A stretch of 64,000 bases of DNA from Pelotomaculum schinkii (GTDB lineage Bacteria > Bacillota > Desulfotomaculia > Desulfotomaculales > Pelotomaculaceae), in the NCBI RefSeq assembly GCF_004369205.1, contig NZ_QFGA01000001.1, positions 1,426,001 through 1,490,000 of the forward strand, given 5' to 3'. The notes beneath the pieces were generated by a model that did not search any database, was not told the origin of the DNA, and saw only the letters and a program-made list of their open reading frames with translations. Shown here piece after piece: positions 1 to 64,000 of this stretch. Position 1 is the stretch's first letter. The number at the start of each line of letters is the position of its first letter. The translations under genes and the position numbers were made by a program.

Positions 1-652
1 CAGTATAAGGAGGAGTTCCTAAATCCTTTAGACGCTTTAAATGTGCTTGATTTCCACTAAGATCAATTTCCTTTTGAAGCCAGGTATGAGCTATTTCATT
101 ACCTATTGAAGGGTCAACAACCTGGCTAACAGCGATGTATGCATAATAGTCATTCGGATAATCATACGCAACTTTGCTGCCTATCTGGGTTCCCCAGGAA
201 TGACCTACCAGGTAAATCTTCTCCTTATTAAATCTTTTCTTGAGATACTGAGTTAATTCATGGGTATCACCGCAAAACTGCTCGAAAGTCATAGTTTGCT
301 CATCAAAATCAAGCGGATTGGACTTTCCGGCCCCGCGTTGATCCCATTGAACAATAATGAATTCTGACTCCAAAGCTCCATTATAATGCCGTGCTACCGG
401 CATTAGTGGAGCTCCGGGACCTCCATGCAGCCAAAGCAATACCGGATTGGAAATATCGTTTCCCCGGAGCAATATCCATTGGTCCATACCACCGATTTTT
501 GTTTTTTCCAGAGAGGCGATGCTGTTAGGCTTTATACTTCCCTTATCATCTCTAATCTTTGGAGTCCATGCGAATACTTGCTTCCATATAAATACTGCTA
601 TAAATATAATTATAATTATTCCAAAAATGATTGCTTTCTTTGATAGCATCAT
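1..652 (-). CDS. alpha/beta hydrolase, proline iminopeptidase-like, membrane-anchored (C-terminus beyond window)
   Basis: About 217 N-terminal codons are visible; the reading frame is open to the left edge, so the end is missing. Residues about 7-23 form a hydrophobic anchor rich in isoleucine. HGGPG (residues 76-80) is the oxyanion-hole motif of the prolyl-iminopeptidase branch of the alpha/beta hydrolase fold, WDQRGAGKS follows, and GHSWG near residue 150 is the nucleophile elbow with the catalytic serine. The acid and histidine of the triad lie outside the window. The start is the first of two adjacent ATGs, behind a GAGGGGG ribosome binding site. Such enzymes cleave N-terminal residues from peptides or hydrolyse esters; the substrate cannot be told. 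No neighbour suggests a pathway. Confidence 0.85.
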   Translation of the reverse strand, partial: MMLSKKAIIFGIIIIIFIAVFIWKQVFAWTPKIRDDKGSIKPNSIASLEKTKIGGMDQWILLRGNDISNPVLLWLHGGPGAPLMPVARHYNGALESEFIIVQWDQRGAGKSNPLDFDEQTMTFEQFCGDTHELTQYLKKRFNKEKIYLVGHSWGTQIGSKVAYDYPNDYYAYIAVSQVVDPSIGNEIAHTWLQKEIDLSGNQAHLKRLKDLGTPPYT

Positions 653-869
653 ATTTTCCCCCTCTAGTACGAGGTTGTTACATCTTAAATCATACCCTTA
701 CTTAGCTGTTTTTGCAAAGTATGTCAGTAATTATATAGCTTGCAATATCCTTGTCCTACCGCCATTCCCGGTAAATTGAATTGCTTTATCAAAAGGGGAA
801 CAGCTACTATAAGCCGCTCCCCCAGGTTTACACCCTTCAATTTGTCCTGTTGATAATACTCCTCGTATA

Positions 870-1217
870 CTAGTCGTCCTCACCGGGTTTTTTCATTTTC
901 GACATTATCACGGGTACCAGTTCGGCCAGCTTTTCCATAGTGCCCTTCTGCGCGAGGGAATAGATCTTTACATCATCACCCTGCATTATGATCAGAGCTG
1001 TCGGCGCGAGCTTGGCGCCGGCCCCGCCGCCGCTACCCTTGCCGGTGCCCCGGCTCGGTTCGCTGCCTTCCCCGTCGCCCAGGCCGAAGCCAAAACTGGC
1101 CGTGAGGATGGGAATAATGGTGGTGTTTCCATGAATAATCGGTTCACCTATGATCGTCTTGGTTGAAACCATGTTGTTCAGGCTGGAAAGAATAGCTTCG
1201 ACATTCTCCTTAAACAT
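870..1217 (-). CDS. ytfJ: GerW family sporulation protein (YtfJ-like)
   Basis: This 115-residue protein matches the YtfJ/GerW spore protein family: N-terminal helix, the segment GEPIIHGNTTIIPI, a glycine-rich centre (SFGFGLGDG and a Gly/Ser run at about residues 45-68) and a C-terminal segment about metal-free sheet ending in charged residues. In Bacillus the family is made in the forespore and affects germination. It overlaps the DUF2953 gene upstream by 8 bases, and this ytfI-ytfJ order is the one known from Bacillus. Unusually, the pair here sits behind an ECF sigma/anti-sigma pair with overlapping ends, so it probably shares a transcript with them. Identification is by family pattern and context; precise role here is inferred. 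Confidence 0.88.
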   Translation of the reverse strand: MFKENVEAILSSLNNMVSTKTIIGEPIIHGNTTIIPILTASFGFGLGDGEGSEPSRGTGKGSGGGAGAKLAPTALIIMQGDDVKIYSLAQKGTMEKLAELVPVIMSKMKKPGEDD

Positions 1218-1872
1218 GCTGCGCTGCCTCCTTTTTAAACTTCATCTTGTTTTTAATGACGGACAACCATATTCTTCTGACCGGCTTCTGCCAAAGTAAG
1301 GTTAAACATATGCCCAGCAGTTCCGCAGGGATAACCCTGCTCCGCAAGGCGCCTCTTAATTCAAAAACAGCTTCCGTAAAAACAGGCTGCATCTTGAGCT
1401 TGATCCTGTCCCCGTTGATCAGAGCCACCAGTCCGGCTAATAAGCCGGTAAGGGCGGGATCGTCTGCGCCGTACCGGCCGGACAGCTTCATATCCAACCT
1501 GAAAGCCCTGACCAGACGGCGCAAAAAAGCTATACCCGCCTTAAACAGTTCTCCGTCGCTCAATAATTCAATTGTTTTACGCAAGTTAAAATCATTCTTC
1601 TTTTTGACCGTTTTTTGTTTTCCAGGGCGCGGTAAGCTTTTTTCCTTCTTCCCTCCCCGCCATAGCGTCAGCCCGCCTATGCTCAGTGTAGTATTAAAAG
1701 AACCTTCCCGTACTGCGAAGCCTATCGCCGCCAGTCCGCCGGCCCACTTAAGCCTGGCCTCAATATATTTAATGTCCCCCCATTCACCCCGGCCTGTAAA
1801 GTCAAAAGGCATGATCAGCAGGAGGACTAACATGCCTGCAGCTGCTGTCATAATTACCAGGATCGGAGTCAA
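1210..1872 (-). CDS. ytfI: DUF2953 domain-containing protein (YtfI-like)
   Basis: The 220-residue protein has an N-terminal membrane helix (residues about 5-22), a segment GDIKYIEARLKWAGG, a Lys-rich linker and a C-terminal part typical of DUF2953, ending with a second hydrophobic stretch near GICLTLLW. In Bacillus the homologue YtfI lies directly before ytfJ, as here. The function is unknown; membrane location and linkage suggest a sporulation role. It overlaps the anti-sigma gene by 4 bases (start inside the stop region) and ytfJ by 8 bases, which implies translational coupling in a four-gene operon. Confidence 0.82.
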   Translation of the reverse strand: MTPILVIMTAAAGMLVLLLIMPFDFTGRGEWGDIKYIEARLKWAGGLAAIGFAVREGSFNTTLSIGGLTLWRGGKKEKSLPRPGKQKTVKKKNDFNLRKTIELLSDGELFKAGIAFLRRLVRAFRLDMKLSGRYGADDPALTGLLAGLVALINGDRIKLKMQPVFTEAVFELRGALRSRVIPAELLGICLTLLWQKPVRRIWLSVIKNKMKFKKEAAQHV

Positions 1873-2309
1873 GGCTTATCCCCCTTGGTCAAATTTCTCC
1901 GGGCAAACTGCCAGAGACTTTTGCTAAAAGAAATGGCGCCTGGTTTGTGCATTTTCGGATTGACAGTCTGGTTCAACCAGGGAATCAGACCTGCGCCGGG
2001 CAAAAAACTGGCCCCTAATAAAAACGGCTGCCAGGCCATCTCCAGCGTATCCCAAATGCCGGCGCTGTCTTTTTGTTCTCCTGCCCGGCCGCGGATGGTT
2101 GAAGTTATTACCTGTTGGCGCAGGTAAGGCAGTTCGGGAGGAGGCGCAACTGTCTCCGTTTCCGCCAATTCCAGCCAGATGAGCTTCAAGCGGGCCAGTT
2201 CCCGGCGGCAGGAACGGCAGGAGTTAAAATGCTTTTGCATTTCCTGCCTGGCAAAGTCATCCAGTTCATTATCCATATATGCTTGCAAGTTTTCCAGGTT
2301 GCAGTTCAT
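1869..2309 (-). CDS. zinc-finger anti-sigma factor (zf-HC2 type)
   Basis: The 146-residue protein begins with the anti-sigma zinc-finger fold: DNELDDFARQEM, then H27-x3-C31-x2-C34, the HxxxCxxC zinc-binding signature of ZAS/zf-HC2 domains. A moderately hydrophobic segment lies at about residues 95-113 and could be membrane-associated, but it is not a textbook transmembrane helix. It starts one base after the stop of the sigma gene, the standard arrangement for an ECF sigma and its cognate anti-sigma. It is expected to hold the sigma factor inactive until a signal arrives; that signal is unknown. Confidence 0.85.
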   Translation of the reverse strand: MNCNLENLQAYMDNELDDFARQEMQKHFNSCRSCRRELARLKLIWLELAETETVAPPPELPYLRQQVITSTIRGRAGEQKDSAGIWDTLEMAWQPFLLGASFLPGAGLIPWLNQTVNPKMHKPGAISFSKSLWQFARRNLTKGDKP

Positions 2310-2310
2310 T

Positions 2311-2883
2311 TTATCCCTCCCAGCCGTATTGCTCCGCCATACCCTGCCGCAAGCGCCGGCGGGCCCGAAATAAGTACGTTTTAACTGAACCTTCAGGCAG
2401 CCTGGTTACCTCAGCAATATCCCGGTAACTCATTCCCTCCTGGTGGCGAAGGACCAGGACCAGACGGTACAAGGCCGGCAGCCGTTCAACCATCTCCCAA
2501 AGGAGACGGCGGGTGTCCCGCCATTCCACCTCCCGGGCCGGGTCCTCAATTGCCGGCTGTACGTCAGCCAGGGTCAAGCCTTCATCAAGCGGTTGTTCGA
2601 GGGATACTCCGGCGGGCGACCGCCGGTTTAAAAAGTTGTAACATGCATTTACAGTTATCTGGCGCAGCCAGGGTTTAAAGGCCCGGTTAATTTGAAAGCC
2701 ATCCAGGCCGTGGATCACTTTAATGAAGGTTTCTTGTGTTAAGTCCAGGGCGTCTTCCCGGTTACCGGTCAGACGGTAGCATAAGCTGTAGATATAGCCC
2801 TCATACCGGGCCAGCAACTGGCGGTAACCCTCTTCCCGTCCTTCCCGGCACAAGCTGATTACCTGGTGATCATCCATATCCAA
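2311..2883 (-). CDS. ECF RNA polymerase sigma factor (sigma-W/RpoE type)
   Basis: A 190-residue sigma-70 family ECF factor. Region 2 contains DALDLTQETFIKV and FKPWLRQITVNACYNF; region 4 contains EGMSYRDIAEVTRLPEGSVK followed by RARRRLR, the helix-turn-helix that reads the -35 box. The chosen start is a TTG at 2883 because GGAAGGGGGG lies 7 bases before it; an ATG two codons later is the alternative. The open frame extends upstream to 2961 but without a ribosome binding site. It heads an operon with its anti-sigma, ytfI and ytfJ. Coupling an ECF sigma to spore genes is odd, since forespore genes usually use sigma-F or sigma-G. Confidence 0.9.
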   Translation of the reverse strand: MDMDDHQVISLCREGREEGYRQLLARYEGYIYSLCYRLTGNREDALDLTQETFIKVIHGLDGFQINRAFKPWLRQITVNACYNFLNRRSPAGVSLEQPLDEGLTLADVQPAIEDPAREVEWRDTRRLLWEMVERLPALYRLVLVLRHQEGMSYRDIAEVTRLPEGSVKTYLFRARRRLRQGMAEQYGWEG

Positions 2884-3008
2884 GGGAGCGCCCCCCTTCC
2901 AACCGCTACTATCCAATACACGGGAAAAATTAAAAAGTTTCAGGATACGATAATTTTTCAAATATATTTTTTCTCTTCAAGACACTAATTATCGCTTCTG
3001 GAATTATA

Positions 3009-3042
3009 TTGACATTAACTTTTGACATCATATATAATGTCA
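3009..3042 (+). promoter_or_regulatory. hicAB promoter with overlapping palindromic operator
   Basis: TTGACA (3009-3014) and TATAAT (3033-3038) are separated by 18 bases, a near-consensus sigma-A promoter. The -10 box lies in an inverted repeat, TGACAT at 3023-3028 and ATGTCA at 3037-3042. HicB proteins with a ribbon-helix-helix domain bind palindromes in their own promoter, so this is the likely autoregulatory operator (inference). Confidence 0.75.
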
Positions 3043-3059
3043 TCGAGAGGTGATAGCTG

Positions 3060-3293
3060 TTGAGCCAGAGGCAAAAACTAATTGATAAGCTAAAAAACGC
3101 AAAAGAAGCGGACTTTGAAGATATTGACACCTTATTAAAACAGCTAGACTTCTCCCGCCGGAATGAAGGAAGTCACTACACCTATACGAAGGCGCCTAAC
3201 TACATAATTGGGATAGTTCGAAGAAGCGGAAAACCGGTGAAACGGGTATACCTTGAAAACTTAAAAGACCTTCTTGAGCGGATGGGGTTATAA
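3060..3293 (+). CDS. hicA: type II toxin HicA (mRNA interferase)
   Basis: A 77-residue HicA family toxin. HicA folds like a double-stranded RNA-binding domain and cleaves mRNA with a single histidine; here that residue is in EGSHYTYTK near residue 40, followed by GKPVKRVYLENLKDLL. The start is a TTG preceded by GAGAGGTGAT, 6 bases away. The antitoxin gene follows after 46 bases from its own ribosome binding site. Size, motif and partner agree with hicAB; gene order toxin then antitoxin is the usual one. Confidence 0.9.
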   Translation: MSQRQKLIDKLKNAKEADFEDIDTLLKQLDFSRRNEGSHYTYTKAPNYIIGIVRRSGKPVKRVYLENLKDLLERMGL

Positions 3294-3339
3294 ACCCCAT
3301 CATAAGGCTATACGAAACGAACATAGGAGTGATTCAACT

Positions 3340-3741
3340 GTGAGTAAAAGCACAAGTAATCTTACAAGTAAAGATGCCAATAAAAATCTAAATTATTACC
3401 TCAATCTTGCTTATCCTTTCACCGTAAGACCTGATCTTGATGATGGTGGTTTTGTCGTTGAATTTCCAGACCTTCGCTATTGTGTCGGTACAGGTGATAC
3501 GATAGAGGAAGCAATTAATGATTCTATGATTGCAAAAAGTGAATGGATTAAAGCAGCTTTTGAGAATCGCATAACCATACCGGAACCATCAAGCAATGAA
3601 GATTATAATGGACGTATTTCTCTAAGGATTCCAAGAAGCCTGCACAGAAAAATAGTTGAGACTGCCAAACAAGAAGGTGTTAGCGCCAATCAATTTCTAT
3701 CTCATTTGATCAGTATAGGTATGGGTAAGAAATCAATATGA
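3340..3741 (+). CDS. hicB: antitoxin HicB
   Basis: A 133-residue HicB. The N-terminal half is the degenerate RNase H-like HicB fold (FTVRPDLDDGGFVVEFPDL, CVGTGDTIEEAINDS); the C-terminal half is a ribbon-helix-helix DNA-binding segment (GRISLRIPRSLHRKIVETAK, then SANQFLSHLIS). It should neutralise HicA and repress the promoter at 3009-3042. The start is GTG at 3340 with TAGGAGTGAT just upstream; the open frame runs further upstream into hicA but has no ribosome binding site there. Confidence 0.9.
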   Translation: MSKSTSNLTSKDANKNLNYYLNLAYPFTVRPDLDDGGFVVEFPDLRYCVGTGDTIEEAINDSMIAKSEWIKAAFENRITIPEPSSNEDYNGRISLRIPRSLHRKIVETAKQEGVSANQFLSHLISIGMGKKSI

Positions 3742-3747
3742 AATATC

Positions 3748-3775
3748 AAAGCCGCTTTTTGCGGCTTTGCTTTTG
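3748..3775 (+). terminator. terminator of hicAB
   Basis: Perfect stem AAAGCCGC (3748-3755) and GCGGCTTT (3761-3768) with a T5 loop, followed by a T-rich tract, 7 bases after the hicB stop. Confidence 0.85.
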
Positions 3776-3870
3776 CTATTATTTTAAAGGCGCCCCTGGA
3801 AGTGGGCGCCAAATGGGAAGACCTGAATGGAACTATTCGGGAAATTGTAGATATCGACGCCCTAGAATCT

Positions 3871-4818
3871 TTAATCCTTAAACCACTTCTTGTAGATTAT
3901 GTCATACTGACCGTTTGCCTTAATTGTTTGCAAACCTGAATTTAATTTCTGAAGGAGTTCCGGATTGTTTTTGGATACTGCAATACCATAATCCGCAACA
4001 GCAAATTTTTCACCCGCTAATCTAAGGTCGTAACCCTGTTTGATAAAATTTGCGGCTACTGGATAATCGCTTATCACAGCTTCAACCGTACCTTCTTCCA
4101 GCCCTAAAAAGGCTTGTTCCCAACTTCCAAATGATTTCACTTTGGCATCCGGCACCTTTTTGGCGTGCTCCTCTGCCGAAGTAACACTGAGGACTCCGAT
4201 GGATTTACCTTTCAGGTCCTGTAAACTGTTGATGCTGCTGTTGTCCGGGCGGACTGCGATAATCAGTCCTGAATGAAAGTAAGGGTCTGTAAAATCCATC
4301 ACCGCTTTTCTAGCTTCAATAATAGACAAGGCAGAAACGACAGCATCTATTTGCTCGCTACGCAAGGCTGAAATTAATTGGTCAAAAGGCATATCTCTAA
4401 AGTCTACCTCCAGATCCGCTGCCTCAGCTATCGCCGCCATCATATCCAAATCAAAACCTACATATCTTCCAGCCTCATCCTGATACTCAAACGGCGGATA
4501 CGTTGCGTCTGAACCTACAATGATCTTTTGTTTCCCCGAACTTTTCTCACCGATAAATATACTTAAATTGTCTCCATCCCATTCCACCGGCCGGCCCAAT
4601 GTCTCAGCCACAAAGCGCACGGGAACGTAAGTGACGTCGTTGTACACGAAAGCCGGCTGATCCTGCTCCAGATGCTTTTCGACTCCGTTAAAGAAAAATT
4701 TGAGAGGCAAGAAATCCACTGTGATTTGCCGTTGAGAGCCGGACGCAAAACCAATTGTGCCAAAAACCAGCGCGCCAATTAAAACACCTAAGAGTAATGG
4801 AAAGACTTTTTTTATCAA
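3871..4818 (-). CDS. amino-acid-type ABC substrate-binding protein with N-terminal stalk domain
   Basis: A 315-residue exported protein. After a signal segment (KKVFPLLLGVLIGALVFG) comes a copper-amine-oxidase-N-like stalk domain (VYVPVRFVAETLG-type block: TYVPVRFVAETLG, then VEWDGDNLSIFIG), then a complete family 3 solute-binding fold (KIIVGSDATYPPFEY, GFDLDMMAAIAE, LISALRSEQIDAVVS, MDFTDPYFHSG, YGIAVSKNN, IIYKKWFKD) like cystine/glutamine-binding proteins. The signature of polar amino-acid binding suggests that ligand class. Start is TTG at 4818 behind GGAGGTG; the upstream ATG at 4842 lacks spacing. No permease or ATPase is adjacent, so it is an orphan receptor. The stalk fusion is unusual and may space the binding lobe from the membrane or wall. 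Confidence 0.88.
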   Translation of the reverse strand: MIKKVFPLLLGVLIGALVFGTIGFASGSQRQITVDFLPLKFFFNGVEKHLEQDQPAFVYNDVTYVPVRFVAETLGRPVEWDGDNLSIFIGEKSSGKQKIIVGSDATYPPFEYQDEAGRYVGFDLDMMAAIAEAADLEVDFRDMPFDQLISALRSEQIDAVVSALSIIEARKAVMDFTDPYFHSGLIIAVRPDNSSINSLQDLKGKSIGVLSVTSAEEHAKKVPDAKVKSFGSWEQAFLGLEEGTVEAVISDYPVAANFIKQGYDLRLAGEKFAVADYGIAVSKNNPELLQKLNSGLQTIKANGQYDIIYKKWFKD

Positions 4819-4976
4819 TCTAGACACCTCCAGGATAAGCATGCGACATTGGATCTTGATTACTAATATGTATACTTCCACCTTTTGCGTCAAGTTTCCT
4901 TCATGGCATTGCCATTTTTTGTGGGATAAGCGACACTTCCCCGCCCAAACATAATTTCTCAGTGCCTATACCGTAC

Positions 4977-5004
4977 AAAAAAAGAGAAACCATCACCGGT
5001 TTCT
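4977..5004 (-). terminator. terminator after the fmdE-like gene
   Basis: On the minus strand AGAAACC, six-base loop, GGTTTCT (4985-5004), then a run of seven T (4977-4983 read as A on plus). It closes the leftward ABC transporter/FmdE transcription unit. Confidence 0.8.
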
Positions 5005-5139
5005 GTCAATCCAATGATGGCATAATATACATAGCAAGCGCTGACCTCAGGTTTTTGACCTGCGGAATCATTTATCTATAAAGAATTCATCCAACCATGA
5101 GAGGATGAATGCCCCCCTGTGATAACCTGACACCCCCTG

Positions 5140-5751
5140 CTACCAGCCACGGGTGTACTGGCCGGCGCAGGGCAGGCAGACTACCCTGCCTTCTTGCAAC
5201 CTGGCGCGGGGTTCCATGACCGGCTCGCCGCATTCCGCGCAGATGAGGGTATCAAATACACGCGCCAGGGGGGGAAGCTCCACTTCTACTTGCCGGACCT
5301 CGTAAAGCTCTTCCGCCGGCATTTCGAGAATCCTCTCGGTGCGCTCCCGCTGGATTTGCCGGAAAGCCTCCCGCTCTTCCGGAGAGGCGACACCTCTGAA
5401 GTATTTGATTCTCAGTTCCTTGTGCCCGGGATGATTCCGCCAGGCCGAAGCCCTGACGGCAATACGCGCCGCCCGGCCGCTGTCGCGGCAGACAAAGGTA
5501 TATACCTGCTTGCCGTGGTCACGGTAAAGCAGGTTGCCCTTGCCCAGGCTGCAGCCGGTAAGCGCCTGGACGGCGTCTACACCGCAGGCGTCGTTTTCTA
5601 CAATAGCCACCAGTTCCTCATCAATTGCGCGGACCGCAGCCAGTTCACCCAAGGCGGCTTTGGACACCCGGTAGCCGATGGCCAGGCCGGGACAGGAGTG
5701 GCCATGAAACTCGACTGACTTTTCCCAATCATTTTTTTCTACACTCATCAT
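5140..5751 (-). CDS. FmdE family protein with C-terminal zinc ribbon
   Basis: A 203-residue protein of the FmdE family. The N-terminal block FHGHSCPGLAIGYR and the block ENDACGVDAVQALTGCSLGKGNL are the family signatures with conserved Cys and His; the C-terminus carries CAECGEP and CLPCAGQY, two CxxC knuckles of a zinc ribbon. FmdE was named from methanogen formylmethanofuran dehydrogenase operons, but many bacteria carry it without that enzyme, and its biochemical role is not settled. It is the last gene after a peptide/nickel-type ABC importer, 45 bases downstream, so it may handle the imported metal or metallophore (inference). Start ATG follows AAGGAGTG. Confidence 0.85.
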   Translation of the reverse strand: MMSVEKNDWEKSVEFHGHSCPGLAIGYRVSKAALGELAAVRAIDEELVAIVENDACGVDAVQALTGCSLGKGNLLYRDHGKQVYTFVCRDSGRAARIAVRASAWRNHPGHKELRIKYFRGVASPEEREAFRQIQRERTERILEMPAEELYEVRQVEVELPPLARVFDTLICAECGEPVMEPRARLQEGRVVCLPCAGQYTRGW

Positions 5752-5796
5752 TTCATCACTCCTTTACCGATTATAATTTTGGTTGTCTCAAAACTA

Positions 5797-7509
5797 TCAT
5801 ACACAGGGCAAAGCCTCCCATCCGGCGCCGGACGGACTTTTCTTAAGCTGTTCCACAGCAGCCTGACCAGGCATGGCTGCCAGCAGGTTTCTGGTATATT
5901 CGCTGCGCGGATTTCTTAAAACTTGAGCGCATGGGCCTTCCTCGACGATCCTGCCTTGCTGTATTACCGCCAGCCTGTCGCTCACTTTCCTGGCCAGAGC
6001 CAGGTCGTGGGTTATCAACAAGATGGCCACCCCCTTTCTTTCCTGCAGGTTCAACAAAAGCTTGAGTATTTTGGCCTGTACGCTGGGATCCAGCGCCGAA
6101 GTGGGCTCATCGGCGATCAGCACTTTCGGGTTTAAAACCAGCGCCCTGGCGATCGCCACCCGCTGGATCTCGCCGCCGCTTAATTGGTGTGGATATTTAC
6201 GCAAAAACAGATCGTCCGACGGCAGTTCCACATCATTCAACACACCTTTGACCTGTGCCAGTTTCTCTTCTTCTGTGTTCCTCCTGTTTATATCCAGAGG
6301 TTCCTTAACCGCCTGCAAGACATTCATACGGTGGTTGATGGACTCTCCGGGGTTTTGAAAAACCATCTGCACCCTTTCGTGGCTCCTGACATTTTTGGCT
6401 TTTTCACCCCCGCAATCCAGCAGGATCTGTCCCTCGTCGGCTTTTATCAGACCTATCACGGTTTTTGCCAGCGTGGTTTTCCCCGAACCGCTCTCCCCCA
6501 CTAGAGCCAGTGTTTCTCCCTCGCAAAGAGTCAGCTCGATGCCCTGCAGAGCCATGTGGGAGCCGAACGACTTGCTCAATTTTTTAATCTCCAGCAAGGG
6601 TACGATACCGCCCCGGTGGCAGGCTATCTGACGGCCGCCAGCATTTACCAGGGGCGGTACTTCGCTGCCGCACACAGCAGCCTTCTGGGTACAGCGCGGG
6701 TGAAACGCGCAGCCGGCAGCCTCGTGCGACAACCTCCCCGGGATCCCTTGCAGGTCCTTGGTTGTATCCATACCTGGATACGAACGCAGCAGCGCCCTGG
6801 TATACGGGTGGCGCGGATTGGCCAGTAATTCCCCGGTAACGCCGGCCTCAACAATCCTGCCTCCGTACAAAACCGCCATTTTATTGGTGAGTCTGGCCGC
6901 CGTGGCAATATCGTGGGTAATCACCAGGGAAATCTTGTCTAAAGTAATCTTTTTAAGCAAAGTAATGATATGCGCCTTTGTCAGAGCATCCAGAGAGGCT
7001 GTGGGTTCGTCAAAAATCAGGACATCCGGGTTGTTGGACAGAGCCAGGGCTATCAGCGCCCTTTGTTTTTCCCCACCACTAAGGTGGTGAGGGTAAGACC
7101 GGGCCTGGCGCTGTTCAAGGCCCACCGTGGCAAGCAGCTCAAGAGCCCTGTTGCAGGCAGCGGCCCTCTCCCACAAACTGTGGATTTCCAGTGACTCGAC
7201 AATCTGGCTGGCGACAGTATAAAGCGGGTTCAGGGCGTCTTCAACATTTTGAAAAACCATGGCCACCTCTTTGCCCCGCATGCGGCGGCGCTCCTCTTCC
7301 GGGCAGGTCAGAATATTCCTTTCATTGAGGATAACAGCGCCTGAGCAGCGCCCTTCCACCAGGCCGAGGATGCTTAAGCCCAGGGTTGTCTTGCCGGCGC
7401 CCGACTCACCGATTACAGCCAACACGTCTCCCCTGCGCAGCTCAAAACTCACACCGTTTATAACGGGTAAGCCGTCATAAGAAACCTCCAAATTTTTAAC
7501 TTCCAGCAT
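5797..7509 (-). CDS. fused double ATPase of peptide/nickel ABC importer (DppD-DppF type)
   Basis: A 570-residue protein with two complete ABC ATPase domains. First half: Walker A GESGAGKTT near residue 35, signature LSGGEKQR, Walker B VLIFDEPTASLD, then the oligopeptide/dipeptide C-terminal motif (PYTRALLRSYP) with a Cys-containing tail (HPRCTQKAAVC). Second half: GESGSGKTT, LSGGEIQR, VLIADEPTSALD. Separate dppD and dppF genes are the norm, so this is a fusion as also seen in some nickel/peptide systems. The ATG start overlaps the permease gene by 14 bases. It powers the importer encoded by the two preceding permeases. Confidence 0.93.
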   Translation of the reverse strand: MLEVKNLEVSYDGLPVINGVSFELRRGDVLAVIGESGAGKTTLGLSILGLVEGRCSGAVILNERNILTCPEEERRRMRGKEVAMVFQNVEDALNPLYTVASQIVESLEIHSLWERAAACNRALELLATVGLEQRQARSYPHHLSGGEKQRALIALALSNNPDVLIFDEPTASLDALTKAHIITLLKKITLDKISLVITHDIATAARLTNKMAVLYGGRIVEAGVTGELLANPRHPYTRALLRSYPGMDTTKDLQGIPGRLSHEAAGCAFHPRCTQKAAVCGSEVPPLVNAGGRQIACHRGGIVPLLEIKKLSKSFGSHMALQGIELTLCEGETLALVGESGSGKTTLAKTVIGLIKADEGQILLDCGGEKAKNVRSHERVQMVFQNPGESINHRMNVLQAVKEPLDINRRNTEEEKLAQVKGVLNDVELPSDDLFLRKYPHQLSGGEIQRVAIARALVLNPKVLIADEPTSALDPSVQAKILKLLLNLQERKGVAILLITHDLALARKVSDRLAVIQQGRIVEEGPCAQVLRNPRSEYTRNLLAAMPGQAAVEQLKKSPSGAGWEALPCV

Positions 7510-8350
7510 GCTTAACCTCTCTTCGCAAACGGGGGTTCAGGTATGTTTCAAGCGCAAAACCAGTAAAAGTGAAACCGGTTACAGTGATGGACAGAAACAA
7601 TCCCGCAGGCAGCAGCCACCACTTCCAGGCGTCCAGGTAGACAAATTTAAGGGCCTGCTGCATCATCTTGCCCCAGCTGATCATAGACGGATCGCTGACA
7701 CCCAGAAAAGATAGTCCCGCTTCCATAAACATGGCCCGGCGGATGTCCTGGATGATTACAGCCACCAGCACCGGCCCCAAATCCGGCACGATGTGGCGAA
7801 ACAACAGGTGGCTCCAGGAGGCTCCGAAAGTGCGGGCCGCCGAAACGGACATCTTTTCTTTAAGGGAAAGGGTTTGCGCCCGTACCACTCTCGCCCCGCC
7901 CGGCCAGAGCAGGGCCGAGAGCAGGACCACCAGCAGCATCGTGTTCGGCCTTAAGTAAGCCGCCGCCAGAATAACCACAATGACCGGCGGGATAATAATA
8001 AGAGCGTCCGCCAGCCGCATCAGGACCCGGTCATAGAGGCTGCCGCAAAGGGCGGCCGTACCGCCGGCGACAATGCTCAGCATAGTTGAAAGCAGGCCCA
8101 CACCGCAGCCTACGGCAAGCGACGTGCGCGCTCCATAAAGCAGGTGCGTCCAGATGTCCTGCCCCACGTCGTTGGTCCCCAGCCAGTGCCGCAGCGAGGG
8201 CGGGCTGAAGACAGGCCCCGCATAACCGGACGGCTGATAGGAGGTCAGAAGCGGGGCAAAAACGCCCATGGCCACGACCAGAACAATCAACGTGACACCG
8301 CCGCGGCCCAGGCTGTCTTGTTTGATTTCCTGCCAGTAGTTAATGTGCAT
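7496..8350 (-). CDS. ABC permease, DppC/NikC type
   Basis: A 284-residue inner permease subunit with about six membrane segments. The N-terminal segment (GVTLIVLVVAMGVFAPLL), the motif HWLGTNDVGQDIWTHLLYGARTSL and the coupling-helix region SVSAARTFGASWSHLLFRHIVPDL are typical of DppC/OppC/NikC. Start ATG at 8350 follows GAGGG; the longer frame upstream overlaps the dppB-like gene too far. It overlaps the preceding permease gene by 11 bases and the following ATPase by 14 bases, so the three are translationally coupled. Confidence 0.93.
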   Translation of the reverse strand: MHINYWQEIKQDSLGRGGVTLIVLVVAMGVFAPLLTSYQPSGYAGPVFSPPSLRHWLGTNDVGQDIWTHLLYGARTSLAVGCGVGLLSTMLSIVAGGTAALCGSLYDRVLMRLADALIIIPPVIVVILAAAYLRPNTMLLVVLLSALLWPGGARVVRAQTLSLKEKMSVSAARTFGASWSHLLFRHIVPDLGPVLVAVIIQDIRRAMFMEAGLSFLGVSDPSMISWGKMMQQALKFVYLDAWKWWLLPAGLFLSITVTGFTFTGFALETYLNPRLRREVKHAGS

Positions 8351-9311
8351 AATTAACCCTCGGGTCGATTTTTGTATACAGCAGGTCAACCAGGAAATTA
8401 ACCAGTAAAACACTCAGCGCAACCAGCAAAAGGATACCCTCCAGGAGAGGGTAATCCCGTGTCAAGAGGGACTTATATAAAAGCGATCCTATGCCCGGAT
8501 AGGAAAATACTATTTCTATAAACAACGTGCCTGTTACCAGGTTGGCAAACTGCATTCCTGCCGCGGTGATAACCGGCAACAGGGAGTTTCTCCCGGCGTG
8601 ACGGTACCTGATGGAACTATCCGTACAGCCCTTGGCCCTGGCGGTTAAGATATAAGCAGAGCCCAGCGTTGCGACCATCGTATTGCGGGTCAGCAGGTAG
8701 GCGCCGGTCATGCGCGCTATAACCAGGGCGGCCAGCGGCAAAGCAAGGTGCCGCAGGACATCCAGCGCCAGGGCCAGGCCGCTGTGCCCGGCATACGGCT
8801 CCACCGCTCCGGCCAGAGGCGCCAGGCTTAAAAACACACCAAAAAAAAGCAAGAGCAGGATCCCGACAAAAAAGTCCGGCAGCCCGCTCAAAAGCATATT
8901 GCCGCCCAGCAAAACCTTGTCCAGCAGCCGGCCCCGCCTGTAACCGGACTCAATGCCCAGAAACAGGCCGAGCAGAGTTGATAAAACCAGGGCCAGGCCG
9001 GTCAGCAACATGGTCCAGGGTAAAAACCCGAGAATAACCCCGGCCACCGGAGCATTATAAAAATAGGAGTATCCCAGGTCGCCCCGGCAAAGCGAGCCCA
9101 GGTATGAAACCAGCTGTTCGAAGGGGGAGCGGTCCAGGGCAAACCGCCTGATTAATTCTTCCTGCAGCTGGGGGGTCATGGCCAGAACAGCCTCGTCCCC
9201 GTATATGGCCTGCAGCGGGTCGCCCGGCATCAAACGCGGCAATATGAAGTTGACGGCCAGGATCACGAGCAAGGCTATCATATAATTGGCAACCAGCCCG
9301 GTCTTGTTCAC
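8340..9311 (-). CDS. ABC permease, DppB/NikB type
   Basis: A 323-residue permease with N-terminal membrane helix (MIALLVILAVNFILPRLMPGDP, typical of DppB), the segment GDLGYSYFYNAPV, and the EAA-like block AYILTARAKGCTDSSIRYRH. C-terminal FIEIVFSYPGIGSLLY is the family hallmark. Start is GTG at 9311 behind AAGGGGAG. The solute-binding protein gene lies upstream but is separated by 476 bases containing dispersed repeats, an unusually wide gap for such an operon. Confidence 0.92.
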   Translation of the reverse strand: MNKTGLVANYMIALLVILAVNFILPRLMPGDPLQAIYGDEAVLAMTPQLQEELIRRFALDRSPFEQLVSYLGSLCRGDLGYSYFYNAPVAGVILGFLPWTMLLTGLALVLSTLLGLFLGIESGYRRGRLLDKVLLGGNMLLSGLPDFFVGILLLLFFGVFLSLAPLAGAVEPYAGHSGLALALDVLRHLALPLAALVIARMTGAYLLTRNTMVATLGSAYILTARAKGCTDSSIRYRHAGRNSLLPVITAAGMQFANLVTGTLFIEIVFSYPGIGSLLYKSLLTRDYPLLEGILLLVALSVLLVNFLVDLLYTKIDPRVNYAH

Positions 9312-9687
9312 TGACTGCTCCCCTTTACTTCAATTTCAGCTCCCGCAGCAAGCATCTCCATCGGCAGGAGGAAAACCAGGCGATGCGGGTCCGGTTTCAA
9401 CCACACCCGGCGCGCCGGTGCCGGACTTGGGAACTAATTATGATTTTCAATCAGAAAATACAAATGAAAATGAGAACCTGATTTTTACATTCACTTTCAC
9501 GCCGGGCAGCGCCTGCCTAAAAATTGATGAAACAATGGTATAGACCACGGTTTACGAAATGATATCGACCAATATTACAGGCCGGTCCGAACATGAACAT
9601 GTTTGCAGCAGCTGCTTTTATGGTGGCCTTTATGGATGTTGGTTTTTCTGATTTTCGGGTGTTAAACCCAGATACGCTATGTTTCAG

Positions 9688-9743
9688 ATTAATTCGCCCC
9701 TGCATTTTTTAGGATTCGCTCTGCGAACTGAACAGCTGTACAG
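9688..9743 (-). repeat. dispersed repeat family 2, copy A
   Basis: Read on the minus strand it gives CTGTACAGCTGTTCAG, then AGAGCGAATCC, then AAAATGCAGG and GCGAATT. The same ordered blocks occur at 45761-45812 on the plus strand, showing a shared element rather than chance. Confidence 0.75.
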
Positions 9744-9754
9744 TTTTTCAAGGA

Positions 9755-9787
9755 AAGGAAGCAAAAGAACCGTCCCCCTGCTTCCTT
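9755..9787. repeat. dispersed palindromic repeat family 1 (GGGACGGTT), copy 1
   Basis: GGAAGCAAAAGAACCGTCC followed by CCCTGCTTCC: outer arms GGAAGCA/TGCTTCC surround the core AACCGTCCC. Related copies are at 43792-43850, 44804-44862 and 47751-47779. Confidence 0.8.
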
Positions 9788-11398
9788 CTAGCGGACAAAC
9801 ACCATTTTATTAAACGGCAGCGGCACACCGCTTCCTATACCCTGCATGGTAAAAAACAGGTTTACCTGGCCGTTGTGAGCGTAGTACCAGTTTGGATAAT
9901 ACAGCGGCAGGGTGGGCATTTCCCGGGCATATAGCTCCTGGACCCGGCCGACCAGTTCCCGGCGCTTTTCTTGATCCATTTCGGCAAGCTGCTGTTTTAA
10001 AAGGCTGTTAAGCTCTTCGCTTTGCTCGTACCTGGCGCTGTTAAACCCCTTGGCGATGATGGCTTTGTTTAAATTTTCGGGATCCCCGCCCAGCCCGCCA
10101 TGGCCGCTTAAGGCCAGGTCAAATTTATTTTCCAGGACGCGGTTGTCCAGGGTCTTGGCCTCCAGACTGCGTAGGTTGATCTTGATGCCGGCTTGCTCCA
10201 GTTGTCCCTTAATAAACTCGCCCTCACGTTCGCCGGGGGCCCCCTGCATGGTGGAACCGCTGCCGCTGACCAACAGTTCCAGCTCCAGCGTCTGGCCGTC
10301 CTTCTCAAAATAGCTGCCTTTTTTGACGTAACCCAGCCCGGCCAAAAGCTCTGCCGACTTGCCGGGGTCGTAGGAGTACTGTCCGTCAAGTCGCGGGTTG
10401 TACCAGGCGTTGTCCGGCGGCAAAAGCCCCGGACTGCCTGCCAGGCCGTACCCCCGCAGGCAGGTATTGACCAGCGCCTGACGGTCGATAGCGTAAGCCA
10501 GGGCCTGACGAAACTCTTGACTGTCCAGAGGCGCCTTCTGGTGGTTGATCACCATTTTGGCCACCCAGTCATGCGAGGATTCCAGGCATTTGAATCCTTC
10601 CTTCTCCAGCTCTTGAGCCATCTCCGGCGGTATCTGGGCCACACCGGCTTGCTTTTGCCGCAACGCCGCGGCCGACACTTCCCCGCCTACCTTGACGAAC
10701 TTCAACTGCTTGATCCCGGGGGCGCCCTGGTAATACTGCTCGTTGGCCTCGTAGAGGTATGTACCCTGCTCCTTGTTATAATCTACCAGCTTATAAGGCC
10801 CGGTCCCGGTCAAAGCTTCTTTTTGTTGAAACTGCCGGGGCTCCTGGACGTCTTTCCAGATATGCTCGGGAAGCACCGGCAGAGTACCCCCGACCAGCTC
10901 CAAAAACGGGGCGTAAGGCTTTTCCATGTACATTTTGACGGTGTATTCGTCTAATGCTTCCACATCCTTGACAACGCCGGTGTCAACCCACTGATAAGGA
11001 TGCTTTTTGGTGTAGTTGATGGTGAAGGCAACGTCCCCGGCTGTGAACTTCTGACCGTCGTGCCAGGTAACGTCCTTACGCAACCGGAACAGGTAGGCAT
11101 CCTCGTCTTTTAGGTACTCCCAACTCTCCGCCAGTGCCGGTATGTAGCCGCCGGCATCTTTCCAGACCAGGGTGTCGAAGATAAAACTCATCCGCACATA
11201 ACCCGGACCGCGGGCATAATGAGCGTAAGGCGATGGAAAACCCCAATCCCCGGTCGGATCGGCTATGGTATAAGTACTTGCCTCGCCTCCCGATTCCTTT
11301 ACTCCTTTTTCTCCGCAGCCGGCCGTCACAAGGACATAGGCGGCAAGGACCAGCAAGCAGCCCAGCACCTTCAATACGCGCTTCCGTTTTTTTAACAT
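9788..11398 (-). CDS. ABC transporter substrate-binding lipoprotein, family 5 (peptide/nickel)
   Basis: A 536-residue SBP_bac_5 lipoprotein. Signal peptide residues 1-27 end in a lipobox, VTAGC, so the cysteine is lipidated and the protein is tethered outside the membrane. Family signatures: YKFRLRKDVTWHDGQ-like block (LRKDVTWHDGQKFTAGDVAF), PYAPFLELVGG, LPEHIW, the LTGTGPYKLVDY block and FRQALAYAIDR. Ligands of this family range from oligopeptides to nickel chelates; none can be assigned. ATG follows GGAGCG. It is the first gene of the importer unit and sits behind a leader containing a strong terminator hairpin. Confidence 0.92.
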   Translation of the reverse strand: MLKKRKRVLKVLGCLLVLAAYVLVTAGCGEKGVKESGGEASTYTIADPTGDWGFPSPYAHYARGPGYVRMSFIFDTLVWKDAGGYIPALAESWEYLKDEDAYLFRLRKDVTWHDGQKFTAGDVAFTINYTKKHPYQWVDTGVVKDVEALDEYTVKMYMEKPYAPFLELVGGTLPVLPEHIWKDVQEPRQFQQKEALTGTGPYKLVDYNKEQGTYLYEANEQYYQGAPGIKQLKFVKVGGEVSAAALRQKQAGVAQIPPEMAQELEKEGFKCLESSHDWVAKMVINHQKAPLDSQEFRQALAYAIDRQALVNTCLRGYGLAGSPGLLPPDNAWYNPRLDGQYSYDPGKSAELLAGLGYVKKGSYFEKDGQTLELELLVSGSGSTMQGAPGEREGEFIKGQLEQAGIKINLRSLEAKTLDNRVLENKFDLALSGHGGLGGDPENLNKAIIAKGFNSARYEQSEELNSLLKQQLAEMDQEKRRELVGRVQELYAREMPTLPLYYPNWYYAHNGQVNLFFTMQGIGSGVPLPFNKMVFVR

Positions 11399-11435
11399 CT
11401 CATCGCTCCTTTTCTTTCAAGTAATTTAAAATCAA

Positions 11436-11484
11436 AAAACCACGAAGTACCCGCCTGAATTCTTCAGACCGTACCTTCGTGGTT
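11436..11484 (-). terminator. strong terminator hairpin in front of the binding-protein gene
   Basis: On the minus strand AACCACGAAGGTAC pairs with GTACTTCGTGGTT (one bulged G), enclosing an inner CTGAA/TTCAG stem, followed by TTTTTTGATTTT. It ends the long B12 operon coming from the right. Because a promoter lies upstream at 11661-11690 it may also act as an attenuator for the binding-protein gene. Confidence 0.85.
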
Positions 11485-11529
11485 AAAATCCGGTTATAAG
11501 GATGTATGGCTTTCCCTGCTTATAAACCC

Positions 11530-11560
11530 TGAAAATGCAGGTGCGAATTCATTCGCACAT
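11530..11560 (+). repeat. dispersed repeat family 2, copy C
   Basis: AAAATGCAGGTGCGAATTC followed by ATTCGCAC: matches the second half of copy B at 45793-45820. It contains a small inverted repeat GTGCGAAT/ATTCGCAC. Confidence 0.75.
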
Positions 11561-11662
11561 GACCTCATAGAAATGCAGTGTGTATAAGGATCCTGAGACA
11601 TAAAAGCTAAAAGGAATCAGCAATTCTTGCCGGACAGCTTCAACTGTCCCATTACGATGATT

Positions 11663-11690
11663 TTATAATCAACCAGGCAATGTGTCAATA
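11663..11690 (-). promoter_or_regulatory. candidate promoter for the peptide/nickel ABC operon
   Basis: On the minus strand TTGACA (11685-11690) is followed after about 17 bases by TAAAAT within GATTATAAAATC. Start would give a leader of about 255 bases that includes the 11436-11484 hairpin. No known riboswitch class could be recognised in the leader. Confidence 0.55.
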
Positions 11691-11746
11691 TATGGATCGA
11701 CAATATGTTTCATTAATATGACATCGGTTGTTGCAACAATGTGTTG

Positions 11747-13453
11747 CTAAGGTAAGGACCGCATATATTGCAGTAGAACTTCGTAATCTATATTCTCCAC
11801 AAACCTCTTATCCCTGGCTTCCTTTCCGGACAGCCGCATGATGTTAACCTTGTCACCTTCAGCAGGAGATTCCAACTTGAGCCTTTTTTCCGGATACCTG
11901 GAGTAACTGCAAATGAGACTTCCTCCCAGGGCATGAAACTTGCCGAAATCTCCCCACTGGTTGGCTACGGCCAGGTGCATCTGCTCCCCCAGTCTGGCCT
12001 CCCAGATAAACTTGCTCTCGCAGTCTCCCCAAAGGGCTGGCACACAGAGCAGGTCCGTACCCAGTTTAGCTAAAGCATCAGCGCTCTCGGGAAACATCAG
12101 GTCGCAGCCGGCCAGCATACCGACCCTGCCGAAGGGAAGATCAAAGGCAGGGGCCGCCCCTTCTCCCGCTTCAGCCCATTTTTGATCATAGGTCGACAGA
12201 TGGATTTTTCTGTATTTCCCCTCTACTCCGTTGGGGCCGATCAGGACACAGCTGTTATAGAATTTTCCGGCGTGTCTTTCCGCCATCCCCAGGACAATAA
12301 AAATCTTTTTTTCCTCTGCCTTCCGGGTAAACGCTTTCGTCGCAGGACCGGGTATTTCTTCACACCACTTCGCCGCCTCCCGCCGCTCAAAAATAATTCC
12401 CGTGGCAGATAATTCCGGGAGGATAATCAGGTTAAGTGTAAAGCCCTCAGCTGCAGCCATAGCTGCGGCCTCATCGATAAGCTTAAGCATCTTCTCCGTG
12501 TTCGCCGAAGGCTCCCGGGATACAGGCCGGAATTGCAGGGTAGCGACCGTAAAGTCCGCGGGTTCCGGCAACCCGAGCAGAAAAGAAGGGTTAAAATGAG
12601 AAAAGGTATCCAAAGATATGTCGGCGTAACAATGAGGCCGCCTGCGGCCCAGGATATCTTCCGCCGCCGATGAAATAAACTTGCCGTTTTCAAGGGGCAG
12701 CGTACCGTAAACAATACTGTCATCCATTGAGCTAAACTGCCTGACCGCACCGCCGCCGGTATCAATAATAAAAGACTCCGCCGAACGGCAATCCATGCTC
12801 TTATCCTTGCCCGTCCGGTTGCAGGCCAGTACGTAAATCCCGTTTTCCGCCGCCCGCGCCCGCCAAAATTTTTCCGGATTTTGATGGTCGGGAGGCCAGT
12901 TGGCCGGCACGAGCAGGAGCCGGGCTCCTTCCAGGGCAGCTACCCTGGCCGGTTTATAGGAATAGGCGTCAGCGCAAATCATTACCCCCAACTTACCGAA
13001 CTCCGTCTGCGCCACCAATATGGGAAGGTTGCCCCTGGCAGCCCACAGGTTTTCCCTGAAGGCCGGCGCCACCTTGCGATGCCTGCCTAAAACACGTCCT
13101 TTTGGCCCGATTAATGCGGCCGCATTATAAAATATGCCTGTCCCGGGAGCCACCTCCGGCAGACCAATACATATGTAGCATTCATACTTTTTCGCAATCC
13201 GGCCAAAGGCTCTGGTTGTAGGGCCGGGAATGGTTTCCATCAATGGGGCAATATCGTCCCTGCTTTCAAACGCATAGCCGGCGGTAGCCAATTCTGTGTT
13301 CAAGATAATCCGCGCTCCGGCTCCGGCAGCCATTTCATTTAAGGTCAATAATTTAGCAAGGTTTTTCTTCTTATCCTTCCAGTGGATAGCCGCATGGACC
13401 AGCGCTACTTTTACTTCTTCTCCGCATTTTCCCTGTTCATCCTCTTTGTGCAC
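11747..13453 (-). CDS. tandem carbon-nitrogen hydrolase (two nitrilase domains fused)
   Basis: A 568-residue protein with two full nitrilase-superfamily domains. Domain 1 (about residues 13-280): Glu in LNTELATAGY, Lys in GRHRKVAP, Cys in MICADAY. Domain 2 (about 310-550): Glu in LPELSATG, Lys in YRKIHL, Cys in LAGCDLMFPE. Both Glu-Lys-Cys triads are present, so both halves could be active. The superfamily hydrolyses amides, N-carbamoyl compounds or nitriles; the substrate is unknown. GTG start follows AAAGGATGG. It is the last gene of the riboswitch-led operon, 22 bases after the repeat protein. A role on corrinoid side-chain amides is only a guess. NAD-synthetase-type amidase is less likely because no synthetase domain is attached. 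Confidence 0.88.
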   Translation of the reverse strand: MHKEDEQGKCGEEVKVALVHAAIHWKDKKKNLAKLLTLNEMAAGAGARIILNTELATAGYAFESRDDIAPLMETIPGPTTRAFGRIAKKYECYICIGLPEVAPGTGIFYNAAALIGPKGRVLGRHRKVAPAFRENLWAARGNLPILVAQTEFGKLGVMICADAYSYKPARVAALEGARLLLVPANWPPDHQNPEKFWRARAAENGIYVLACNRTGKDKSMDCRSAESFIIDTGGGAVRQFSSMDDSIVYGTLPLENGKFISSAAEDILGRRRPHCYADISLDTFSHFNPSFLLGLPEPADFTVATLQFRPVSREPSANTEKMLKLIDEAAAMAAAEGFTLNLIILPELSATGIIFERREAAKWCEEIPGPATKAFTRKAEEKKIFIVLGMAERHAGKFYNSCVLIGPNGVEGKYRKIHLSTYDQKWAEAGEGAAPAFDLPFGRVGMLAGCDLMFPESADALAKLGTDLLCVPALWGDCESKFIWEARLGEQMHLAVANQWGDFGKFHALGGSLICSYSRYPEKRLKLESPAEGDKVNIMRLSGKEARDKRFVENIDYEVLLQYMRSLP

Positions 13454-13475
13454 ACAATTCCATCCTTTCAGATAC

Positions 13476-14795
13476 TCATACTACATTTTCTTTTTCTAAA
13501 AAGCCCGGCTTTTTTGTGCAAGACTTTCGATAAAAAAGCAAACTTATGATAAGAATAACTGCTGCAGCGCCAATAAACCATAAAAGGGCGCCATGGAGTT
13601 TGCCATCCGATTTCAATTTTAACAGTAATATTTCGCTTCCGGCGCTTTTCTCAATTCCTTTTTTCCCCGCCACGATATAGCCGCCGTCTTTAGACTGCAA
13701 AATAGCGTAACCGCTGTTGCCGCCGGTACCATCTACTGTTTTCTCCCAAGCAAGGCCGCCGTTTTTATCTGTTTTAACCACGTAAAGATCGTAGCCACCC
13801 TCCGCAGATTCTTTCTTACCCGTCAGGATATAACCGCCGTCTTTCGCTTGACTGACAGAATAGAACGAACTTACGCTGTTGTTTCCGTATGTATTTTCCC
13901 AAAGCTCATTTCCATCGGGGTCAACTTTTATCAGAACCGCCGCAAATCCGCCGCCCTGGTCGCCGGTAATCTCCTTCTCACCGGCAATTAAAAACCCGCC
14001 GTCACCGGCTTTTACTAAAGACCAGCCGTAGTCCGAACCTTTGCCCCCGTATGTTTTCTGCCAGAGCATTTTTCCGTCGCCATCCGTCTTGAGAAGATAC
14101 AGGTCAGGATTGCCGGCCCCAAAGGCCTCGGCATTCCCCGCCACAAGATACCCTCCGTCATCAAGCTGCAAAACAGCATAGCCGCAGTCGGAACCCGCCC
14201 CGCCGTAGGTTTTTTCCCAGATCTCATTACCGTTAAGATCCAATTTAATCAGGTAGACATCATAGATCCCCGCGCCAAAGGACTCCGTTCCCCCGGCAAT
14301 AATGAAACCGCCTTCCTTTGTCTGCTGAACTGACCAGACATAGTCGCAGCGCTCTCCGCCGAATTCCTTTTCCCAGATCATTTCACCTTTCTCATCCGTC
14401 CTCACCACGTATACATCATGGTCATACCCGTGCCTGGATTTGGTCTCGCCGGCAATGATGAAACCGCCCTCGCTGGTTTCTTTGACGCAATGACTGTCAT
14501 TGTAGCCATTGCCCCGGTATGTCTTCAGCCATAACCTGTTACCGCCGCCGTCGTACCTGGCGAGGAAAACGTCGGGCCCTTCCTGGCCTGCTTCTATCCA
14601 GCCGGATGCAACATAGCCTCCATCTTTTGTCTGTTCTACAAAATGGGCCTCTCCTCTTTCAAAAGTATTGGCCCACTCTACCTCAGGAGTTTGAGCGGAT
14701 GCTGCTATTGACCTCTCAGCAAACAACAATCCTTGCACGGTAAAGCAAAAGGCCAGTGAAAATATAAAATACAGCAGCATTCTTTTCATTTTCAC
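13476..14795 (-). CDS. exported repeat (beta-propeller-like) protein with C-terminal membrane anchor
   Basis: A 439-residue protein: signal peptide (FIFSLAFCFTVQGLLF), then about seven repeats of roughly 53 residues with the pattern W-x-K-TYGG-x-GSD-x-GY-x-V-x-Q-x-DGGYI-x-AG, then a C-terminal membrane helix (LLWFIGAAAVILIISLLFY) and a basic tail. Such repeats form propeller-like surface domains; the anchor holds it outside the membrane. It lies between the ECF S component and the tandem nitrilase, 15 and 22 bases away, and therefore belongs to the B12-riboswitch operon. A ligand-binding or scaffold role at the surface is inferred. GTG start follows AAGGGGGT. Confidence 0.82.
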   Translation of the reverse strand: MKMKRMLLYFIFSLAFCFTVQGLLFAERSIAASAQTPEVEWANTFERGEAHFVEQTKDGGYVASGWIEAGQEGPDVFLARYDGGGNRLWLKTYRGNGYNDSHCVKETSEGGFIIAGETKSRHGYDHDVYVVRTDEKGEMIWEKEFGGERCDYVWSVQQTKEGGFIIAGGTESFGAGIYDVYLIKLDLNGNEIWEKTYGGAGSDCGYAVLQLDDGGYLVAGNAEAFGAGNPDLYLLKTDGDGKMLWQKTYGGKGSDYGWSLVKAGDGGFLIAGEKEITGDQGGGFAAVLIKVDPDGNELWENTYGNNSVSSFYSVSQAKDGGYILTGKKESAEGGYDLYVVKTDKNGGLAWEKTVDGTGGNSGYAILQSKDGGYIVAGKKGIEKSAGSEILLLKLKSDGKLHGALLWFIGAAAVILIISLLFYRKSCTKKPGFLEKENVV

Positions 14796-14810
14796 AAAGC
14801 ATTGACCCCC

Positions 14811-15440
14811 TTATAAATTTTCCAGATACTGCACATCCATTTTTTTGTGGAAGTATCTCAATATCTTTATAGTCTGAGAACCCAGGGCGGCGCAAAAGAG
14901 AAGATTGCCTGCGGCGCGCATGGAATCAAAACTGAAACCTGCCACCCAGAGGAGAAAATAAGTCTTAAACGTTAACGGGTTCATAAAGGTACTCCACTGC
15001 CAGATGTCCATGACTGCTCCGTAAAGGTAGCCCCAGAAAAAACAAAGCACGGCCAGGGTTTTATTACCTGCCCCGGGGAACAAAACCTTGACCGTCGCCC
15101 CGGAGACACCCACCATACCCCAGCAAAGCATCTGCCAGGGCGTCCAGGGACCCTGCCCATTGAAAAAATTGGAAATTAAAGGTGTCATTGCGCCTACAAA
15201 GAAGCCGACCCGCGACCCGAATACAAACCCCGTTATCTCCACCAAAAACATGGTGGGCTGCAAAAAGAGCAGGGCAACGCCCGTTACCGCCCTGCCTGCT
15301 GCGCACAAAGCAGCCAGCACGGCAATGACGGATACCTGCCGCGCGTTAAAGTCTTTTTTTTTCTCCATGCCGAACATAAGCAGGGCAATGGAAAGAATGC
15401 CGATCAAGGTCATGTAAAGGCCCCAATTCGCTCCCATCAT
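14811..15440 (-). CDS. ECF transporter S component (cobalamin-type, predicted)
   Basis: A 209-residue integral membrane protein with about six helices. The motif ARQVSVIAVLAALCAAGR and the segment VEITGFVFGSRVGFFVGA, then GPWTPWQMLCWGMVG, match substrate-binding subunits of energy-coupling-factor transporters, of the subgroup often associated with cobalamin riboswitches. It directly follows the fused ATPase gene and completes a T-A-A-S set. Ligand cobalamin is predicted from the riboswitch and the DUF4430 partners, not from residues. ATG follows GGAGTG. Confidence 0.85.
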   Translation of the reverse strand: MMGANWGLYMTLIGILSIALLMFGMEKKKDFNARQVSVIAVLAALCAAGRAVTGVALLFLQPTMFLVEITGFVFGSRVGFFVGAMTPLISNFFNGQGPWTPWQMLCWGMVGVSGATVKVLFPGAGNKTLAVLCFFWGYLYGAVMDIWQWSTFMNPLTFKTYFLLWVAGFSFDSMRAAGNLLFCAALGSQTIKILRYFHKKMDVQYLENL

Positions 15441-15459
15441 ACTTTCACTCCTGCTTTTT

Positions 15460-17151
15460 TTAAGCTATACTTACCTTACCGGCGGCAAGAGGATAGATTT
15501 TTTCTTTCGCCTCGGCTACAGTGAGCACTCCATCGCAGATACCCCGGGTCATTTTGCTTAGCTGTGGAGCAAAAAAAACTGATTTGGCCAGCACATCGTG
15601 CTTTTCTCCATCCCTGACAATTCTCCCCGAGAACATCATCACCGCCCTTGCGGCAAATTCGGCGGCGAACTCCACATCGTGGGTTATTACAATTACCGTG
15701 CTGCCTTTTTCTGTCTCTTTTTGTAAAAATCCGCCCAATTCCGCTTTCAGGCGAAAATCAACCCCTCTGGTCGGCTCGTCCAGAATAATGAGCCGGGGTC
15801 CGGTGACCATGACCGAAGCCAGGGCAACTCTTTGCCGCTCTCCGCTGCTCAAGTCCCGGGGGTTCGTCTTGCGGTACTTCGACAGATGAAATTTTTCCAG
15901 TATTTCATTGACAACAGATAAGTCTTTTAAGCCAAAATTCTTTAAGGTAAAGAGCAGCTCTTCTTCTACGGTGTCCTGGAAAAGATAATCATTGGGATTT
16001 TGGGACAGGTAGGCGGTAAACCTTCTGATCTCTTTAAACCCGTTCTTGCTTATATCCTTGCCCAGCACCTCGACCCTGCCCCGGTCCGGCTTAAGCATGC
16101 CGGTTATCTGTTTGAGCATGGTCGACTTGCCCGCGCCGTTTTCGCCCAGGACTGCTACAAATTCTCCTTCTTTTATATCAAGGCTGACGCCTTTTAAAAC
16201 CTGCCGCCCCCCTGGATAGGCGAACCACAGGTTTTTCATGCTGACTGCGCTCTGACGCTCCATCAAATCTCCAGCGCGGACACTTTTATGGCATGCGCCG
16301 GATTGGTTCCCGCCGGCAGTTTGATTTTCTTTTAGATAAGACCGTAAAAGCTTCCTGCCTTCTTTTACCGTAATGGGCACAGAGGAGACATTCAGGCCGG
16401 CAAAAAACCTGGACACCGGCGGTACAAAAGGCATGCCTCCTTTTATTGTTTTACGGGCCACCTCTTGAGCGCTCCCGTCACATGAAATTTCGCCGTTTTC
16501 CATAAACAGAACCCGGTCCGCTAAATGAAAACAGCGCTCCAGCCGCTGCTCAACCATGATCACCGTAAAGCCCATTTCCTCATTAAGCCGCTTGGCCAGA
16601 TTCAGGATGTCTTCCGCCGAGACGGGATCCAGCTGGGAAGTGGGTTCATCAAGGATGAGCGCGTGAGGCTGCATGGCCAGAACGGAAGCCAGCGCCAGCT
16701 TTTGTTTCTGACCGCCGGAGAGATTGGCCGCAAATGCCTCTCTGATCTGCTCCAGATTCATGAAACAGATTACCTCCGCAACCCGCCGCAGCATCTCTTC
16801 ATTACTTAAGCCCAGATTCTCCAGGCCAAAGGCAATTTCCGCCTCAACATGGGTTTGCACGATCTGCTTCTCCGGGTCCTGGAAGACCATACCTACTTCC
16901 CTGGCCAGCTTTTTGCGGTTCATGGTCCTGATGTCCTTCCCTTTAAAGAAAACCTTGCCTCCGATCCTGCCCCCATAAAAATCAGGGGCCAGTCCCGCCA
17001 ATACCCTGGCCAAAGAGGACTTGCCCGAACCGGAGCCGCCCGCCACCAGAATGAATTCCCCTTCCTCGATCTCCAGATTTATATTTCTTAATGCGGCCCG
17101 ATCCGTTTCAGGATAAAAATAGGTTAAATTTTCGACTTTAAACAGCGGCAA
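15460..17151 (-). CDS. ECF transporter fused double ATPase (EcfA-EcfA')
   Basis: A 563-residue fusion of two CbiO/EcfA-type ATPases. Domain 1: Walker A GGSGSGKSS, the ECF-typical GMVFQDPEKQIVQ at the Q-loop, signature LSGGQKQK, Walker B ALILDEPTSQLDP. Domain 2: GENGAGKST, YLSQNPNDYLF, LSSGERQR, LIILDEPTRGVD. The QDPE/QNPN Q-loop forms are characteristic of ECF rather than classical importers. Start is TTG at 17151 after AGGGGTGG; a GTG at 17160 is the alternative. It overlaps the EcfT gene and is followed by the S component 19 bases later. Confidence 0.92.
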   Translation of the reverse strand: MPLFKVENLTYFYPETDRAALRNINLEIEEGEFILVAGGSGSGKSSLARVLAGLAPDFYGGRIGGKVFFKGKDIRTMNRKKLAREVGMVFQDPEKQIVQTHVEAEIAFGLENLGLSNEEMLRRVAEVICFMNLEQIREAFAANLSGGQKQKLALASVLAMQPHALILDEPTSQLDPVSAEDILNLAKRLNEEMGFTVIMVEQRLERCFHLADRVLFMENGEISCDGSAQEVARKTIKGGMPFVPPVSRFFAGLNVSSVPITVKEGRKLLRSYLKENQTAGGNQSGACHKSVRAGDLMERQSAVSMKNLWFAYPGGRQVLKGVSLDIKEGEFVAVLGENGAGKSTMLKQITGMLKPDRGRVEVLGKDISKNGFKEIRRFTAYLSQNPNDYLFQDTVEEELLFTLKNFGLKDLSVVNEILEKFHLSKYRKTNPRDLSSGERQRVALASVMVTGPRLIILDEPTRGVDFRLKAELGGFLQKETEKGSTVIVITHDVEFAAEFAARAVMMFSGRIVRDGEKHDVLAKSVFFAPQLSKMTRGICDGVLTVAEAKEKIYPLAAGKVSIA

Positions 17152-18053
17152 TTTTTCCACCCCTCGCTCAAAATAAGCGGTACGGACATATAAAAAAGAA
17201 CGGCAGCCAGGGTAATGATTGTTGGCATACCTTTAATCAAAACATCTGCCTCAGGATAAAAGGTGTATTGACCACACCCGTATTGCAAACCCCAGATGGC
17301 GGCAAACAAAGCCAGGAAGCTCCCCCCCGCGCAGAGGATATCTCTGGATCTCAGCATATAACGGCTGTAAACCGAACGCTTACCGCTTCCAAAAGCCCTG
17401 GCCTGCATGGATTCGGCAATCTCCATGGAATCTTCCATGGAGGATAAAAGCATAACATTATAAAGATAGGAGTATTTCTTTACTTTCTTCCACAGGCTTC
17501 CCTCATCGAAATCAACGCCGCGAAACTGCAGCACTTCTTTTATCCTTTTTAAGTCCCGCACCATGGTGGGAAACATTCTCGTGGCTAAAACGATCATCAG
17601 AACGGATTGGCCGGCCACTTTGGAAAAGAGATTCAGGATATTGTCCGGGTTGATCATCAGGTTATAAAGACAGAATATGCTCATGATTACCAGCAGCCTG
17701 ATCCCCGAAACAGCTCCATAATACAGGGCTTCCATTGATATATCGAGCTTGCCCAGATACGGCGCCTGCGGGCCGTGCCAGATGATCGTGGAGCCGGCCC
17801 TGATTACCAGGGGGTTGATAAGCATGATCATAAGCATCAAAAAGACGCCTGCTTTCAAAAACCCCTCCCAGGCCTCCATGCCGTCTACCTCTTTGATTAA
17901 AAGGGCAAGAAGAAAAAACAAGGCTAAAAGATAAAGGGGATTTGCATACAGCAGACTGAGCACAAGGAGCACCAAAAGGTATGCCAGGACTGCAGCAGGG
18001 TGAAAGCTCTGCAAGAAAAGGCCCTTTTCCTGATAGTAAAGCTTGTCGAACAA
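17124..18053 (-). CDS. ecfT: ECF transporter T component (EcfT/CbiQ-like)
   Basis: A 309-residue membrane protein with an N-terminal amphipathic start (FDKLYYQEKGLFLQSFHP), 5-6 helices and two coupling-helix blocks with the family Ala-Arg-Gly type signature: ATRMFPTMVRDLKRI and SMQARAFGSGKRS. Such subunits link the two ATPases to the S component. The start is taken as TTG at 18053, after AAAGGGGCGG; the open frame runs on upstream over the DUF4430 gene but without a suitable site. It ends inside the start of the fused ATPase gene. Confidence 0.88.
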   Translation of the reverse strand: MFDKLYYQEKGLFLQSFHPAAVLAYLLVLLVLSLLYANPLYLLALFFLLALLIKEVDGMEAWEGFLKAGVFLMLMIMLINPLVIRAGSTIIWHGPQAPYLGKLDISMEALYYGAVSGIRLLVIMSIFCLYNLMINPDNILNLFSKVAGQSVLMIVLATRMFPTMVRDLKRIKEVLQFRGVDFDEGSLWKKVKKYSYLYNVMLLSSMEDSMEIAESMQARAFGSGKRSVYSRYMLRSRDILCAGGSFLALFAAIWGLQYGCGQYTFYPEADVLIKGMPTIITLAAVLFYMSVPLILSEGWKNCRCLKSKI

Positions 18054-18118
18054 ATTTGCCGCCCCTTTACTTTTTATGTATATCTTCAATGAAACCGGTA
18101 TCAAGGCAGGGCGTTCTT

Positions 18119-18838
18119 TTACTGGGCCAGCTCTTCCCATTGGGGCTGGGGCTGATCCATGCTGTTGCTGTACCACCAGATCACTTTATCTCCTGCTTTT
18201 ACCGGGTGTTTATCAGCCATATGCATGGGAACATCACCGTTGACTGAATACATCCAGCCTGACACGCCACTGTTGGCCTGCCCGCTGATGGAATAAACAA
18301 AATCGGGCCAGGTCGGCGACGTGGTATAAGGGATGCCGGTGGCATCAAGGACGCCTAAGGCGGTAATGCCCCATTTATTGTCCTTTCCCACAACAACCTG
18401 TCCAGCCCTGTAAAGTAATTCGCTATTTTTCCCCACAATGGCAATCCACACCGCGCAGCCGTTATCAGGCGCCGCAGCCGCCACAGTATCACCCGCGGTC
18501 TGGACAGTTGCAGCGGCATCGTCCGAAGTCTGGGTAACCGCCGCTTTTGTCTGGGAATCGCTGGTCGACGCAGCCGCCTGCTGTTCCGGAGCCGGATCGC
18601 CTTGCCTTGTTTCATCAGCAGGCTGGACTTTACCCGGCTCAGGAGAAGCAAGGCCATCACCCGCGTCTGGCCTGTTCTGGTTTGCCGGACTGCCCTGTTC
18701 TTCAGCATTTATGCCGGTGCTTTCCGTCTGCCGGGACTGCTGGCCGGAACTAAACACTTTGTCCATGCAAAGGGCCGGCACGATTACCCCGGCCAGAATA
18801 ACCAGCAAAGCAATAAGATAAAAGGCCTTTCGCTTCAT
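18119..18838 (-). CDS. membrane-tethered DUF4430 (transcobalamin C-terminal-like) protein
   Basis: A 239-residue protein: N-terminal membrane helix or uncleaved signal (residues 6-24), a low-complexity Gln/Ala/Pro/Asp-rich linker (about 30-125), and one DUF4430 domain (about 128-239) with ELLYRAGQVVVG, NKWGITALGVLDATGIPY, ISGQANSGVSGWMYSVNG, AGDKVIWWYS. DUF4430 is the fold of the C-terminal beta-domain of animal intrinsic factor and transcobalamin. The domain closely resembles the one in the SLH protein encoded upstream. Placement just before ecfT suggests it passes corrinoid from the surface binder to the S component (inference). ATG follows GAGGTG. Confidence 0.85.
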   Translation of the reverse strand: MKRKAFYLIALLVILAGVIVPALCMDKVFSSGQQSRQTESTGINAEEQGSPANQNRPDAGDGLASPEPGKVQPADETRQGDPAPEQQAAASTSDSQTKAAVTQTSDDAAATVQTAGDTVAAAAPDNGCAVWIAIVGKNSELLYRAGQVVVGKDNKWGITALGVLDATGIPYTTSPTWPDFVYSISGQANSGVSGWMYSVNGDVPMHMADKHPVKAGDKVIWWYSNSMDQPQPQWEELAQ

Positions 18839-18976
18839 AAAATCACCTCATATTAAAAAAGCGACACATTTGCGCACCATTTTCGGGGTATCGCTTTATG
18901 TGCTGAGCAGTTGTTTTCAGAGCAGAGAGCGGAGTAAGACCCGCTCCCGCGCAAAAAACCAGTCAATTAGCTCAAA

Positions 18977-21742
18977 TCATAATGTTCCTGCCTGTTGGAG
19001 CTTTTGCAGCACACGGTAGAGCATAACCGTGGCTTCCGCCCTGGTAGCATTGCCAAGCGGCATGAACTGTCCGTTTTCCCGGCCGAGCATTAAACCATCC
19101 CTTACCACCAGGGCTACCGGCAAGCAGGCCCAGGGAGAAATATCTGCGGCATCGTTAAAACCTCCCAGCAATTCAGCTGCGTCTGCGTCGCTGAGGGTCA
19201 TGTCCAGGCCGTTTTTTGCCATCAGTCTTATGATCATGGCCGCCATTTGTTCACGGGTAACCGGCTCGTCCGGCGCAAAGCTGTTTTCGGACGTCCCGTT
19301 GATTAAACCGGCGTTAGTAGCTGCGCCTACCGTGCCCCTGTACCAGGCGCCGGCAGGTACATCGCTGAAGCGATCCGCTCCGCCGGGATCGGCCGTCAAT
19401 CCAGTCATACGGACCAGGATAGCAGCAAATTCGGCCCGTGTGACCGTGACCTCCGGCGCAAATTCATTGTCGCCTACACCGGCCACATACCCTTTTGCGG
19501 CCATGAATTCAATCTCCTTCTGCGCCCAATGTCCGGCTATATCTTTGAAGCTCTTCACCTCAAGTGGGGAAATTGATTCCATCAAGGCGTACTTGCTGAA
19601 GTGTTCGGTTTTAAAGGTGATGGTATTGCTGTCAGGATCGTATGTGCCGCCCACTTCTTCCCACATTTTGCTGTCTTCATTGTACCGGTAGGCCATTAAC
19701 TTGCCATCAGCCGCTGTCTCCCGTAAATCTTCTGGTACTGGCAGCAGCACCGTGCATCCAGGAAATTGTTCAATTTTTTGCTGCGTGCCGTCCTCATTAA
19801 CGGCCAGAACGTTTAGCTCATAAATATCGCCGGCCAGTCTAAATTTGACCCCAAAGGACTCCATTAGACTTTGCGCGTCCTTACTGCTTAATTTCTGCGC
19901 TGTCAGCTGCAGCTGTACTGTACTTGCAGACGTTAACTCAGGTACTTTGAGGCTGTCTGTGGATAAAACGAACTGCACTCCCTGGACGGTAACGGCCAGC
20001 GGTTTATCTGTGTTTATTATTTTGGTCAACTGGTCCTTTGACAGGGCCAGTGAAGTTTGAGTATCATCCGCCTGTAAGGCAACCAAGCCGGCAGCGTAGG
20101 CCTTTTGGATAGCGGTGTTTAAGACGGTATCGCTCACCGGGGCAGGCAGGTTGGTGGATTGGTCACCGGAACCCCCGGAAGAAGTCTGTTTTCCAAGCTC
20201 ATCCCATTTGGGAGGCTGCTGATTCATGCTTTTGCTGTAATAAAAGATGATCTTGTCATTATTCTTAATATTGTATTTATCAGCGCCGACACTTGGGCTT
20301 GAACCGTTAACGACATACATCCAGCCGGCCATACCGCTGTTTGCCTGTCCACCGATTGAATTTACCAGATAGCCGTAAGACCATGAAGAAGTCTGGTAGG
20401 AAATGCCGGAGGCGTCCAGAGCACCCAAGGCCGTGAGACCCCATTTATTTGTCTCAGCCACGGCGACATCAGAAGGGCCGTATAAAAGCTCACCATTTAC
20501 ACCCACAACGGCCAGGCCCACGGTCTTTTCTGTCCCACTATTCCCACCCGAAGAATTTACGGTCAAATCAGCTGAAGCCGTAAGTCCACCGTAAACAGCA
20601 TTCACTACGGTCTGCCCGGCTTTTAAAGCGGTGACCAGGCCGCTGCTGTCGACACCAGCAATGCTGCTGTCGGCGACAGACCACTGCGCGTACTGCGTTA
20701 CATCAGCTGTCCCGTAAGTATTCTGCCAGACCGCTTCCAACTGCTTTGTATCGCCTACCTTCAGGGTCGCGCTGGAAGGGTCAAGATAAAACTGGGTATC
20801 CAATAAGTTATAAGCGCTAAGGGCCCAGATGGCATCCATGCCGTTCTTTGACGTGCCAAAGCTCCCGTCATCGTTAAGGGCGTTATTCATCATATAGTCA
20901 ACGGGAGTTTTCCCCCCACTGCTTTCCCATGAGGCAGGATCCAGCCCCCTTACCTTTAAGGTCACAATCACTTCCGAGGTGTCTATAACCGGATCGTCCC
21001 AACCTCCAACATTGAAGCTTCCGTCAGCTTGTTGCTGATTCTTCATCCAGCTGCACCCGTCATTGATGGCGTTTTGTGTTTGACTGTCACTTTTGCCCGG
21101 GTCTAAATAATTCAGTGCACGCACTGCTTCAGCCGTGGTCATAAAGTCGGGATAAAAAATTCCGCCAAATGTACCGCCAAAACTTCCATAGTTCTGGTCA
21201 CCGGCTGTTGTATTCTGTGACCCTAAAATACAGTCCTTAGCGTAGTCTATATTTATTTCACCAACAGAATCCACCCTGCCTAAAAGATCATAGGCCGGGA
21301 TATCGCTGTACAGGTTGCTGTCAAAACCGGCGCTGCTCTGCCTGTTTTGCAAAATCTGCACTAATTGGTCAGCCAAATCATCTCGTCCCAACGCTTTTGC
21401 AGCCGCCAGATCCTGAGCCAGGAGCTTGGCGGAAGCTTTGGACGGGTCTGCGGCGTTTGTTATGTCCCCGGATATTGCGCTTATTACCGCATCTTTAAGA
21501 TTCTCACCATTATATTCCCAGGTACTGACATCAACATCTGCCTGGGTTAACACAAAAAGGGCATAAGAACCCACTCCGGCGTCGGAGTTGTTTATCCCGT
21601 TTGTCGTGTAGTCGTTGTAGAGAAACTGCACGGCGCAATTTGCCGGCGAACCCGCCCCCCCTGCCGCATTAGCGCTGACCACGGGTATTAACAGCATTAT
21701 GGTCATCAACACAGTAAGCCACAAGCTTGGCTTTTTAAACAT
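18977..21742 (-). CDS. S-layer-anchored intrinsic-factor-like protein: alpha/alpha barrel + Big_2 + DUF4430 + 3 SLH
   Basis: A 921-residue exported protein. After a signal peptide (to about residue 27, ending SANAAG) comes an alpha/alpha repeat region (about 30-330) of the prenyltransferase/terpene-cyclase-like type that also forms the cobalamin-binding barrel of intrinsic factor: GSFGGTFGGIFYPDFMTTAE, QQADGSFNVGGW, NDDGSFGTSKNGMDAIWALS. Then a Big_2 Ig-like domain (LKVGDTKQLEAVW, GLVTALKAGQTVV), a DUF4430 domain (ELLYGPSDVAVAE, NKWGLTALGALDASGISY, SGMAGWMYVVNG), a linker domain, and three SLH repeats near the C-terminus (FKDIAGHWAQKEIEFMA, FSDVPAGAWYRGTVGAA, FNDAADISPWACLPVA). Domain order matches intrinsic factor plus a wall anchor. 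ATG at 21742 follows AAGGGG. It is the first gene after a cobalamin riboswitch. Confidence 0.88.
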   Translation of the reverse strand: MFKKPSLWLTVLMTIMLLIPVVSANAAGGAGSPANCAVQFLYNDYTTNGINNSDAGVGSYALFVLTQADVDVSTWEYNGENLKDAVISAISGDITNAADPSKASAKLLAQDLAAAKALGRDDLADQLVQILQNRQSSAGFDSNLYSDIPAYDLLGRVDSVGEINIDYAKDCILGSQNTTAGDQNYGSFGGTFGGIFYPDFMTTAEAVRALNYLDPGKSDSQTQNAINDGCSWMKNQQQADGSFNVGGWDDPVIDTSEVIVTLKVRGLDPASWESSGGKTPVDYMMNNALNDDGSFGTSKNGMDAIWALSAYNLLDTQFYLDPSSATLKVGDTKQLEAVWQNTYGTADVTQYAQWSVADSSIAGVDSSGLVTALKAGQTVVNAVYGGLTASADLTVNSSGGNSGTEKTVGLAVVGVNGELLYGPSDVAVAETNKWGLTALGALDASGISYQTSSWSYGYLVNSIGGQANSGMAGWMYVVNGSSPSVGADKYNIKNNDKIIFYYSKSMNQQPPKWDELGKQTSSGGSGDQSTNLPAPVSDTVLNTAIQKAYAAGLVALQADDTQTSLALSKDQLTKIINTDKPLAVTVQGVQFVLSTDSLKVPELTSASTVQLQLTAQKLSSKDAQSLMESFGVKFRLAGDIYELNVLAVNEDGTQQKIEQFPGCTVLLPVPEDLRETAADGKLMAYRYNEDSKMWEEVGGTYDPDSNTITFKTEHFSKYALMESISPLEVKSFKDIAGHWAQKEIEFMAAKGYVAGVGDNEFAPEVTVTRAEFAAILVRMTGLTADPGGADRFSDVPAGAWYRGTVGAATNAGLINGTSENSFAPDEPVTREQMAAMIIRLMAKNGLDMTLSDADAAELLGGFNDAADISPWACLPVALVVRDGLMLGRENGQFMPLGNATRAEATVMLYRVLQKLQQAGTL

Positions 21743-22028
21743 TTTGTTACCCCTTGTATACAAATCTTCCAACCTCCCTTAAGTTTATTTTGTATCAAGC
21801 TGATCTGCCATGTGCCAGGGTCCATTCCAGTGTTTTCTTGGGTTCGATTTCGTCACCTATTAGTTTCACCTCCTAAACTTCCTGAATAATGTCAATATCC
21901 ATGATAATGCTGCATCAAGGTGTGTAAAAGTATGGGTTTGAAGGCTCTATATGTAGTTGCTAATTATTTTAAAAAGGATACCTATTCATCACTGAACAGG
22001 TAAAACGAAAGAAGGAGATATCAACATG

Positions 22029-22063
22029 AAAAACCCGGCCTCATCCGTTAAGAGGCCGGGTTT
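22029..22063 (-). terminator. expression-platform terminator of riboswitch 1
   Basis: A perfect 12-bp stem (22031-22042 with 22052-22063) followed on the minus strand by T5. It lies between the riboswitch aptamer and the SLH gene, so B12 binding would be read out by premature termination. Confidence 0.85.
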
Positions 22064-22129
22064 TTCAAGGTACATACCTTAATAAACACAGCTAAAGCCC
22101 TGTCCTTTCCACGGAAGGCGGCGCTATTG

Positions 22130-22289
22130 ACCAGGCAGGTCTCCTGACTTGTGGATCACAGCATGCCTCCCGCCTTCCCGGATTATAAATCCAGTGGCAT
22201 TTTGGGAGTCGCTCCCCACTTACAGTGGCCAGACCGTCCGGGATTTTCACCCGGTTCCCTTTTCACCCCCGCTATGCGGAGGAACCTGG
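22130..22289 (-). promoter_or_regulatory. cobalamin riboswitch 1 (controls surface binder/ECF operon)
   Basis: Minus strand carries GGAACCGGGTG, AATCCCGGACGG, the B12-box region TGGCCACTGTAAGTGGGGAGC, ATGCCACTGG, GGGAAGGCGGG and AAGTCAGGAGACCTGCCT, in the order and spacing of Rfam cobalamin (AdoCbl) aptamers. It is followed by an intrinsic terminator and then the SLH protein gene. Confidence 0.95.
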
Positions 22290-22311
22290 ACAAATTTCTT
22301 AAATTATCCAC

Positions 22312-22340
22312 ATTTAAACACTAATCAATTATTATGTCAA
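22312..22340 (-). promoter_or_regulatory. promoter of riboswitch 1 transcript
   Basis: TTGACA (22335-22340) and TTAAAT (22312-22317) on the minus strand, 17 bases apart, about 20 bases before the aptamer. Confidence 0.7.
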
Positions 22341-22442
22341 TACCAATTATTATCTGTCTTATTTGTTATTGTGCTTTTTCATATGCCTTTGAATTTATAA
22401 ACCTGTTTCAAGAGCACTCTAAAGATTTATCGCCAAAGCGTG

Positions 22443-22982
22443 TTACCGTTCAATACCATCACGGGCAGGGACATCCTTGGTGTAATAATGCTTTATTTCC
22501 AGCATTTCCGTTACCAGGTCCGCAGCTTCAATAATTTCCTGCGGAGCATACCTGCCGGTAAATATTACTTCAACCTGATCAGGTTTGGAGTTGATAATTT
22601 CGAGCATTTCTTCAATTGTAATGAGGTTAAAGAAATGAGCGGTATTTATTTCATCGAATACGATTATATCGTATGCACCTGAATTCATTGCTTTTTTCGC
22701 TTTTTCAAGCCCTTCCCGGGCCATTTTAACGTCCTCTTCCAGAGGTGGATTTTGCACGTGAATAAATGTGTCCTTGCCGTATTGCTCAATAGTTATATAA
22801 GGCTTGCACATCTCCGCCGATTTTAACTCGGAGTACTTTTGACCTTTCATAAACTGGCCAATATACGTTTTTAACCCGCGGCCCATGGCACGGAAAGCCA
22901 GACCCAGGGCAGCCGTCGTTTTACCCTTGCTGTTGCCGGTATAAACCTGCACATATCCTTTTTCCAAACCAGTTAAAACCAT
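22443..22982 (-). CDS. cobO: cob(I)alamin adenosyltransferase, CobA/CobO/BtuR type
   Basis: A 179-residue P-loop corrinoid adenosyltransferase. The N-terminal YTGNSKGKTTAALGLAFRA is the ATP-binding P-loop of the CobA family (GNGKGKTT type); later blocks FMKGQKYSELK, IIVFDEINTAHFFNLI and VIFTGRYAPQEIIEAADLVTEM are family-typical. It transfers adenosine from ATP to reduced corrinoid, making adenosylcobalamin or its precursors. ATG at 22982 follows AAAGGGGG. It stands alone behind its own cobalamin riboswitch and terminator (23013-23255). Confidence 0.95.
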   Translation of the reverse strand: MVLTGLEKGYVQVYTGNSKGKTTAALGLAFRAMGRGLKTYIGQFMKGQKYSELKSAEMCKPYITIEQYGKDTFIHVQNPPLEEDVKMAREGLEKAKKAMNSGAYDIIVFDEINTAHFFNLITIEEMLEIINSKPDQVEVIFTGRYAPQEIIEAADLVTEMLEIKHYYTKDVPARDGIER

Positions 22983-23012
22983 ATAAATACCCCCTTTAAA
23001 TCAATTTGGAGC

Positions 23013-23051
23013 AAAATAAAAATCCCGGCTTTTCCAATAGAAAAACCGGGA
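23013..23051 (-). terminator. expression-platform terminator of riboswitch 2
   Basis: AGTCCCGGTTTTTC and GAAAAGCCGGGA on the minus strand pair (TCCCGG/CCGGGA plus a T/A extension), followed by a T-rich tract at 23013-23022, just ahead of the adenosyltransferase gene. Confidence 0.8.
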
Positions 23052-23109
23052 CTTTGATGTCAAAATTATGACAATCAAATCACGCGCCTTTCCCTGGAAA
23101 GCGCTTAAT

Positions 23110-23255
23110 TTAAAAGACAGGTTTCCTGACTCATGGGTCATCGACGCTTCCGCCTTCCCGGACGACAAATATCCAGTGGCTAGTGGAAGTTACTACCCGA
23201 CATACAGTGGCCGGACCGTCCAGGATTCTCACCTGGTTCCCCGTTCATATTTTGT
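23110..23255 (-). promoter_or_regulatory. cobalamin riboswitch 2 (controls cobO)
   Basis: Minus strand: GGGGAACCAGGTG, GAATCCTGGACGG, CGGCCACTGTATGTCGGG, TAGCCACTGG, CCGGGAAGGCGGAAG, GAGTCAGGAAACCTGTC. All conserved cobalamin-aptamer blocks are present, with a weaker peripheral helix than the other two copies. Confidence 0.93.
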
Positions 23256-23286
23256 TTAGCAATCAGTTGGTTTCATTAATATTTGC

Positions 23287-23315
23287 ATTATACTTTATTT
23301 TCATTATTCTGTCTA
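23287..23315 (-). promoter_or_regulatory. promoter of riboswitch 2 transcript
   Basis: TAGACA (23310-23315), 17-base spacer, TATAAT (23287-23292) on the minus strand. The promoter of riboswitch 3 has the same TAGACA box and spacing. Confidence 0.75.
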
Positions 23316-23320
23316 TAGTT

Positions 23321-24103
23321 TCAATTATAGGAATGCGGTATCAAGCTTTCTGATTCCGCGCAACCTTCGTTGCCGCTACAATATTCCCAATTCTTAGCAT
23401 TCCCCACGACAGCCCTGGCAACACTGCTCCTTGCCGCGTCATAAACTCTGAAAAGAATCTCGGCGCGCCTGGGATTCTTATACACCTTCCAATCCCTGCT
23501 GGTGAGGCACTCTTTACCGTTATGCTTGATAAATCCTTCGACATCCTCCACGGGAATGCCCAGAAATATGCCTACCTCATGAGGGCATATCTCCTTAAAC
23601 CTTTTCTTTAACATATGGAGCTTCTGCTCCAGGGTCACTGCTTCCCCATAACCCATTCTTCTTAAGAATTGCAGACTACGCTCGTTATTAACAAACAACT
23701 CTAGCATTGCGCTCTTGTAAAAGAGCACCAGCACATTCCCGTCCCCTTCTTTAAGCACGAGGTATTGCAGTTTGAGTTCTTCACATACCTCCCTGCCATA
23801 CCGCTGCCATAAAAACATATGACCTTTAACTTTACTATTAAAGGCGATAAGAGAAGAAGGTTTTTTGCCCATTACCGTTGGGGCAGCTCCAAAGGCAATG
23901 AAAGCAGCTATATACTCTTTTCCTTCCATCCTGTTTAAGGCTTCTATAAACTGCAGCTTAAGCTCTTTGTCCAATAAAGACATCCCCCGTTGCAGCCTTT
24001 TTTCATCAAGAAGCCCTTTCCCGGCGGCGGTCATTCCTAGCTCACCAGGAGTTTCTTGCAAGGTTAATCCTGCAGCAACACGCTTGACACCTGTTTTCTT
24101 CAT
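23321..24103 (-). CDS. DUF3793 family protein
   Basis: A 260-residue protein of the DUF3793 family. The diagnostic part is KLHMLKKRFKEICPHEVGIF, LGIPVEDVEGFIKHNG and DWKVYKNPRRAEILFRVYDAA; the first half includes a conserved FGAAPTVMGKKPSSLI block. The family is common in anaerobic Firmicutes, often next to ferrous-iron genes, and its function is unknown. The ATG at 24103 follows GGGAGGGA; the frame extends further upstream without such a site. It is divergent from the DtxR-feo operon, and the Fur box at 24249 lies between the two, so it is probably iron-regulated. Confidence 0.82.
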   Translation of the reverse strand: MKKTGVKRVAAGLTLQETPGELGMTAAGKGLLDEKRLQRGMSLLDKELKLQFIEALNRMEGKEYIAAFIAFGAAPTVMGKKPSSLIAFNSKVKGHMFLWQRYGREVCEELKLQYLVLKEGDGNVLVLFYKSAMLELFVNNERSLQFLRRMGYGEAVTLEQKLHMLKKRFKEICPHEVGIFLGIPVEDVEGFIKHNGKECLTSRDWKVYKNPRRAEILFRVYDAARSSVARAVVGNAKNWEYCSGNEGCAESESLIPHSYN

Positions 24104-24248
24104 TCTTCCCTCCCGCTTCCTTATCCATTCGCCGTCGCCCCAACTTCCTTTTGTAGCAAGATCCACTTCCGCGTGTCCGACGCCGGCATTCTCAAAAATT
24201 ATTCTTGACAAAGAGGCAAATAAAAGTTTATCTTTAGAATAGGATATT

Positions 24249-24267
24249 GATAATGATTATCATTATC
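24249..24267. promoter_or_regulatory. Fur box
   Basis: GATAATGATTATCATTATC is a 19-base palindrome matching the classical Fur consensus at all positions except the central base, which cannot pair in an odd palindrome. It lies between the divergent DUF3793 gene and the DtxR-feoAB operon. Confidence 0.9.
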
Positions 24268-24335
24268 CTTTATTTTTAATCTGAGAGTTAGGCTTGCTTA
24301 ACCTTTCTCTGCCATTTATTCAAGGAGGTGTCGTC

Positions 24336-25052
24336 ATGACCGGGACCTTTGCCATATCTTCGTCTATGCAGGACTACCTGGAAGCAATACTGAACCTGTC
24401 CGAAAAAGACGACGGTTTGGCCAGGATTACTGATATAGCCAACATGTTGAGCATCGCCAAAGCAAGTGTATCCCAGACTATCAGCAGCCTGAAAGACCTG
24501 GGGCTGGTAGCTCAGGAAAGATACGGACCGGTTGAATTAACCTGCGCAGGAAGAGAGTTGGCGATTAAAGTACGCCACCGGCACCGAACATTGAGAAGAT
24601 TTCTCGTTGAAGTGCTGGGTGTCGATCCTAACATTGCCGAAAAGGACGCCTGCCTGATGGAACATGTGGTCAGCCAGCAAACCCTGGAAAAGTTTATGGA
24701 ATTTCTGGAGACAACCGGTAAACCGGAAGGAGCCGCTGGCGCTGGCATCTCCTCCGGGGCGGGCGCCATGAAAAACCCGATAGGGGATGAAGGAAGGGAG
24801 GCAAAAATATTGAGATCGGTTAATACCAGGGCTCTCAGCGAGCTGCAAACCGGAGAAAAGGGTAAAGTGCTGCGCACTACGGCGAAAGGGCCTGTTCACC
24901 GCCGGATCCTGGAAATGGGTGTTACACCGGGGGCAGAAATCTTCGTGAAGGGCGTGGCCCCTCTAGGAGATCCTATTGAGGTATTGGTGAGAGGCTATCA
25001 TCTGAGCCTCAGAAAAGAAGAAGCCGCTACTATCTTTGTGGAGGTGGTGTAG
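24336..25052 (+). CDS. DtxR/MntR family metal-dependent regulator with FeoA domain
   Basis: A 238-residue regulator. N-terminal winged helix-turn-helix (YLEAILNLSEKDDGLARITDIA, SIAKASVSQTISSLKDLGLV), dimerisation/metal part with RHRHRTLRRFLVEVLGV, DACLMEHVVS and a Gly/Ala-rich linker, then a FeoA/SH3-like domain (LQTGEKGKVLRTTAKG, ILEMGVTPGAEIFVKG, VLVRGYHLSLRKEEA). ATG at 24336 follows AAGGAGGTG at ideal spacing. Its position first in the feo operon suggests it senses Fe(II) or Mn(II) and controls iron uptake. Its stop and the feoA start are 2 bases apart. Confidence 0.92.
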   Translation: MTGTFAISSSMQDYLEAILNLSEKDDGLARITDIANMLSIAKASVSQTISSLKDLGLVAQERYGPVELTCAGRELAIKVRHRHRTLRRFLVEVLGVDPNIAEKDACLMEHVVSQQTLEKFMEFLETTGKPEGAAGAGISSGAGAMKNPIGDEGREAKILRSVNTRALSELQTGEKGKVLRTTAKGPVHRRILEMGVTPGAEIFVKGVAPLGDPIEVLVRGYHLSLRKEEAATIFVEVV

Positions 25053-25054
25053 CC

Positions 25055-25300
25055 ATGGGTGGCAGCGTTTTACCCCTTGGATTTCTCCAGGTAGGCAGGG
25101 ACGCCGTCGTCAGGGAACTCGGCAGCGGCAGGAATTTAGCCCAGCGATTGTCGGAAATGGGTATTGTCCGCGGGACCAGGTTAAGCATTATCAAAAACGA
25201 TATGGGCGGCCCGCTGATTATTTCTGTCGGGGATGGGCGCCTGGCTATCGGCCGGGGTATGGCTTTGAAGATTTTCGTAGAAGAAGCCAGTAAAGCATAA
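25055..25300 (+). CDS. feoA: ferrous iron transport protein A
   Basis: An 81-residue SH3-like FeoA protein: GRDAVVRELGSGRNLAQRLS, EMGIVRGTRLSIIKND, ISVGDGRLAIGRGMALKIFV. FeoA is a small cytoplasmic partner of the FeoB iron transporter. Its ribosome binding site GGAGGTGGTG is inside the end of the regulator gene. Confidence 0.93.
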   Translation: MGGSVLPLGFLQVGRDAVVRELGSGRNLAQRLSEMGIVRGTRLSIIKNDMGGPLIISVGDGRLAIGRGMALKIFVEEASKA

Positions 25301-25352
25301 TTTTTTTCAAAAAAGTGTTAGTCTCGACTAACTATCAGGAGGTGGTTTCCAT

Positions 25353-27407
25353 ATGGAAGCGGCGCAAGCCATAAAAAATGAAAAACAGATCGTGGTGGCC
25401 CTGGCTGGCAACCCCAACTCCGGCAAGACCACAATCTTCAACAGCTTGACAGGAGCGCATCAGCATGTGGGCAACTGGCCCGGCGTAACGGTTGAAAAAA
25501 AGGAAGGACAACTTGTTTCTGAAGGAAAGGTGATCCGGGTGGTGGACCTGCCCGGGACATACAGCCTTGGAGCTTACTCGGAAGACGAAGCGGTTGCCCG
25601 CGATTATATTCTATTTGAAAAACCTGACGTGGTCATCAATATCATTGACGCTACCAACCTCGAACGCAACCTTTATCTGACCACACAGCTTCTGGAGATG
25701 GGCTCCAATCTGGTAATCGCCCTGAACATGTCTGACGAACTGAAAGCAAAGCAGATAGACATTAATGCGGCCAGGTTCTCCGAGCTATTAGGCGTACCGG
25801 CGATCCGGACGGTAGGCACCCGCGGCCAGGGGACGAAAGAGCTGGTGGCACAGGCTTTACAAGCGGCCGGCAATAAAAACCCGCGAGTTGTTCAAATCAA
25901 CTATGGTAAAGAAGTGGAAACTGAACTGGCCGCCCTGGAACAAGATATCTTGTCAAACCGGCAGTTGGTGGAAAATTTTGCGCCCCGGTGGCTGGCGGTG
26001 AAGGTGCTTGAGGGTGATCAAGGCGTCCTGAAAAGCCTGGCGAAGTATCCCGGCCTGGAGCGTCTGCTGGCCCGGCGCGCCGAAGCCGTCAAACGCCTGG
26101 AGGGACTTCTGGGAGAGGACATTGAATCCCTGCTCGCCGACAAACGCTACGGCTTTATCGGCGGCCTGGCCAAAGAGGTCATGACGCGGCGGCAGACGAC
26201 CGAAGAACGGCTTTCCAGATCCGACAAGATCGACCGTATTGTCACCAACCGCTACCTGGGAATTCCGATCTTCTTATTCGCCATGTGGGCCATATTCCAG
26301 TTCACCTTTACAGTCGGCGACCCCTTTATCGGCTGGATTGAAACCTTCTTTGAGTGGTTTGGCGGAGTGACCGGAGCCTGGCTGGAGAGCGCAGGCATGC
26401 CCGGGCTTCTGATGTCACTGATAGTTGACGGCATTATTGGCGGCGTAGGCTCTGTCCTGGTCTTTATTCCTAATATATTTCTGTTGTTTTTTGCTATCTC
26501 ACTTTTGGAAGACAGCGGGTACATGGCCCGCGCGGCGTTTATCATGGACCGGCTTATGCACGCCCTCGGCTTACACGGCAAGTCCTTTATTCCGCTTTTG
26601 ATCGGCTTCGGGTGCAACGTCCCGGCTGTCATGGCCACCAGAACATTAGAGAATAAAAGAGACCGGTTGATCACCATCTTGATCACGCCGCTGATGTCCT
26701 GCACGGCGCGGCTGCCTGTCTATATCTTGTTTGCCGGCGCCTTTTTCACCGCAAACCAGGGATTGGTAATCTTCTCGCTTTACCTTCTGGGGCTGGCGCT
26801 GGCTATCCTGATGGGGATGCTGTTCAAGCGGTTCCTGTTTAAAGGGGAAACCTCCCACTTCGTCATGGAATTACCCCCATACCGCGTACCCACCCTTAAA
26901 AGCACCTTCATCCACATGTGGGAGAAGGGCAGTTCCTTTATCCGTAAGGCCGGGACGATTATTTTCGCAGTAGTGGTACTGGTCTGGGCACTGTCCAACT
27001 TGCCCGTTGGTGTAGAATACGCCAGCCAGGATAGCATCCTGGGCTGGATTGGCAGCTTTGTGGCGCCAATCTTTAAACCTGCCGGGTTCGGTACCTGGGA
27101 GGCGGCAGTCGCTCTGGTATTCGGCATCCTGGCCAAAGAGGTGGTTGTCGGCACCCTGGGTGTAATCTACGGAGCTGAAGAGGCCGGCTTAACGGCGGCA
27201 ATCGCTCAAGCCTGGACACCCCTGTCCGCTTATGCCTTCATGGTTATGACTTTGCTCTATATTCCCTGCGCCGCCGTGATCGGGACAATTAAGAGGGAAA
27301 CAAACTCCTGGACCTGGACGGCTTTTGCCGTGGCATACACGCTGGTACTCGGTTGGCTGATGGCAGTCCTGGTCTACCAGTTCGGCAGACTGCTCGGTCT
27401 CGGCTAA
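25353..27407 (+). CDS. feoB: ferrous iron transport protein B
   Basis: A 684-residue FeoB. N-terminal G domain: GNPNSGKTT (G1), WPGVTVEKK (switch I), DLPGTYSL (G3), NMSDE (G4). The membrane part has two gate motifs, with a conserved Cys in [13 protein letters not shown] and [13 protein letters not shown], and C-terminal helices ([25 protein letters not shown]). It imports Fe(II). ATG follows AGGAGGTGG. The length and all hallmarks fit; the operon is regulator-feoA-feoB-small Cys protein under a Fur box. Confidence 0.97.
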
Positions 27408-27440
27408 GAAGATATTTGATTAAAGGAGGCTTTTAGGGAG

Positions 27441-27596
27441 ATGGAAACTATCATTTTGCTGGGAATAGGCGTCCTGGCTGCGGGGCTCCTGGTGCGCCAG
27501 TTTGTCAGAAACGCCAAGGTTGAAGGCTGCTCTTGCTGCGAACAGGAGTGCGGCAACCATTGCCAACAAACTGATGATCAAGAACGGTTGTCCTGA
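27441..27596 (+). CDS. FeoB-associated Cys-rich membrane protein
   Basis: A 51-residue protein: N-terminal membrane helix (LLGIGVLAAGLLVRQFV) followed by a cysteine cluster CSCCEQECGNHC. Small proteins of this shape regularly follow feoB in Firmicutes and are annotated as FeoB-associated; their role is not established but metal delivery is likely. It starts 33 bases after feoB with GGAGG and GGGAG motifs upstream. Confidence 0.85.
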   Translation: METIILLGIGVLAAGLLVRQFVRNAKVEGCSCCEQECGNHCQQTDDQERLS

Positions 27597-27718
27597 AATC
27601 ATGATGCAAATGCATTTGATGCCCAATACTGAAACAGCGGAAGGACAAGCTTGGGCTTAAGCGCAATTATCAGGACAAAGTCATCGCATCGACTATCATG
27701 AATTAGTTCTTTATTCTA

Positions 27719-27747
27719 TAGACAAACACAAAAAACGATGTTATTAT
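27719..27747 (+). promoter_or_regulatory. promoter of riboswitch 3 transcript
   Basis: TAGACA (27719-27724), 17-base spacer, TATTAT (27742-27747), ending about 20 bases before the aptamer. Confidence 0.7.
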
Positions 27748-27765
27748 GAAAAAAATGAATAACTA

Positions 27766-27930
27766 TCCAGGAATCTCCGGTCATGCCGGGGATGAAAAGG
27801 GAACCGGGTGCGAATCCCGGACGGTCCGGCCACTGTAAGTGGGGAGCGGCTCCCGATATGCCACTGGGTTTCGACACCTGGGAAGGCGGGAAGTACGCTG
27901 TGAGCCACGAGTCAGGATACCTGCCTGAAT
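27766..27930 (+). promoter_or_regulatory. cobalamin riboswitch 3 (controls exported cobaltochelatase)
   Basis: Plus strand: GGGAACCGGGTGCGAATC, CCGGACGGTCCGG, GCCACTGTAAGTGGGGAGC, ATGCCACTGGG, GGGAAGGCGGGAAG, GAGTCAGGATACCTGCC. All conserved blocks of the cobalamin aptamer occur in order. It is followed by a terminator-like hairpin and then cbiK. Confidence 0.95.
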
Positions 27931-28021
27931 AGTGTTGTACTACGTGTTGCCTTCCATAGAAAGGCCGGTGGTGTAAATGAGCATATTTCCGTGGCAATTA
28001 AATTGCTCATAATGATCATTA

Positions 28022-28052
28022 CCCTGGCTCTTCCCAAAGGCCGGGGTTTTCA
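28022..28052 (+). terminator. terminator-like hairpin downstream of riboswitch 3
   Basis: CCCTGGCT (28022-28029) pairs with GGCCGGGG (28039-28046, two G-U pairs) and is followed by TTTT. It is placed as the expression platform between the aptamer and cbiK. The remaining 210 bases before the gene include a short family-2 repeat (28149-28166) and no recognised gene. Confidence 0.6.
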
Positions 28053-28148
28053 TTTACCCCTACAGCGAGAGAAATTTGCGGAAAAATTTTGGTTTCGCGC
28101 GTACCGGCAGTTTCTATGGATAAAACCCGGGGGGTGGCAAAGCTGCTA

Positions 28149-28166
28149 TGAACTAAGTAGAAATCG
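28149..28166 (+). repeat. dispersed repeat family 2, short copy E
   Basis: AAATCGCACCTGCATCGC matches AAATCGCACCTACATCGC at 45872-45889 with one difference. Confidence 0.55.
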
Positions 28167-28268
28167 CACCTGCATCGCTGACTTTCATCCTCCGCTGGTA
28201 CTGCGTAAAGCATGGGCATCCATTATCGAAAAGAAGCTATTTAATTACCGTAAGGGGGTAGCCAAATC

Positions 28269-29522
28269 GTGATATGTCTCAAAAGAGTTACCGTTTCCAT
28301 CCTGACTCTTGCACTGGTCCTTATATTCTGTGCAACAGCGCCGGCCGAACAGAGTGAAAAAGGTAAAAAAGCCATCTTGCTGGTAACCTTCGGGACCAGC
28401 GTCCAGTCGGCAATGCCTGCCTACGACAATTTAGAAAACGCTGTTAAAGAGGCTTTTCCTGGCGTTGAGGTGCGCTGGTCTTTTACCTCAGGAATAATCA
28501 GAGATAAAATCGCCGAAAGGGACGGCAGGATTGTTGATGATCCCTTTACCGCGCTGAGCAAATTGAAGGCGGAAGGCTATGACCAAATAGTTGTTCAGTC
28601 GGATCATATTTTCTCCGGACAGGAGTACAGCGATCTCCGGGAACTCGTCAACAACTTTCTGGCGCTCCAGACGGCTGACGGCAGCCTCGGCCCCAAAAAG
28701 CTGGCCCTGGGCAAGCCGCTTTTGTATTACCACGAGGACTACTTCGATGCGGTAGAAGCTTTAGCTTCCCAGTTTCCCGCCGATACCTCGTCGAATGCCG
28801 TAGTTTTAATGGGACACGGTAGTGAACATCCTGCCGATTCCGCTTACGGTAAACTAAACGATATTCTAAGGCATAAGTACAAAAACGTATTTTTGGGCAC
28901 GGTCGAAGGTTATCCCACCCTGGAGGAAATCCGGCAAGACCTGAAGGACTCCGGCGTTACGAAGATCACCCTGATGCCCTTTATGAACATCGCCGGAGAT
29001 CATGCTTTGAACGATCTTTACGGTGACGAGGAAGAATCCTGGAAATCCCAGCTTGCGGAGAACGGCTATACAATCGATGGCTATCTGAAGGGGCTCCTGG
29101 AAAACAAGGCTGTCGTAAACATGTATGTCAACCACCTATCGGCAGCCATGGCAGAGTTTGAAGCAGACGGCATAAAAGAGGCAACTACACGGGTAAACGG
29201 CGAAAGGCTTAAATTCAGCGAGCCCTTGCGCCCCGAAGACGGTTCCATTTTAGCCCAATTGAAGCCGGTTTTTACCGCTTTGGGCTTCACGGTTACGTGG
29301 AATGAGGCTGAGGGGGTGGCAACGGCCAATAAAACAGATCTGACGGTGTCCTTCCAACCAGGCAGCAGTGTGGCGCTGGTTAACGGCGCCGAAATGATCA
29401 TGGATACGAAATGCCAACTGGTTAACGGTTCGACTATGATTCCCCTTTCCTTTCTGAGTAAAAACCTTGGCTGCACGGTTAACTGGGATGCTGATAATAC
29501 TATCAACATATTTAAAGAATAG
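28269..29522 (+). CDS. cbiK: exported sirohydrochlorin cobaltochelatase CbiK with C-terminal stalk domain
   Basis: A 417-residue protein. A signal peptide (SILTLALVLIFCATAPA) precedes a full CbiK fold (about residues 30-295): ILLVTFGTSVQSAMPAYDNL, WSFTSGIIRDKI, QSDHIFSGQEYSDL, LMGHGSEHPADSAYGKL (metal-binding His/Glu), EGYPTLEEIRQDL, MPFMNIAGDHALNDL (second His site). CbiK inserts Co(II) into sirohydrochlorin early in anaerobic B12 synthesis. The C-terminal 110 residues resemble the copper-amine-oxidase-N stalk domain (RVNGERLKFSEPLRPEDG, VFTALGFTVTWNE, TMIPLSFLSKNLGCTVNWD). The export signal is unusual, since the other B12 steps are cytoplasmic; Desulfovibrio has a periplasmic CbiK. A cobalamin riboswitch is directly upstream. 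Start GTG; ATG two codons on is possible. Confidence 0.9.
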   Translation: MICLKRVTVSILTLALVLIFCATAPAEQSEKGKKAILLVTFGTSVQSAMPAYDNLENAVKEAFPGVEVRWSFTSGIIRDKIAERDGRIVDDPFTALSKLKAEGYDQIVVQSDHIFSGQEYSDLRELVNNFLALQTADGSLGPKKLALGKPLLYYHEDYFDAVEALASQFPADTSSNAVVLMGHGSEHPADSAYGKLNDILRHKYKNVFLGTVEGYPTLEEIRQDLKDSGVTKITLMPFMNIAGDHALNDLYGDEEESWKSQLAENGYTIDGYLKGLLENKAVVNMYVNHLSAAMAEFEADGIKEATTRVNGERLKFSEPLRPEDGSILAQLKPVFTALGFTVTWNEAEGVATANKTDLTVSFQPGSSVALVNGAEMIMDTKCQLVNGSTMIPLSFLSKNLGCTVNWDADNTINIFKE

Positions 29523-29579
29523 GCAAATACCTTGCGCTTGCCATACACGATATCTATATCACCAAGAAGATGAAAAGAA

Positions 29580-29712
29580 CTATAAATTCCATGCCGCAAA
29601 GGCCTGACTCTGATAGTCTATCGGAGTCAGGTCTTTGAGATTTTTCTGCAATCTTCTCGTGTTATAAAAACAATGTATTGCTCAATTGCTTGTTTCAATT
29701 CCTCATAGGTAG
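29580..29712 (-). pseudogene. IS3-family transposase OrfB, C-terminal remnant with frameshift
   Basis: Minus strand reads YEELKQAIEQYIVF in one frame, then after loss of one T in a T-run near 29665 continues as YNTRRLQKNLKDLTPIDY and ends AAWNL-stop at 29580. This is the typical IS150/IS3 transposase C-terminus. No N-terminal part, terminal repeat or second orf was found. A CCTGACTC/GAGTCAGG hairpin (29603-29631) lies in it and may terminate cbiK transcription. Confidence 0.85.
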
Positions 29713-29722
29713 GCTAAAAACT

Positions 29723-29850
29723 TTAGCCAGCCACCCTACCGCTGCGAGTCAGCAGCGCAATGTTAGAGAGAGTTCCCAATAAAGAAGTATGGGGTTTAAG
29801 CAAACGGTGTAGCGCCGCTGCCGCAACAGTACAATGTGTATAAGAGCAGA
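29723..29850 (-). pseudogene. possible second transposase-like coding remnant
   Basis: The minus-strand frame ending at 29723 reads ALHRLLKPHTSLLGTLSNIA then LLTRSGRVAG-stop, which looks like coding sequence rather than random DNA but has no start or ribosome binding site. It abuts the IS3 remnant. The family could not be assigned. Confidence 0.3.
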
Positions 29851-29946
29851 GGAAAGAATAACACGGAATAATTATTGCAATATATTTACAATGCACATAT
29901 TTTGTATTAAAATGTATATAATGAATCGTAAAGGGGGGAATTGCAC

Positions 29947-30228
29947 GTGGCTGAAACGACAAATTTAAGTATCCGCATGGATAAGGAACTGAAAAAGCAG
30001 GCGGAACAGCTTTTTTCTGAATTGGGCATGAATATGACGACAGCATTCAACATCTTTGTCCGGCAGGCTGTGCGGCAGGGGAAAATACCCTTTGAAATTT
30101 CCCTGAATGTTCCAAATGCCGACACAATAGCGGCTATGGAAGAAGCCGATAAAATAAGCCGAGACCCAAACGCAAAACGCTATTCAAGTTTTGAAGAACT
30201 GGTAGCAGAGGTTCAGAATGAAGTATGA
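29947..30228 (+). CDS. RelB/DinJ-family antitoxin
   Basis: A 93-residue antitoxin with an N-terminal ribbon-helix-helix (TNLSIRMDKELKKQAEQLF, then LGMNMTTAFNIFVRQAVRQG) and the typical C-terminal YSSFEELVAEV toxin-binding tail. GTG at 29947 is chosen because AAGGGGGG lies 8 bases upstream; the TTG at 29941 is too close. The toxin frame that overlaps its 3' end is truncated, so this is probably an orphan antitoxin that may still bind its promoter. Confidence 0.85.
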   Translation: MAETTNLSIRMDKELKKQAEQLFSELGMNMTTAFNIFVRQAVRQGKIPFEISLNVPNADTIAAMEEADKISRDPNAKRYSSFEELVAEVQNEV

Positions 30229-30304
30229 GATTTTGGCAACAGGAAGATTTAAAAAGGACTTAAAGTGTTTTATGCTATCCAGAACCGTACAGCAACTTTT
30301 TTAA
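30218..30304 (+). pseudogene. truncated YafQ/RelE-type toxin
   Basis: An ATG overlapping the antitoxin stop by 11 bases starts MKYEILATGRFKKDLK, the conserved start of YafQ toxins, but the frame then diverges and stops after 28 codons. The catalytic His and C-terminal strands are absent. The expected length is about 90 residues, so the toxin is dead. Confidence 0.7.
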
Positions 30305-30349
30305 TCCGGCTTTGTATCTCATAGCAAAAAGTAAGGCTGCCACAGATTG

Positions 30350-30390
30350 CGGGGCGGCTCCCATACGGGGCCGCCCCGTATTTATTTTAT
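30350..30390 (+). terminator. strong terminator after the toxin remnant
   Basis: GGGGCGGC (30351-30358) and GCCGCCCC (30370-30377) with an inner CCC/GGG stem, then TATTTATTTT. Confidence 0.8.
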
Positions 30391-30534
30391 GTCTGGAAGC
30401 ATTTGCTTTAATATGGGTGGGCTCTGTAACAATAACCGGTAAATTTTTTTAGAGGGCTTATTTCAGTTGGTCTCATATTTTCACATTTTTTCATAGCATA
30501 AAAAGAGATCCTTGTAAAGGGGAACAATTCCAAA

Positions 30535-31011
30535 ATGAATACCACAAAACCAGCCTATGGAACGGCCGGGGCTATCATACGTGGCGGGCCTTTAGCTCCG
30601 CAGATAACCGGAGTCGTGCATTTTATTGACGTCCCAGGCGGCGCCTGGGTTTATGTCGACGTGGCAGGGCTGCCGCCTTATCAACCCGCTCAGGCCGGCA
30701 ACCCGCCTATCGGGCCCCATGGCTTCCATATCCACGAATTCGGCAACTGTGAAGTCGGCGATCCCGGGAACCCATTTCAAGCAGCCGGTGAACACTGGAA
30801 CCCTTACAACCAACCGCACGGCAACCATGCCGGTGACTTTCCCGTGCTGTTTTCAAATAGCGGCCGGGCTGTTATGAATTTTTTCACCAACAAGTTTCGT
30901 GTCGCGCAGTTAATTGGCAAGGCTGTAATCATCCATCAAAACCCGGACGATTACCGGACTCAGCCGGCAGGAGCTGCGGGTAAGCGCCTGGCGTGCGGCG
31001 TAATCATGTAG
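30535..31011 (+). CDS. sodC: Cu/Zn superoxide dismutase family protein, leaderless
   Basis: A 158-residue SOD_Cu domain. Metal-binding blocks: HGFHIHEFGNC (copper His pair plus first Cys), HWNPYNQPHGNHAGDFP (bridging His and zinc ligands including Asp), VIIHQNPDDY (copper His), and the closing RLACGVIM Cys for the disulphide. No signal peptide is present, unlike most bacterial SodC, so the protein would be cytoplasmic or externally released by other means. It stands alone between the toxin remnant and a bidirectional terminator. A SodC-like C-terminal fragment occurs again at 38568-38606. Confidence 0.88.
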   Translation: MNTTKPAYGTAGAIIRGGPLAPQITGVVHFIDVPGGAWVYVDVAGLPPYQPAQAGNPPIGPHGFHIHEFGNCEVGDPGNPFQAAGEHWNPYNQPHGNHAGDFPVLFSNSGRAVMNFFTNKFRVAQLIGKAVIIHQNPDDYRTQPAGAAGKRLACGVIM

Positions 31012-31110
31012 GCAGCGGTTCCCGGCTCACCTTCCCGGTCAGCCTCCCGCTCAGGGAGGGACGACAGCCCAGCTTGAGACGGAATGAATGTAAAATTATC
31101 ACTTAACGAT

Positions 31111-31140
31111 AAAACGGCCCCCAGGCTGGGGGTCGTTCCT
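31111..31140. terminator. bidirectional terminator between sodC and DUF2284 gene
   Basis: ACGGCCCCCAG/CTGGGGGTCGT stem (31114-31136) flanked by AAAA on one side and TCCTTT on the other, between convergent genes. Confidence 0.75.
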
Positions 31141-31159
31141 TTATGTGTATTTATACCTG

Positions 31160-31684
31160 TTACTCAATCAACAACAAACCGTAATAGTTCCCTTTGCTTT
31201 CTTTGTCCGGTAAAACCTCGATTGGAAAACCGTTTGCCCTCACTGTTGCAAACACATCTATACCGCAGGCTTCCATTGATGGCCTGGCCTCTTTGGAGTG
31301 AGCACATTTCTCACCTTCGGGATAGGCACACTTCTCCTTGTAATAAGGCCGGCACAACTCACACACTCCGTTACCCAGCCCGATAACTTTATAGTAACCG
31401 GATAAAAACAACTCCCTTTCCAACTGCAAAACGATTTTGGTGGGGCGGTCATCCTGGAGGCAATGGAGCAGCATAGCCTTTTGATAACAATCAATTATTT
31501 CCCGGGCTTCCTTTGGGGTCGGGGTGTTGGGAGGACAGCAGTGCCCCCTTCTGGAGCTGCAGCCATACATGCACTTCATCCTTACCCAGGCCGCTGTTTT
31601 GATGGTGGCCGGATCAATAAACTTTGCTTCATAAGCGCCAAGGCTTTTGGCTAATTCCAGGAACCGCGTCAAATCGTGGTCCAT
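31160..31684 (-). CDS. DUF2284 metal-binding protein
   Basis: A 174-residue cysteine-rich protein of DUF2284. Cysteines occur in RMKCMYGCSSRRGHCCPPNT, GVCELCRPYYKEKCAYPEGEKC and SMEACGIDVF. The family is thought to bind metal or an iron-sulfur cluster; no activity is established. ATG at 31684 follows GGGGGG at 9 bases; the frame upstream lacks a site. It follows the AOR gene in the same direction after about 120 bases and may be its accessory protein (inference). Confidence 0.8.
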   Translation of the reverse strand: MDHDLTRFLELAKSLGAYEAKFIDPATIKTAAWVRMKCMYGCSSRRGHCCPPNTPTPKEAREIIDCYQKAMLLHCLQDDRPTKIVLQLERELFLSGYYKVIGLGNGVCELCRPYYKEKCAYPEGEKCAHSKEARPSMEACGIDVFATVRANGFPIEVLPDKESKGNYYGLLLIE

Positions 31685-31803
31685 AATCGATGCCCCCCAT
31701 GCTTTTATAGGATTTTTTTGCAATATACGCGTTTTCAGCTCAAGCTCCAACCATTCCGCAAGCGGTCAGTCCTGGTCTCCGGCCTGGAATAATCCGGAAC
31801 CTT

Positions 31804-33576
31804 TCATCCGGCACTCCCTGAGCCTTTCATTTCTTCCGCCACCAGAGCCGCATAAAGATCAATCATTTCTTTTGCTACCTTTTCCTTCAGCACACCATGA
31901 AGGCCCGGTGTTTCAAAGAAGCGCCTGGGCAATTGGACCTGCTTGAGATCGAAACCCAGTTTATCCCTGATCCTCATTTTAGTTTGGAAGATCCTTTGGC
32001 CAATTCGCGTCAAAAATGCATCGTCCAGATCAAAGCCTACCGCCCGGCCTGCGGCAATGATCGTAGGCCGGTCATAGACTCTTCTGGAAAACAAGCAGAT
32101 GATCATGGAGTTAGTCATGCAGCGTTCCTTTTCTTCCTTTAACAACCCCTCAACCATCTCCTGGCTGGTTAGCTGCTCATGGTCCCGGTCCAGCTCATAA
32201 CCACCGTTACACAAATGGGAATGCCTTGCTCCCACCACACTGCCCACCAAAATGCCATATCCGGTATGATACCCGGACATTTCGTTTTTCGCCATGGTCA
32301 TGGCAAAGTCCTGTCCGCCATAAACCTGTGCCGCGTGATAACAGCCGCGGCCCAGCAGACTGTAAAATTCATTTGCCGCCCCGGCAATATACCAGACGGC
32401 TTTGACATAATTTTCCGTGTCCCCGAACGCCAAAGGAACCAGGGTTTCCCCGGTGGAAAGCAGCCCTTTTTGGAAAGCCTCGGTGGCCCACCCCAGGGCC
32501 ACACCACTGGACATGGCGTCCATACCGGTTTCCTCAACTGCATCAATCAGCATGAGGATTTCATCTGTGGTTTTAAGGCCAAGAAAGGAACCCAGCGCGA
32601 AGACCAGCTCATAATCATAATTGGTATTAACTACTTCATATTCATAGCCCGTGTTTTTGAATTGCCGTCTAAATTGCCCGACGTGGATGCAGTCAACGGG
32701 GCAGCCGGCGCAAGCCATCTTACGTACCAAATTCTTTTCGGCAAAAGCTTCGGCGCTTATTGCCTCTACACTCTCAAAATGCCCCGAGGTCAGATTATTC
32801 GTAGGGAATGCGTCCATAGCATTGAGAGAAAGTACATATGCTGCCGTACCCAGTCCGCGATACTTCTTCATAATATCAGTACCGGTTATCTTATCGAATA
32901 TGGAGCGGTACACCTTGAAGTATTCCTTAAAACTGTCAGAAGGAATTGGAATATTTCTGTCACCGGTAACCGTAATCGCTTTAACGTTCTTACTGCCCAG
33001 GACCGCCCCTAAACCGAGCCTTCCGAAATGGCGGTAGTTATCAACGTTAACACTGGCATAGGCAACTTTGTTTTCGCCCGCCGGCCCAATCCGCATAATG
33101 CTCCTATTTCCTCTAGGTGTTTCATTATCGTGAATCGCCCGCCATACCTCTTCTGAGAGCATGCCCCACAAAGGTCTGGCGTCCTTATGCTCAACCCCTT
33201 GACCGGTAATTGATAAGTAACAAGGGTAACTGTACTTGCCGGTGAGGACAACGGCATCATAACCCGCCATACACAGCGCCAGAGCCAGCCGGCCCCCCAC
33301 ATAACTCTCCCCCAGCTCGCCGGTCAAGGGCGAAACAAACATCGCCGCGGTTTTGTTAATCGCCGGGTAGATTGATGCCCCAAGCGCCCCGATGGCAAAC
33401 ACAACCGGTTGCTGTTCATCTAAGGGCTCTAACTCAGGTTTCATGTTTTCCTCAAAAAGCTTGGCGGCCACACCCACTCCACCGAAATAATCGTTTAAGT
33501 CTGCCCGCTTTTCAACGCGCGTTGTTCTGGAGGACAGATCCACATAGAGGACTGTTATCGTATTTTCATACAGCAT
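31804..33576 (-). CDS. aor: aldehyde:ferredoxin oxidoreductase (tungsten, AOR family)
   Basis: A 590-residue AOR family enzyme. N-terminal tungstopterin-binding region: LYVDLSSRTTRVEK, GGVGVAAKLF, KTAAMFVSPLTGELGESYVG, GGRLALALCMAGYDAVV. Iron-sulfur ligands: CAGCPVDC near residue 285 and a later cysteine in SHLCNGGYELD. C-terminal block FDLDDAFLTRIGQRIFQTKMRI is typical. The enzyme oxidises aldehydes to acids or reduces acids with ferredoxin. ATG at 33576 overlaps the stop of the ferredoxin gene (TAATG) behind GGAGG, so the two are coupled. Length and motifs are complete. Confidence 0.92.
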   Translation of the reverse strand: MLYENTITVLYVDLSSRTTRVEKRADLNDYFGGVGVAAKLFEENMKPELEPLDEQQPVVFAIGALGASIYPAINKTAAMFVSPLTGELGESYVGGRLALALCMAGYDAVVLTGKYSYPCYLSITGQGVEHKDARPLWGMLSEEVWRAIHDNETPRGNRSIMRIGPAGENKVAYASVNVDNYRHFGRLGLGAVLGSKNVKAITVTGDRNIPIPSDSFKEYFKVYRSIFDKITGTDIMKKYRGLGTAAYVLSLNAMDAFPTNNLTSGHFESVEAISAEAFAEKNLVRKMACAGCPVDCIHVGQFRRQFKNTGYEYEVVNTNYDYELVFALGSFLGLKTTDEILMLIDAVEETGMDAMSSGVALGWATEAFQKGLLSTGETLVPLAFGDTENYVKAVWYIAGAANEFYSLLGRGCYHAAQVYGGQDFAMTMAKNEMSGYHTGYGILVGSVVGARHSHLCNGGYELDRDHEQLTSQEMVEGLLKEEKERCMTNSMIICLFSRRVYDRPTIIAAGRAVGFDLDDAFLTRIGQRIFQTKMRIRDKLGFDLKQVQLPRRFFETPGLHGVLKEKVAKEMIDLYAALVAEEMKGSGSAG

Positions 33577-33989
33577 TACGCTTCCTCCATTTCCAAGCAT
33601 CCATGCGTGCAAAACTGCGTGCAAACACCGCAATGCTTGCAGATAATCGGCTTATTGGTTGTGCTGTCAAAATGAACCGCACCTAAAGCACAGGCGGCAA
33701 CGCATTTCCGGCAGCCGGTACATCTTTCAGGCAATAACGTAACTCCACCGCCCTCCCTGTCTGCAAGGGCGCCGGTGGGACAGGCTTCCGCACAGGCTCT
33801 AACCCCGGTGCAACCGGCACAAACAACCGCTGCCATGCTACCTGATAAACCGCCTGAGGTTATAATTTTGATGGCGCTTTTGGCCAGGGAATGATTATGC
33901 CGGTTAACCACCGCACAGGACGTCATGCAGGAAAAACAACCGATGCACCGTCTCATCTCTTTAACCTTTAGAATTTTTGCGATGTTCAA
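33576..33989 (-). CDS. 4Fe-4S ferredoxin-like electron carrier for AOR
   Basis: A 137-residue protein with four-cluster spacing: MRRCIGCFSCMTSC, CAGCTGVRACAEACPTGAL, RCTGCRKCVAACALGAVHF and CKHCGVCTQFCTHGC. It resembles the ferredoxin subunits encoded next to bacterial AOR genes and should carry electrons to or from the tungsten enzyme. The start is uncertain: TTG at 33989 (NIAKILKVKEM follows) has GGAAG 8 bases upstream; an ATG at 34028 would add 13 residues without a clear site. Confidence 0.85.
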   Translation of the reverse strand: MNIAKILKVKEMRRCIGCFSCMTSCAVVNRHNHSLAKSAIKIITSGGLSGSMAAVVCAGCTGVRACAEACPTGALADREGGGVTLLPERCTGCRKCVAACALGAVHFDSTTNKPIICKHCGVCTQFCTHGCLEMEEA

Positions 33990-34028
33990 CACTCCTACTT
34001 CCAGGGTAATTAATATTTCTGTTTTCAT

Positions 34029-34442
34029 GATAAACAATATATCAAAATATTAAGTTCACCTTTTCATCCATCGATTAAATACACCGGAAAGCAACGTCTC
34101 CGACTGATAATACCTACTTATACCAAATTTCTTAGTTTAGGTATAGCTCTTCTCCTGTTCTTACTGGTAGAAGGCATCATCTCAAATAAACCATTTGTCT
34201 TCAGGAGGTGATTTACGCCTTTGCTGCCGGTTTTTTCGGGGGTCTCAATTTTAAGGTTATCATCTGAGGTTGCTCTCTTTTAAGAGTTTCTCTTCTTTGA
34301 TTAGCCTCCGGAATACTTAAACATTGTATTTTGTCAATACTGTTTAAGTAATCCGGAGGCCAATTCCCGCATGTCTGAACATTCGTCCAAATGTACAGAT
34401 ATTGTTTTAAAGCATACTCTTACGTGTGTTAATGATTTTATG
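34029..34442. other. gene-free interval with a long hairpin and a coding-like remnant
   Basis: The interval lies between the ferredoxin start and the transaldolase stop. On the minus strand the frame from about 34290 to 34131 reads NLKIETPEKTGSKGVNHLLK and ends PKLRNLV-stop without a start codon, so it looks like a decayed gene end that I cannot identify. The striking inverted repeat at 34304-34360 is listed separately. Confidence 0.5.
34304..34360. repeat. long imperfect inverted repeat (hairpin of about 25 bp)
   Basis: GCCTCCGGA then TACTTAAACA (34304-34323) pairs with TGTTTAAGTA then TCCGGAGGC (34341-34360), one central mismatch, plus GTATT/AATAC inside; the loop is about 5 bases. There is no T-run on either side, so it is not an ordinary terminator. 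Confidence 0.8.
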
Positions 34443-35087
34443 TCATTTGTTCATAGAATTCCAGTCATCCTTGAACATTTGCAATCCAATGTCAGTGAGC
34501 GGGTGTTTTACCATCTTCTTGAGCACCGCGTAAGGGATAGTTGCGATATGAGCGCCTGCCAGTGCGCATTCAACCGTGTACTTAGGATACCTTGGACTTG
34601 CTGCTATGATCTGAGTCTTTATATCATGGGCCTTAAAGATATCTGCTATATTTTTTACAAGTTCGGTTCCACTCCCGCCGATGTCATCTGTTCTTCCCAA
34701 AAACGGACTCACGTAGGTTGCGCCTGCCCGGGCTGCAAGCAGCGCCTGGTTTACAGAAAAAATCAGTGTCATGTTAGTCGCAATATTTTCTTTGGCAAGA
34801 GGACCCAATGCTTTTAGACCTTCTTCAATCATAGGGACTTTAATTGTAATATTTTTGTGTATCTTCTTCAGGTCACGCGCTTCTTCAACCATTCCCTCCC
34901 AGTCATCAGCCATTACTTCGGCACTGATCGGTCCGTCGACTATACCTGCTATTTCAGCTAATAACTCCTTAAAGTCTCTCCCTGACTCTGCTACCAGACT
35001 GGGATTAGTCGTTACCCCCGACAAAACACCCCATGACGCAACTTCCCGGATCTCATCGACATTCGCGGTATCAATAAATATCTTCAT
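34443..35087 (-). CDS. fsa: fructose-6-phosphate aldolase/transaldolase family
   Basis: A 214-residue short transaldolase (MipB/TalC subgroup): [30 protein letters not shown], Schiff-base lysine in [39 protein letters not shown]. Members act either as transaldolase or as fructose-6-phosphate aldolase. Linkage to transketolase on the same strand suggests a non-oxidative pentose phosphate role. ATG follows GAGGTAGG. Confidence 0.93.
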
Positions 35088-35143
35088 TTCCTACCTCCAC
35101 TATTTCGGGTTTTATTCAGCCTCACTCAACTTATACTATAAAC

Positions 35144-35506
35144 TTATATGGTTTCTACAAACAGAATTTTTAATCCATCGGGATCCAGCATATAGAAATA
35201 CTTCAACTCTGGATTGACTTGAAAAGGTCCGCTAAGAATGTCTAAACCTTTTTCCTTAATAAACTTTATCTTTTCATCAACGGAGTTTACTTCAAATCCT
35301 AAAGAAATATCCTTACCTATATTAATATCCTTATAGTCTTCCATACATATAAGTTCAATCTTTGTTTCCCCATCTCCCAAAAATGCAATCTCAACTCCTG
35401 GACGATCTATATATCTTCTGTCCACTACAAGCCCAACTATTTCCTGATAAAAGTTTAAGGAATCCTCCAGGTTTTTCACCTTTAATGTTGCCGAACGTAA
35501 TTTCAT
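35144..35506 (-). CDS. VOC (glyoxalase/bleomycin resistance) family protein
   Basis: A 120-residue single VOC domain: LRSATLKVKNLEDSLNFYQ, GLVVDRRY, IAFLGDGETKIELI, YFYMLDPDGLKILFVE. The His/Glu metal positions are only partly evident. VOC proteins include lyases, dioxygenases and binding proteins; no substrate can be assigned. It sits between the transaldolase and transketolase genes with its own start, on the same strand. Confidence 0.85.
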   Translation of the reverse strand: MKLRSATLKVKNLEDSLNFYQEIVGLVVDRRYIDRPGVEIAFLGDGETKIELICMEDYKDINIGKDISLGFEVNSVDEKIKFIKEKGLDILSGPFQVNPELKYFYMLDPDGLKILFVETI

Positions 35507-35681
35507 AGCCTCTTTCCTCCCTAAATTAATAACTTTATATTACTATTTTTCAATCAAGTCGTTGCTGATCGCAATTTAATAAAAAAACAATATATTCAAC
35601 TTCTTCGATAATATCAATTGGTGCATATAACATTCACACTGTGCTCAACCACACAACTTATCATAGATAGGAGCCATCAGT

Positions 35682-37706
35682 TCAAACAGCATTTTTACAC
35701 GCCTGCACTGCCTTTAAAGTCTTTTCTACTATATTTTCCACTGTGAACCCGAATTTTTCAAAAAGCGTGTCGGCAGGGGCTGATGCTCCGAAACGGTCGA
35801 TACTGATAATTTCACCACTAGCCCCGGTATAGCGATGCCACCCCTGGCTGATGCCGGCCTCCACTGCCACCCGTGCTTTAACTTGCGGCGGTAAAACTGC
35901 CTGGTGGTACTCTTGCGGCTGCTGCTCAAATAATTCCCAACTCGGCATACTGACCACGCGAGCTGCAACACCAGTTTTCTGTAGTCTTTCCGCAGCCTGC
36001 AAGGCCAGGTGGACTTCAGAACCGCTGGCCAGAATAATGGCGTCCGGCGTGCTGTTGCCTGCTTGGTTGAGTGTATAAGCGCCCCGGGATAGCCCGCCTG
36101 CCGCGGCAAACTTCTGCCGGTCCAGCACCGGCAGTTTTTGGCTGGGTAGAATCAGGGCCACCGGCCCTTTTACCGTAAGAGCAGCACGCCAGGCTTCATT
36201 TGTTTCGTTGGCATCAGCCGGACGGATAACTGTCAGACCGGGGATTATCCGAAGCGAGGCCAGGTGTTCAACAGGCTGGTGGGTGGGGCCGTCCTCGCCC
36301 ACCGCGATGCTGTCGTGGGTAAAGACATAAATGACCTTCAAACCCATCATGGCCGACAGGCGCATAGGCGGGCGCATGTAATCGGTGAAAGCCAGGAAAG
36401 TAGCCCCGTAGGGGATTAAACCGCCATGCAGGGCCATCCCGTTAAGAATTGAACCCATACCATGCTCGCGGACACCGAAACGAAGGTTCCGCCCCTGATA
36501 ATGACCGGCGGCAAAGTCGCCGGCGCCTTTGATAATTGTTCTATTTGAGGGACCCAGGTCGGCCGACCCACCCAAAAGGTTGGACAGGCTGCCCGAAACC
36601 GCATTGATGAATTCGCCGGAGGCATCCCTGGTAGCCATTCCCTTTTCGTTGGGTGAGAAAACGGGTACATTGCGATCCCACCCGGCCGGCAGCCGGCCGC
36701 TTGTCCACTGGTGAAATTCTTGTGCCAATGCGGGAAAAGACTTGGTGTAGGAGTCAAAAAGGTCCTGCCAATTGGCCTCAAGTGACCGGCCCTTTTCCAC
36801 TGCCTGGCGGAAATGGTCCAGAGACTGGTCCGGGATGTAAAAGGGAGGCTCTTGCGGCCAACCTAAGTTTTCTTTGGTAAGCTTGAGCTCTTCGGCTCCC
36901 AGCGGCTCGCCGTGCGCAACGACTTGACCCTGTTTATGGGGGCTACCGAAACCTATATAGGTACGCACCATGATCAGTGAGGGTTTCTCCTTCTCAGCCA
37001 ATGCCGCCTCGAGAGCCGCCTCTAGGGCAGCGATATCGTTCCCGTCCTCTACCCGCAAAACCTGCCAACCGTAAGCCTCAAAGCGCTTACCGCGGTCCTC
37101 GGTAAAGGCCAGTCCGGTGTCTCCTTCGTTCATTATATGGTTGTCGTCGTATAGACAGATCAGGCGTCCCAATTTGAGGTGACCGGCCAGCGAGGCCGCC
37201 TCGCTGGTGACCCCCTCCATTAGGTCCCCGTCACCACTAATCACGTAAGTGTAGTGGTCAACAATATTAAAACCAGGGCGGTTGAAATGCGCAGCCAGAA
37301 AACACTCGGCCATGGCCATACCGACCGCGCTGGACAGGCCCTGGCCTAAAGGCCCGGTAGTTACCTCAACTCCGGGGGTTTGTCCATACTCGGGGTGGCC
37401 GGGTGTCCTGCTGCCCCACTGGCGAAACTCCTTCAAATCTTCCAAAGGAAGGTCATAGCCTGTTAAATGCAGCAGGGCGTAAAGCAGCGCCGAGCCGTGT
37501 CCGGCCGACAGGACGAAGCGGTCCCTGTCCGTCCAGGAAGGGTTGGTCGGGTTATGGCGCAAAAACTTGGTCCACAGCACGTAGGCCATTGGGGCAGATC
37601 CCATGGGCATGCCGGGGTGTCCGGATTTCGCTTTTTCGACCACCTCCGCTGCCAGCACGCGGATCGTGTTGATGCAGAGCTGGTCCAACTGGTTCACATT
37701 GTTCAT
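35682..37706 (-). CDS. tkt: transketolase
   Basis: A 674-residue full-length transketolase. The thiamine diphosphate motif is [20 protein letters not shown] followed by LYDDNHI; other signatures are [32 protein letters not shown], the [19 protein letters not shown] block of the pyrimidine domain and [19 protein letters not shown]. It exchanges two-carbon ketol units between sugar phosphates. With the transaldolase-like gene it supplies the non-oxidative pentose phosphate pathway. ATG follows GAGAGAGGATG. Confidence 0.97.
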
Positions 37707-38274
37707 TGTTCATCCTCTCTCTTTTTCTAACTCAAAGACACCAAAAACCCTTTTTCTGGGGCTCCATGAATTATGAACTTTCAAAGTTGGAAACATAGCT
37801 TTAACATTTTGTGCTATTCAAGAGCTAATAGGCTTCTATACTACAAATTTCACCTCCCTTTAAGTACTAAAACAAAAATTGTTTTTTAAAGTACGTAGAA
37901 TGCGCCGGCTATGATATTGCTTGCGTATGTTGTGAAGTATCTAGCAGGATAGAACGGGTTTCCCATCCAGCCACACGGTGCAAGCCAGCGTCGGAAGTGT
38001 CGTAAGGCAGTCTGTGCTAAACATGCCATAATTCCTTCAAGTATTCGCCAGAAGCACAGCCACCAGCGCTATTATGATTGACCGATAAAATCCTGCATGC
38101 TTTTTCCACCTTACCTTGTAGTACTATAATCAATAAACGTAAAATCTTAACCACTTTTTACTAAAACTATTAATACCACACGTCCTTTATAAATGTAGCA
38201 TACTGTTACACTATCTGCAACTAAATAGTTGAAATTAGCAAATACTATGAAAAATTATGCACCTTAAAGAAACA

Positions 38275-38320
38275 TGTGAAATAGTTCACTAATATTTGTA
38301 ACTATGTGAAATAAATCACA
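38275..38320. promoter_or_regulatory. two tandem TGTGA-N6-TCACA operator-like sites (Crp/Fnr or Rex type)
   Basis: TGTGAAATAGTTCACT at 38275-38290 (one mismatch) and TGTGAAATAAATCACA at 38305-38320 (perfect dyad). Their centres are 30 bases apart, about three helical turns. This dyad is shared by Crp/Fnr-family and Rex-like sites; which protein binds is unknown. Confidence 0.55.
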
Positions 38321-38567
38321 AAAGCCGCATTAGATATATCCATATACTCAAAGTCTAAATTCACTCAATAATTTCTATGATCAGTTTAAAATACAACAAT
38401 GCGAGACTTGGAAAAGACTGAATCATTAAGAACCGGCGTTTAAAGCAAAAAATGACCTTACGGTCACAACAATTAATGGAACTTGACTCCATCAGTATTC
38501 ACAATATGTCAAGACATAGATTCCAGCATAATATCAGTATGTCCGACCAAAGCTCATCTATATTTTA

Positions 38568-38606
38568 CGCATCAAAGCCTGGACGATTACCGGACTCAGC
38601 CGGCGG
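38568..38606 (+). pseudogene. fragment resembling the SodC C-terminus
   Basis: CATCAAAGCCTGGACGATTA and the next CCGGACTCAGCCGG repeat the sodC sequence at 30934-30971 with only a few changes (HQ-x-x-DDYRTQPA in both). No metal-binding upstream part remains. Confidence 0.65.
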
Positions 38607-38616
38607 TGCTACGTAA

Positions 38617-40035
38617 TTACATAACTTTTATTTCAAGAGGTATCTCATCATCAATTTCTCCCGGGAATGGATCCAAATAGGTTACCTGGACCTTTTCACC
38701 AGGCAATATACCGTCTTTTCTAACCCCTTCTTTATCTACCATCCGGGCAAATTCATAGTTGTTGAACCATCCCGGTTTTTTGGCTGATGCAGTACCTTTT
38801 AAATACAGGCGCCTATCGCCCAGTTTTTCTACCTGCCCCGATATATTCTTAACCTCCAGCAGCTCTATCCTTGTAGCACGATCCGAATCTATTTCCACGT
38901 CTACAAATGTGCCCGCCTTAAGAGAGGCAAGGTCTTTTGGGGCTTTTTCCCCAGCCACTACTGTATCCCAGGCCAGGTGCAAAATCCGCTCTGTGCAGTT
39001 CAAGTCACTTACGATTAACAAATTGTCATTGCCCAGCGCCACTGATTTCACGGAACCCCTGATTTTGACCGGGTTTTGTACGGTATTCTTCTGTTGCAGC
39101 AGGTTAACCCAACTCACCTTTTTGCTTTTGTCCAATATTATTTCACCAATATAACCGGCCGCCCGCTCAATAGGATATTCCTGATTGGCATTGAGACAAT
39201 ATACACCTTGGGCCACCTTGAACCTTTGCGCTTTGCCAAATGAAGTCAATTCCAGCTCCATACTTCCTCTTTGCGTTTCTATACCGGATATCCACCCTGT
39301 TAGGCTCCGGCCTGCATTCATACGCACCCATCCCTGCTCCGCCAGGCGGCTGATGATCACCGACATTTCCGCTCGCGTCAGGCAGCCAAAGGGCCGGAAT
39401 GTACCGTCAGGATAGCCCGACATCACACCGGCAGCAGCCACTGCTCTGATACAGGCCTGGTCGTCAGAGTCCACCGGCATCACGTCGGAAAAGACTTTGT
39501 CCAACGTATAACCGGTCCCTTCAGGCAAGTCTTTTACATCCGTCGCTGTCCCGGATTTAGATGCGGGCGGTGTCAGGTAAAGGACACGGGCAAGCAGCTT
39601 TGCTGTCCATAGCCGGGTAGCGGGCGCGGCAAAGTCAAAATCGGAAGCGGCGTCGTAAGATAAAAACCCCTTTTGCACTGCCAGGTCAAGATATTGCTGC
39701 CCCCAGGGCACCCGGGGTGTTGCTGTTAAACCCCCGGACGTCAGGCGCTCTGCCTCTGCGGTGAAACCACCCGACCTTAATATCAAAACCGTGGTTTCCA
39801 GTTGACTAATCTGTTGGTCCGGCAAAAAAGTGTGATCCGGATAACCGCTGACAACCTCCAGGGCAACCAACCGCGTGATTTGGGTGCGTGCCCAGTGGCC
39901 TTGCAGATCGGTTAAGCGAACAGCGTCCTCTGTAATTGACGCTGCTCCGGCAGGCAAGGACCTGGAAAATGCAAATAGAAGGAAAAAGAAGGATAATAGC
40001 CCCAACCCAACATATTTCGCTAATCCTATGTTCAT
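38617..40035 (-). CDS. exported SLH-domain protein
   Basis: A 472-residue S-layer-associated protein. Signal peptide (LGLLSFFFLLFAFSRSLPAGAA), then three SLH-like repeats (about residues 38-230: LTDLQGHWARTQITRLVAL with VVSGYPDHTF; a diverged middle repeat WGQQYLDLAVQKGFLSYD; FSDVMPVDSDDQACIRAVAA with VMSGYPDGTF and LTRAEMSVIISRLAE), then a C-terminal region of about 240 residues of beta-rich repeats (WISGIETQRGSMELEL, KIRGSVKSVALGNDNLLIV, NISGQVEKLGDRRLYLKG) of unknown function. SLH repeats bind secondary cell wall polymer. ATG follows GGAGG. It is adjacent to an exported propeller protein on the same strand. Confidence 0.87.
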   Translation of the reverse strand: MNIGLAKYVGLGLLSFFFLLFAFSRSLPAGAASITEDAVRLTDLQGHWARTQITRLVALEVVSGYPDHTFLPDQQISQLETTVLILRSGGFTAEAERLTSGGLTATPRVPWGQQYLDLAVQKGFLSYDAASDFDFAAPATRLWTAKLLARVLYLTPPASKSGTATDVKDLPEGTGYTLDKVFSDVMPVDSDDQACIRAVAAAGVMSGYPDGTFRPFGCLTRAEMSVIISRLAEQGWVRMNAGRSLTGWISGIETQRGSMELELTSFGKAQRFKVAQGVYCLNANQEYPIERAAGYIGEIILDKSKKVSWVNLLQQKNTVQNPVKIRGSVKSVALGNDNLLIVSDLNCTERILHLAWDTVVAGEKAPKDLASLKAGTFVDVEIDSDRATRIELLEVKNISGQVEKLGDRRLYLKGTASAKKPGWFNNYEFARMVDKEGVRKDGILPGEKVQVTYLDPFPGEIDDEIPLEIKVM

Positions 40036-40101
40036 GAATCGTCCTCCAGGTTAACATTAAAATAACGCTGTATCTCAAAAATGAATTTGGTTAACCAGCA
40101 A

Positions 40102-41223
40102 TTAGTCTTGAATTTTATACAGGCTTCCTTTTTCCGTTGTCACATATATAATTCCACCAGGGCCAAACAGTGGCCGGCATGATACCTTGCCGTCGAGAGT
40201 TAGTTCCCAGTCAAGGCGTCCCTGCTGGTTTACAGCCAGCAGACGGTTGTCCTGCGTCCCGAGGTAAACCCGTTTGCTGCCCTCGGCAACAGCCGGCGCT
40301 GTCACAACTTTATAAATCAGATTACTCCATGCTTCTGTCCCGTCTGCCTGGTTTAAAGCAACAAGTTTATCATCAGCCCGAAAATATAGCAGACCGTGTT
40401 CAGACACAGTGGGCTCCGTCATATTCTTACATTTAACGGAATTGCTCCAGAGTGGGCTGCCGTCACTTTTGCTATCGAAGGCGCATACCTTCCATAGTGT
40501 TCCATCAGCATTCTTAATGGGACCCGTAGTGACAAAAAGCCTCCCGTCAGAACCGGTTGCCAGGTTGACTGCCTTTATATTCCCCAGCCAGTACCCCCAG
40601 AGGATTTCCCCATCTCCACTCACTGCCACCAACCGGTTTTCCTTACCCCCTATACCGGTAGCCACATATACAGCCTGGGTAGTTCCGGCACAGGCCAGGG
40701 TTTTTCGCCCTTTATCAGCCTGGGTACTTATCGCATCGTCACTTTCCCAATGCATCATCCATTTATATTTACCCGCCGTATCAACAGCATAAAGTCCCGA
40801 CGCCAGTGGGAGGTATAAAAGATTACCGGGACCGAAGGTTAACTGAGAGTCATCTTTGTTGTTACCCTGATAAACAGCAAAACTCCAACCGCTGCCTCCG
40901 TTTAACTTAATTTCCTGAATGAATGCGCTGCCCGGATAAAAGACCGAACCATGCTGATCAAAAATCAACCGGCCGGCTTTAGCGCCGCCAGGTACAGTAG
41001 CCTCCCAAAGTTTTTGACCACCGGCATCCACCGCTACCAATTTATTTCCTGAAAACAGATAGAATAGGCCATTGGGGCCTAAATTAAAATCCGTTGACTT
41101 TCCCAATTTCTGAGCCTGCCAGATAATTTGGGGGGTGCCTGCGTCATAGCACTCAGCTAACGGTATTGTATAAACCATTAGAAAAAATAAAGTTAAAACC
41201 ATTGCAGCAATTTTCTTAAGCAT
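40102..41223 (-). CDS. exported PQQ-like beta-propeller protein
   Basis: A 373-residue protein with a signal peptide (MVLTLFFLMVYTIPLAEC) and repeats of the PQQ/quinoprotein-like propeller: NKLVAVDAGGQKLWEATV, ASGLYAVDTAGKYKWMMHW, NRLVAVSGDGEILWGYWL, DKLVALNQADGTEAWSNLI, NRLLAVNQQGRLDWELTL, GSLYKIQD. No PQQ or metal ligand set is evident, so it is likely a structural or binding propeller. It lies 66 bases upstream of the SLH gene and probably shares its transcript. Confidence 0.85.
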   Translation of the reverse strand: MLKKIAAMVLTLFFLMVYTIPLAECYDAGTPQIIWQAQKLGKSTDFNLGPNGLFYLFSGNKLVAVDAGGQKLWEATVPGGAKAGRLIFDQHGSVFYPGSAFIQEIKLNGGSGWSFAVYQGNNKDDSQLTFGPGNLLYLPLASGLYAVDTAGKYKWMMHWESDDAISTQADKGRKTLACAGTTQAVYVATGIGGKENRLVAVSGDGEILWGYWLGNIKAVNLATGSDGRLFVTTGPIKNADGTLWKVCAFDSKSDGSPLWSNSVKCKNMTEPTVSEHGLLYFRADDKLVALNQADGTEAWSNLIYKVVTAPAVAEGSKRVYLGTQDNRLLAVNQQGRLDWELTLDGKVSCRPLFGPGGIIYVTTEKGSLYKIQD

Positions 41224-41448
41224 TAAATCCTCCCCTTGGAATTTCCTATCTTCTATATTTTTCGGTCTTAACGGAGATTCCTTAAGGCCTTTTAGAAATT
41301 TGGTTTCCCACTAACTAGTTGGATTTGACTAATTGATTATGAAATCAATCACTAATGCTACATTATAAGTAGTGAATTAATCACCAGCAATAACAAATAT
41401 CGATATTGTGTTAGTACTACACTTCGTCTCCTGTATCGTACCCCGGGA

Positions 41449-41904
41449 CTAGCTGTCGATCTCTTTGATGATCTTGTTGACATTGCTCAGGACATCTGTC
41501 ATTTTTGTGTCTTGCGGATCGCTCAACTGGCTTTCTATCTGTTTTAGCTGTACACAATGCTTTTTATCAGAGGTCACATGGACGTTATAAGCCTTATCCA
41601 GCTCTTTTATTTTATCGTGCACCTCATTTTTGATGGGTTTGAGGCGCCACCTGTCAAAGCCGGTTACCTTTACGGCAACCGTCACGTCCCGGTTTATGGC
41701 TATAGCCGTACTCTCCTTGACCCCTTTAATTGATCCGGCGGTTTCCTTTGCCCTCCGGGTAAGCTCCGTATTGATCTGGATATCCTGCTCATTCTGGTTT
41801 GTCTGCCCTGTTTGTTGCTTTTTTAAAGGGGAATTCTGCAGGCCGCAGCCAGTCGCCAGCAGCAGTAACAGCACAATAGCAGTAACCCTTAAAATGCTCT
41901 TCAT
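41449..41904 (-). CDS. YhcN/YlaJ family sporulation lipoprotein
   Basis: A 151-residue lipoprotein: signal peptide with lipobox LLATGC (Cys near residue 20), a Gln/Asn-rich linker, then the YhcN/YlaJ domain with GVKESTAIAINRDVTVAVKV and IKNEVHDKIKELDKAYNVHVTSD. The family is located at the spore inner membrane in Bacillus. It is the last gene of the spoVA operon here, 14 bases after spoVAE, exactly as in mobile spoVA-2mob operons. Confidence 0.88.
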   Translation of the reverse strand: MKSILRVTAIVLLLLLATGCGLQNSPLKKQQTGQTNQNEQDIQINTELTRRAKETAGSIKGVKESTAIAINRDVTVAVKVTGFDRWRLKPIKNEVHDKIKELDKAYNVHVTSDKKHCVQLKQIESQLSDPQDTKMTDVLSNVNKIIKEIDS

Positions 41905-41918
41905 TGTATCACCTTTCC

Positions 41919-42272
41919 TTATCCCTTGGGCTTAAAAAACAAGGCGGCCAGAAAGCCGAAAATAATGGCCGCGGATATACCTGCGCTGGTAATTTCAAAA
42001 ATGCCGGTAAGGATCCCGATTATGCCGGAAGTCTCAGCTTCAGACATGGCTCCCTGGAATAAAGAATTTCCGAAGCTGGCTATGGGAATAGTCGCTCCGG
42101 CGCCGGCGAAATCAATCAAAGGGCCATAAAGCCCCAAACCGCCTAAAACGGCGCCTGAGACTACAAGTATACTCATGGTATGAGCCGGGGTGAACTTACC
42201 GACATCGAGCAGCAATTGCCCTATTACACAGATCAGCCCGCCCACCACAAAAGCCCAAAAATAAACTTCCAT
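41919..42272 (-). CDS. spoVAE: stage V sporulation protein AE (SpoVAEb)
   Basis: A 117-residue membrane protein with four helices: [78 protein letters not shown]. Together with SpoVAC and SpoVAD it forms the channel for uptake and release of dipicolinic acid through the spore inner membrane. It starts 11 bases after spoVAD. Confidence 0.95.
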
Positions 42273-42283
42273 AAGAGCACTCC

Positions 42284-43291
42284 TTAAGATATATACTCAA
42301 TTGAAACGGCATGAGCGATACAGGGGATGCTTTCCTTCTGCTGGTAAGACAACGGCGATAGAAGCGCCCCCGTGGCGACGATCAAGACTTTTTTCAACTC
42401 GCCTTTTCTCATTCTGTTTAAGATATGGCCATAAGTGACGGTAGCCGAACAGCCGCAACCGCTTCCCCCGGCCAATACCGGCTGCTCTTCACTGTAGATG
42501 AGTATCCCGCAGTCCGTGAAGATATCTTCCGGGATCTCCAAACCGTGTTTTTTCAGCAAATCGCCGGCGATTTTGAACCCTACCTTCCCCAGGTCTCCCG
42601 TGGCGATCAGGTCATATTCCCGGGGCGAAATCCGCAGGTCCCTGAAATGAGCCGTAATCGTGTCCACAGCCGCCGGCGCCATGGCGCTCCCCATACTGAA
42701 GGGGTCGCTGATGCCCATATCCACCACTCTGCCGACGGTGGCGGCCATAACCTTTGGACCCTCCCCTTCCCGGCCAAGCAGGGCGGCGCCGGCGCCGGTC
42801 ACTGTCCACTGCGCTGTGGGCGGCTTTTGTGAACCATATTCGGTAGGATACCTGAACTGTTTTTCAGCCGTAGCATTGTGGCTGGAGGTTCCGCAGAGAA
42901 CATAATTACCGGCTTTGCTGTCTACAATCAGGGAACCCAGGGCAAGGCTTTCCATTGAGCTGGAGCAGGCGCCGAAAAGTCCAATAAAGGGCACGGCCAG
43001 GGTTCTGGCGGTAAAACTGCTGGATATAATCTGGTTCATCAGGTCGCCGCTCAAGAAGAACTGGACGTCACTTTTTTGCAAACCGGCCTTTTCAATGGCG
43101 GTTGTACAGGCCTCTTCCAGCAGCTTCTTTTCGGCCTTTTCATAGCTGTCCTGGCCGAGCCATAAATCGCCGTGCAGTTTATCAAAGTCTTTTGCCAATG
43201 GACCTTCAGCCTCAAAGGGCCCCCCCACCGCGGCAGTGGCTATAATGGCCGGCCTGTTGCGAAATACCCACGTTTGGTGTCCTTGCAGCAT
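42284..43291 (-). CDS. spoVAD: stage V sporulation protein AD
   Basis: A 335-residue thiolase-fold protein. Signatures: [27 protein letters not shown]-type start, [18 protein letters not shown] (Cys in the thiolase nucleophile position), [44 protein letters not shown]. SpoVAD binds dipicolinic acid directly in Bacillus. It starts next to the spoVAC stop. Confidence 0.96.
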
Positions 43292-43292
43292 G

Positions 43293-43772
43293 TCAGGAGC
43301 CCCCCAGTATTGCTAATGTCGTTTTGATCAGGGCAACTATAAAAGCAGCGAAAACACCGAAAACTATTACCGAACCGGCTAATTTAAACATGTTCCCGCC
43401 AACACCGAGCACAAACCCTTCACTGCGATGTTCAATAGCTGCTGAAGCAACCGAATTGGCGAACCCGGTCACAGGCACCGCGGTACCTGCTCCCGCCCAC
43501 TGGGCGATATGATCATAGACCCCCAGGCTTGTTAGAATGACAGAGAGTATAATCATTACCGCCACAGCCGGGTTCCCCGCTGTTTTTTCAGTAAAATCAA
43601 AATTCCAGATAAAAAAATCCTGAACGAGCTGCCCCAAAAGGCATATGAACCCTCCCACGAAAAAAGCTCTGACCACATTAAGCAAAACCGGCCTTTGCGG
43701 CTCCCTGGCCTTGGAAAAATCTTGATACTCCTGCTGTACTTTAGTCAGCTTCTTCTTTTTTTTATTTGACAT
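43293..43772 (-). CDS. spoVAC: stage V sporulation protein AC
   Basis: A 159-residue membrane protein with a basic N-terminus (NKKKKKLTKVQQEYQDFSKA) and 4-5 helices (FFVGGFICLLGQLVQDFF, PAVAVMIILSVILTSLGVYD, GAGTAVPVTGFANSVASAA, GSVIVFGVFAAFIVALI). SpoVAC acts as a mechanosensitive part of the dipicolinic acid channel. ATG at 43772 follows GGGAG; the longer upstream frame runs through a dispersed repeat and is not used. Confidence 0.95.
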   Translation of the reverse strand: MSNKKKKKLTKVQQEYQDFSKAREPQRPVLLNVVRAFFVGGFICLLGQLVQDFFIWNFDFTEKTAGNPAVAVMIILSVILTSLGVYDHIAQWAGAGTAVPVTGFANSVASAAIEHRSEGFVLGVGGNMFKLAGSVIVFGVFAAFIVALIKTTLAILGGS

Positions 43773-43791
43773 CTTTGTTTCTCCCACTCCA

Positions 43792-43850
43792 GGAAGCAGG
43801 GGGACGGGGAAGCAGGGGGACGGTTCTTTTGCTTCCTTTTTTGCTTCCTT
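43792..43850. repeat. dispersed palindromic repeat family 1, copy 2 (partly duplicated)
   Basis: GGAAGCAGGGGGACGG followed by GAAGCAGGGGGACGGTTC and TTTTGCTTCC, with another TTTTGCTTCC: two left halves and two right arms, as if the element had partly duplicated. It lies between DUF421 and spoVAC inside the spoVA operon. Confidence 0.8.
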
Positions 43851-43860
43851 GAAAATAACT

Positions 43861-43905
43861 TTACAGCGCACGGGCGAATCTCAAAAATGCAGGCGCGGAA
43901 TTGTT
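43861..43905 (+). repeat. dispersed repeat family 2, copy D
   Basis: GGGCGAATCTCAAAAATGCA followed by GGCGCGGAATT shares the GCGAATC-N-CAAAAATGCAGG block of copy B. Confidence 0.6.
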
Positions 43906-43921
43906 ATGAAAAGATTGGTGT

Positions 43922-44782
43922 TTATCTTTTTAATATGGGTTCCAGATCCCGGACTGCTTCCGCCAGGATCCTGGAAGAGCTTTCGTACATGTCCTTGGCC
44001 TTATGATTTTTTGCGGCCAGGGCGAACAGTTCACAGTCCGCCTGGCATTTTTTTAAAGTGGTATGGACCAGTTCTTTGGTTTTCGGCTTCGGCGCCTGAA
44101 GAGTATCGTCAAATAAATCCAGGTAAAGCTGCCCCACCGAATCAACCTGGGCGATAAAGACGTTTTCAGGCGCCACGCCTGCCTTCTCCAGTTCCGTATG
44201 CAGCCAGCCTCTGTTAAGTCCCATCGCCGCAAGCGGCTCGTCCATCACCACTCCATCCAGCATAACCGTCTGGGGTACGCTTTCCTGCCCCACCTCCATG
44301 CCCAAAGTCTTGGGGGTGGCAGGCTGTTTATCTTTTTTGAGCAGCACACTTAACTCTCCGGTGGGTTCCATTACCGCAAACTCCACATCGGCGACATTAA
44401 ACGCATTTTTCCTGCGCAGCTGGCTCAACAGGTCTTCAGGTGTGAAGCGGGCCTCAAGCAACTTATCTTCCAGTACTTTACCATGGTTGATCAGGATTGT
44501 TTCTTTTCCCTGCACGATATCTCTTACTGCTTTATATTTCATCGACAGGACATAAATCAAGGCCGGGAAAATGGTCCAAACCGCCAGGGCGATCAGCCCG
44601 TTGACCGGATTAGCGACAAGATTTATCGAGATGGCGGCCGCTATCGCCGCTATAGTCACGCCGGTCACCAGATCAAAAAAAGTCAACCTTGCTGTCTGTC
44701 TCTTCCCAATCAGGCGGACAAGGAACAGGGTAATGATAAATAAACCTGATGAACGCAGCAAAAAAACCAACCATTCCGGCAT
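43922..44782 (-). CDS. DUF421 (YetF-like) membrane protein of the spoVA operon
   Basis: A 286-residue protein: three N-terminal helices (VFLLRSSGLFIITLFLVRLIG, FDLVTGVTIAAIAAAISIN, NGLIALAVWTIFPALIYVLS), then two cytosolic YetF/DUF421 repeats (ILINHGKVLEDKLLEARFTP, LLSQLRRKNAFNVADVEFAV, GELSVLLKKDKQP; GWLHTELEKAGVAPENVFIA), then a helical C-terminal extension. This combination is the form found in spoVA-2mob operons. In Bacillus such YetF-type proteins are linked to spore heat resistance and membrane viscosity. Confidence 0.88.
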   Translation of the reverse strand: MPEWLVFLLRSSGLFIITLFLVRLIGKRQTARLTFFDLVTGVTIAAIAAAISINLVANPVNGLIALAVWTIFPALIYVLSMKYKAVRDIVQGKETILINHGKVLEDKLLEARFTPEDLLSQLRRKNAFNVADVEFAVMEPTGELSVLLKKDKQPATPKTLGMEVGQESVPQTVMLDGVVMDEPLAAMGLNRGWLHTELEKAGVAPENVFIAQVDSVGQLYLDLFDDTLQAPKPKTKELVHTTLKKCQADCELFALAAKNHKAKDMYESSSRILAEAVRDLEPILKR

Positions 44783-44803
44783 TTAACAGTAAACTCCTTA
44801 TAT

Positions 44804-44862
44804 GAGACAGGGGACGGTTCTCTGTCTCAATTTTGATATGTAAGACAGAGAACCGTCCCCTG
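44804..44862. repeat. dispersed palindromic repeat family 1, copy 3 (long inverted repeat)
   Basis: CAGGGGACGGTTCTCTGTCT (44808-44827) is exactly complementary to AGACAGAGAACCGTCCCCTG (44843-44862). The 20-bp arms can form a long hairpin between the second DUF1657 gene and DUF421. Confidence 0.9.
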
Positions 44863-44864
44863 CC

Positions 44865-45071
44865 TTAAAAACCCTTATACTGCGGTTCTTCAAATTCCAA
44901 TACGCTGAGTCTCTTTTCAAAATTCCCGATAACCTGGTTGACCCGTTGCGCATTGCGGCGCAGTACTTCCTTAGCTTCAGTGTTTTCTTCAATTCTGGAG
45001 AAGTCTTCCAGTGTGGCCTCTATTCCTTTAAGGCTGGCCAGAGTTTGCTTTACCTGGGCAGAGATTGTCAT
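44865..45071 (-). CDS. DUF1657 small protein (second copy)
   Basis: A 68-residue helical protein starting MTISAQVKQTLASLKGIEA and ending EEPQYKGF. It shares start and end with the neighbouring copy at 45178-45384. DUF1657 genes occur almost only in spoVA-2mob-type operons; their action is unknown, but one is needed for full heat resistance in Bacillus studies of that operon (recalled, not checked). Confidence 0.88.
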   Translation of the reverse strand: MTISAQVKQTLASLKGIEATLEDFSRIEENTEAKEVLRRNAQRVNQVIGNFEKRLSVLEFEEPQYKGF

Positions 45072-45130
45072 TTAGTAAACACCCTCCCACCCGTATTTTG
45101 CATACCAGTGCAAATTAATATACAAAAAAT

Positions 45131-45160
45131 TGAGACCGGATCTTTTTTAATCCGGTCTCA
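45131..45160 (-). terminator. intrinsic terminator between the two DUF1657 genes
   Basis: TGAGACCGGAT and ATCCGGTCTCA form a perfect 11-bp stem followed on the minus strand by ATTTTTTGT. It would reduce readthrough from the first DUF1657 gene into the rest of the operon. Confidence 0.85.
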
Positions 45161-45177
45161 GTCTGTAGCTTTAAGGG

Positions 45178-45384
45178 CTAGAAGCCTTTATACTGGGGTT
45201 CCTGGCTCTCCATTTGACCAATCCTCGGTTCCAGAGTGTCAACAATCGTTTGAGTCTGCTGGGCGGCATTGGTATAGAGTTGTTTGGCCTGCTGGTTTTG
45301 CGTCTGGAGAGCATAGGCCTCCAAGTTGGCCTGGGCGCTTTTAAGGCTTGCTAAGGTTTGTTTTACCTGTGCTGAAACTGTCAT
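45178..45384 (-). CDS. DUF1657 small protein (first copy)
   Basis: A 68-residue, Gln-rich helical protein, MTVSAQVKQTLASLKSAQA to SQEPQYKGF. It opens the spoVA operon. AAGGAGGTATACCG precedes the ATG. A terminator separates it from the next gene, so it may be made in excess over the other operon products. Confidence 0.88.
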   Translation of the reverse strand: MTVSAQVKQTLASLKSAQANLEAYALQTQNQQAKQLYTNAAQQTQTIVDTLEPRIGQMESQEPQYKGF

Positions 45385-45421
45385 CGGTATACCTCCTTGA
45401 AATCTTGATTTTCAAGGATAT

Positions 45422-45450
45422 TGGTATCCCTATCGCCCAAAATTTATTCT
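45422..45450 (-). promoter_or_regulatory. candidate sigma-G promoter of the spoVA operon
   Basis: On the minus strand AGAATA (45445-45450) and GATACCA (45422-45428), 16 bases apart, resemble the sigma-G boxes TGAATA and CATACTA. Position 40 bases before the first DUF1657 gene is suitable. It lies within the end of the GIY-YIG gene. Confidence 0.5.
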
Positions 45451-45704
45451 TTTATTCCTTCCGTATTCTTTAAAACCAGTTCTTCTTTTTGTTTTCTACC
45501 GAGTTTTCGGATCATTGCCTCCCGCCGCTGGGCATCGCCCCGGCTCAGGTGAGATTCCCAATAAACTAATTCAACCGGTAATCTGCTTCGGGTATAACGG
45601 GCGCCTTTTCCGCTGTTATGCGCTTTCAGCCTGGCCTCAAGATCGACTGTCCAACCTGTGTAAAACGTTCCATCAGAACACTGAAGCATGTAAGTGTAAG
45701 GCAT
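45444..45704 (-). CDS. GIY-YIG nuclease superfamily protein (UPF0213)
   Basis: An 86-residue single GIY-YIG domain: YTYMLQCSDGTFYTGWTVDL (the GIY and YIG strands appear as YML and YTG), ARLKAHNSGKGARYTRSRLPV, then EAMIRKLGRKQKEELV. The Arg and Glu of the active site are in place. Members are small DNA-structure-associated nucleases with unclear roles. GGAG lies 5 bases before ATG. Confidence 0.9.
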   Translation of the reverse strand: MPYTYMLQCSDGTFYTGWTVDLEARLKAHNSGKGARYTRSRLPVELVYWESHLSRGDAQRREAMIRKLGRKQKEELVLKNTEGIKE

Positions 45705-45754
45705 AATGACTCCTGTTTAGATATAGCCCGGCTATCCGTTTTGGGCCAATTGTA

Positions 45755-45895
45755 TCATTGTACAACTGTTCAGCTCACAGAGCGAATCCCCAAAAATGCA
45801 GGTGCGAATTCATTCTCACAAATGTTACATTGGCTGCCACAAGTGCGGGCTAACGGCCGTGGTTGCGATTAAAATCGCACCTACATCGCCAGGGT
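45755..45895 (+). repeat. dispersed repeat family 2, copy B (longest)
   Basis: Contains TGTACAACTGTTCAG, AGAGCGAATCC, CAAAAATGCAGGTGCGAATT, and at the end a GCGAT-TAAA-ATCGC hairpin with ATCGCACCTACATCGCC. The parts recur at 9688-9743, 11530-11560, 43861-43905 and 28149-28166. It fills the gap between the GIY-YIG gene and tcdA; no gene is seen there. Confidence 0.75.
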
Positions 45896-45975
45896 TTGAT
45901 TATCTAGTGGCGCCGGGAAGCAACATTGGCGCATAACTGCGTATAACGAGCGCCTCAGGTTGTACAAGTTTCTGA

Positions 45976-46731
45976 TTACCTGGCAATAATATCCTTTACT
46001 ACTTCCGAAGCAATAATTAAGCCGGCCACCGAAGGAACAAAAGACACGCTGCCGGGAATGCTTCTTCTGTCAGCGCAGGACCTGTTCATGCCTTTATTTG
46101 GACAGATACAGTCGGTACTACAATCTCCCCCTGTTTGTAAAGGCTGAATGGGAGGTTCTTTTGAATATACTACTTTCAGCGCGGTAATGCCGCGTTTTCT
46201 CAGTTCCCGTCTGATTACCCGCGCCAGCGGACACACACTGGTGTCGAAGATATCGGCCGCCTCAAACTGGGTCGGATTAAGCTTATTGCCTGCTCCCATA
46301 CTGCTAATAATGGGAATGTTCATTTTAAAGCATCTTTCAATGAGGTCCAGTTTAGCTGTAACCATATCAATAGCGTCAACCACATAGCTGTAGCCGGCAG
46401 AAAGAAGCTTATCGGCGCTTTCGGCGGTATACAGTTCTTGGTAAACCTCTACCCCGGCCTTCGGGTTTATTTCCAGGATCCTTTCCTTCATTACCTCAAC
46501 CTTGGGCCGGCCTATGGTTTTTCTGGTGGCATGGATCTGGCGGTTGATGTTGGTCAGGCAGACACAATCGTCGTCCACCAGGACAAACCCGCCAACACCA
46601 CTGCGGACCAGTCCTTCAACAACAAAGGTCCCCACGCCACCGACGCCGAATACCGCCACTGTGCTTTGTTTTAGTTTATTTAAACCTTCCGTACCGATAA
46701 GCATTTCTGTTCTGGAAAACTCATGGAGCAC
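45976..46731 (-). CDS. tcdA: tRNA threonylcarbamoyladenosine dehydratase
   Basis: A 251-residue ThiF/E1-like enzyme. Start VLHEFSRTEMLIG, nucleotide-binding VAVFGVGGVGTFVVEGLVRSG, DDDCVCLTNINRQIHAT, DAIDMVTAKLDLIERC, and the cysteine block GGDCSTDCICPNKG are TcdA/YgdL signatures. It cyclises the t6A modification of ANN-decoding tRNAs using ATP. GTG at 46731 is chosen because GAGGTG lies 6 bases upstream and gives the usual family start. Confidence 0.92.
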   Translation of the reverse strand: MLHEFSRTEMLIGTEGLNKLKQSTVAVFGVGGVGTFVVEGLVRSGVGGFVLVDDDCVCLTNINRQIHATRKTIGRPKVEVMKERILEINPKAGVEVYQELYTAESADKLLSAGYSYVVDAIDMVTAKLDLIERCFKMNIPIISSMGAGNKLNPTQFEAADIFDTSVCPLARVIRRELRKRGITALKVVYSKEPPIQPLQTGGDCSTDCICPNKGMNRSCADRRSIPGSVSFVPSVAGLIIASEVVKDIIAR

Positions 46732-46820
46732 TATGAACACCTCGTTCATATCATAGATGAGCGCCTGTTAAGCTTGCACCCAACACCTTAGGTATGCAAC
46801 GCTTAAGAAAATTATACTGA

Positions 46821-47672
46821 TTAGTCATTAGTAGAAAAGATGAATTTAGCTCCCGCGGGAGCAAAGTGGAAGCGCGATCCGAAAATACCGGCTAACCGCG
46901 CCATCATCGGCTGCCCGGTGCAATGATTGGGGGCTATGAATTGAAGTTCCAGGCTTTGCAAAAAGTTAATGGTAGCTTCTTGCTGGGAGACCGGCGCCGG
47001 ACCCAAATGAGTGCCGCCGATAATTCCATAAACCTTGGATACACCGGTCACTTCCCGGGCGTGCTCTATAATATTGACCAAACCGGCATGAGCGCAGCCC
47101 AGGATGATCACCAGTCCTCCCGGTACAACGCAGTACAAACTCATGTCGTCATGCAAGGCGTCAGGCACTTGATTACCATTATTGTCCAGGCAAATCAGGC
47201 TACTGTCTCCTTTTTCAAAATCCGTTTTTCGAGGTATTTCTCCGCTGATCCAAACTCCAGGTATAAGCTCTCTGGGTCCATGGGTTAAAATAAAATCCGC
47301 GCCTAAACTTGTCAGCGCTTCTTTGCAGAATGGGACTCCAATATAGCGTGGCTTGTCACGATTATCATAATGAAAGGTGAAAAAATCGGGATGCGCATAT
47401 ACGGGCAGCCTGCCCCGCAGTCGTAGAAAAGCTTGCATGCCTCCACTGTGGTCGTAGTGACCGTGGCTCATAACCAGGGCGTCAACCGAGTTCAGTCCGA
47501 CTCCAAGGGCGGCGGCATTCTCTAACAAAGCGCCCCGTTCTCCGGTGTCAAAAAGAAATTTCTTCCCTGCTGTTTCCACCAGCATGGCAAGGCCCCACTC
47601 CCCGGCCAGTCCCAGTGGCGCACCTACAGTATTTTCGCTAAGTACAGTTATTTCCAATACAGTATTAGGCAT
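46821..47672 (-). CDS. MBL-fold metallohydrolase (MptB/7,8-dihydropterin phosphate synthase-like)
   Basis: A 283-residue metallo-beta-lactamase-fold protein. Metal motif SHGHYDHSGGMQ, later GCAHAGLVNII, a region YGIIGGTHLGPAP and C-terminal IAPNHCTGQPMMARLAGIFG. This order matches the family annotated as 7,8-dihydropterin-6-yl-methyl-aminobenzene phosphate synthase, whose members have varied activities. ATG at 47672 follows AAGGAG at 10 bases; the frame upstream runs into a family-1 repeat. Confidence 0.85.
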   Translation of the reverse strand: MPNTVLEITVLSENTVGAPLGLAGEWGLAMLVETAGKKFLFDTGERGALLENAAALGVGLNSVDALVMSHGHYDHSGGMQAFLRLRGRLPVYAHPDFFTFHYDNRDKPRYIGVPFCKEALTSLGADFILTHGPRELIPGVWISGEIPRKTDFEKGDSSLICLDNNGNQVPDALHDDMSLYCVVPGGLVIILGCAHAGLVNIIEHAREVTGVSKVYGIIGGTHLGPAPVSQQEATINFLQSLELQFIAPNHCTGQPMMARLAGIFGSRFHFAPAGAKFIFSTND

Positions 47673-47750
47673 TAAAGTATCGCTCCTTCCCCGAACATGC
47701 TTATTAATATTACGCTTATCCTTTCTATCTCCTTCTTCTGTGCAGCAAAA

Positions 47751-47779
47751 GTGAGACAGAGGACGGTTTTCTGTCTCAC
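47751..47779. repeat. dispersed palindromic repeat family 1, copy 4
   Basis: GTGAGACAGAGGACGGTTTT followed by CTGTCTCAC: arms GTGAGACAG/CTGTCTCAC around the GGACGGTT core. Confidence 0.8.
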
Positions 47780-47809
47780 TCAACATAGATATTATTACAT
47801 TTCTGCCTG

Positions 47810-48613
47810 TTACTCTGCATGTATCACGCTGTAATTACCGGCAAACTTGTCCCGGCCCTCATCATCGAGAAAATTTCCCCACCTGCGTACATTATGCAGG
47901 TGTACACCCAACCGGCGCAGTCCCGACTGGAAGAGTTCCACCTGCTTTTGCGTTGCCGGGGCAACTCCGGCCATTGGATCGCAAAGCCCCATTTCCTCCC
48001 ACTTGTCAGCTCCCAGCTTGCTATAGGCCAGGACATCCACCGGGACATCTTTGTTCAGGGATTTGACCAGGTCCGCCAAGGCTTGGGCGTCTTCAGGAGC
48101 GTCGTTGACACCGGGAATCAAAACGTAACAGACCACCAATTGCACCTGGCTTTCAGCAGTCATCCTGAGGTTCTTGATGATATCGACATTTTCCCTTTCG
48201 GTCAGCTGACGGTGCTTCTCCGGGTCTACCACTTTTAAAGAAAAGAGGACCTGATCCGTGTGCGGTAAAACTTCCTGTAAATCCCCCCGCTTGCAGTAAC
48301 CTGCTGTATCCAAAGCCCGGTGTATTCCCAACTTGCCCGCTTCGATGAACAGTTCCTTGACAAAGCCGCTTTGCAAGAGGGGTTCCCCTCCGGAGACAGT
48401 AAGACCACCGCCGGACAATTCGAAAAAAGTCTTATAACTTTTCAGCTGTTCGATAACCTCTGCCGCTTCCACCGGTTTGCCGCTCGCCAGCCAGGTGTCC
48501 GGGTTGTGGCAAAAGCTGCAGCGCAGGCCGCAGCCCTGCAGGAACAAAACAAAACGGATCCCGCCGTTATCCACGGCACCCATAGTTTCAATGGAATGAA
48601 TGTAGCCAATCAT
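47810..48613 (-). CDS. pflA: pyruvate formate-lyase activating enzyme
   Basis: A 267-residue radical SAM enzyme. The cluster motif is [15 protein letters not shown] (CxxxCxxC); [16 protein letters not shown] and [12 protein letters not shown] are family-typical. It generates the glycyl radical on PflB. Its ATG overlaps the pflB stop by 4 bases (ATGA), so the two are translationally coupled. Confidence 0.96.
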
Positions 48614-50856
48614 AGTCCGGCCTCCCTTGCAAAGATAGTGCGGCTGATGATCTCCTCCTGCTGCTCCCTGGTCAGTTTAACGAAATTCACCGCGTAGCCT
48701 GAAACCCTGACTGTCAGTTGAGGGTATTTTTCCGGATGGTCCATAGCGTCCAGTAAGAGTTCCCGGTCGAAAACGTTGACGTTCAAGTGGTGCCCGCCTT
48801 TCATGAAGTAACCGTCCAACAGCGCCATAAGGTTGTTGACCTGATCTTCCGGGGTCCTGCCCAGGGCTCCCGGAGTGATGGAGAAGGTATAGGAGATGCC
48901 GTCCAAAGCGTGCTCGTAGGGTATTTTGGCCACAGAACTCAAGGCGGCCAACGCTCCTTTGGTGTCACGTCCGTGCATGGGGTTGGCGCCGGGGGCAAAA
49001 GGTTCCCCGCTTTTTCGACCGTCCGGGGTGCTCCCGGTCTTTTTGCCGTAAACCACGTTGCTGGTAATGGTCAGAATGGACAGGGTATGCTTGGCGTTGC
49101 GGTAGGTCCGGTGTTTTTTCAGTTCAGCGTCAAACAGTTTGACGACCTCCACGGCCAGGTCATCTACCCGGTTATCATTGTTCCCATACTTGGGGTAATC
49201 CCCGGTGATGTTAAAACCGGTGATCAAACGCCGGTGATCGAAAACAGGCTCAACTTGCGCGAATTTAATAGCGCTAAGTGAGTCCGCCACTACCGACAGC
49301 CCGGCCAGGCCGAAGGCCATAAGCCGGTCGGCCCGTGTATCCAGGAGAGCCATCTCCAGGTCCTCGTAAAAATACCGGTCGTGCATATAGTGGATGATGT
49401 TCATGGTAGCCACATACCTTTCCGCCAGCCAGGCCGCCATCTTCTGAAAGGCGGGCCATACTTTATGGAAATCCAGAGGCCCGTCACCCGCCTGAAACAC
49501 CTCGGGAGCGATTTTTTCCCCGCTGAACTCCTCCCTGCCGCCGTTTAAAGTCAATAAGAGGCATTTGGCCAGGTTGGATCTTGCCCCGAAGTACTGGGTC
49601 TGACGGCCGAGGCGCATGGCGGAGACACAGCAGGCGATGCCGTAATCGCACCCGAAGATGGGGCGCATCAGGTCATCGTTTTCATACTGCAGGGAACAGG
49701 TATCAGCGGACAATTTGGCGCAGAACTCCTTAAAACCCCTGGGCAGGTCCACAGACCAGAGCACCGTTAAGTTCGGTTCCGGAGCGGATCCCATATTGTA
49801 AAGGGTCTGCAGCATCCGGAAAGAGGTTTTGGTCACCAGGGTGCGGCCGTCCGTGGTCATCCCCCCGACTGATTCGGTCACCCAGTTGGGATCTCCGGCA
49901 AAAAGCTCGTAATATTCTTTTGTCCGCAATTGCCGGGTCAGACGCAGCTTGATGACAAAGTCGTCAATCAGTTCCTGGGCGCCTGACTCGTCCAGCTTGC
50001 CCTCGGCCAGATCCCGCTCCAGGTAGATGTCCAGGAAGGTACTCACCCGGCCCAGGGACATAGCCGCCCCGTTCTGTTCCTTAATAGCCGCCAGGTAAGC
50101 GAAATAGAGCCACTGCACCGCCTCCCGGCCGTTCTCCGCCGGCCTGCCGATATCATAGCCATAAGCTGCGGCCATCTCCTTTAACTCCCGCAAGGCACGG
50201 AGCTGCAGCCGCACCTCCTCCCGGAGCCTGATCGTCTCCTCTGTGATCACTTGCAGGTCAGGCGCTTTCAGGTCTTCCTCTTTAGCGGCAATCAGCCGGT
50301 CTACCCCATATAGGGCCACGCGGCGGTAGTCCCCCATGATGCGGCCCCGGCCATAGGCATCCGGCAGGCCGGTGATGATGCCGTGGTGGCGCAGCCGCAG
50401 TATCTCACCGGTGTAGGCCCGGAACACCCCCTCATTGTGGGTGGTCCGGTACTTGGTAAAAACTTCGACGATCCCGGGATCCAGTTCTACTCCATACTGC
50501 TGGCAGGCCTTCACGGCCATGCGGATCCCCCCGAAAGGGTTGACCGCCCTTTTCAAGGGTTCATCAGTCTGCAGACCGGTTATAATCTCCAATTTACGGT
50601 CGATATAACCTGGCTTAAAGGCAGTAATACCTGTAATCTGATGAGTGTCGATCTCGTAGACCCCGCCCCTCCTTGTCTCTTCCGTCAGCAAAGTACGGCA
50701 CTTTTCCCAGAGGCTCCGGGTCCGTTCGGTAGGTTCTGCCAGAAAGGAAGCGTCCCCGGTATAAGGGTTGACATTGGATTGGATGAAATCCCTTACGTCA
50801 ATACCTTCTTGCCAGGAACCTCCCTGGAAACCACGGTAGCAGCCTTGTTCTTTGGA
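48610..50856 (-). CDS. pflB: formate C-acetyltransferase (pyruvate formate-lyase)
   Basis: A 748-residue glycyl-radical enzyme. The catalytic cysteine pair is in [15 protein letters not shown]; the radical glycine is in [20 protein letters not shown] near the C-terminus; [10 protein letters not shown] and [21 protein letters not shown]-type blocks are present. It cleaves pyruvate with CoA into acetyl-CoA and formate. ATG at 50856 follows GGGGGTGAG. It is first in the pflB-pflA operon. Confidence 0.97.
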
Positions 50857-51004
50857 CATAAATAAACTCACCCCCAACTTAAAATGTCCGGGGCGAGCCG
50901 GTTCAATACCAATTTAAAACAGACCCGTATATTTTTCTGCCAATCCAGCCCGGGTTCTGCAGCGGGTTAGAACTCTGTTATTGCTGGTGGAGCGCTCCCC
51001 TATA

Positions 51005-51454
51005 TTAAGACAATACCGATTTTAACAAACCCCGAAAATAAGGTTTTGTTAAAGTCTCAACATTAAATGGTGTTTTTGAAATTACTTGTTTCCAAATTCC
51101 ATCTCTATCTCTAATAAAAAAAATATTGCCTTTTTTGGTCTTCATTTCTATTTTCCCGGTTGCCCCAACTATAGTCCTTCCATTTGGTATAAACTCAATT
51201 TCATCTTCTCCTGTTTTTAATTTAAATCTTTTTGTTTTATAAGCACCCGATTTTTGCTTATTTACGGTTACCACTTCATAAGAAGTTGATATCATTTGTT
51301 CTTCAATTAAATCTGATAGCCAATCTTCAAGGCACTGAAAAAATGACTTTATCCCACTGGGACATAGTTCCTTAATTTCATTTGTTTTATCTTCTCGCTC
51401 TCTCTGTAACAATTTTTTTTTCCTCCTCAAGAAATCAGCCAAATCATCACACAT
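51005..51454 (-). CDS. hypothetical protein, 149 aa
   Basis: I do not recognise this protein. The N-terminal half is helical and charged (FLRRKKKLLQREREDKTNE, then GIKSFFQCLEDWLSDLIEEQ); the C-terminal half is predicted beta-rich (SYEVVTVNKQKSGAYKTK, GRTIVGATGKIEMKTKKGNI). Base composition is more A+T-rich than its neighbours, which hints at transfer. ATG follows GAGGGATA closely. It is not linked to an operon. Confidence 0.6.
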   Translation of the reverse strand: MCDDLADFLRRKKKLLQREREDKTNEIKELCPSGIKSFFQCLEDWLSDLIEEQMISTSYEVVTVNKQKSGAYKTKRFKLKTGEDEIEFIPNGRTIVGATGKIEMKTKKGNIFFIRDRDGIWKQVISKTPFNVETLTKPYFRGLLKSVLS

Positions 51455-51829
51455 TATCCCTCACCCCTCGCACTTACCTAAGATAACTTAAATTTAAAAC
51501 TCGTCTCATAAAACTTGTATTAGTGTCGTGAATATCCTACAAAATATACAGCAAATAACATGCCAATAGGCTGTATAAACTGGAACTATTTGCATCCCAA
51601 ACCTCGAATAGCTTCTATCTTAAGCTTTCCTCTTAGAATGTATTGTCTTGTCGACCACGATTGTATCAGGCTACCTTACCTCTGGCAATGGGCTTACCCA
51701 CTCCCCAGGCCGCGTTGATCACTCACTGGTCGTGATCCAAGAATAATCTTTACATAAACAGGACTATTTTTCAACATGCTATAGTGAAATAAGGACTATT
51801 TGGGAATTAATTGCGAGGTGAGGAGCAAA
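51455..51829. other. interval with a decayed PEP-synthase-like fragment
   Basis: No intact gene. The minus strand at 51623-51722 carries the fragment listed separately. The rest shows only A+T-rich DNA and the upstream region of msrAB. Confidence 0.5.
51623..51722 (-). pseudogene. fragment of a PEP-synthase/rifampicin-phosphotransferase-like gene
   Basis: Minus strand reads VINAAWGVGKPIARGKVA and, after a one-base frame change, PDTIVVDKTIHSKRKA. This resembles the ATP-grasp segment of phosphoenolpyruvate synthases (pattern INASWGLGE-x-VVSG-x-VTPD-x-FVVDK). A frameshift and stops on both sides make it a remnant of about 33 codons. Confidence 0.55.
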
Positions 51830-52774
51830 ATGGAACTGGCAACCTTTGCCGGCGGGTGCTTTTGGTGCATGGCAGCTCCATTTGAAAAAATGGATGGGGT
51901 TATTCATGTTGTATCGGGCTACACTGGGGGTTACACGGAGAATCCAACATATAAAGAAGTCTGCTCCGGATCGACCGGGCATCATGAAGCCGTCCAGATT
52001 ACATTTGAGCCAAGTCAGATATCTTATGATAAACTCTTAGAGATCTTTTGGCAGCAAATCGACCCGACCGACCCCGGCGGGCAGTTCAATGATCGTGGGC
52101 AGTCCTATCAAACCGCGATTTTTTATCATGACGACGAACAACGCCGCAAGGCGGAAGCATCTAAAAAGGCTCTAGATGAAAGCGAACGTTTTCAAAAACC
52201 GGTTGCCACAAAAATTCTACCCGCCAAAACCTTTTACCCTGCTGAAGAGTATCATCAAGATTTTCACAAAAAGAACTCTTTTCGCTATGCGCTGTACCGT
52301 CAAGGTTCGGGCAGGGATGAATTTATCAAAAAACATTGGCCAACAGATAAGTCCCACTTAAAGGCCAAGCTAACGGATTTAGAATATCACGTTACCCAGG
52401 AAAACGGAACTGAGCCCCCATTCCGGAACGAATACTGGAATAATGAACGTGAAGGGATTTATGTCGATGTTGTCTCGGGTGAGCCATTATTCAGCTCAAA
52501 AGACAAATTCAATAGTGAATGCGGCTGGCCCAGCTTCACAAAACCGATTCTTTCAGCTGCTATTGAAGAAAAGGTTGATCAAAGCCATGGTATGACTCGT
52601 ACCGAGGTGCGAAGTAAAAAAGCTGATTCTCACTTAGGGCACGTTTTTCCCGATGGACCAGGTCCCAACGGGCTCCGTTATTGTATAAACTCCGCCTCAC
52701 TGCGCTTTATTCCCAAAGAAGACTTAGAAAATGAAGGATACGGAGACTATCTCAAGCTTTTTACTGCTGAATAA
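51830..52774 (+). CDS. msrAB: bifunctional peptide methionine sulfoxide reductase MsrA/MsrB
   Basis: A 314-residue fusion. MsrA (about 1-160): [20 protein letters not shown] holds the catalytic Cys, followed by [26 protein letters not shown]-type sequence and [13 protein letters not shown]. MsrB (about 175-310): [51 protein letters not shown] with the catalytic Cys. The MsrB half lacks the CxxC pairs that bind structural zinc in many homologues. It repairs both sulfoxide stereoisomers of methionine. ATG follows GGTGAGGAG. The gene overlaps convergently by 14 bases with the epimerase gene. Confidence 0.95.
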
Positions 52775-53669
52775 TATCCTCAAGAGCATTCTTGAGGACC
52801 GGGAAGCGGAATAAAAAACCTTCTTTGAGAATCTTATCCGGCAAGACCCGCTGGCTGTTTAACAACATATCTGACATTTCTCCCAAAACAACTTTAAGCA
52901 AGAAACCAGGAACCGGTAACCATGAGGGTCTTCCCATAACTTGGCCCAGCGTATTACAAAAGTCTTTCATTCGAACCGGCTCCGGCGCAGTGGCGTTAAC
53001 CGGACCATTGATGTTTTCATTTTCTGCCGCAAATCGTATCAACCTTGTCAAGTCCTTAACATGTATCCAAGACATCCATTGGGCTCCTGTTCCCAGCGGC
53101 CCACCTACATAAAAGCGAAAAGGAGCCTTCATCCGGGCAAGCGCTCCTGCATCCCCAATTACCACGCCAATTCTTACAACAACTACCCTAACGCCTGAAG
53201 TTTGAGCTTTAAAAGCTTCTTCTTCCCAAGCCTGGCATACTTTAGCTAAAAAATCATGCCCCGCCGGTGTGCTCTCGGTTATTTCCGCATCCCCACGGGG
53301 GCCATAAAACCCAATGGCCGATGCGTTGATCAATACTTTGGGTATAACCCGTTGTTGTTTGATGGCGTTTACAATAGCTTGTGTTATTTGGACTCTGCTG
53401 TTCAAGATTTCCTCTTTTACAGGCTGTGTCCAACGTCGGTTTCCAATAGATTCTCCGGCTAAATTTATAATTACAGTGACACCATCCAATAACTCCACGG
53501 GTAGCGCGCCAGCAGATACACTCCATTCTACTGCCTCCGCCCCGCTTCCTGATAAACCTGCCTTTTGGGGATTCCGGCTAACAATTGAAACTTTGTAGCC
53601 GGCAGAAAGCAATTCATTGCATAAATTCCTCCCGATAAACCCTGTCCCGCCAAAAATAAGGGCTTTCAT
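52761..53669 (-). CDS. TIGR01777 family NAD-dependent epimerase/dehydratase (YfcH-like)
   Basis: A 302-residue extended-SDR protein: [19 protein letters not shown] (nucleotide-binding GxxGxxG), [25 protein letters not shown] (Tyr near the active site), [15 protein letters not shown], and C-terminal [12 protein letters not shown] typical of the DUF1731 tail. Related to the cell-division inhibitor SulA-like YfcH group; substrate unknown. ATG at 53669 follows GGAGGTGG. Confidence 0.9.
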
Positions 53670-53931
53670 TATACCCACCTCCTGGAATGGCATCGAATGT
53701 TCCGGGCATTCAGGGGCTCCCGAATCTTTTCCCCATTATTGCTAAACAGAATAGCCTTATCTTTAAATTCTTGCCCTACTACAATTCAACAGGCAATTAA
53801 CAAAACCTCCAAATATTCCTAAGAATATCCATCACAACGGGGGAAAGAACACTTGTACCAGATTTTATTATTAGTAGCAAACCAATCCAGGAATACGTAG
53901 AATAAATGGAAACCTTTAGGGGGTGGTATTT

Positions 53932-54555
53932 TTGTCCATCGAGCTTGAAACAAAAGCACCGGGCAGCCTTCGTCCCTGCCAATATCCCAATATATTAGTT
54001 AAACCAGACCAACCTGCTCCGGATTTTGAGGCGGAAGCTTATTACCGCGGCGGACAAATCACGGTAAAACTCCGTGATTTCCAGAACCAGTGGGTGGTCC
54101 TGTTTTTCTATGCCAGTGATTTCACCTTTGTCTGACCGACCGAACTGGCAGCCGTGGCTGCCCGGTACGACGAGTTTATCAAGCTGGGCGCTCAAGTCCT
54201 GGCTATCAGCACCGACAGCGTCTTTGCCCACAAGGTATTCGCCGAGGTTTCGCCCTCCGCCCGCACCGTGCAGTATCCTCTGTTGTCCGACAGGTCCCAT
54301 TTAATATCCCGGCAGTATGGAGTACTGAGGGAGGAATTGGGCTTCACCTACAGGGCCACTTTCATCATATCTCCCCGGCGGGAGATCAAATATGCCTGTC
54401 TTTACCCTCGCGAAGTAGGCCGCAACGTCGACGAGATCATCCGGGTGATTCAGGGGCTGCAATTCGAAGAGGCCACAGGCCTCGGTGTCCCGGCCGGCTG
54501 GCAGCCGGGCATGCCGGGCATTAAGAGGGACTTCGCCATGGTTGGAAGAATTTAA
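53932..54555 (+). CDS. prxU: selenocysteine-containing peroxiredoxin (UGA at 54133-54135 read as Sec68)
   Basis: A 207-residue AhpC/Prx1-type peroxiredoxin if the in-frame TGA at 54133 is read through. Upstream: DQPAPDFEAEAYYRGGQ and WVVLFFYASDFTFV; then U68; then PTELAAVAARYDEFIKLGA, AISTDSVFAHKVF, YPLLSDRSHLISRQYGV, YRATFIISPRREIKYA. In homologues FTFVCPTE holds the peroxidatic cysteine exactly where TGA stands. The usual resolving cysteine of VCPAGW is replaced (GVPAGWQPG). A GGCAGC-CGTG-GCTGCC hairpin begins 11 bases after TGA, a plausible bacterial SECIS. TTG start at 53932 follows AGGGGG. Selenoprotein peroxiredoxins are known from anaerobes. A pseudogene with one nonsense mutation is the alternative, but the rest of the frame is intact. 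Confidence 0.88.
54133..54163 (+). promoter_or_regulatory. UGA codon and candidate bacterial SECIS hairpin
   Basis: TGA at 54133-54135; 6-bp perfect stem GGCAGC (54147-54152) and GCTGCC (54157-54162) with loop CGTG holding a GU, 18-21 bases after the UGA. Position and loop agree with bacterial SECIS elements recognised by SelB. Confidence 0.7.
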
Positions 54556-54612
54556 AAAGCTAGTATGAATAACAATCAGAAGCGCTGGCTATGCTAAAGG
54601 AAAATTGATCTA

Positions 54613-54966
54613 ATGAAGGGATTTGTGGTTATGGATACAATAGAACAAAACTTAAAGTATTTTATCGGCAAACATGAAGATGTTTATAGGGCCTATGAGA
54701 ACTACGGCAAATTGGTACACACTGAAGGCGGCCCGCTGGACGAAAAGACTCGCTGGCTGATCAAAGTTGCTATTTCTGCCGCCGGTCAACATCATTATTC
54801 ACTCAGAACCCACATAATTAAAGCAATAAAAAGCGGGTGCAGCAGAGAGGAAATTGAACATGCGCTTATGTTGGTCGCACCCACAGCCGGTTTCCCAACC
54901 TCAATGGAAGGGATACTGATCCTTAGACAGGAAATGGGTGAAACATCGCCTTCCAGAAAACACTAA
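54613..54966 (+). CDS. carboxymuconolactone decarboxylase/AhpD-like protein lacking the CxxC
   Basis: A 117-residue CMD-family protein: YGKLVHTEGGPLDEKTRWLI, IKVAISAAGQHHYSLRTHI, ALMLVAPTAGFPTSMEGILI. In AhpD the redox motif CHYC sits where this protein has HHYS, so it cannot act as a dithiol reductase, although the following His is kept. It follows the peroxiredoxin by 57 bases on the same strand, the position in which AhpD-type partners occur. Start ATG at 54613; a second ATG six codons later is possible. Confidence 0.85.
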   Translation: MKGFVVMDTIEQNLKYFIGKHEDVYRAYENYGKLVHTEGGPLDEKTRWLIKVAISAAGQHHYSLRTHIIKAIKSGCSREEIEHALMLVAPTAGFPTSMEGILILRQEMGETSPSRKH

Positions 54967-54990
54967 AACCTGGCGGCTGCCAGGTTTTTT
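54967..54990 (+). terminator. terminator of the prxU-CMD unit
   Basis: AACCTGGC and GCCAGGTT (54967-54986) with loop GGCT and T6. Confidence 0.85.
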
Positions 54991-55134
54991 GGCGCCATGA
55001 GTACAATTCCCGCCAAAAAACCATTTCCATCACATACCTTCTCAACCTCCGCATTGTTCAACTCTTCTGTTTTTGATTAAATATCTAAATAAAAAATTAG
55101 ATAATGAATAATGATTAATCTAAATTTTGTATTA

Positions 55135-55839
55135 TCACATACCAGCCAGCCAGTTGTTTAATATTCTATTTGCCAGCTTATCATATCGGCTCCAAATGCT
55201 CCCGGTTTCTTGAATTACGTTTTCCACAGCACCGCAACCGTTTTCTTCAAGCAGAACATCACTCCAGACGCTAATCCACTTCTTAATGATTTCCGGAGTG
55301 ATCTCCAGGTGAAACTGCAGCGCATAGGAGTTGGAGCCCAAAGAACAGGCTTGATTCGCGCAAGCTTGGGTCGAGGCCAGCAGGGTGGTGCAAGACGGCA
55401 GCGAAAAAGTGTCCTCGTGCCAGTGAAAAACCGGGAATTCTTCCGGCATACCTTCAAACAACGGTGATCTTAGCCCGTCCGCGGTCAGGCGGAGTTTAAA
55501 CCACCCGATTTCTTTCACGGGATTGTGTGTAACAGGCGCGCCCAGCGCCTTGGCCATCAACTGCCCTCCCAGACAGCTGCCTAAAGTGGGCAAGTCCTTT
55601 GCGAAAGCCTCTTGAAACAGCAGGCAAACCTTCTTCAAATGAGGGTACAACCCTTCCTCGTTGGCGCTCATGGAACCCCCCAGAATAACCAGGGACTGAT
55701 AATTATCTAGATTATCGGGCAAAACTGAACCAGGCTTACCCATGACACGAATATCAAGTTCCCATCCGGCCGCTTCCATAGCGCTCTTAATCAATCCTGG
55801 TCCAACGATTGACTCATTTTGTATAATTAATGATTTCAT
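55135..55839 (-). CDS. class I glutamine amidotransferase-like protein
   Basis: A 234-residue GATase1 domain. Catalytic Cys in PTLGSCLGGQLMAKALGAPV, with the triad His/Glu in ALQFHLEITPE; LVILGGSMSANEE is typical of the GMP-synthase-like group. No synthase domain is attached, so it may hydrolyse a small amide or gamma-glutamyl compound. ATG at 55839 follows GGAGC. A shared promoter type (55965-55992) and a hairpin (55880-55908) lie upstream. Confidence 0.87.
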   Translation of the reverse strand: MKSLIIQNESIVGPGLIKSAMEAAGWELDIRVMGKPGSVLPDNLDNYQSLVILGGSMSANEEGLYPHLKKVCLLFQEAFAKDLPTLGSCLGGQLMAKALGAPVTHNPVKEIGWFKLRLTADGLRSPLFEGMPEEFPVFHWHEDTFSLPSCTTLLASTQACANQACSLGSNSYALQFHLEITPEIIKKWISVWSDVLLEENGCGAVENVIQETGSIWSRYDKLANRILNNWLAGM

Positions 55840-55879
55840 GACCGAAGAGCTCCTTTCATCTTCCCTTCGTAAACTAAAA

Positions 55880-55908
55880 GCGCCAGTGATTAAGTGCATC
55901 ACCGGCGT
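55880..55908 (-). terminator. possible attenuator hairpin in the amidotransferase leader
   Basis: On the minus strand CGCCGGTGAT pairs with ATCACTGGCG (one A-C mismatch), then CTTTTAGTTT. It lies between the promoter and the gene start. Confidence 0.4.
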
Positions 55909-55964
55909 CTTTGCCTGTTCGTAAGCTCATATCAAAAACTCATTTACTATATTGCTTTATCTAT

Positions 55965-55992
55965 CTTATAGCAGGATCTTAAAAAAAGTCAA
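55965..55992 (-). promoter_or_regulatory. promoter of the amidotransferase gene
   Basis: TTGACT (55987-55992), 16 bases, TATAAG (55965-55970) with TGC before the -10. The block TATATTGAC ... TGCTATAAGATA recurs at 57408-57434. Confidence 0.65.
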
Positions 55993-56210
55993 TATATGAT
56001 ATTTAAAAAAGCCATACTTTATCATGTCCAGTTACTTTCTTAAATCTTCATATAAACAGCATATCCGGGGAGCTCCAGATCACCTCAAAACAAAGTTTTT
56101 GCAAACATGAATGGATATTACCAGTTTCCTTCGTTACTTTTACGTATTGATAGTATCCGGAACACTGTTTCGGATAAGCAACCTCTCAGGTAAAGAAGCA
56201 TTGAAGGCAG

Positions 56211-56621
56211 TCAGTCACCCTTCTTGATTTTATGATAAAGAAAACGGACGAGCGCCGCGGCTGACGCTCCACCAAGGCCCACAATGGTAAAGATGACTGC
56301 GTAAAATAGCAACCCGTACCATTCACCCCGGCCTCCGCTCCAAACGAGCCATAAGGTGAGAAATGAATAAAAGAACGATAATGCGGCAGCTATAATAAAA
56401 CCGTTCGCCTTTGTATAAAGGCTATAGGCGAGAGCCCCCAAAAAGAAAATCAAGGGGGGATTCACCATAAAGCTTTTTACTTCGGACGTTATTATACTGG
56501 TTCCCCAACTGTATGTGATAACGGCGGACATAGGCTCAAAACCCAACCATATGGCTGTACCTACCGGAACAAATAACAGCAAGCCCAGTAAGACGCCCAT
56601 TAACTTACGTAACTTTGCCAA
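56211..56621 (-). CDS. hypothetical membrane protein, four helices
   Basis: A 136-residue protein with four predicted helices (VLLGLLLFVPVGTAIWLGF, PPLIFFLGALAYSLYTKA, FIIAAALSFFYSFLTLWLVW, LLFYAVIFTIVGLGGASAAA) and a basic C-terminus. No family was recognised. TTG at 56621 is chosen because GGGAGGTGG lies 5 bases upstream. Confidence 0.7.
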   Translation of the reverse strand: MAKLRKLMGVLLGLLLFVPVGTAIWLGFEPMSAVITYSWGTSIITSEVKSFMVNPPLIFFLGALAYSLYTKANGFIIAAALSFFYSFLTLWLVWSGGRGEWYGLLFYAVIFTIVGLGGASAAALVRFLYHKIKKGD

Positions 56622-56685
56622 AACTGCCACCTCCCACATCGCTATAACATATTCCTGAACGGCACGTATTAACCCTTCCTTAGAA

Positions 56686-56723
56686 AAAACAAAACACCGC
56701 GCCTATTAACCTGTACACGGTGT
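56686..56723 (-). terminator. terminator after the radical SAM gene
   Basis: ACACCG (56718-56723 on minus) pairs with CGGTGT (56694-56699), followed by TTTTGTTTTTT on the minus strand. Confidence 0.7.
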
Positions 56724-56758
56724 CTGTTGATGTTTACCACAAACATGGCAAAACCTTA

Positions 56759-57367
56759 TCAAGCCGATTTTTTTACATGATACCTAACCCTAAATTCTGC
56801 GCCGATAGATTGCGCTAGTTCTGTGCAATTTCGTATGTTTTCCCCAGAGATTGAGTTTACCACAGTCATTACTACCTTGGGGATATGCTCCTTGCAATTG
56901 ACAGCAAAGTCCAGCATGGCTTCAAAGGCCGCTTCTCCATATTTGGACCGGCATAGGGCCTGATACTCATACCTGTCCCCGGCATTCATGCTGATAGAAA
57001 CAGCGTCCACCAATCCTTGCAATTGAGGTGTGATATCCTTGCCGCAAATAAGATTGGCATGGCCGTTGGTATTGATGCGGATTGGCAGACAATATTTCTC
57101 TTTGAGCTTTTTACATATTTCAATAATGTCATATGCGCGCATCATGGGCTCACCAAAACCGCAAAATACAAATTCCTTATACTTGGCAATATCCCGCCTT
57201 TGGATATCTTCAATAACCTCATCTATAGATGGTTCCTGTTCGAGCCACAGGTTCGTTCCACTACCAACACCGTCGGATATGTTTCTGATGCAAAAAAGGC
57301 AATTATTGGTGCAGCGGTTGGTTATATTAATATATAACGAGTCGCCTAATTCATACGTGATTGTCAT
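56759..57367 (-). CDS. TatD-associated-type radical SAM protein
   Basis: A 202-residue radical SAM domain. The cluster motif is ITNRCTNNCLFCIRN (CxxxCxxC); CGFGEPMMRAYDIIEICKKL, INTNGHANLICG and VDAVSISMNAGDRYEYQALC match the small radical SAM family often found beside TatD nucleases (TIGR04038 type). There is no tatD gene here. Substrate unknown. ATG at 57367 follows GGAG. Confidence 0.85.
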   Translation of the reverse strand: MTITYELGDSLYINITNRCTNNCLFCIRNISDGVGSGTNLWLEQEPSIDEVIEDIQRRDIAKYKEFVFCGFGEPMMRAYDIIEICKKLKEKYCLPIRINTNGHANLICGKDITPQLQGLVDAVSISMNAGDRYEYQALCRSKYGEAAFEAMLDFAVNCKEHIPKVVMTVVNSISGENIRNCTELAQSIGAEFRVRYHVKKSA

Positions 57368-57407
57368 CAAAATCTCCAACACATGTCAACATTTTGCTTC
57401 AATTTAT

Positions 57408-57434
57408 CTTATAGCAAGGCCTTGAAAATGTCAA
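57408..57434 (-). promoter_or_regulatory. promoter of the radical SAM gene
   Basis: TTGACA (57429-57434), 15 bases, TATAAG (57408-57413) in TGCTATAAGATAA. It shares blocks with the promoter at 55965-55992. Confidence 0.6.
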
Positions 57435-57580
57435 TATACGATTCTTCAGGCTCCATACGGCGAATTAACATCGGAACCGGCCACTTAATTTTTATAATTT
57501 ATACCTGCTTAGAACAGGCTAATTCCAATCAACGGCGAATATTTCTACATGTTCATTTTTAATAAAACCAGGTGATGATA

Positions 57581-57748
57581 ATGAACCGGGAAGAACTTAA
57601 CAAGGCCATGGAACAAACAATAAATGATATATCTGAAGTTAAGCGGCAAATTGCGGGGGCAACTGAGTCACAGGAAATCGAACGCCTGGAGGGAAAGCTC
57701 AAAGAACTTGAGGCGCTGCAGCTGTGGCAAATTGAGAAACTAGGGTGA
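57581..57748 (+). CDS. small coiled-coil protein, 55 aa
   Basis: A 55-residue charged protein, MNREELNKAMEQTINDISEV to LWQIEKLG, with heptad-like Leu/Ile spacing typical of a short coiled coil. It has AGGTGATGATA before ATG and its own terminator (57757-57780), both supporting that it is real. No family recognised. It converges with the injection-system genes. Confidence 0.65.
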   Translation: MNREELNKAMEQTINDISEVKRQIAGATESQEIERLEGKLKELEALQLWQIEKLG

Positions 57749-57756
57749 TAATTATC

Positions 57757-57780
57757 AAAAACCGGCGTGACCGGTTTTAT
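57757..57780. terminator. terminator between the small coiled-coil gene and the DUF6519 gene
   Basis: AAAACCGG (57758-57765) and CCGGTTTT (57771-57778), loop CGTGA. The stem ends in A- and T-runs, so it can act in both directions. Confidence 0.8.
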
Positions 57781-57913
57781 TCCTTCATATAAGAGTAAGA
57801 ATAGGCGTTTCCCTGCATTGTTGAAAAACGCCACTGTTTTTACTATATTGGTTTGGAACGGTTCGATTTTATCATGTTGTTTATTGGACGACGTTTTGAT
57901 CATTGAGTTGCAT

Positions 57914-60241
57914 TTATATATACGGCAAGAGCTTTCTACAGCTAATTTCCCGTTGAGACCCCATATTGTTAATATAAACCGCCCAAATATTGTCCCAACT
58001 GTCAACAGCTGCACTTATACCGCCCCCGGTACCAAATATTCCAGGAACAATTTGCATCTCCTGACCCCACCCATGGTCGCTTGTATAACATCTGCACCAT
58101 ATCTCCGATATCTTACCGCCAACAAATTTATTCCATATTATAAATATATCCCCTTCTCTATTGCTGATAGCTCTCCCTGTACTGTCACTGCAGAGTTGCC
58201 CGGTTGTAAGTTGTACCAGAGCCACGCCTTGATGATCCGGCCTGATTCTTAAGTACCATAGACTTGTTTTAAAATTTTCCTCAGACGAAAAGAACACCCA
58301 GATATCGTTTGTTTTGTCCTTTACAACAGACAGGCCGCCTGATATTTTTTGGGTAGAAGCATGAGTTTCTTCCTGGCCCCATGATGGGCTGGACGGGTTT
58401 TTTAAATCACAAGTAATTGAGCGTATGCTCGGGCTCCCATCTTGAGACAGCCATAATACCAGTAAATTGCCATTTCCATCTACAATGGCAACCGGATCTC
58501 CCGCCGACTGGCCCGGTACCTTTCTCTTGCCCTCCCAATCTGTAGAATCTCTTCCTGTGGTGTAAGGTTTACGCCTGTTGTACCATATGGCGTTTTTCCC
58601 TGACTCGGTGTCCGCGTCCATCCAGAATAGCCATAGATAATCGTTATGCATAATTGCGAATACTTCGCATTCCTCATTGCTTATCAGTATATCGGGAATC
58701 ATAATTCCGACATCTTTCCACTCATCTACATACTTAGTATAAAATATGCAACGTTTTCTTCGATCATAATCGCCGACCCACAGGGCGAGCACACCTTCAT
58801 CACCTTCTAACAGGAACGGGTTGCAGGGGTGAGCATTACCACCTCCTACTTTTGTAGGACCATTCCAAGCATTGCCGTCATATACCATAAAAGAAAGGCA
58901 CCAGGAATCAGCCGTAACCGATCCCCGATTTTCCTGCCAGCAGACATGCATGACCTCATTTCCTTCAACGATGGAAGGACGAGTCTTTTTATGATTGGTC
59001 TTAGCCAAAGATTGGGCGGGCATGCCCGGCATGTGGCCCCGAAGAACCGCATTGATCGCTTCCCTCAGGCTGGTATTTATATATGACCTTCCGGTGTGGG
59101 CCAGCCTGTAATCAGCGCCAAAAGCATCAGACGCTATAGCTTTTACATCGACTGTTATTTTTTCTAAGTCAGGCTGAGATACAATTGTTACTCCGGTCCG
59201 GCGTAGATCGGCAAGCATGGTGAAGCCCCTGCCATATTGTTGATAGTAGTCTAAGCGTGCCAGCGGGTAATACACATGACCTTGTCTGCGAATTGTCTCA
59301 GGCACAGTTACCGTGTTTTTTTCACAGCCCTCCAACCCCCGTACTACCCACTCGCGCTTAATACGCACGCACGTTGGAACGCCGATAATCTTATTGACGA
59401 GATCTGTATCCTCATGCTCGTCGACTACACGCTCCCAAACATCCAGGTAGTACAAGTTGCTGTGAGCTTGATCCGGTTTTTGGCCGGTTAGCGGCAGCAA
59501 TGGGTCTACACCCAGGGCAGCGGCCAGGGTATCGTTTTCATACAGCTGTTGATCTGTATAATGCAGATCACATTCATTTATTACCTCCCATCCCTCGACC
59601 AGGCAGCGGCCGGCTCCCTCCGGAGTTCCGTCACCGCCCTTAATGATAAAGTCATTTTGTAAGCCGGCGGATACGCGCAGGTCTGAAGCAGCTCTGGCGA
59701 TCGCGGCAGCGACTTCCGCGGCGGTTGCCTTGCCGATATCTTTAAACTGCGCGCCATTCTGGAATACCACCTTCCACGTTCGCGACCATGCGGCCTTTCC
59801 AGTGGACGAAAGAGGGGAGCGTTTAACGTTGATCACCAACAACGTACCGTCTCTAAGAGCAAACGGCTCTTTCGCCGTCCCGGACAGGCGAGCTGAAAGT
59901 CCATTGCCGGCAGCCGAACAGTTGGCAGATCCAAAACCCAAAATATCAGCGGCTGTTGACTGGCTGTGATCAATTGTAATTATCGTTTGCATGCCGAATT
60001 CACCGCTCATCGAGAGGCGAATGTTGCCGCCCTCATTGGCGTGCTCGATTTTGAATCCGTCATTGCCAAGAGGTACCCCATCACCCACGAACCACTTGAG
60101 AAACGTTTCAAGTTCGAATTTTCGAATATCTTCCAGCTCGTTCCAGTCGGCGTCAACAATCGGCACGCCCTGCTGAAGTCGAACACCAACATAGTGCTTC
60201 AACTTATCGAAGGTATTTCTTGAAAAGTTACCCTTGCCCAC
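57914..60241 (-). CDS. DUF6519 tail/injection-system protein with C-terminal beta-propeller
   Basis: A 775-residue protein. The N-terminal part (NTFDKLKHYVGVRLQQGVPI, VDADWNELEDIRKFE, then SNLYYLDVWERVVD and VPTCVRIKREWVV) is the DUF6519 domain found beside baseplate genes of phage-tail-like and contractile injection systems. The C-terminal half (about 400-775) has sialidase/propeller-like repeats: EVMHVCWQENRGS, GVLALWVGDYDRRKR, YLWLFWMDADTES, NLLVLWLSQDGSP, DIWVFFSSEENF, DIFIIWNKFVGG. Similar repeats occur in the protein at 60877-63321. It may be a tail fibre or receptor-binding element. GTG start follows GAAGGAGGAG. Confidence 0.82.
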   Translation of the reverse strand: MGKGNFSRNTFDKLKHYVGVRLQQGVPIVDADWNELEDIRKFELETFLKWFVGDGVPLGNDGFKIEHANEGGNIRLSMSGEFGMQTIITIDHSQSTAADILGFGSANCSAAGNGLSARLSGTAKEPFALRDGTLLVINVKRSPLSSTGKAAWSRTWKVVFQNGAQFKDIGKATAAEVAAAIARAASDLRVSAGLQNDFIIKGGDGTPEGAGRCLVEGWEVINECDLHYTDQQLYENDTLAAALGVDPLLPLTGQKPDQAHSNLYYLDVWERVVDEHEDTDLVNKIIGVPTCVRIKREWVVRGLEGCEKNTVTVPETIRRQGHVYYPLARLDYYQQYGRGFTMLADLRRTGVTIVSQPDLEKITVDVKAIASDAFGADYRLAHTGRSYINTSLREAINAVLRGHMPGMPAQSLAKTNHKKTRPSIVEGNEVMHVCWQENRGSVTADSWCLSFMVYDGNAWNGPTKVGGGNAHPCNPFLLEGDEGVLALWVGDYDRRKRCIFYTKYVDEWKDVGIMIPDILISNEECEVFAIMHNDYLWLFWMDADTESGKNAIWYNRRKPYTTGRDSTDWEGKRKVPGQSAGDPVAIVDGNGNLLVLWLSQDGSPSIRSITCDLKNPSSPSWGQEETHASTQKISGGLSVVKDKTNDIWVFFSSEENFKTSLWYLRIRPDHQGVALVQLTTGQLCSDSTGRAISNREGDIFIIWNKFVGGKISEIWCRCYTSDHGWGQEMQIVPGIFGTGGGISAAVDSWDNIWAVYINNMGSQREISCRKLLPYI

Positions 60242-60351
60242 TGCGCTCCTCCTTCTTTTAGCAAATGAATTCCATTAATATGTAAAAAGTCTAACGGGCT
60301 ATCCGCTTTGTATGAACCCAATGACTAAACACAGGGCTTGTTCCGCCACAG

Positions 60352-60873
60352 CTAGAAAATCAGCCGGACCAACCTGAGCAGTGTTTCCGAGGCGGCCTTT
60401 TGTATGGGAGGATGCCGTACACAATTGATCATGCGGAGATCCTTGTCAAAACGTCCAAAAAGTCCGAATTCGCGCAATTCACTTGTCTTGCCTTTTTCCG
60501 GGAAATCCTTCCCCAGGACAACCCGTACCTCCAGCCTGTGTGTCGGCTGGTCGGTTTTATTGTTTTTGCCGTCAAGGTAGGAAATGTCCGTATCCGGGTC
60601 AATGAGCACTTTATTTTTGTACGGTGTTACGAGATCGGTTAATGAAGCCGCCGGCTGCTTAGGGTTACTGCCCCATGTTTCCAACCCCATGCCCGCCTTC
60701 ATGCAATAGATGCCGCTGGCATTCTGGTCTCTCTTCATAAAGGCCGCCAGCAGGACGCGGCCGTTTACGACAATCGTGTTGGATATCCACCCGCTGTCAA
60801 AAACCAGCCGGTTTTCCGCGTCAAACAGGGTGTCGCGATACATGCCGCGCAGTGCGCCTCCAACGTTTTCCAT
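60352..60873 (-). CDS. tail/injection-cluster protein, function unknown
   Basis: A 173-residue protein without recognised family: YRDTLFDAENRLVFDSGW, IVVNGRVLLAAFMKRDQNAS, HRLEVRVVLGKDFPEKGKT and LREFGLFGRFDKDLRMINCV. The short spacing (3 bases after the gene before it, ATG behind GGAGG) puts it in the injection-system operon, probably as a fibre- or collar-associated structural component. That role is inferred from position only. Confidence 0.7.
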   Translation of the reverse strand: MENVGGALRGMYRDTLFDAENRLVFDSGWISNTIVVNGRVLLAAFMKRDQNASGIYCMKAGMGLETWGSNPKQPAASLTDLVTPYKNKVLIDPDTDISYLDGKNNKTDQPTHRLEVRVVLGKDFPEKGKTSELREFGLFGRFDKDLRMINCVRHPPIQKAASETLLRLVRLIF

Positions 60874-60876
60874 GCC

Positions 60877-63321
60877 TTAACCTCCACTTTTTACGCCGAC
60901 TTGCCAGGTCCGGTATCGTGTAACGACCGGGACAGCTTTACAATCCACCGACCTGTGATCACGGCAGGACTCGCTCCATGCCCGCATCCAGACCCAGTCA
61001 GGCAAAATATCTTCGTAAGCTTCTCCCGGCCCGTCATATTGCTCGACCCGCTCGAGTATATCGACATATTGCTCTTCGACGAGGGCCTGCGTTTTATCGT
61101 CCGGGAAATCATAAGTGTAAACTTTTTCAAGAACAACCGGCGGTTCTATGACAAACACGATCCGCGTCTGAACCGGCAGAAACCTCTGGATCAGACCCTT
61201 GACAAGTTCCTGCCCCCGGGTGATCAGCTCCGCGTCCAGTGTATCAGGGGTCAGATATACACCCACCGTATCCCGCGCACACCATGCATCATGATTGATA
61301 ACCGCCCGGCCGGCGCTACGCGCCCGGGTGTCATAAGTGTAGTGCACACGATTGTTGAAGGCTTCTTTCTGCAAGTGAACATGAGCCAGCATTTCGGCGT
61401 TGCGCGTGTCAACAGTACACGATTGAAAAGGATATCCCCTGCCTTGAGATTGACCTGCAATACGAAAATAACCCCGGCGCTGAGACCGCCAGAAGACGCG
61501 CAGCCGCCCGTTTGCGTCCACCAGAGCCGTCGGCTCCTTGTCCGCCGCGGGATGGTCAGTGACCCGGCCTCTTTTTCCCCATTTCTTCCCGTTGAAAGTT
61601 TTGCTCCAAATTTGCCACCCTTCTTGAGCGTCCCGGGCCTGCCAGAACAGCCATATATTGTTCCCCTGGACAACCGCTGCAGGTGATTCATCATGCGGCC
61701 CGTCTGTGCCGGCATCTTCCCTGTCGATCCATTCATGGCCGTCGAAAGTCCGGCAGCGCAACCGGCGGGAAAGCCCCTGTTCGCTATAGTCATCTTCACA
61801 GTAAAAGAGCCACAGAGTATTACTATTGTCGACAACGGCGGCGGGGGCCCAATGACGGAAGCCGGCAGTGGTTATTCTCCCGGGCGGTCCCCATTGGCCG
61901 TCTTTATGAACCCTGGCCCAGATGTCGGTCGGACCGCGACGGTTCGACTGCCAGAACACCCACACCTGGTCCTCTAATGTAACCGCAGCCGGATTGGAGT
62001 CATCCCCGGGATGCAGCGACAGGTTCCGGGCAGGGCAGACAGCAGCTTTGTCCGGTGATTCCTTACCAATAGCATCGGGTAACAGATTCGCTGTGCACCA
62101 GACCTCGCGTTTCTCCGGTTGACCGGATTCACAGAACAGCCACAGCTCCTTACCGGCCAATATCACCGACGGGGCTCCAAGGCTTTGCAGGAGGCTGCCG
62201 GAGTCATCCTGCGGGCAAAGATCTATCCGGCGCGGAGCAGCGCCGGGGACATCAAGGTTTTGACACCAGAGGCTGCGTCCGCTGCTTTGGCCGGCATGCC
62301 AGAACAGCCATGAATTGCCGGCGGCGTCCTTCACGCAGGCAGGACGTCCGTCATAATTTTCTGCCATGGAGTGCTGCACGGGCGTTAACCATGCTGTACC
62401 CGCCTTGTTGCGTGAGATTTCCCAGATGTCCCACAGATGAAGGGTTTCAGGCGCATTACTCAGGCAAACATTGTGAACAAACTCCTTGATGCGGCAGTCC
62501 CATCCGGTGACGCGATTTACCAGGGCCTGGATATTGGGGAGGGTGCCGACTGTCCGGTACAACTCCGGAGCGAACAGGATCTCCATGCGCTGCGAGATCT
62601 CGTCCTGGGTCAGGTCCAGATCCCAGCCGATCCATCCGGCCAGATGAGGCAAGAGGTCGGCGCGTGTCTGCAGCACATCGTGAAGGCCGCGCAAGCCCTC
62701 GGCCCGGCTCCGGAAATAGTCCAGAGCAGCCCCGAAGACTTCGAGAAATTGGCGCAGCTGCCCCCGCCCCCTCCCGGCAGGCGCCGGTTCATCATAGGCG
62801 CGGTGTACTCCGGGAAGAAGCCGGTAAAGCTGATCCGCAAAGCCGTGGCTCACGCTGGCCGTCGCAGATGCGCGTGCAACCGGTTTGGCAGACAGGCCGT
62901 CGCCGACAAAAAGGGTGTAGTAATAACAGACCCCTGCGGCATGCTCTATTGTATTGAGGCAGCCGGACAGGCTTTTCTTTATGTAGTGTTCTGCGACCCC
63001 TTGATCCGCTACCTTGAAAGAGTAGGCACAGCCGCCGCTGTCAGGGTCTTCCCCCTCAACAAGAACCCCGCTGCCGTCGGGGGCCAGAACCGCGTTAAGC
63101 CGATATGTCTGCGGAACTTTGGGCGGGATTTGATTCTGGCCGGGATCCACAGGAACGCGCATGTCGAGCACCGGCACGCCGTCTTCCGGACCGACAGGAT
63201 ATCTTCGCTCGCGCCGGAGCAGTCTGAACCGTGTGGACTGTTGCCCGGACGCCCTCCAGGCCCATTCCAGATCGATGCGCTGTCTGCCCAGGTGTGACCT
63301 GGCCTGCAGTTCAACGTCCAC
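60877..63321 (-). CDS. tail protein I-like baseplate protein with inserted beta-propeller
   Basis: An 814-residue protein. Residues about 165-300 show the phage tail protein I/TIGR02242-type domain: LYRLLPGVHRAYDE, LRQFLEVFGAALDYFRSRAE, ADLLPHLAGWIGWDLDL, LYRTVGTLPNIQALVNRVTG. Residues about 310-640 hold propeller repeats (NSWLFWHAGQSS, ELWLFCESGQPE, QVWVFWQSNRRGPTDIWARV, TLWLFYCEDDYSE, NIWLFWQARDAQE, RLRVFWRSQRRG). The C-terminus (FLPVQTRIVFVIEPPVVLEK) is again tail-like. GTG start follows AGGAGGTCAGA. It overlaps the baseplate J gene by 11 bases. Confidence 0.82.
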   Translation of the reverse strand: MDVELQARSHLGRQRIDLEWAWRASGQQSTRFRLLRRERRYPVGPEDGVPVLDMRVPVDPGQNQIPPKVPQTYRLNAVLAPDGSGVLVEGEDPDSGGCAYSFKVADQGVAEHYIKKSLSGCLNTIEHAAGVCYYYTLFVGDGLSAKPVARASATASVSHGFADQLYRLLPGVHRAYDEPAPAGRGRGQLRQFLEVFGAALDYFRSRAEGLRGLHDVLQTRADLLPHLAGWIGWDLDLTQDEISQRMEILFAPELYRTVGTLPNIQALVNRVTGWDCRIKEFVHNVCLSNAPETLHLWDIWEISRNKAGTAWLTPVQHSMAENYDGRPACVKDAAGNSWLFWHAGQSSGRSLWCQNLDVPGAAPRRIDLCPQDDSGSLLQSLGAPSVILAGKELWLFCESGQPEKREVWCTANLLPDAIGKESPDKAAVCPARNLSLHPGDDSNPAAVTLEDQVWVFWQSNRRGPTDIWARVHKDGQWGPPGRITTAGFRHWAPAAVVDNSNTLWLFYCEDDYSEQGLSRRLRCRTFDGHEWIDREDAGTDGPHDESPAAVVQGNNIWLFWQARDAQEGWQIWSKTFNGKKWGKRGRVTDHPAADKEPTALVDANGRLRVFWRSQRRGYFRIAGQSQGRGYPFQSCTVDTRNAEMLAHVHLQKEAFNNRVHYTYDTRARSAGRAVINHDAWCARDTVGVYLTPDTLDAELITRGQELVKGLIQRFLPVQTRIVFVIEPPVVLEKVYTYDFPDDKTQALVEEQYVDILERVEQYDGPGEAYEDILPDWVWMRAWSESCRDHRSVDCKAVPVVTRYRTWQVGVKSGG

Positions 63322-64000
63322 TCTGACCTCCTGTTACACTTTTAAAATTGATACCGGACAAATATGGTATCTCGTTCCAATCGAAACGCAGCACACCCCA
63401 AACAGGTTTCGGATCCAATCCTTCCGGGGGAGGCGTAACCCGTTCGAATCCGGAGATGGTAACGCCTTCAACGCCCTCAATGGCTTCAATAACCTCATAC
63501 ACCTTGCTGACGTACAGTACCCGGGCAAAATCAACGTTTTCAAAGGCAAGCAAACGGTTTACAGCGTCTTCTACCCGTTGGCGGACGGAATCTCTGAAAT
63601 ATTGCGGCTTAATGAACAAATCTCCTTCGATCATTACATCCACATATACCGGATCTTTCACTTCGATGATCGTGGTGAGCATTCTCTTATCTTCAAAGTA
63701 AAGCCGCAAGTCTTCTTTAAGGGTATCGCTGGGCTTGCCGCCCCCGGCCGGGGCGACATACAACTCCACCGTGTTCCAGTTGGCGGCCTGCGCCCTTACC
63801 TTTGCCACTCCGAAATCCCTGGCATAGGCCTCATAGTCCTCTCCAGTGACCGCCCGGCTGCGGGCTCGAAACAGTTGAGGCCCCCGCAGGACTGCCTGGG
63901 CGCAATCCTCACGCTCCATACCTCCGGACGAGGCATTGGGGTTGAAGACCAACTGCAGGTTGGAGCCGGGGTCTCCGATCGCACTCACCTTGAAAATGGA
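63311..64000 (-). CDS. baseplate J-like/putative baseplate assembly protein (5' end beyond window)
   Basis: The C-terminal 229 codons are visible; the frame is open to the right edge (IFKVSAIGDPGSN precedes the GTG at 63988), so the gene is 5'-truncated by the window. Signatures: RAVTGEDYEAYARDFGVAKV, ELYVAPAGGGKPSD, VYVDVMIEGDLFIKP, LAFENVDFARVLYVSKVYEV, as in baseplate J and TIGR02243 proteins. These form the wedge of contractile tails and injection systems. It precedes the tail protein I-like gene, the standard order. Confidence 0.85.
   Translation of the reverse strand, partial: SIFKVSAIGDPGSNLQLVFNPNASSGGMEREDCAQAVLRGPQLFRARSRAVTGEDYEAYARDFGVAKVRAQAANWNTVELYVAPAGGGKPSDTLKEDLRLYFEDKRMLTTIIEVKDPVYVDVMIEGDLFIKPQYFRDSVRQRVEDAVNRLLAFENVDFARVLYVSKVYEVIEAIEGVEGVTISGFERVTPPPEGLDPKPVWGVLRFDWNEIPYLSGINFKSVTGGQSGR

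Follow-up and report, generated by a model that had tools for sequence, protein, structure and literature searches.

A leftward gene cluster of Pelotomaculum schinkii is very probably a B12-repressed operon for the capture and import of corrinoids. Computational analysis of a window of 64,000 nucleotides (NZ_QFGA01000001.1, positions 1,426,001 to 1,490,000) establishes a conserved operon and its domain content, its riboswitch, a fold match to animal B12 carriers and homology of its substrate-binding subunit to CbrT. Capture and import as such are well supported, whereas an ordered relay between the surface proteins, including the direction of hand-over, can only be inferred. In the proposed mechanism, the host would be a Gram-positive anaerobe of the Desulfotomaculaceae in which low cytoplasmic coenzyme B12 lets the riboswitch permit transcription. 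A protein bound to the S-layer, with an architecture like that of intrinsic factor and transcobalamin, would then bind corrinoids at the wall, its toroid and β-grasp DUF4430 domain being linked via an Ig-like domain. A membrane-tethered DUF4430 domain beside the transporter would probably aid corrinoid delivery, a CbrT-type ECF transporter would bring corrinoids in, CobA would adenosylate them inside the cell, and a tandem nitrilase would probably work on a corrinoid-related amide.

A conserved operon under a cobalamin riboswitch

The whole unit runs leftward from 22304 to 11747, and all genes and RNA elements described here lie on the minus strand. Riboswitch, domain and profile searches of the window recovered every element that an earlier sequence-only reading had listed, at the positions it gave. 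At the head of the operon is a cobalamin riboswitch aptamer (22117..22304; RF00174, 137.9 bits where the gathering score is 31.5) that covers the full model from position 1 to 189. Between it and the first gene, a terminator-like 16-bp hairpin with an A-tract and a U-tract (about 22066-22028), recognized from sequence and fold, is a putative expression platform, and the fold of the leader has a z of -4.9. The genes follow in the order SLH toroid-DUF4430 protein, tethered DUF4430 protein, ECF T, fused A-A, S, propeller and tandem nitrilase. From 18838 to 11747 neighbouring genes overlap or are separated by 15-22 bp, and in the 138-bp gap between the SLH gene and this block no strong terminator was found. 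Upstream lies a neighbouring unit, cobA, encoding a CobA/BtuR corrinoid adenosyltransferase (22443..22982; PF02572, E 2e-62) behind a cobalamin riboswitch of its own (23099..23282; 94.4 bits). Elsewhere in the window, a CRISPR-DR2 match at 29692 stands alone, with no partner repeats in the interval 29500-30500.

Clusters of this kind are widespread. The arrangement recurs in most of 40 relatives and in most of 72 named loci and is thus not a product of chance; in a survey of DUF4430 gene neighbourhoods, which the sequence-only reading had suggested, a T/A/S set adjoins in most of the same 72 loci, those of Moorella and Syntrophomonas among them. A cobalamin riboswitch stands upstream on the same strand in 38 of 41 related operons, within 1 kb in 30 of them, and some of those farther away have other genes in between. 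Moorella thermoacetica and a culturable Desulfofundulus have this riboswitch-headed operon too. The three operons without a riboswitch end at a contig edge, so that the upstream side is visible in 38 and all 38 testable operons carry one, which, together with the CbrT-type S component, strengthens the link of the unit to corrinoids. One relative (L082) departs from this plan: its toroid-DUF4430-SLH gene is followed instead by BtuF-, BtuC- and BtuD-like genes.

The core of the operon was known before. In 2007, Burroughs et al. described a Desulfotomaculum protein with a toroid and an SLBB (DUF4430-type) domain, predicted that it scavenges B12 at the surface, and placed a second SLBB paralogue, a CbiO-like ATPase and a CbiQ-like membrane gene in its operon (PMC1796856). 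The claim that no characterised relay of such composition was known must therefore be toned down, since the core set had been predicted in 2007. Nevertheless, the accessible part of that report makes no mention of a riboswitch, a CbrT-type S component, SLH anchoring, a tandem nitrilase or a fold model. What is new is the link to a riboswitch, the assignment of the S component to CbrT, a fold match over the full length, the variant feeding BtuFCD and the independent occurrence of the tandem nitrilase under cobalamin riboswitches. Literature that takes in neither most subscription-journal papers nor any bioRxiv preprints contained no account of precisely this combination, CbrT and riboswitch included, and no laboratory test of such a cluster.

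The S-layer protein and the animal B12 carriers

The first gene (18977..21742, with its ATG at 21742 and its end at 18977) encodes a signal peptide, a toroid without a Pfam match, a Big_2 domain, a DUF4430 domain (PF14478, E 1.1e-14) and three SLH domains (E 2e-36), and its product is a predicted corrinoid binder. An AlphaFold2 model of the toroid-Big_2-DUF4430 part (20192..21661) reached a pLDDT of 91.5 and a pTM of 0.72. When this model was searched with Foldseek, ranks 1-15 were occupied solely by haptocorrin, transcobalamin and intrinsic factor, in alignments of about 500 columns (E 2e-8 to 3e-6) that cover both domains in identical order. Individually, the α domain of human intrinsic factor (2pmv_B) superposes on the toroid with a VIA Z of 19.0 (3.1 Å over 231 residues), and the transcobalamin β domain (5no0, 5np4) matches DUF4430 at 2.4 Å in Foldseek, over 104 columns for 5no0. 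The N-terminal part thus matches the intrinsic-factor barrel, as the sequence-only reading had supposed. Over the full length the rmsd rises to 17-20 Å, probably owing to the inserted Ig-like domain and to uncertain domain placement (pTM 0.72).

The toroid by itself is slightly closer to squalene-hopene-type cyclases, and fold alone is therefore no proof of B12 binding. One may argue that the toroid is an extracellular enzyme resembling terpene cyclases, prenyltransferases or glycosidases, or a structural S-layer module, with DUF4430 aiding placement and ECF-CbrT alone importing. VIA does put squalene-hopene and drimenyl cyclases first (Z ~21), with GH76 and epimerase toroids scoring too, and a barrel-only relative (L065) matches the Pfam models Prenyltrans and SQHop_cyclase. 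However, Foldseek, which weighs the whole chain, gives its first 15 ranks to B12 carriers, the toroid is consistently paired with a transcobalamin-type β domain and a cobalamin riboswitch, and it is hard to see which terpenoid a protein secreted to the wall would act on, all of which makes such an enzyme or structural module very improbable. Most likely, the SLH protein serves a dedicated importer by capturing B12-like molecules at the surface.

Compared with animal intrinsic factor, transcobalamin and haptocorrin (2pmv, 2bb5, 4kki), the bacterial protein has the same order of toroid and β domain and similar folds, but it carries an SLH wall anchor and, between toroid and DUF4430, an Ig-like domain that is missing in many relatives. 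Sequence similarity is not significant: among PDB sequences, a toroid-DUF4430 profile picked up cyclases and Ig domains and no animal B12 carrier, and a profile of DUF4430 alone reached haptocorrin at E 0.68. The relationship to the animal carriers hence rests on structure.

The transporter and its membrane partners

The importer is encoded by three consecutive genes whose order is conserved in relatives. The T component (CbrV-type, 17124..18053; CbiQ, E 1e-13) has a reading frame open from 18176, yet its start is probably near 18053, since relatives are 309 aa long. The fused, duplicated EcfA-EcfA' ATPase (CbrU-type, 15460..17160) comprises two ABC_tran stretches and matches TIGR04520 over both (E 1.6e-123). 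The S component (14811..15440) is a CbrT homologue, its profile matching 6fnp_A at E 6e-24 over profile positions 28-199 with the next PDB match at E 0.3, and it is the sole strong CbrT-type copy in the genome. The closest characterised system is ECF-CbrT of Lactobacillus delbrueckii, or CbrTUV (PMC5997447, PMC6593275), with an S component homologous over nearly the whole length and ECF T and A partners. There, according to the accessible parts of both reports, several S components share the ECF module and a wall binder is not mentioned, whereas the P. schinkii transporter has an operon of its own, in which A-A are fused and surface proteins are encoded as well.

Upstream of the transporter genes, the solo DUF4430 gene (18119..18838; E 2.2e-14) encodes a predicted half-binder tethered by a single N-terminal membrane segment. 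The sequence-only reading had drawn a relay that leads from the wall binder via the tethered half-binder to the ECF transporter, which as stated finds no support beyond inference. With a probability a little short of even, capture and import are real but not sequential, the two DUF4430 proteins acting as receptors independently of each other, or the solo one serving the transporter as a lid or docking subunit, while CbrT takes corrinoid from solution. The affinity of CbrT alone for cobalamin is nanomolar (Kd 9 nM), and CbrT mediates cobalamin import (PMC5997447), the heme ECF transporter LhaSTA functions without adjacently encoded wall receptors (PMC7299338), and structure 5np4 is an isolated transcobalamin β domain with CNCbl bound. 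The genomic context speaks against this, since the solo DUF4430 gene adjoins or is near T in nearly all relatives, its product membrane- or lipid-anchored, and a barrel-only protein is also present in many of them, which gives the impression of a carrier split in two at the membrane. The nearest working model of a relay is Isd/NEAT heme capture, which likewise has an S-layer-anchored binder, wall and membrane stations and then an importer, and in which an SLH-NEAT protein of B. anthracis delivers heme to IsdC, according to the title of a J Bacteriol 2010 paper cited in PMC10327494. Fold, ligand and transporter family are different, and common descent is not implied.

A further surface protein is encoded downstream of the S gene (13476..14795), with a signal peptide, a seven-bladed δ-60 β-propeller (NCBIfam delta_60/SBBP) and a C-terminal membrane helix. 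Its AlphaFold2 model (pLDDT 85.5) shows about seven blades and matches the CylK propeller with a Z of 42.9. In Bacteroides, the surface lipoproteins BtuG and BtuH (PMC6143338; DUF4465, PMC13398666) also capture B12 at the surface before import, and BtuG too is a seven-bladed propeller, but they belong to an outer-membrane system of Gram-negatives. BtuG2 (8okv) matches the P. schinkii propeller at E 2e-6 and rank 42, no better than general propellers, many of which match as well, and far less well than CylK, so that kinship of the protein with BtuG is no more than a possibility.

The tandem nitrilase, the ligand and the host

The last gene (11747..13453) encodes a tandem nitrilase without a signal peptide (CN_hydrolase, E 9e-67 over two stretches). 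In its first domain the triad E54, K127, C160 is invariant in 12 of 12 sequences; activity in both domains was rejected, as the second catalytic Cys is retained in only 2 of 12 and the triad of that domain is degenerate in most relatives. Independently of the unit, a tandem nitrilase lies directly 3' of a cobalamin riboswitch in five genomes, and a corrinoid-related amide is its probable substrate. Replacement of CbiZ by this enzyme was also rejected, as the genome has CbiZ.

The P. schinkii genome moreover encodes de novo B12 synthesis, all late synthesis genes and BtuFCD. It is thus hard to see why a capture system is needed, and a precursor or some other corrinoid may be the ligand. The generalisation of 2007 that key enzymes of B12 synthesis are usually missing from bacteria of this kind (PMC1796856), as worded in the accessible part of that report, fails for this genome. 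Among well-assembled genomes, CbiD is missing in 20 of 46 with DUF4430 versus 3 of 32 (p 0.001, kinship ignored), a difference that speaks for capture and import, and it is present in 32 of 56 DUF4430-bearing relatives. A conceivable though less probable choice is that the preferred ligand is not cobalamin itself but a corrinoid that is incomplete or foreign (cobinamide, cobyric acid or pseudo-B12) and is remodelled inside by nitrilase and CobA. CbrT also imports cobinamide (PMC5997447), cobA adjoins under its own riboswitch, the tandem nitrilase genes of five genomes are tied to cobalamin riboswitches, and CbiZ and the late synthesis genes are at hand; on the other hand, the CbrT that has been characterised shows a higher affinity for cobalamin than for cobinamide (PMC5997447). 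It is doubtful that the most elaborate scheme holds, with three stations from S-layer carrier through tethered half-carrier to CbrT, the propeller as a further binder and the nitrilase as a new corrinoid amidase remodelling imports.

If corrinoid capture at the wall is borne out, the SLH protein would correspond in bacteria to human intrinsic factor and transcobalamin, with an identical two-domain plan, and it would become testable whether, as proposed in 2007, the B12 carriers of animals came from Gram-positive bacteria. Should the binder work as predicted, the previously unassigned tandem nitrilase and the CbrT-type importer would be tied to corrinoid metabolism, and the operon would account for the way in which Moorella, Pelotomaculum, Desulfofundulus and similar anaerobes with a wall compete for corrinoids.

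The operon and the predicted fold of its putative surface binder

In the 4.4-Mb genome of P. schinkii, a single minus-strand unit (22304 to 11747) comprises a cobalamin riboswitch (137.9 bits), a 16-bp A-tract/U-tract hairpin (about 22066-22028) ahead of the first gene, and seven genes with the domains expected from the sequence-only reading. Searches of Pfam and NCBIfam assign three SLH domains, Big_2 and DUF4430 to the first product (18977..21742), DUF4430 to the second (18119..18838), CbiQ to the third (T component, 17124..18053 with its probable start), two ABC domains to the fourth (fused A-A, 15460..17160), an ECF S-type membrane protein to the fifth (14811..15440), delta-60/SBBP repeats to the sixth (13476..14795) and two CN_hydrolase domains to the seventh (11747..13453). 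From the second gene on, neighbours overlap or leave 15-22 bp between them, and no strong terminator was found in the 138-bp gap ahead of them. The genome has no other DUF4430 genes than these two.

The toroid of the first product, the putative binder, has no match in Pfam, and sequence searches alone gave no significant relationship of this protein to animal B12 carriers. Its toroid-Big_2-DUF4430 part (residues 38-527, aligned with 28 relatives) was modelled (pLDDT 91.5, pTM 0.72) and compared with the PDB in Foldseek, where haptocorrin, transcobalamin and intrinsic factor take ranks 1 to 15 at E 2e-8 to 3e-6. These alignments extend over about 500 columns, thus both toroid and DUF4430 domains match the animal carriers, and in the same order. 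The proposed N-terminal likeness to the intrinsic-factor barrel is borne out by VIA-align (alpha domain, Z 19.0, 3.1 A, 231 residues); squalene-hopene-type cyclases, likewise toroids, reach Z 21. The isolated transcobalamin beta domain (one entry CNCbl-bound) fits the model at 2.4 A. Full-length superposition on the carriers gives an rmsd of 17-20 A, probably because an Ig-like domain is inserted and its position is uncertain. This domain is absent in many relatives, where a short linker joins toroid to DUF4430, as in the animal carriers.

The transporter and the putative relay

The cargo of the transporter can be assessed independently of the riboswitch. An S-component profile built from 30 sequences matches CbrT of ECF-CbrT (6fnp) among PDB sequences over nearly its whole length (E 6e-24; second-best 0.3), and CbrT has been shown to import both cobalamin and cobinamide, binding the former at 9 nM and the latter at 36 nM (PMC5997447). 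As a CbrT homologue, the S component makes corrinoids the likely cargo; a second strong CbrT was not found in the P. schinkii genome.

The solo DUF4430 protein has a single N-terminal membrane segment, and its orthologues in other relatives have a lipobox-like Cys (read by eye); with either, it would stay at the membrane beside the transporter. Since CNCbl can be bound by a lone beta domain of transcobalamin (5np4), a role as half-binder is plausible, and the protein may hand its ligand onward. A sequential relay of corrinoid is a reasonable, if putative, reading.

Conservation, riboswitch linkage and accessory genes

DUF4430 is present in 56 of 100 relatives. Across 40 neighbourhoods fetched and annotated from relatives, the order toroid-DUF4430-SLH, solo DUF4430, T, A-A and S recurs in different families, and many operons also encode a barrel-only protein, possibly the other half of a split carrier. 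With the window included, a same-strand cobalamin riboswitch lies upstream in 38 of 41 operons, less than 1 kb from the first carrier gene in 30. In most of the remaining eight, same-strand genes intervene (CbiJ, an ABC-2 pair, others), with the riboswitch about 7 kb off in two; the three operons that lack one run into contig ends. Loci from named organisms, including Moorella thermoacetica, Syntrophomonas wolfei and Desulfofundulus, have T in 59/72 and both T and S in 52/72, most others being truncated, and riboswitches were confirmed in all six examined. At one relative's locus (L082), the toroid-DUF4430-SLH gene follows two tandem riboswitches, and the place of the ECF genes behind it is taken by BtuF-, BtuC- and BtuD-like ones: the surface protein is kept while one type of corrinoid importer is swapped for another. 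Together, the fold match, the CbrT-type S component and the riboswitch linkage support the corrinoid-capture reading well.

Other genes share these surroundings. In L063, L067, L070 and L072, the operon seems to keep a CbiJ-like precorrin-6A reductase gene at its head, upstream of the barrel genes, although CbiD was not found in these genomes, which suggests another use for CbiJ; the loci read in detail are L062, by family search, and L063, by eye. An ABC-2 exporter pair (ABC_tran and ABC2_membrane), for which corrinoids or tetrapyrroles are candidate substrates, follows cobalamin riboswitches in L060 (4177-5792), L062 (5174-6765), L067 and L070, and likewise in P. schinkii itself (L175, 8590-10226); its neighbours are CbiJ, CbiL or BtuFCD. 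One Desulfotomaculales relative (G047, 4,545,624 bp) has an island of roughly 70 kb (C1:2078120-2152000, L179-L182) in which 11 cobalamin riboswitches occur together with CobA, the riboswitch-controlled tandem nitrilase, a second ECF set of CbrT type, DUF4430 surface proteins of up to 2394 aa, SLH proteins and repeat-type surface proteins.

The window also has further B12 and iron genes. A DUF3793 gene (23321-24211, minus) lies upstream of the riboswitch-cobA unit; facing away from it are FeoB and an iron-dependent-regulator-like/FeoA gene (24294-27407, plus; the Feo genes named by eye), and iron and B12 genes are neighbours here. At 27752-29522 (plus), a cobalamin riboswitch precedes a gene for a CbiK cobaltochelatase that bears a signal peptide and, at its C terminus, a Cu_amine_oxidN1 domain; in this Gram-positive cell the chelatase appears to be exported. 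A single Rfam CRISPR-DR2 match (29692-29721, plus), with no repeat partner found within 29500-30500, is probably a chance match or a relic. The B12 operon is directly followed downstream by an oligopeptide/nickel-type ABC transporter operon (5140-11398, minus; binding protein, two permeases and duplicated ATPase, named by eye), for which no riboswitch was found.

Of the accessory products, the propeller (AF2 model, pLDDT 85.5) seems to have seven blades and carries a membrane helix at its C terminus. The CylK propeller matches it best (Z 43), with CNCbl-bound BtuG2 one among many other matches. The tandem nitrilase was found in 12 of 100 relatives. In five, a cobalamin riboswitch of its own directly precedes it; four of these five come from one family, so they are not all independent. 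In six, window included, it belongs to an operon of the present type or follows one closely, and in the twelfth it is near a contig end. The first-domain triad Glu54-Lys127-Cys160 is intact in 12/12 and the second-domain Cys is kept in 2/12, so the protein is probably an amidase of the cytoplasm, linked to control by B12, in which one domain is active and the other degenerate; a corrinoid amide as substrate is a guess. In L193 (3193-4662) and L195 (3212-4680), the riboswitch-tandem nitrilase gene is followed by a large gene that by eye looks like a CobN/BchH-type chelatase subunit.

Prior predictions and the need for the system

Burroughs et al. (2007, PMC1796856) defined the SLBB superfamily, noted toroid+SLBB fusions in Desulfotomaculum with a second SLBB paralogue and CbiO/CbiQ genes in the same operons, predicted B12 scavenging, and proposed that animals received this type of gene from Gram-positive bacteria. 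Later reconstructions use CbrUVT as a corrinoid ECF set assigned by prediction (PMC6593275, PMC8123684). The operon thus adds to a kind predicted in 2007 rather than founding a new one; the literature searched yielded no experimental study of such a toroid+DUF4430 surface protein. New here are the link to riboswitches, the identification of the S component as CbrT, the predicted full-length fold match to animal B12 carriers, the BtuFCD variant and the riboswitch-linked tandem nitrilase.

The prior view is also corrected in that many genomes carrying the system, judged by gene content, also make B12. P. schinkii encodes CbiL, D, E, T, F, G, H, J, C, CbiA, B and P, CobU, S, T and D, CbiZ, and BtuFCD under another riboswitch, and hence can probably both make and salvage B12. 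Among relatives at least 90% complete, CbiD is missing more often with DUF4430 (20/46) than without (3/32; p 0.001, a statistic that ignores kinship). The DUF4430 system may be the main B12 supply in those without CbiD, and would serve salvage in the rest.
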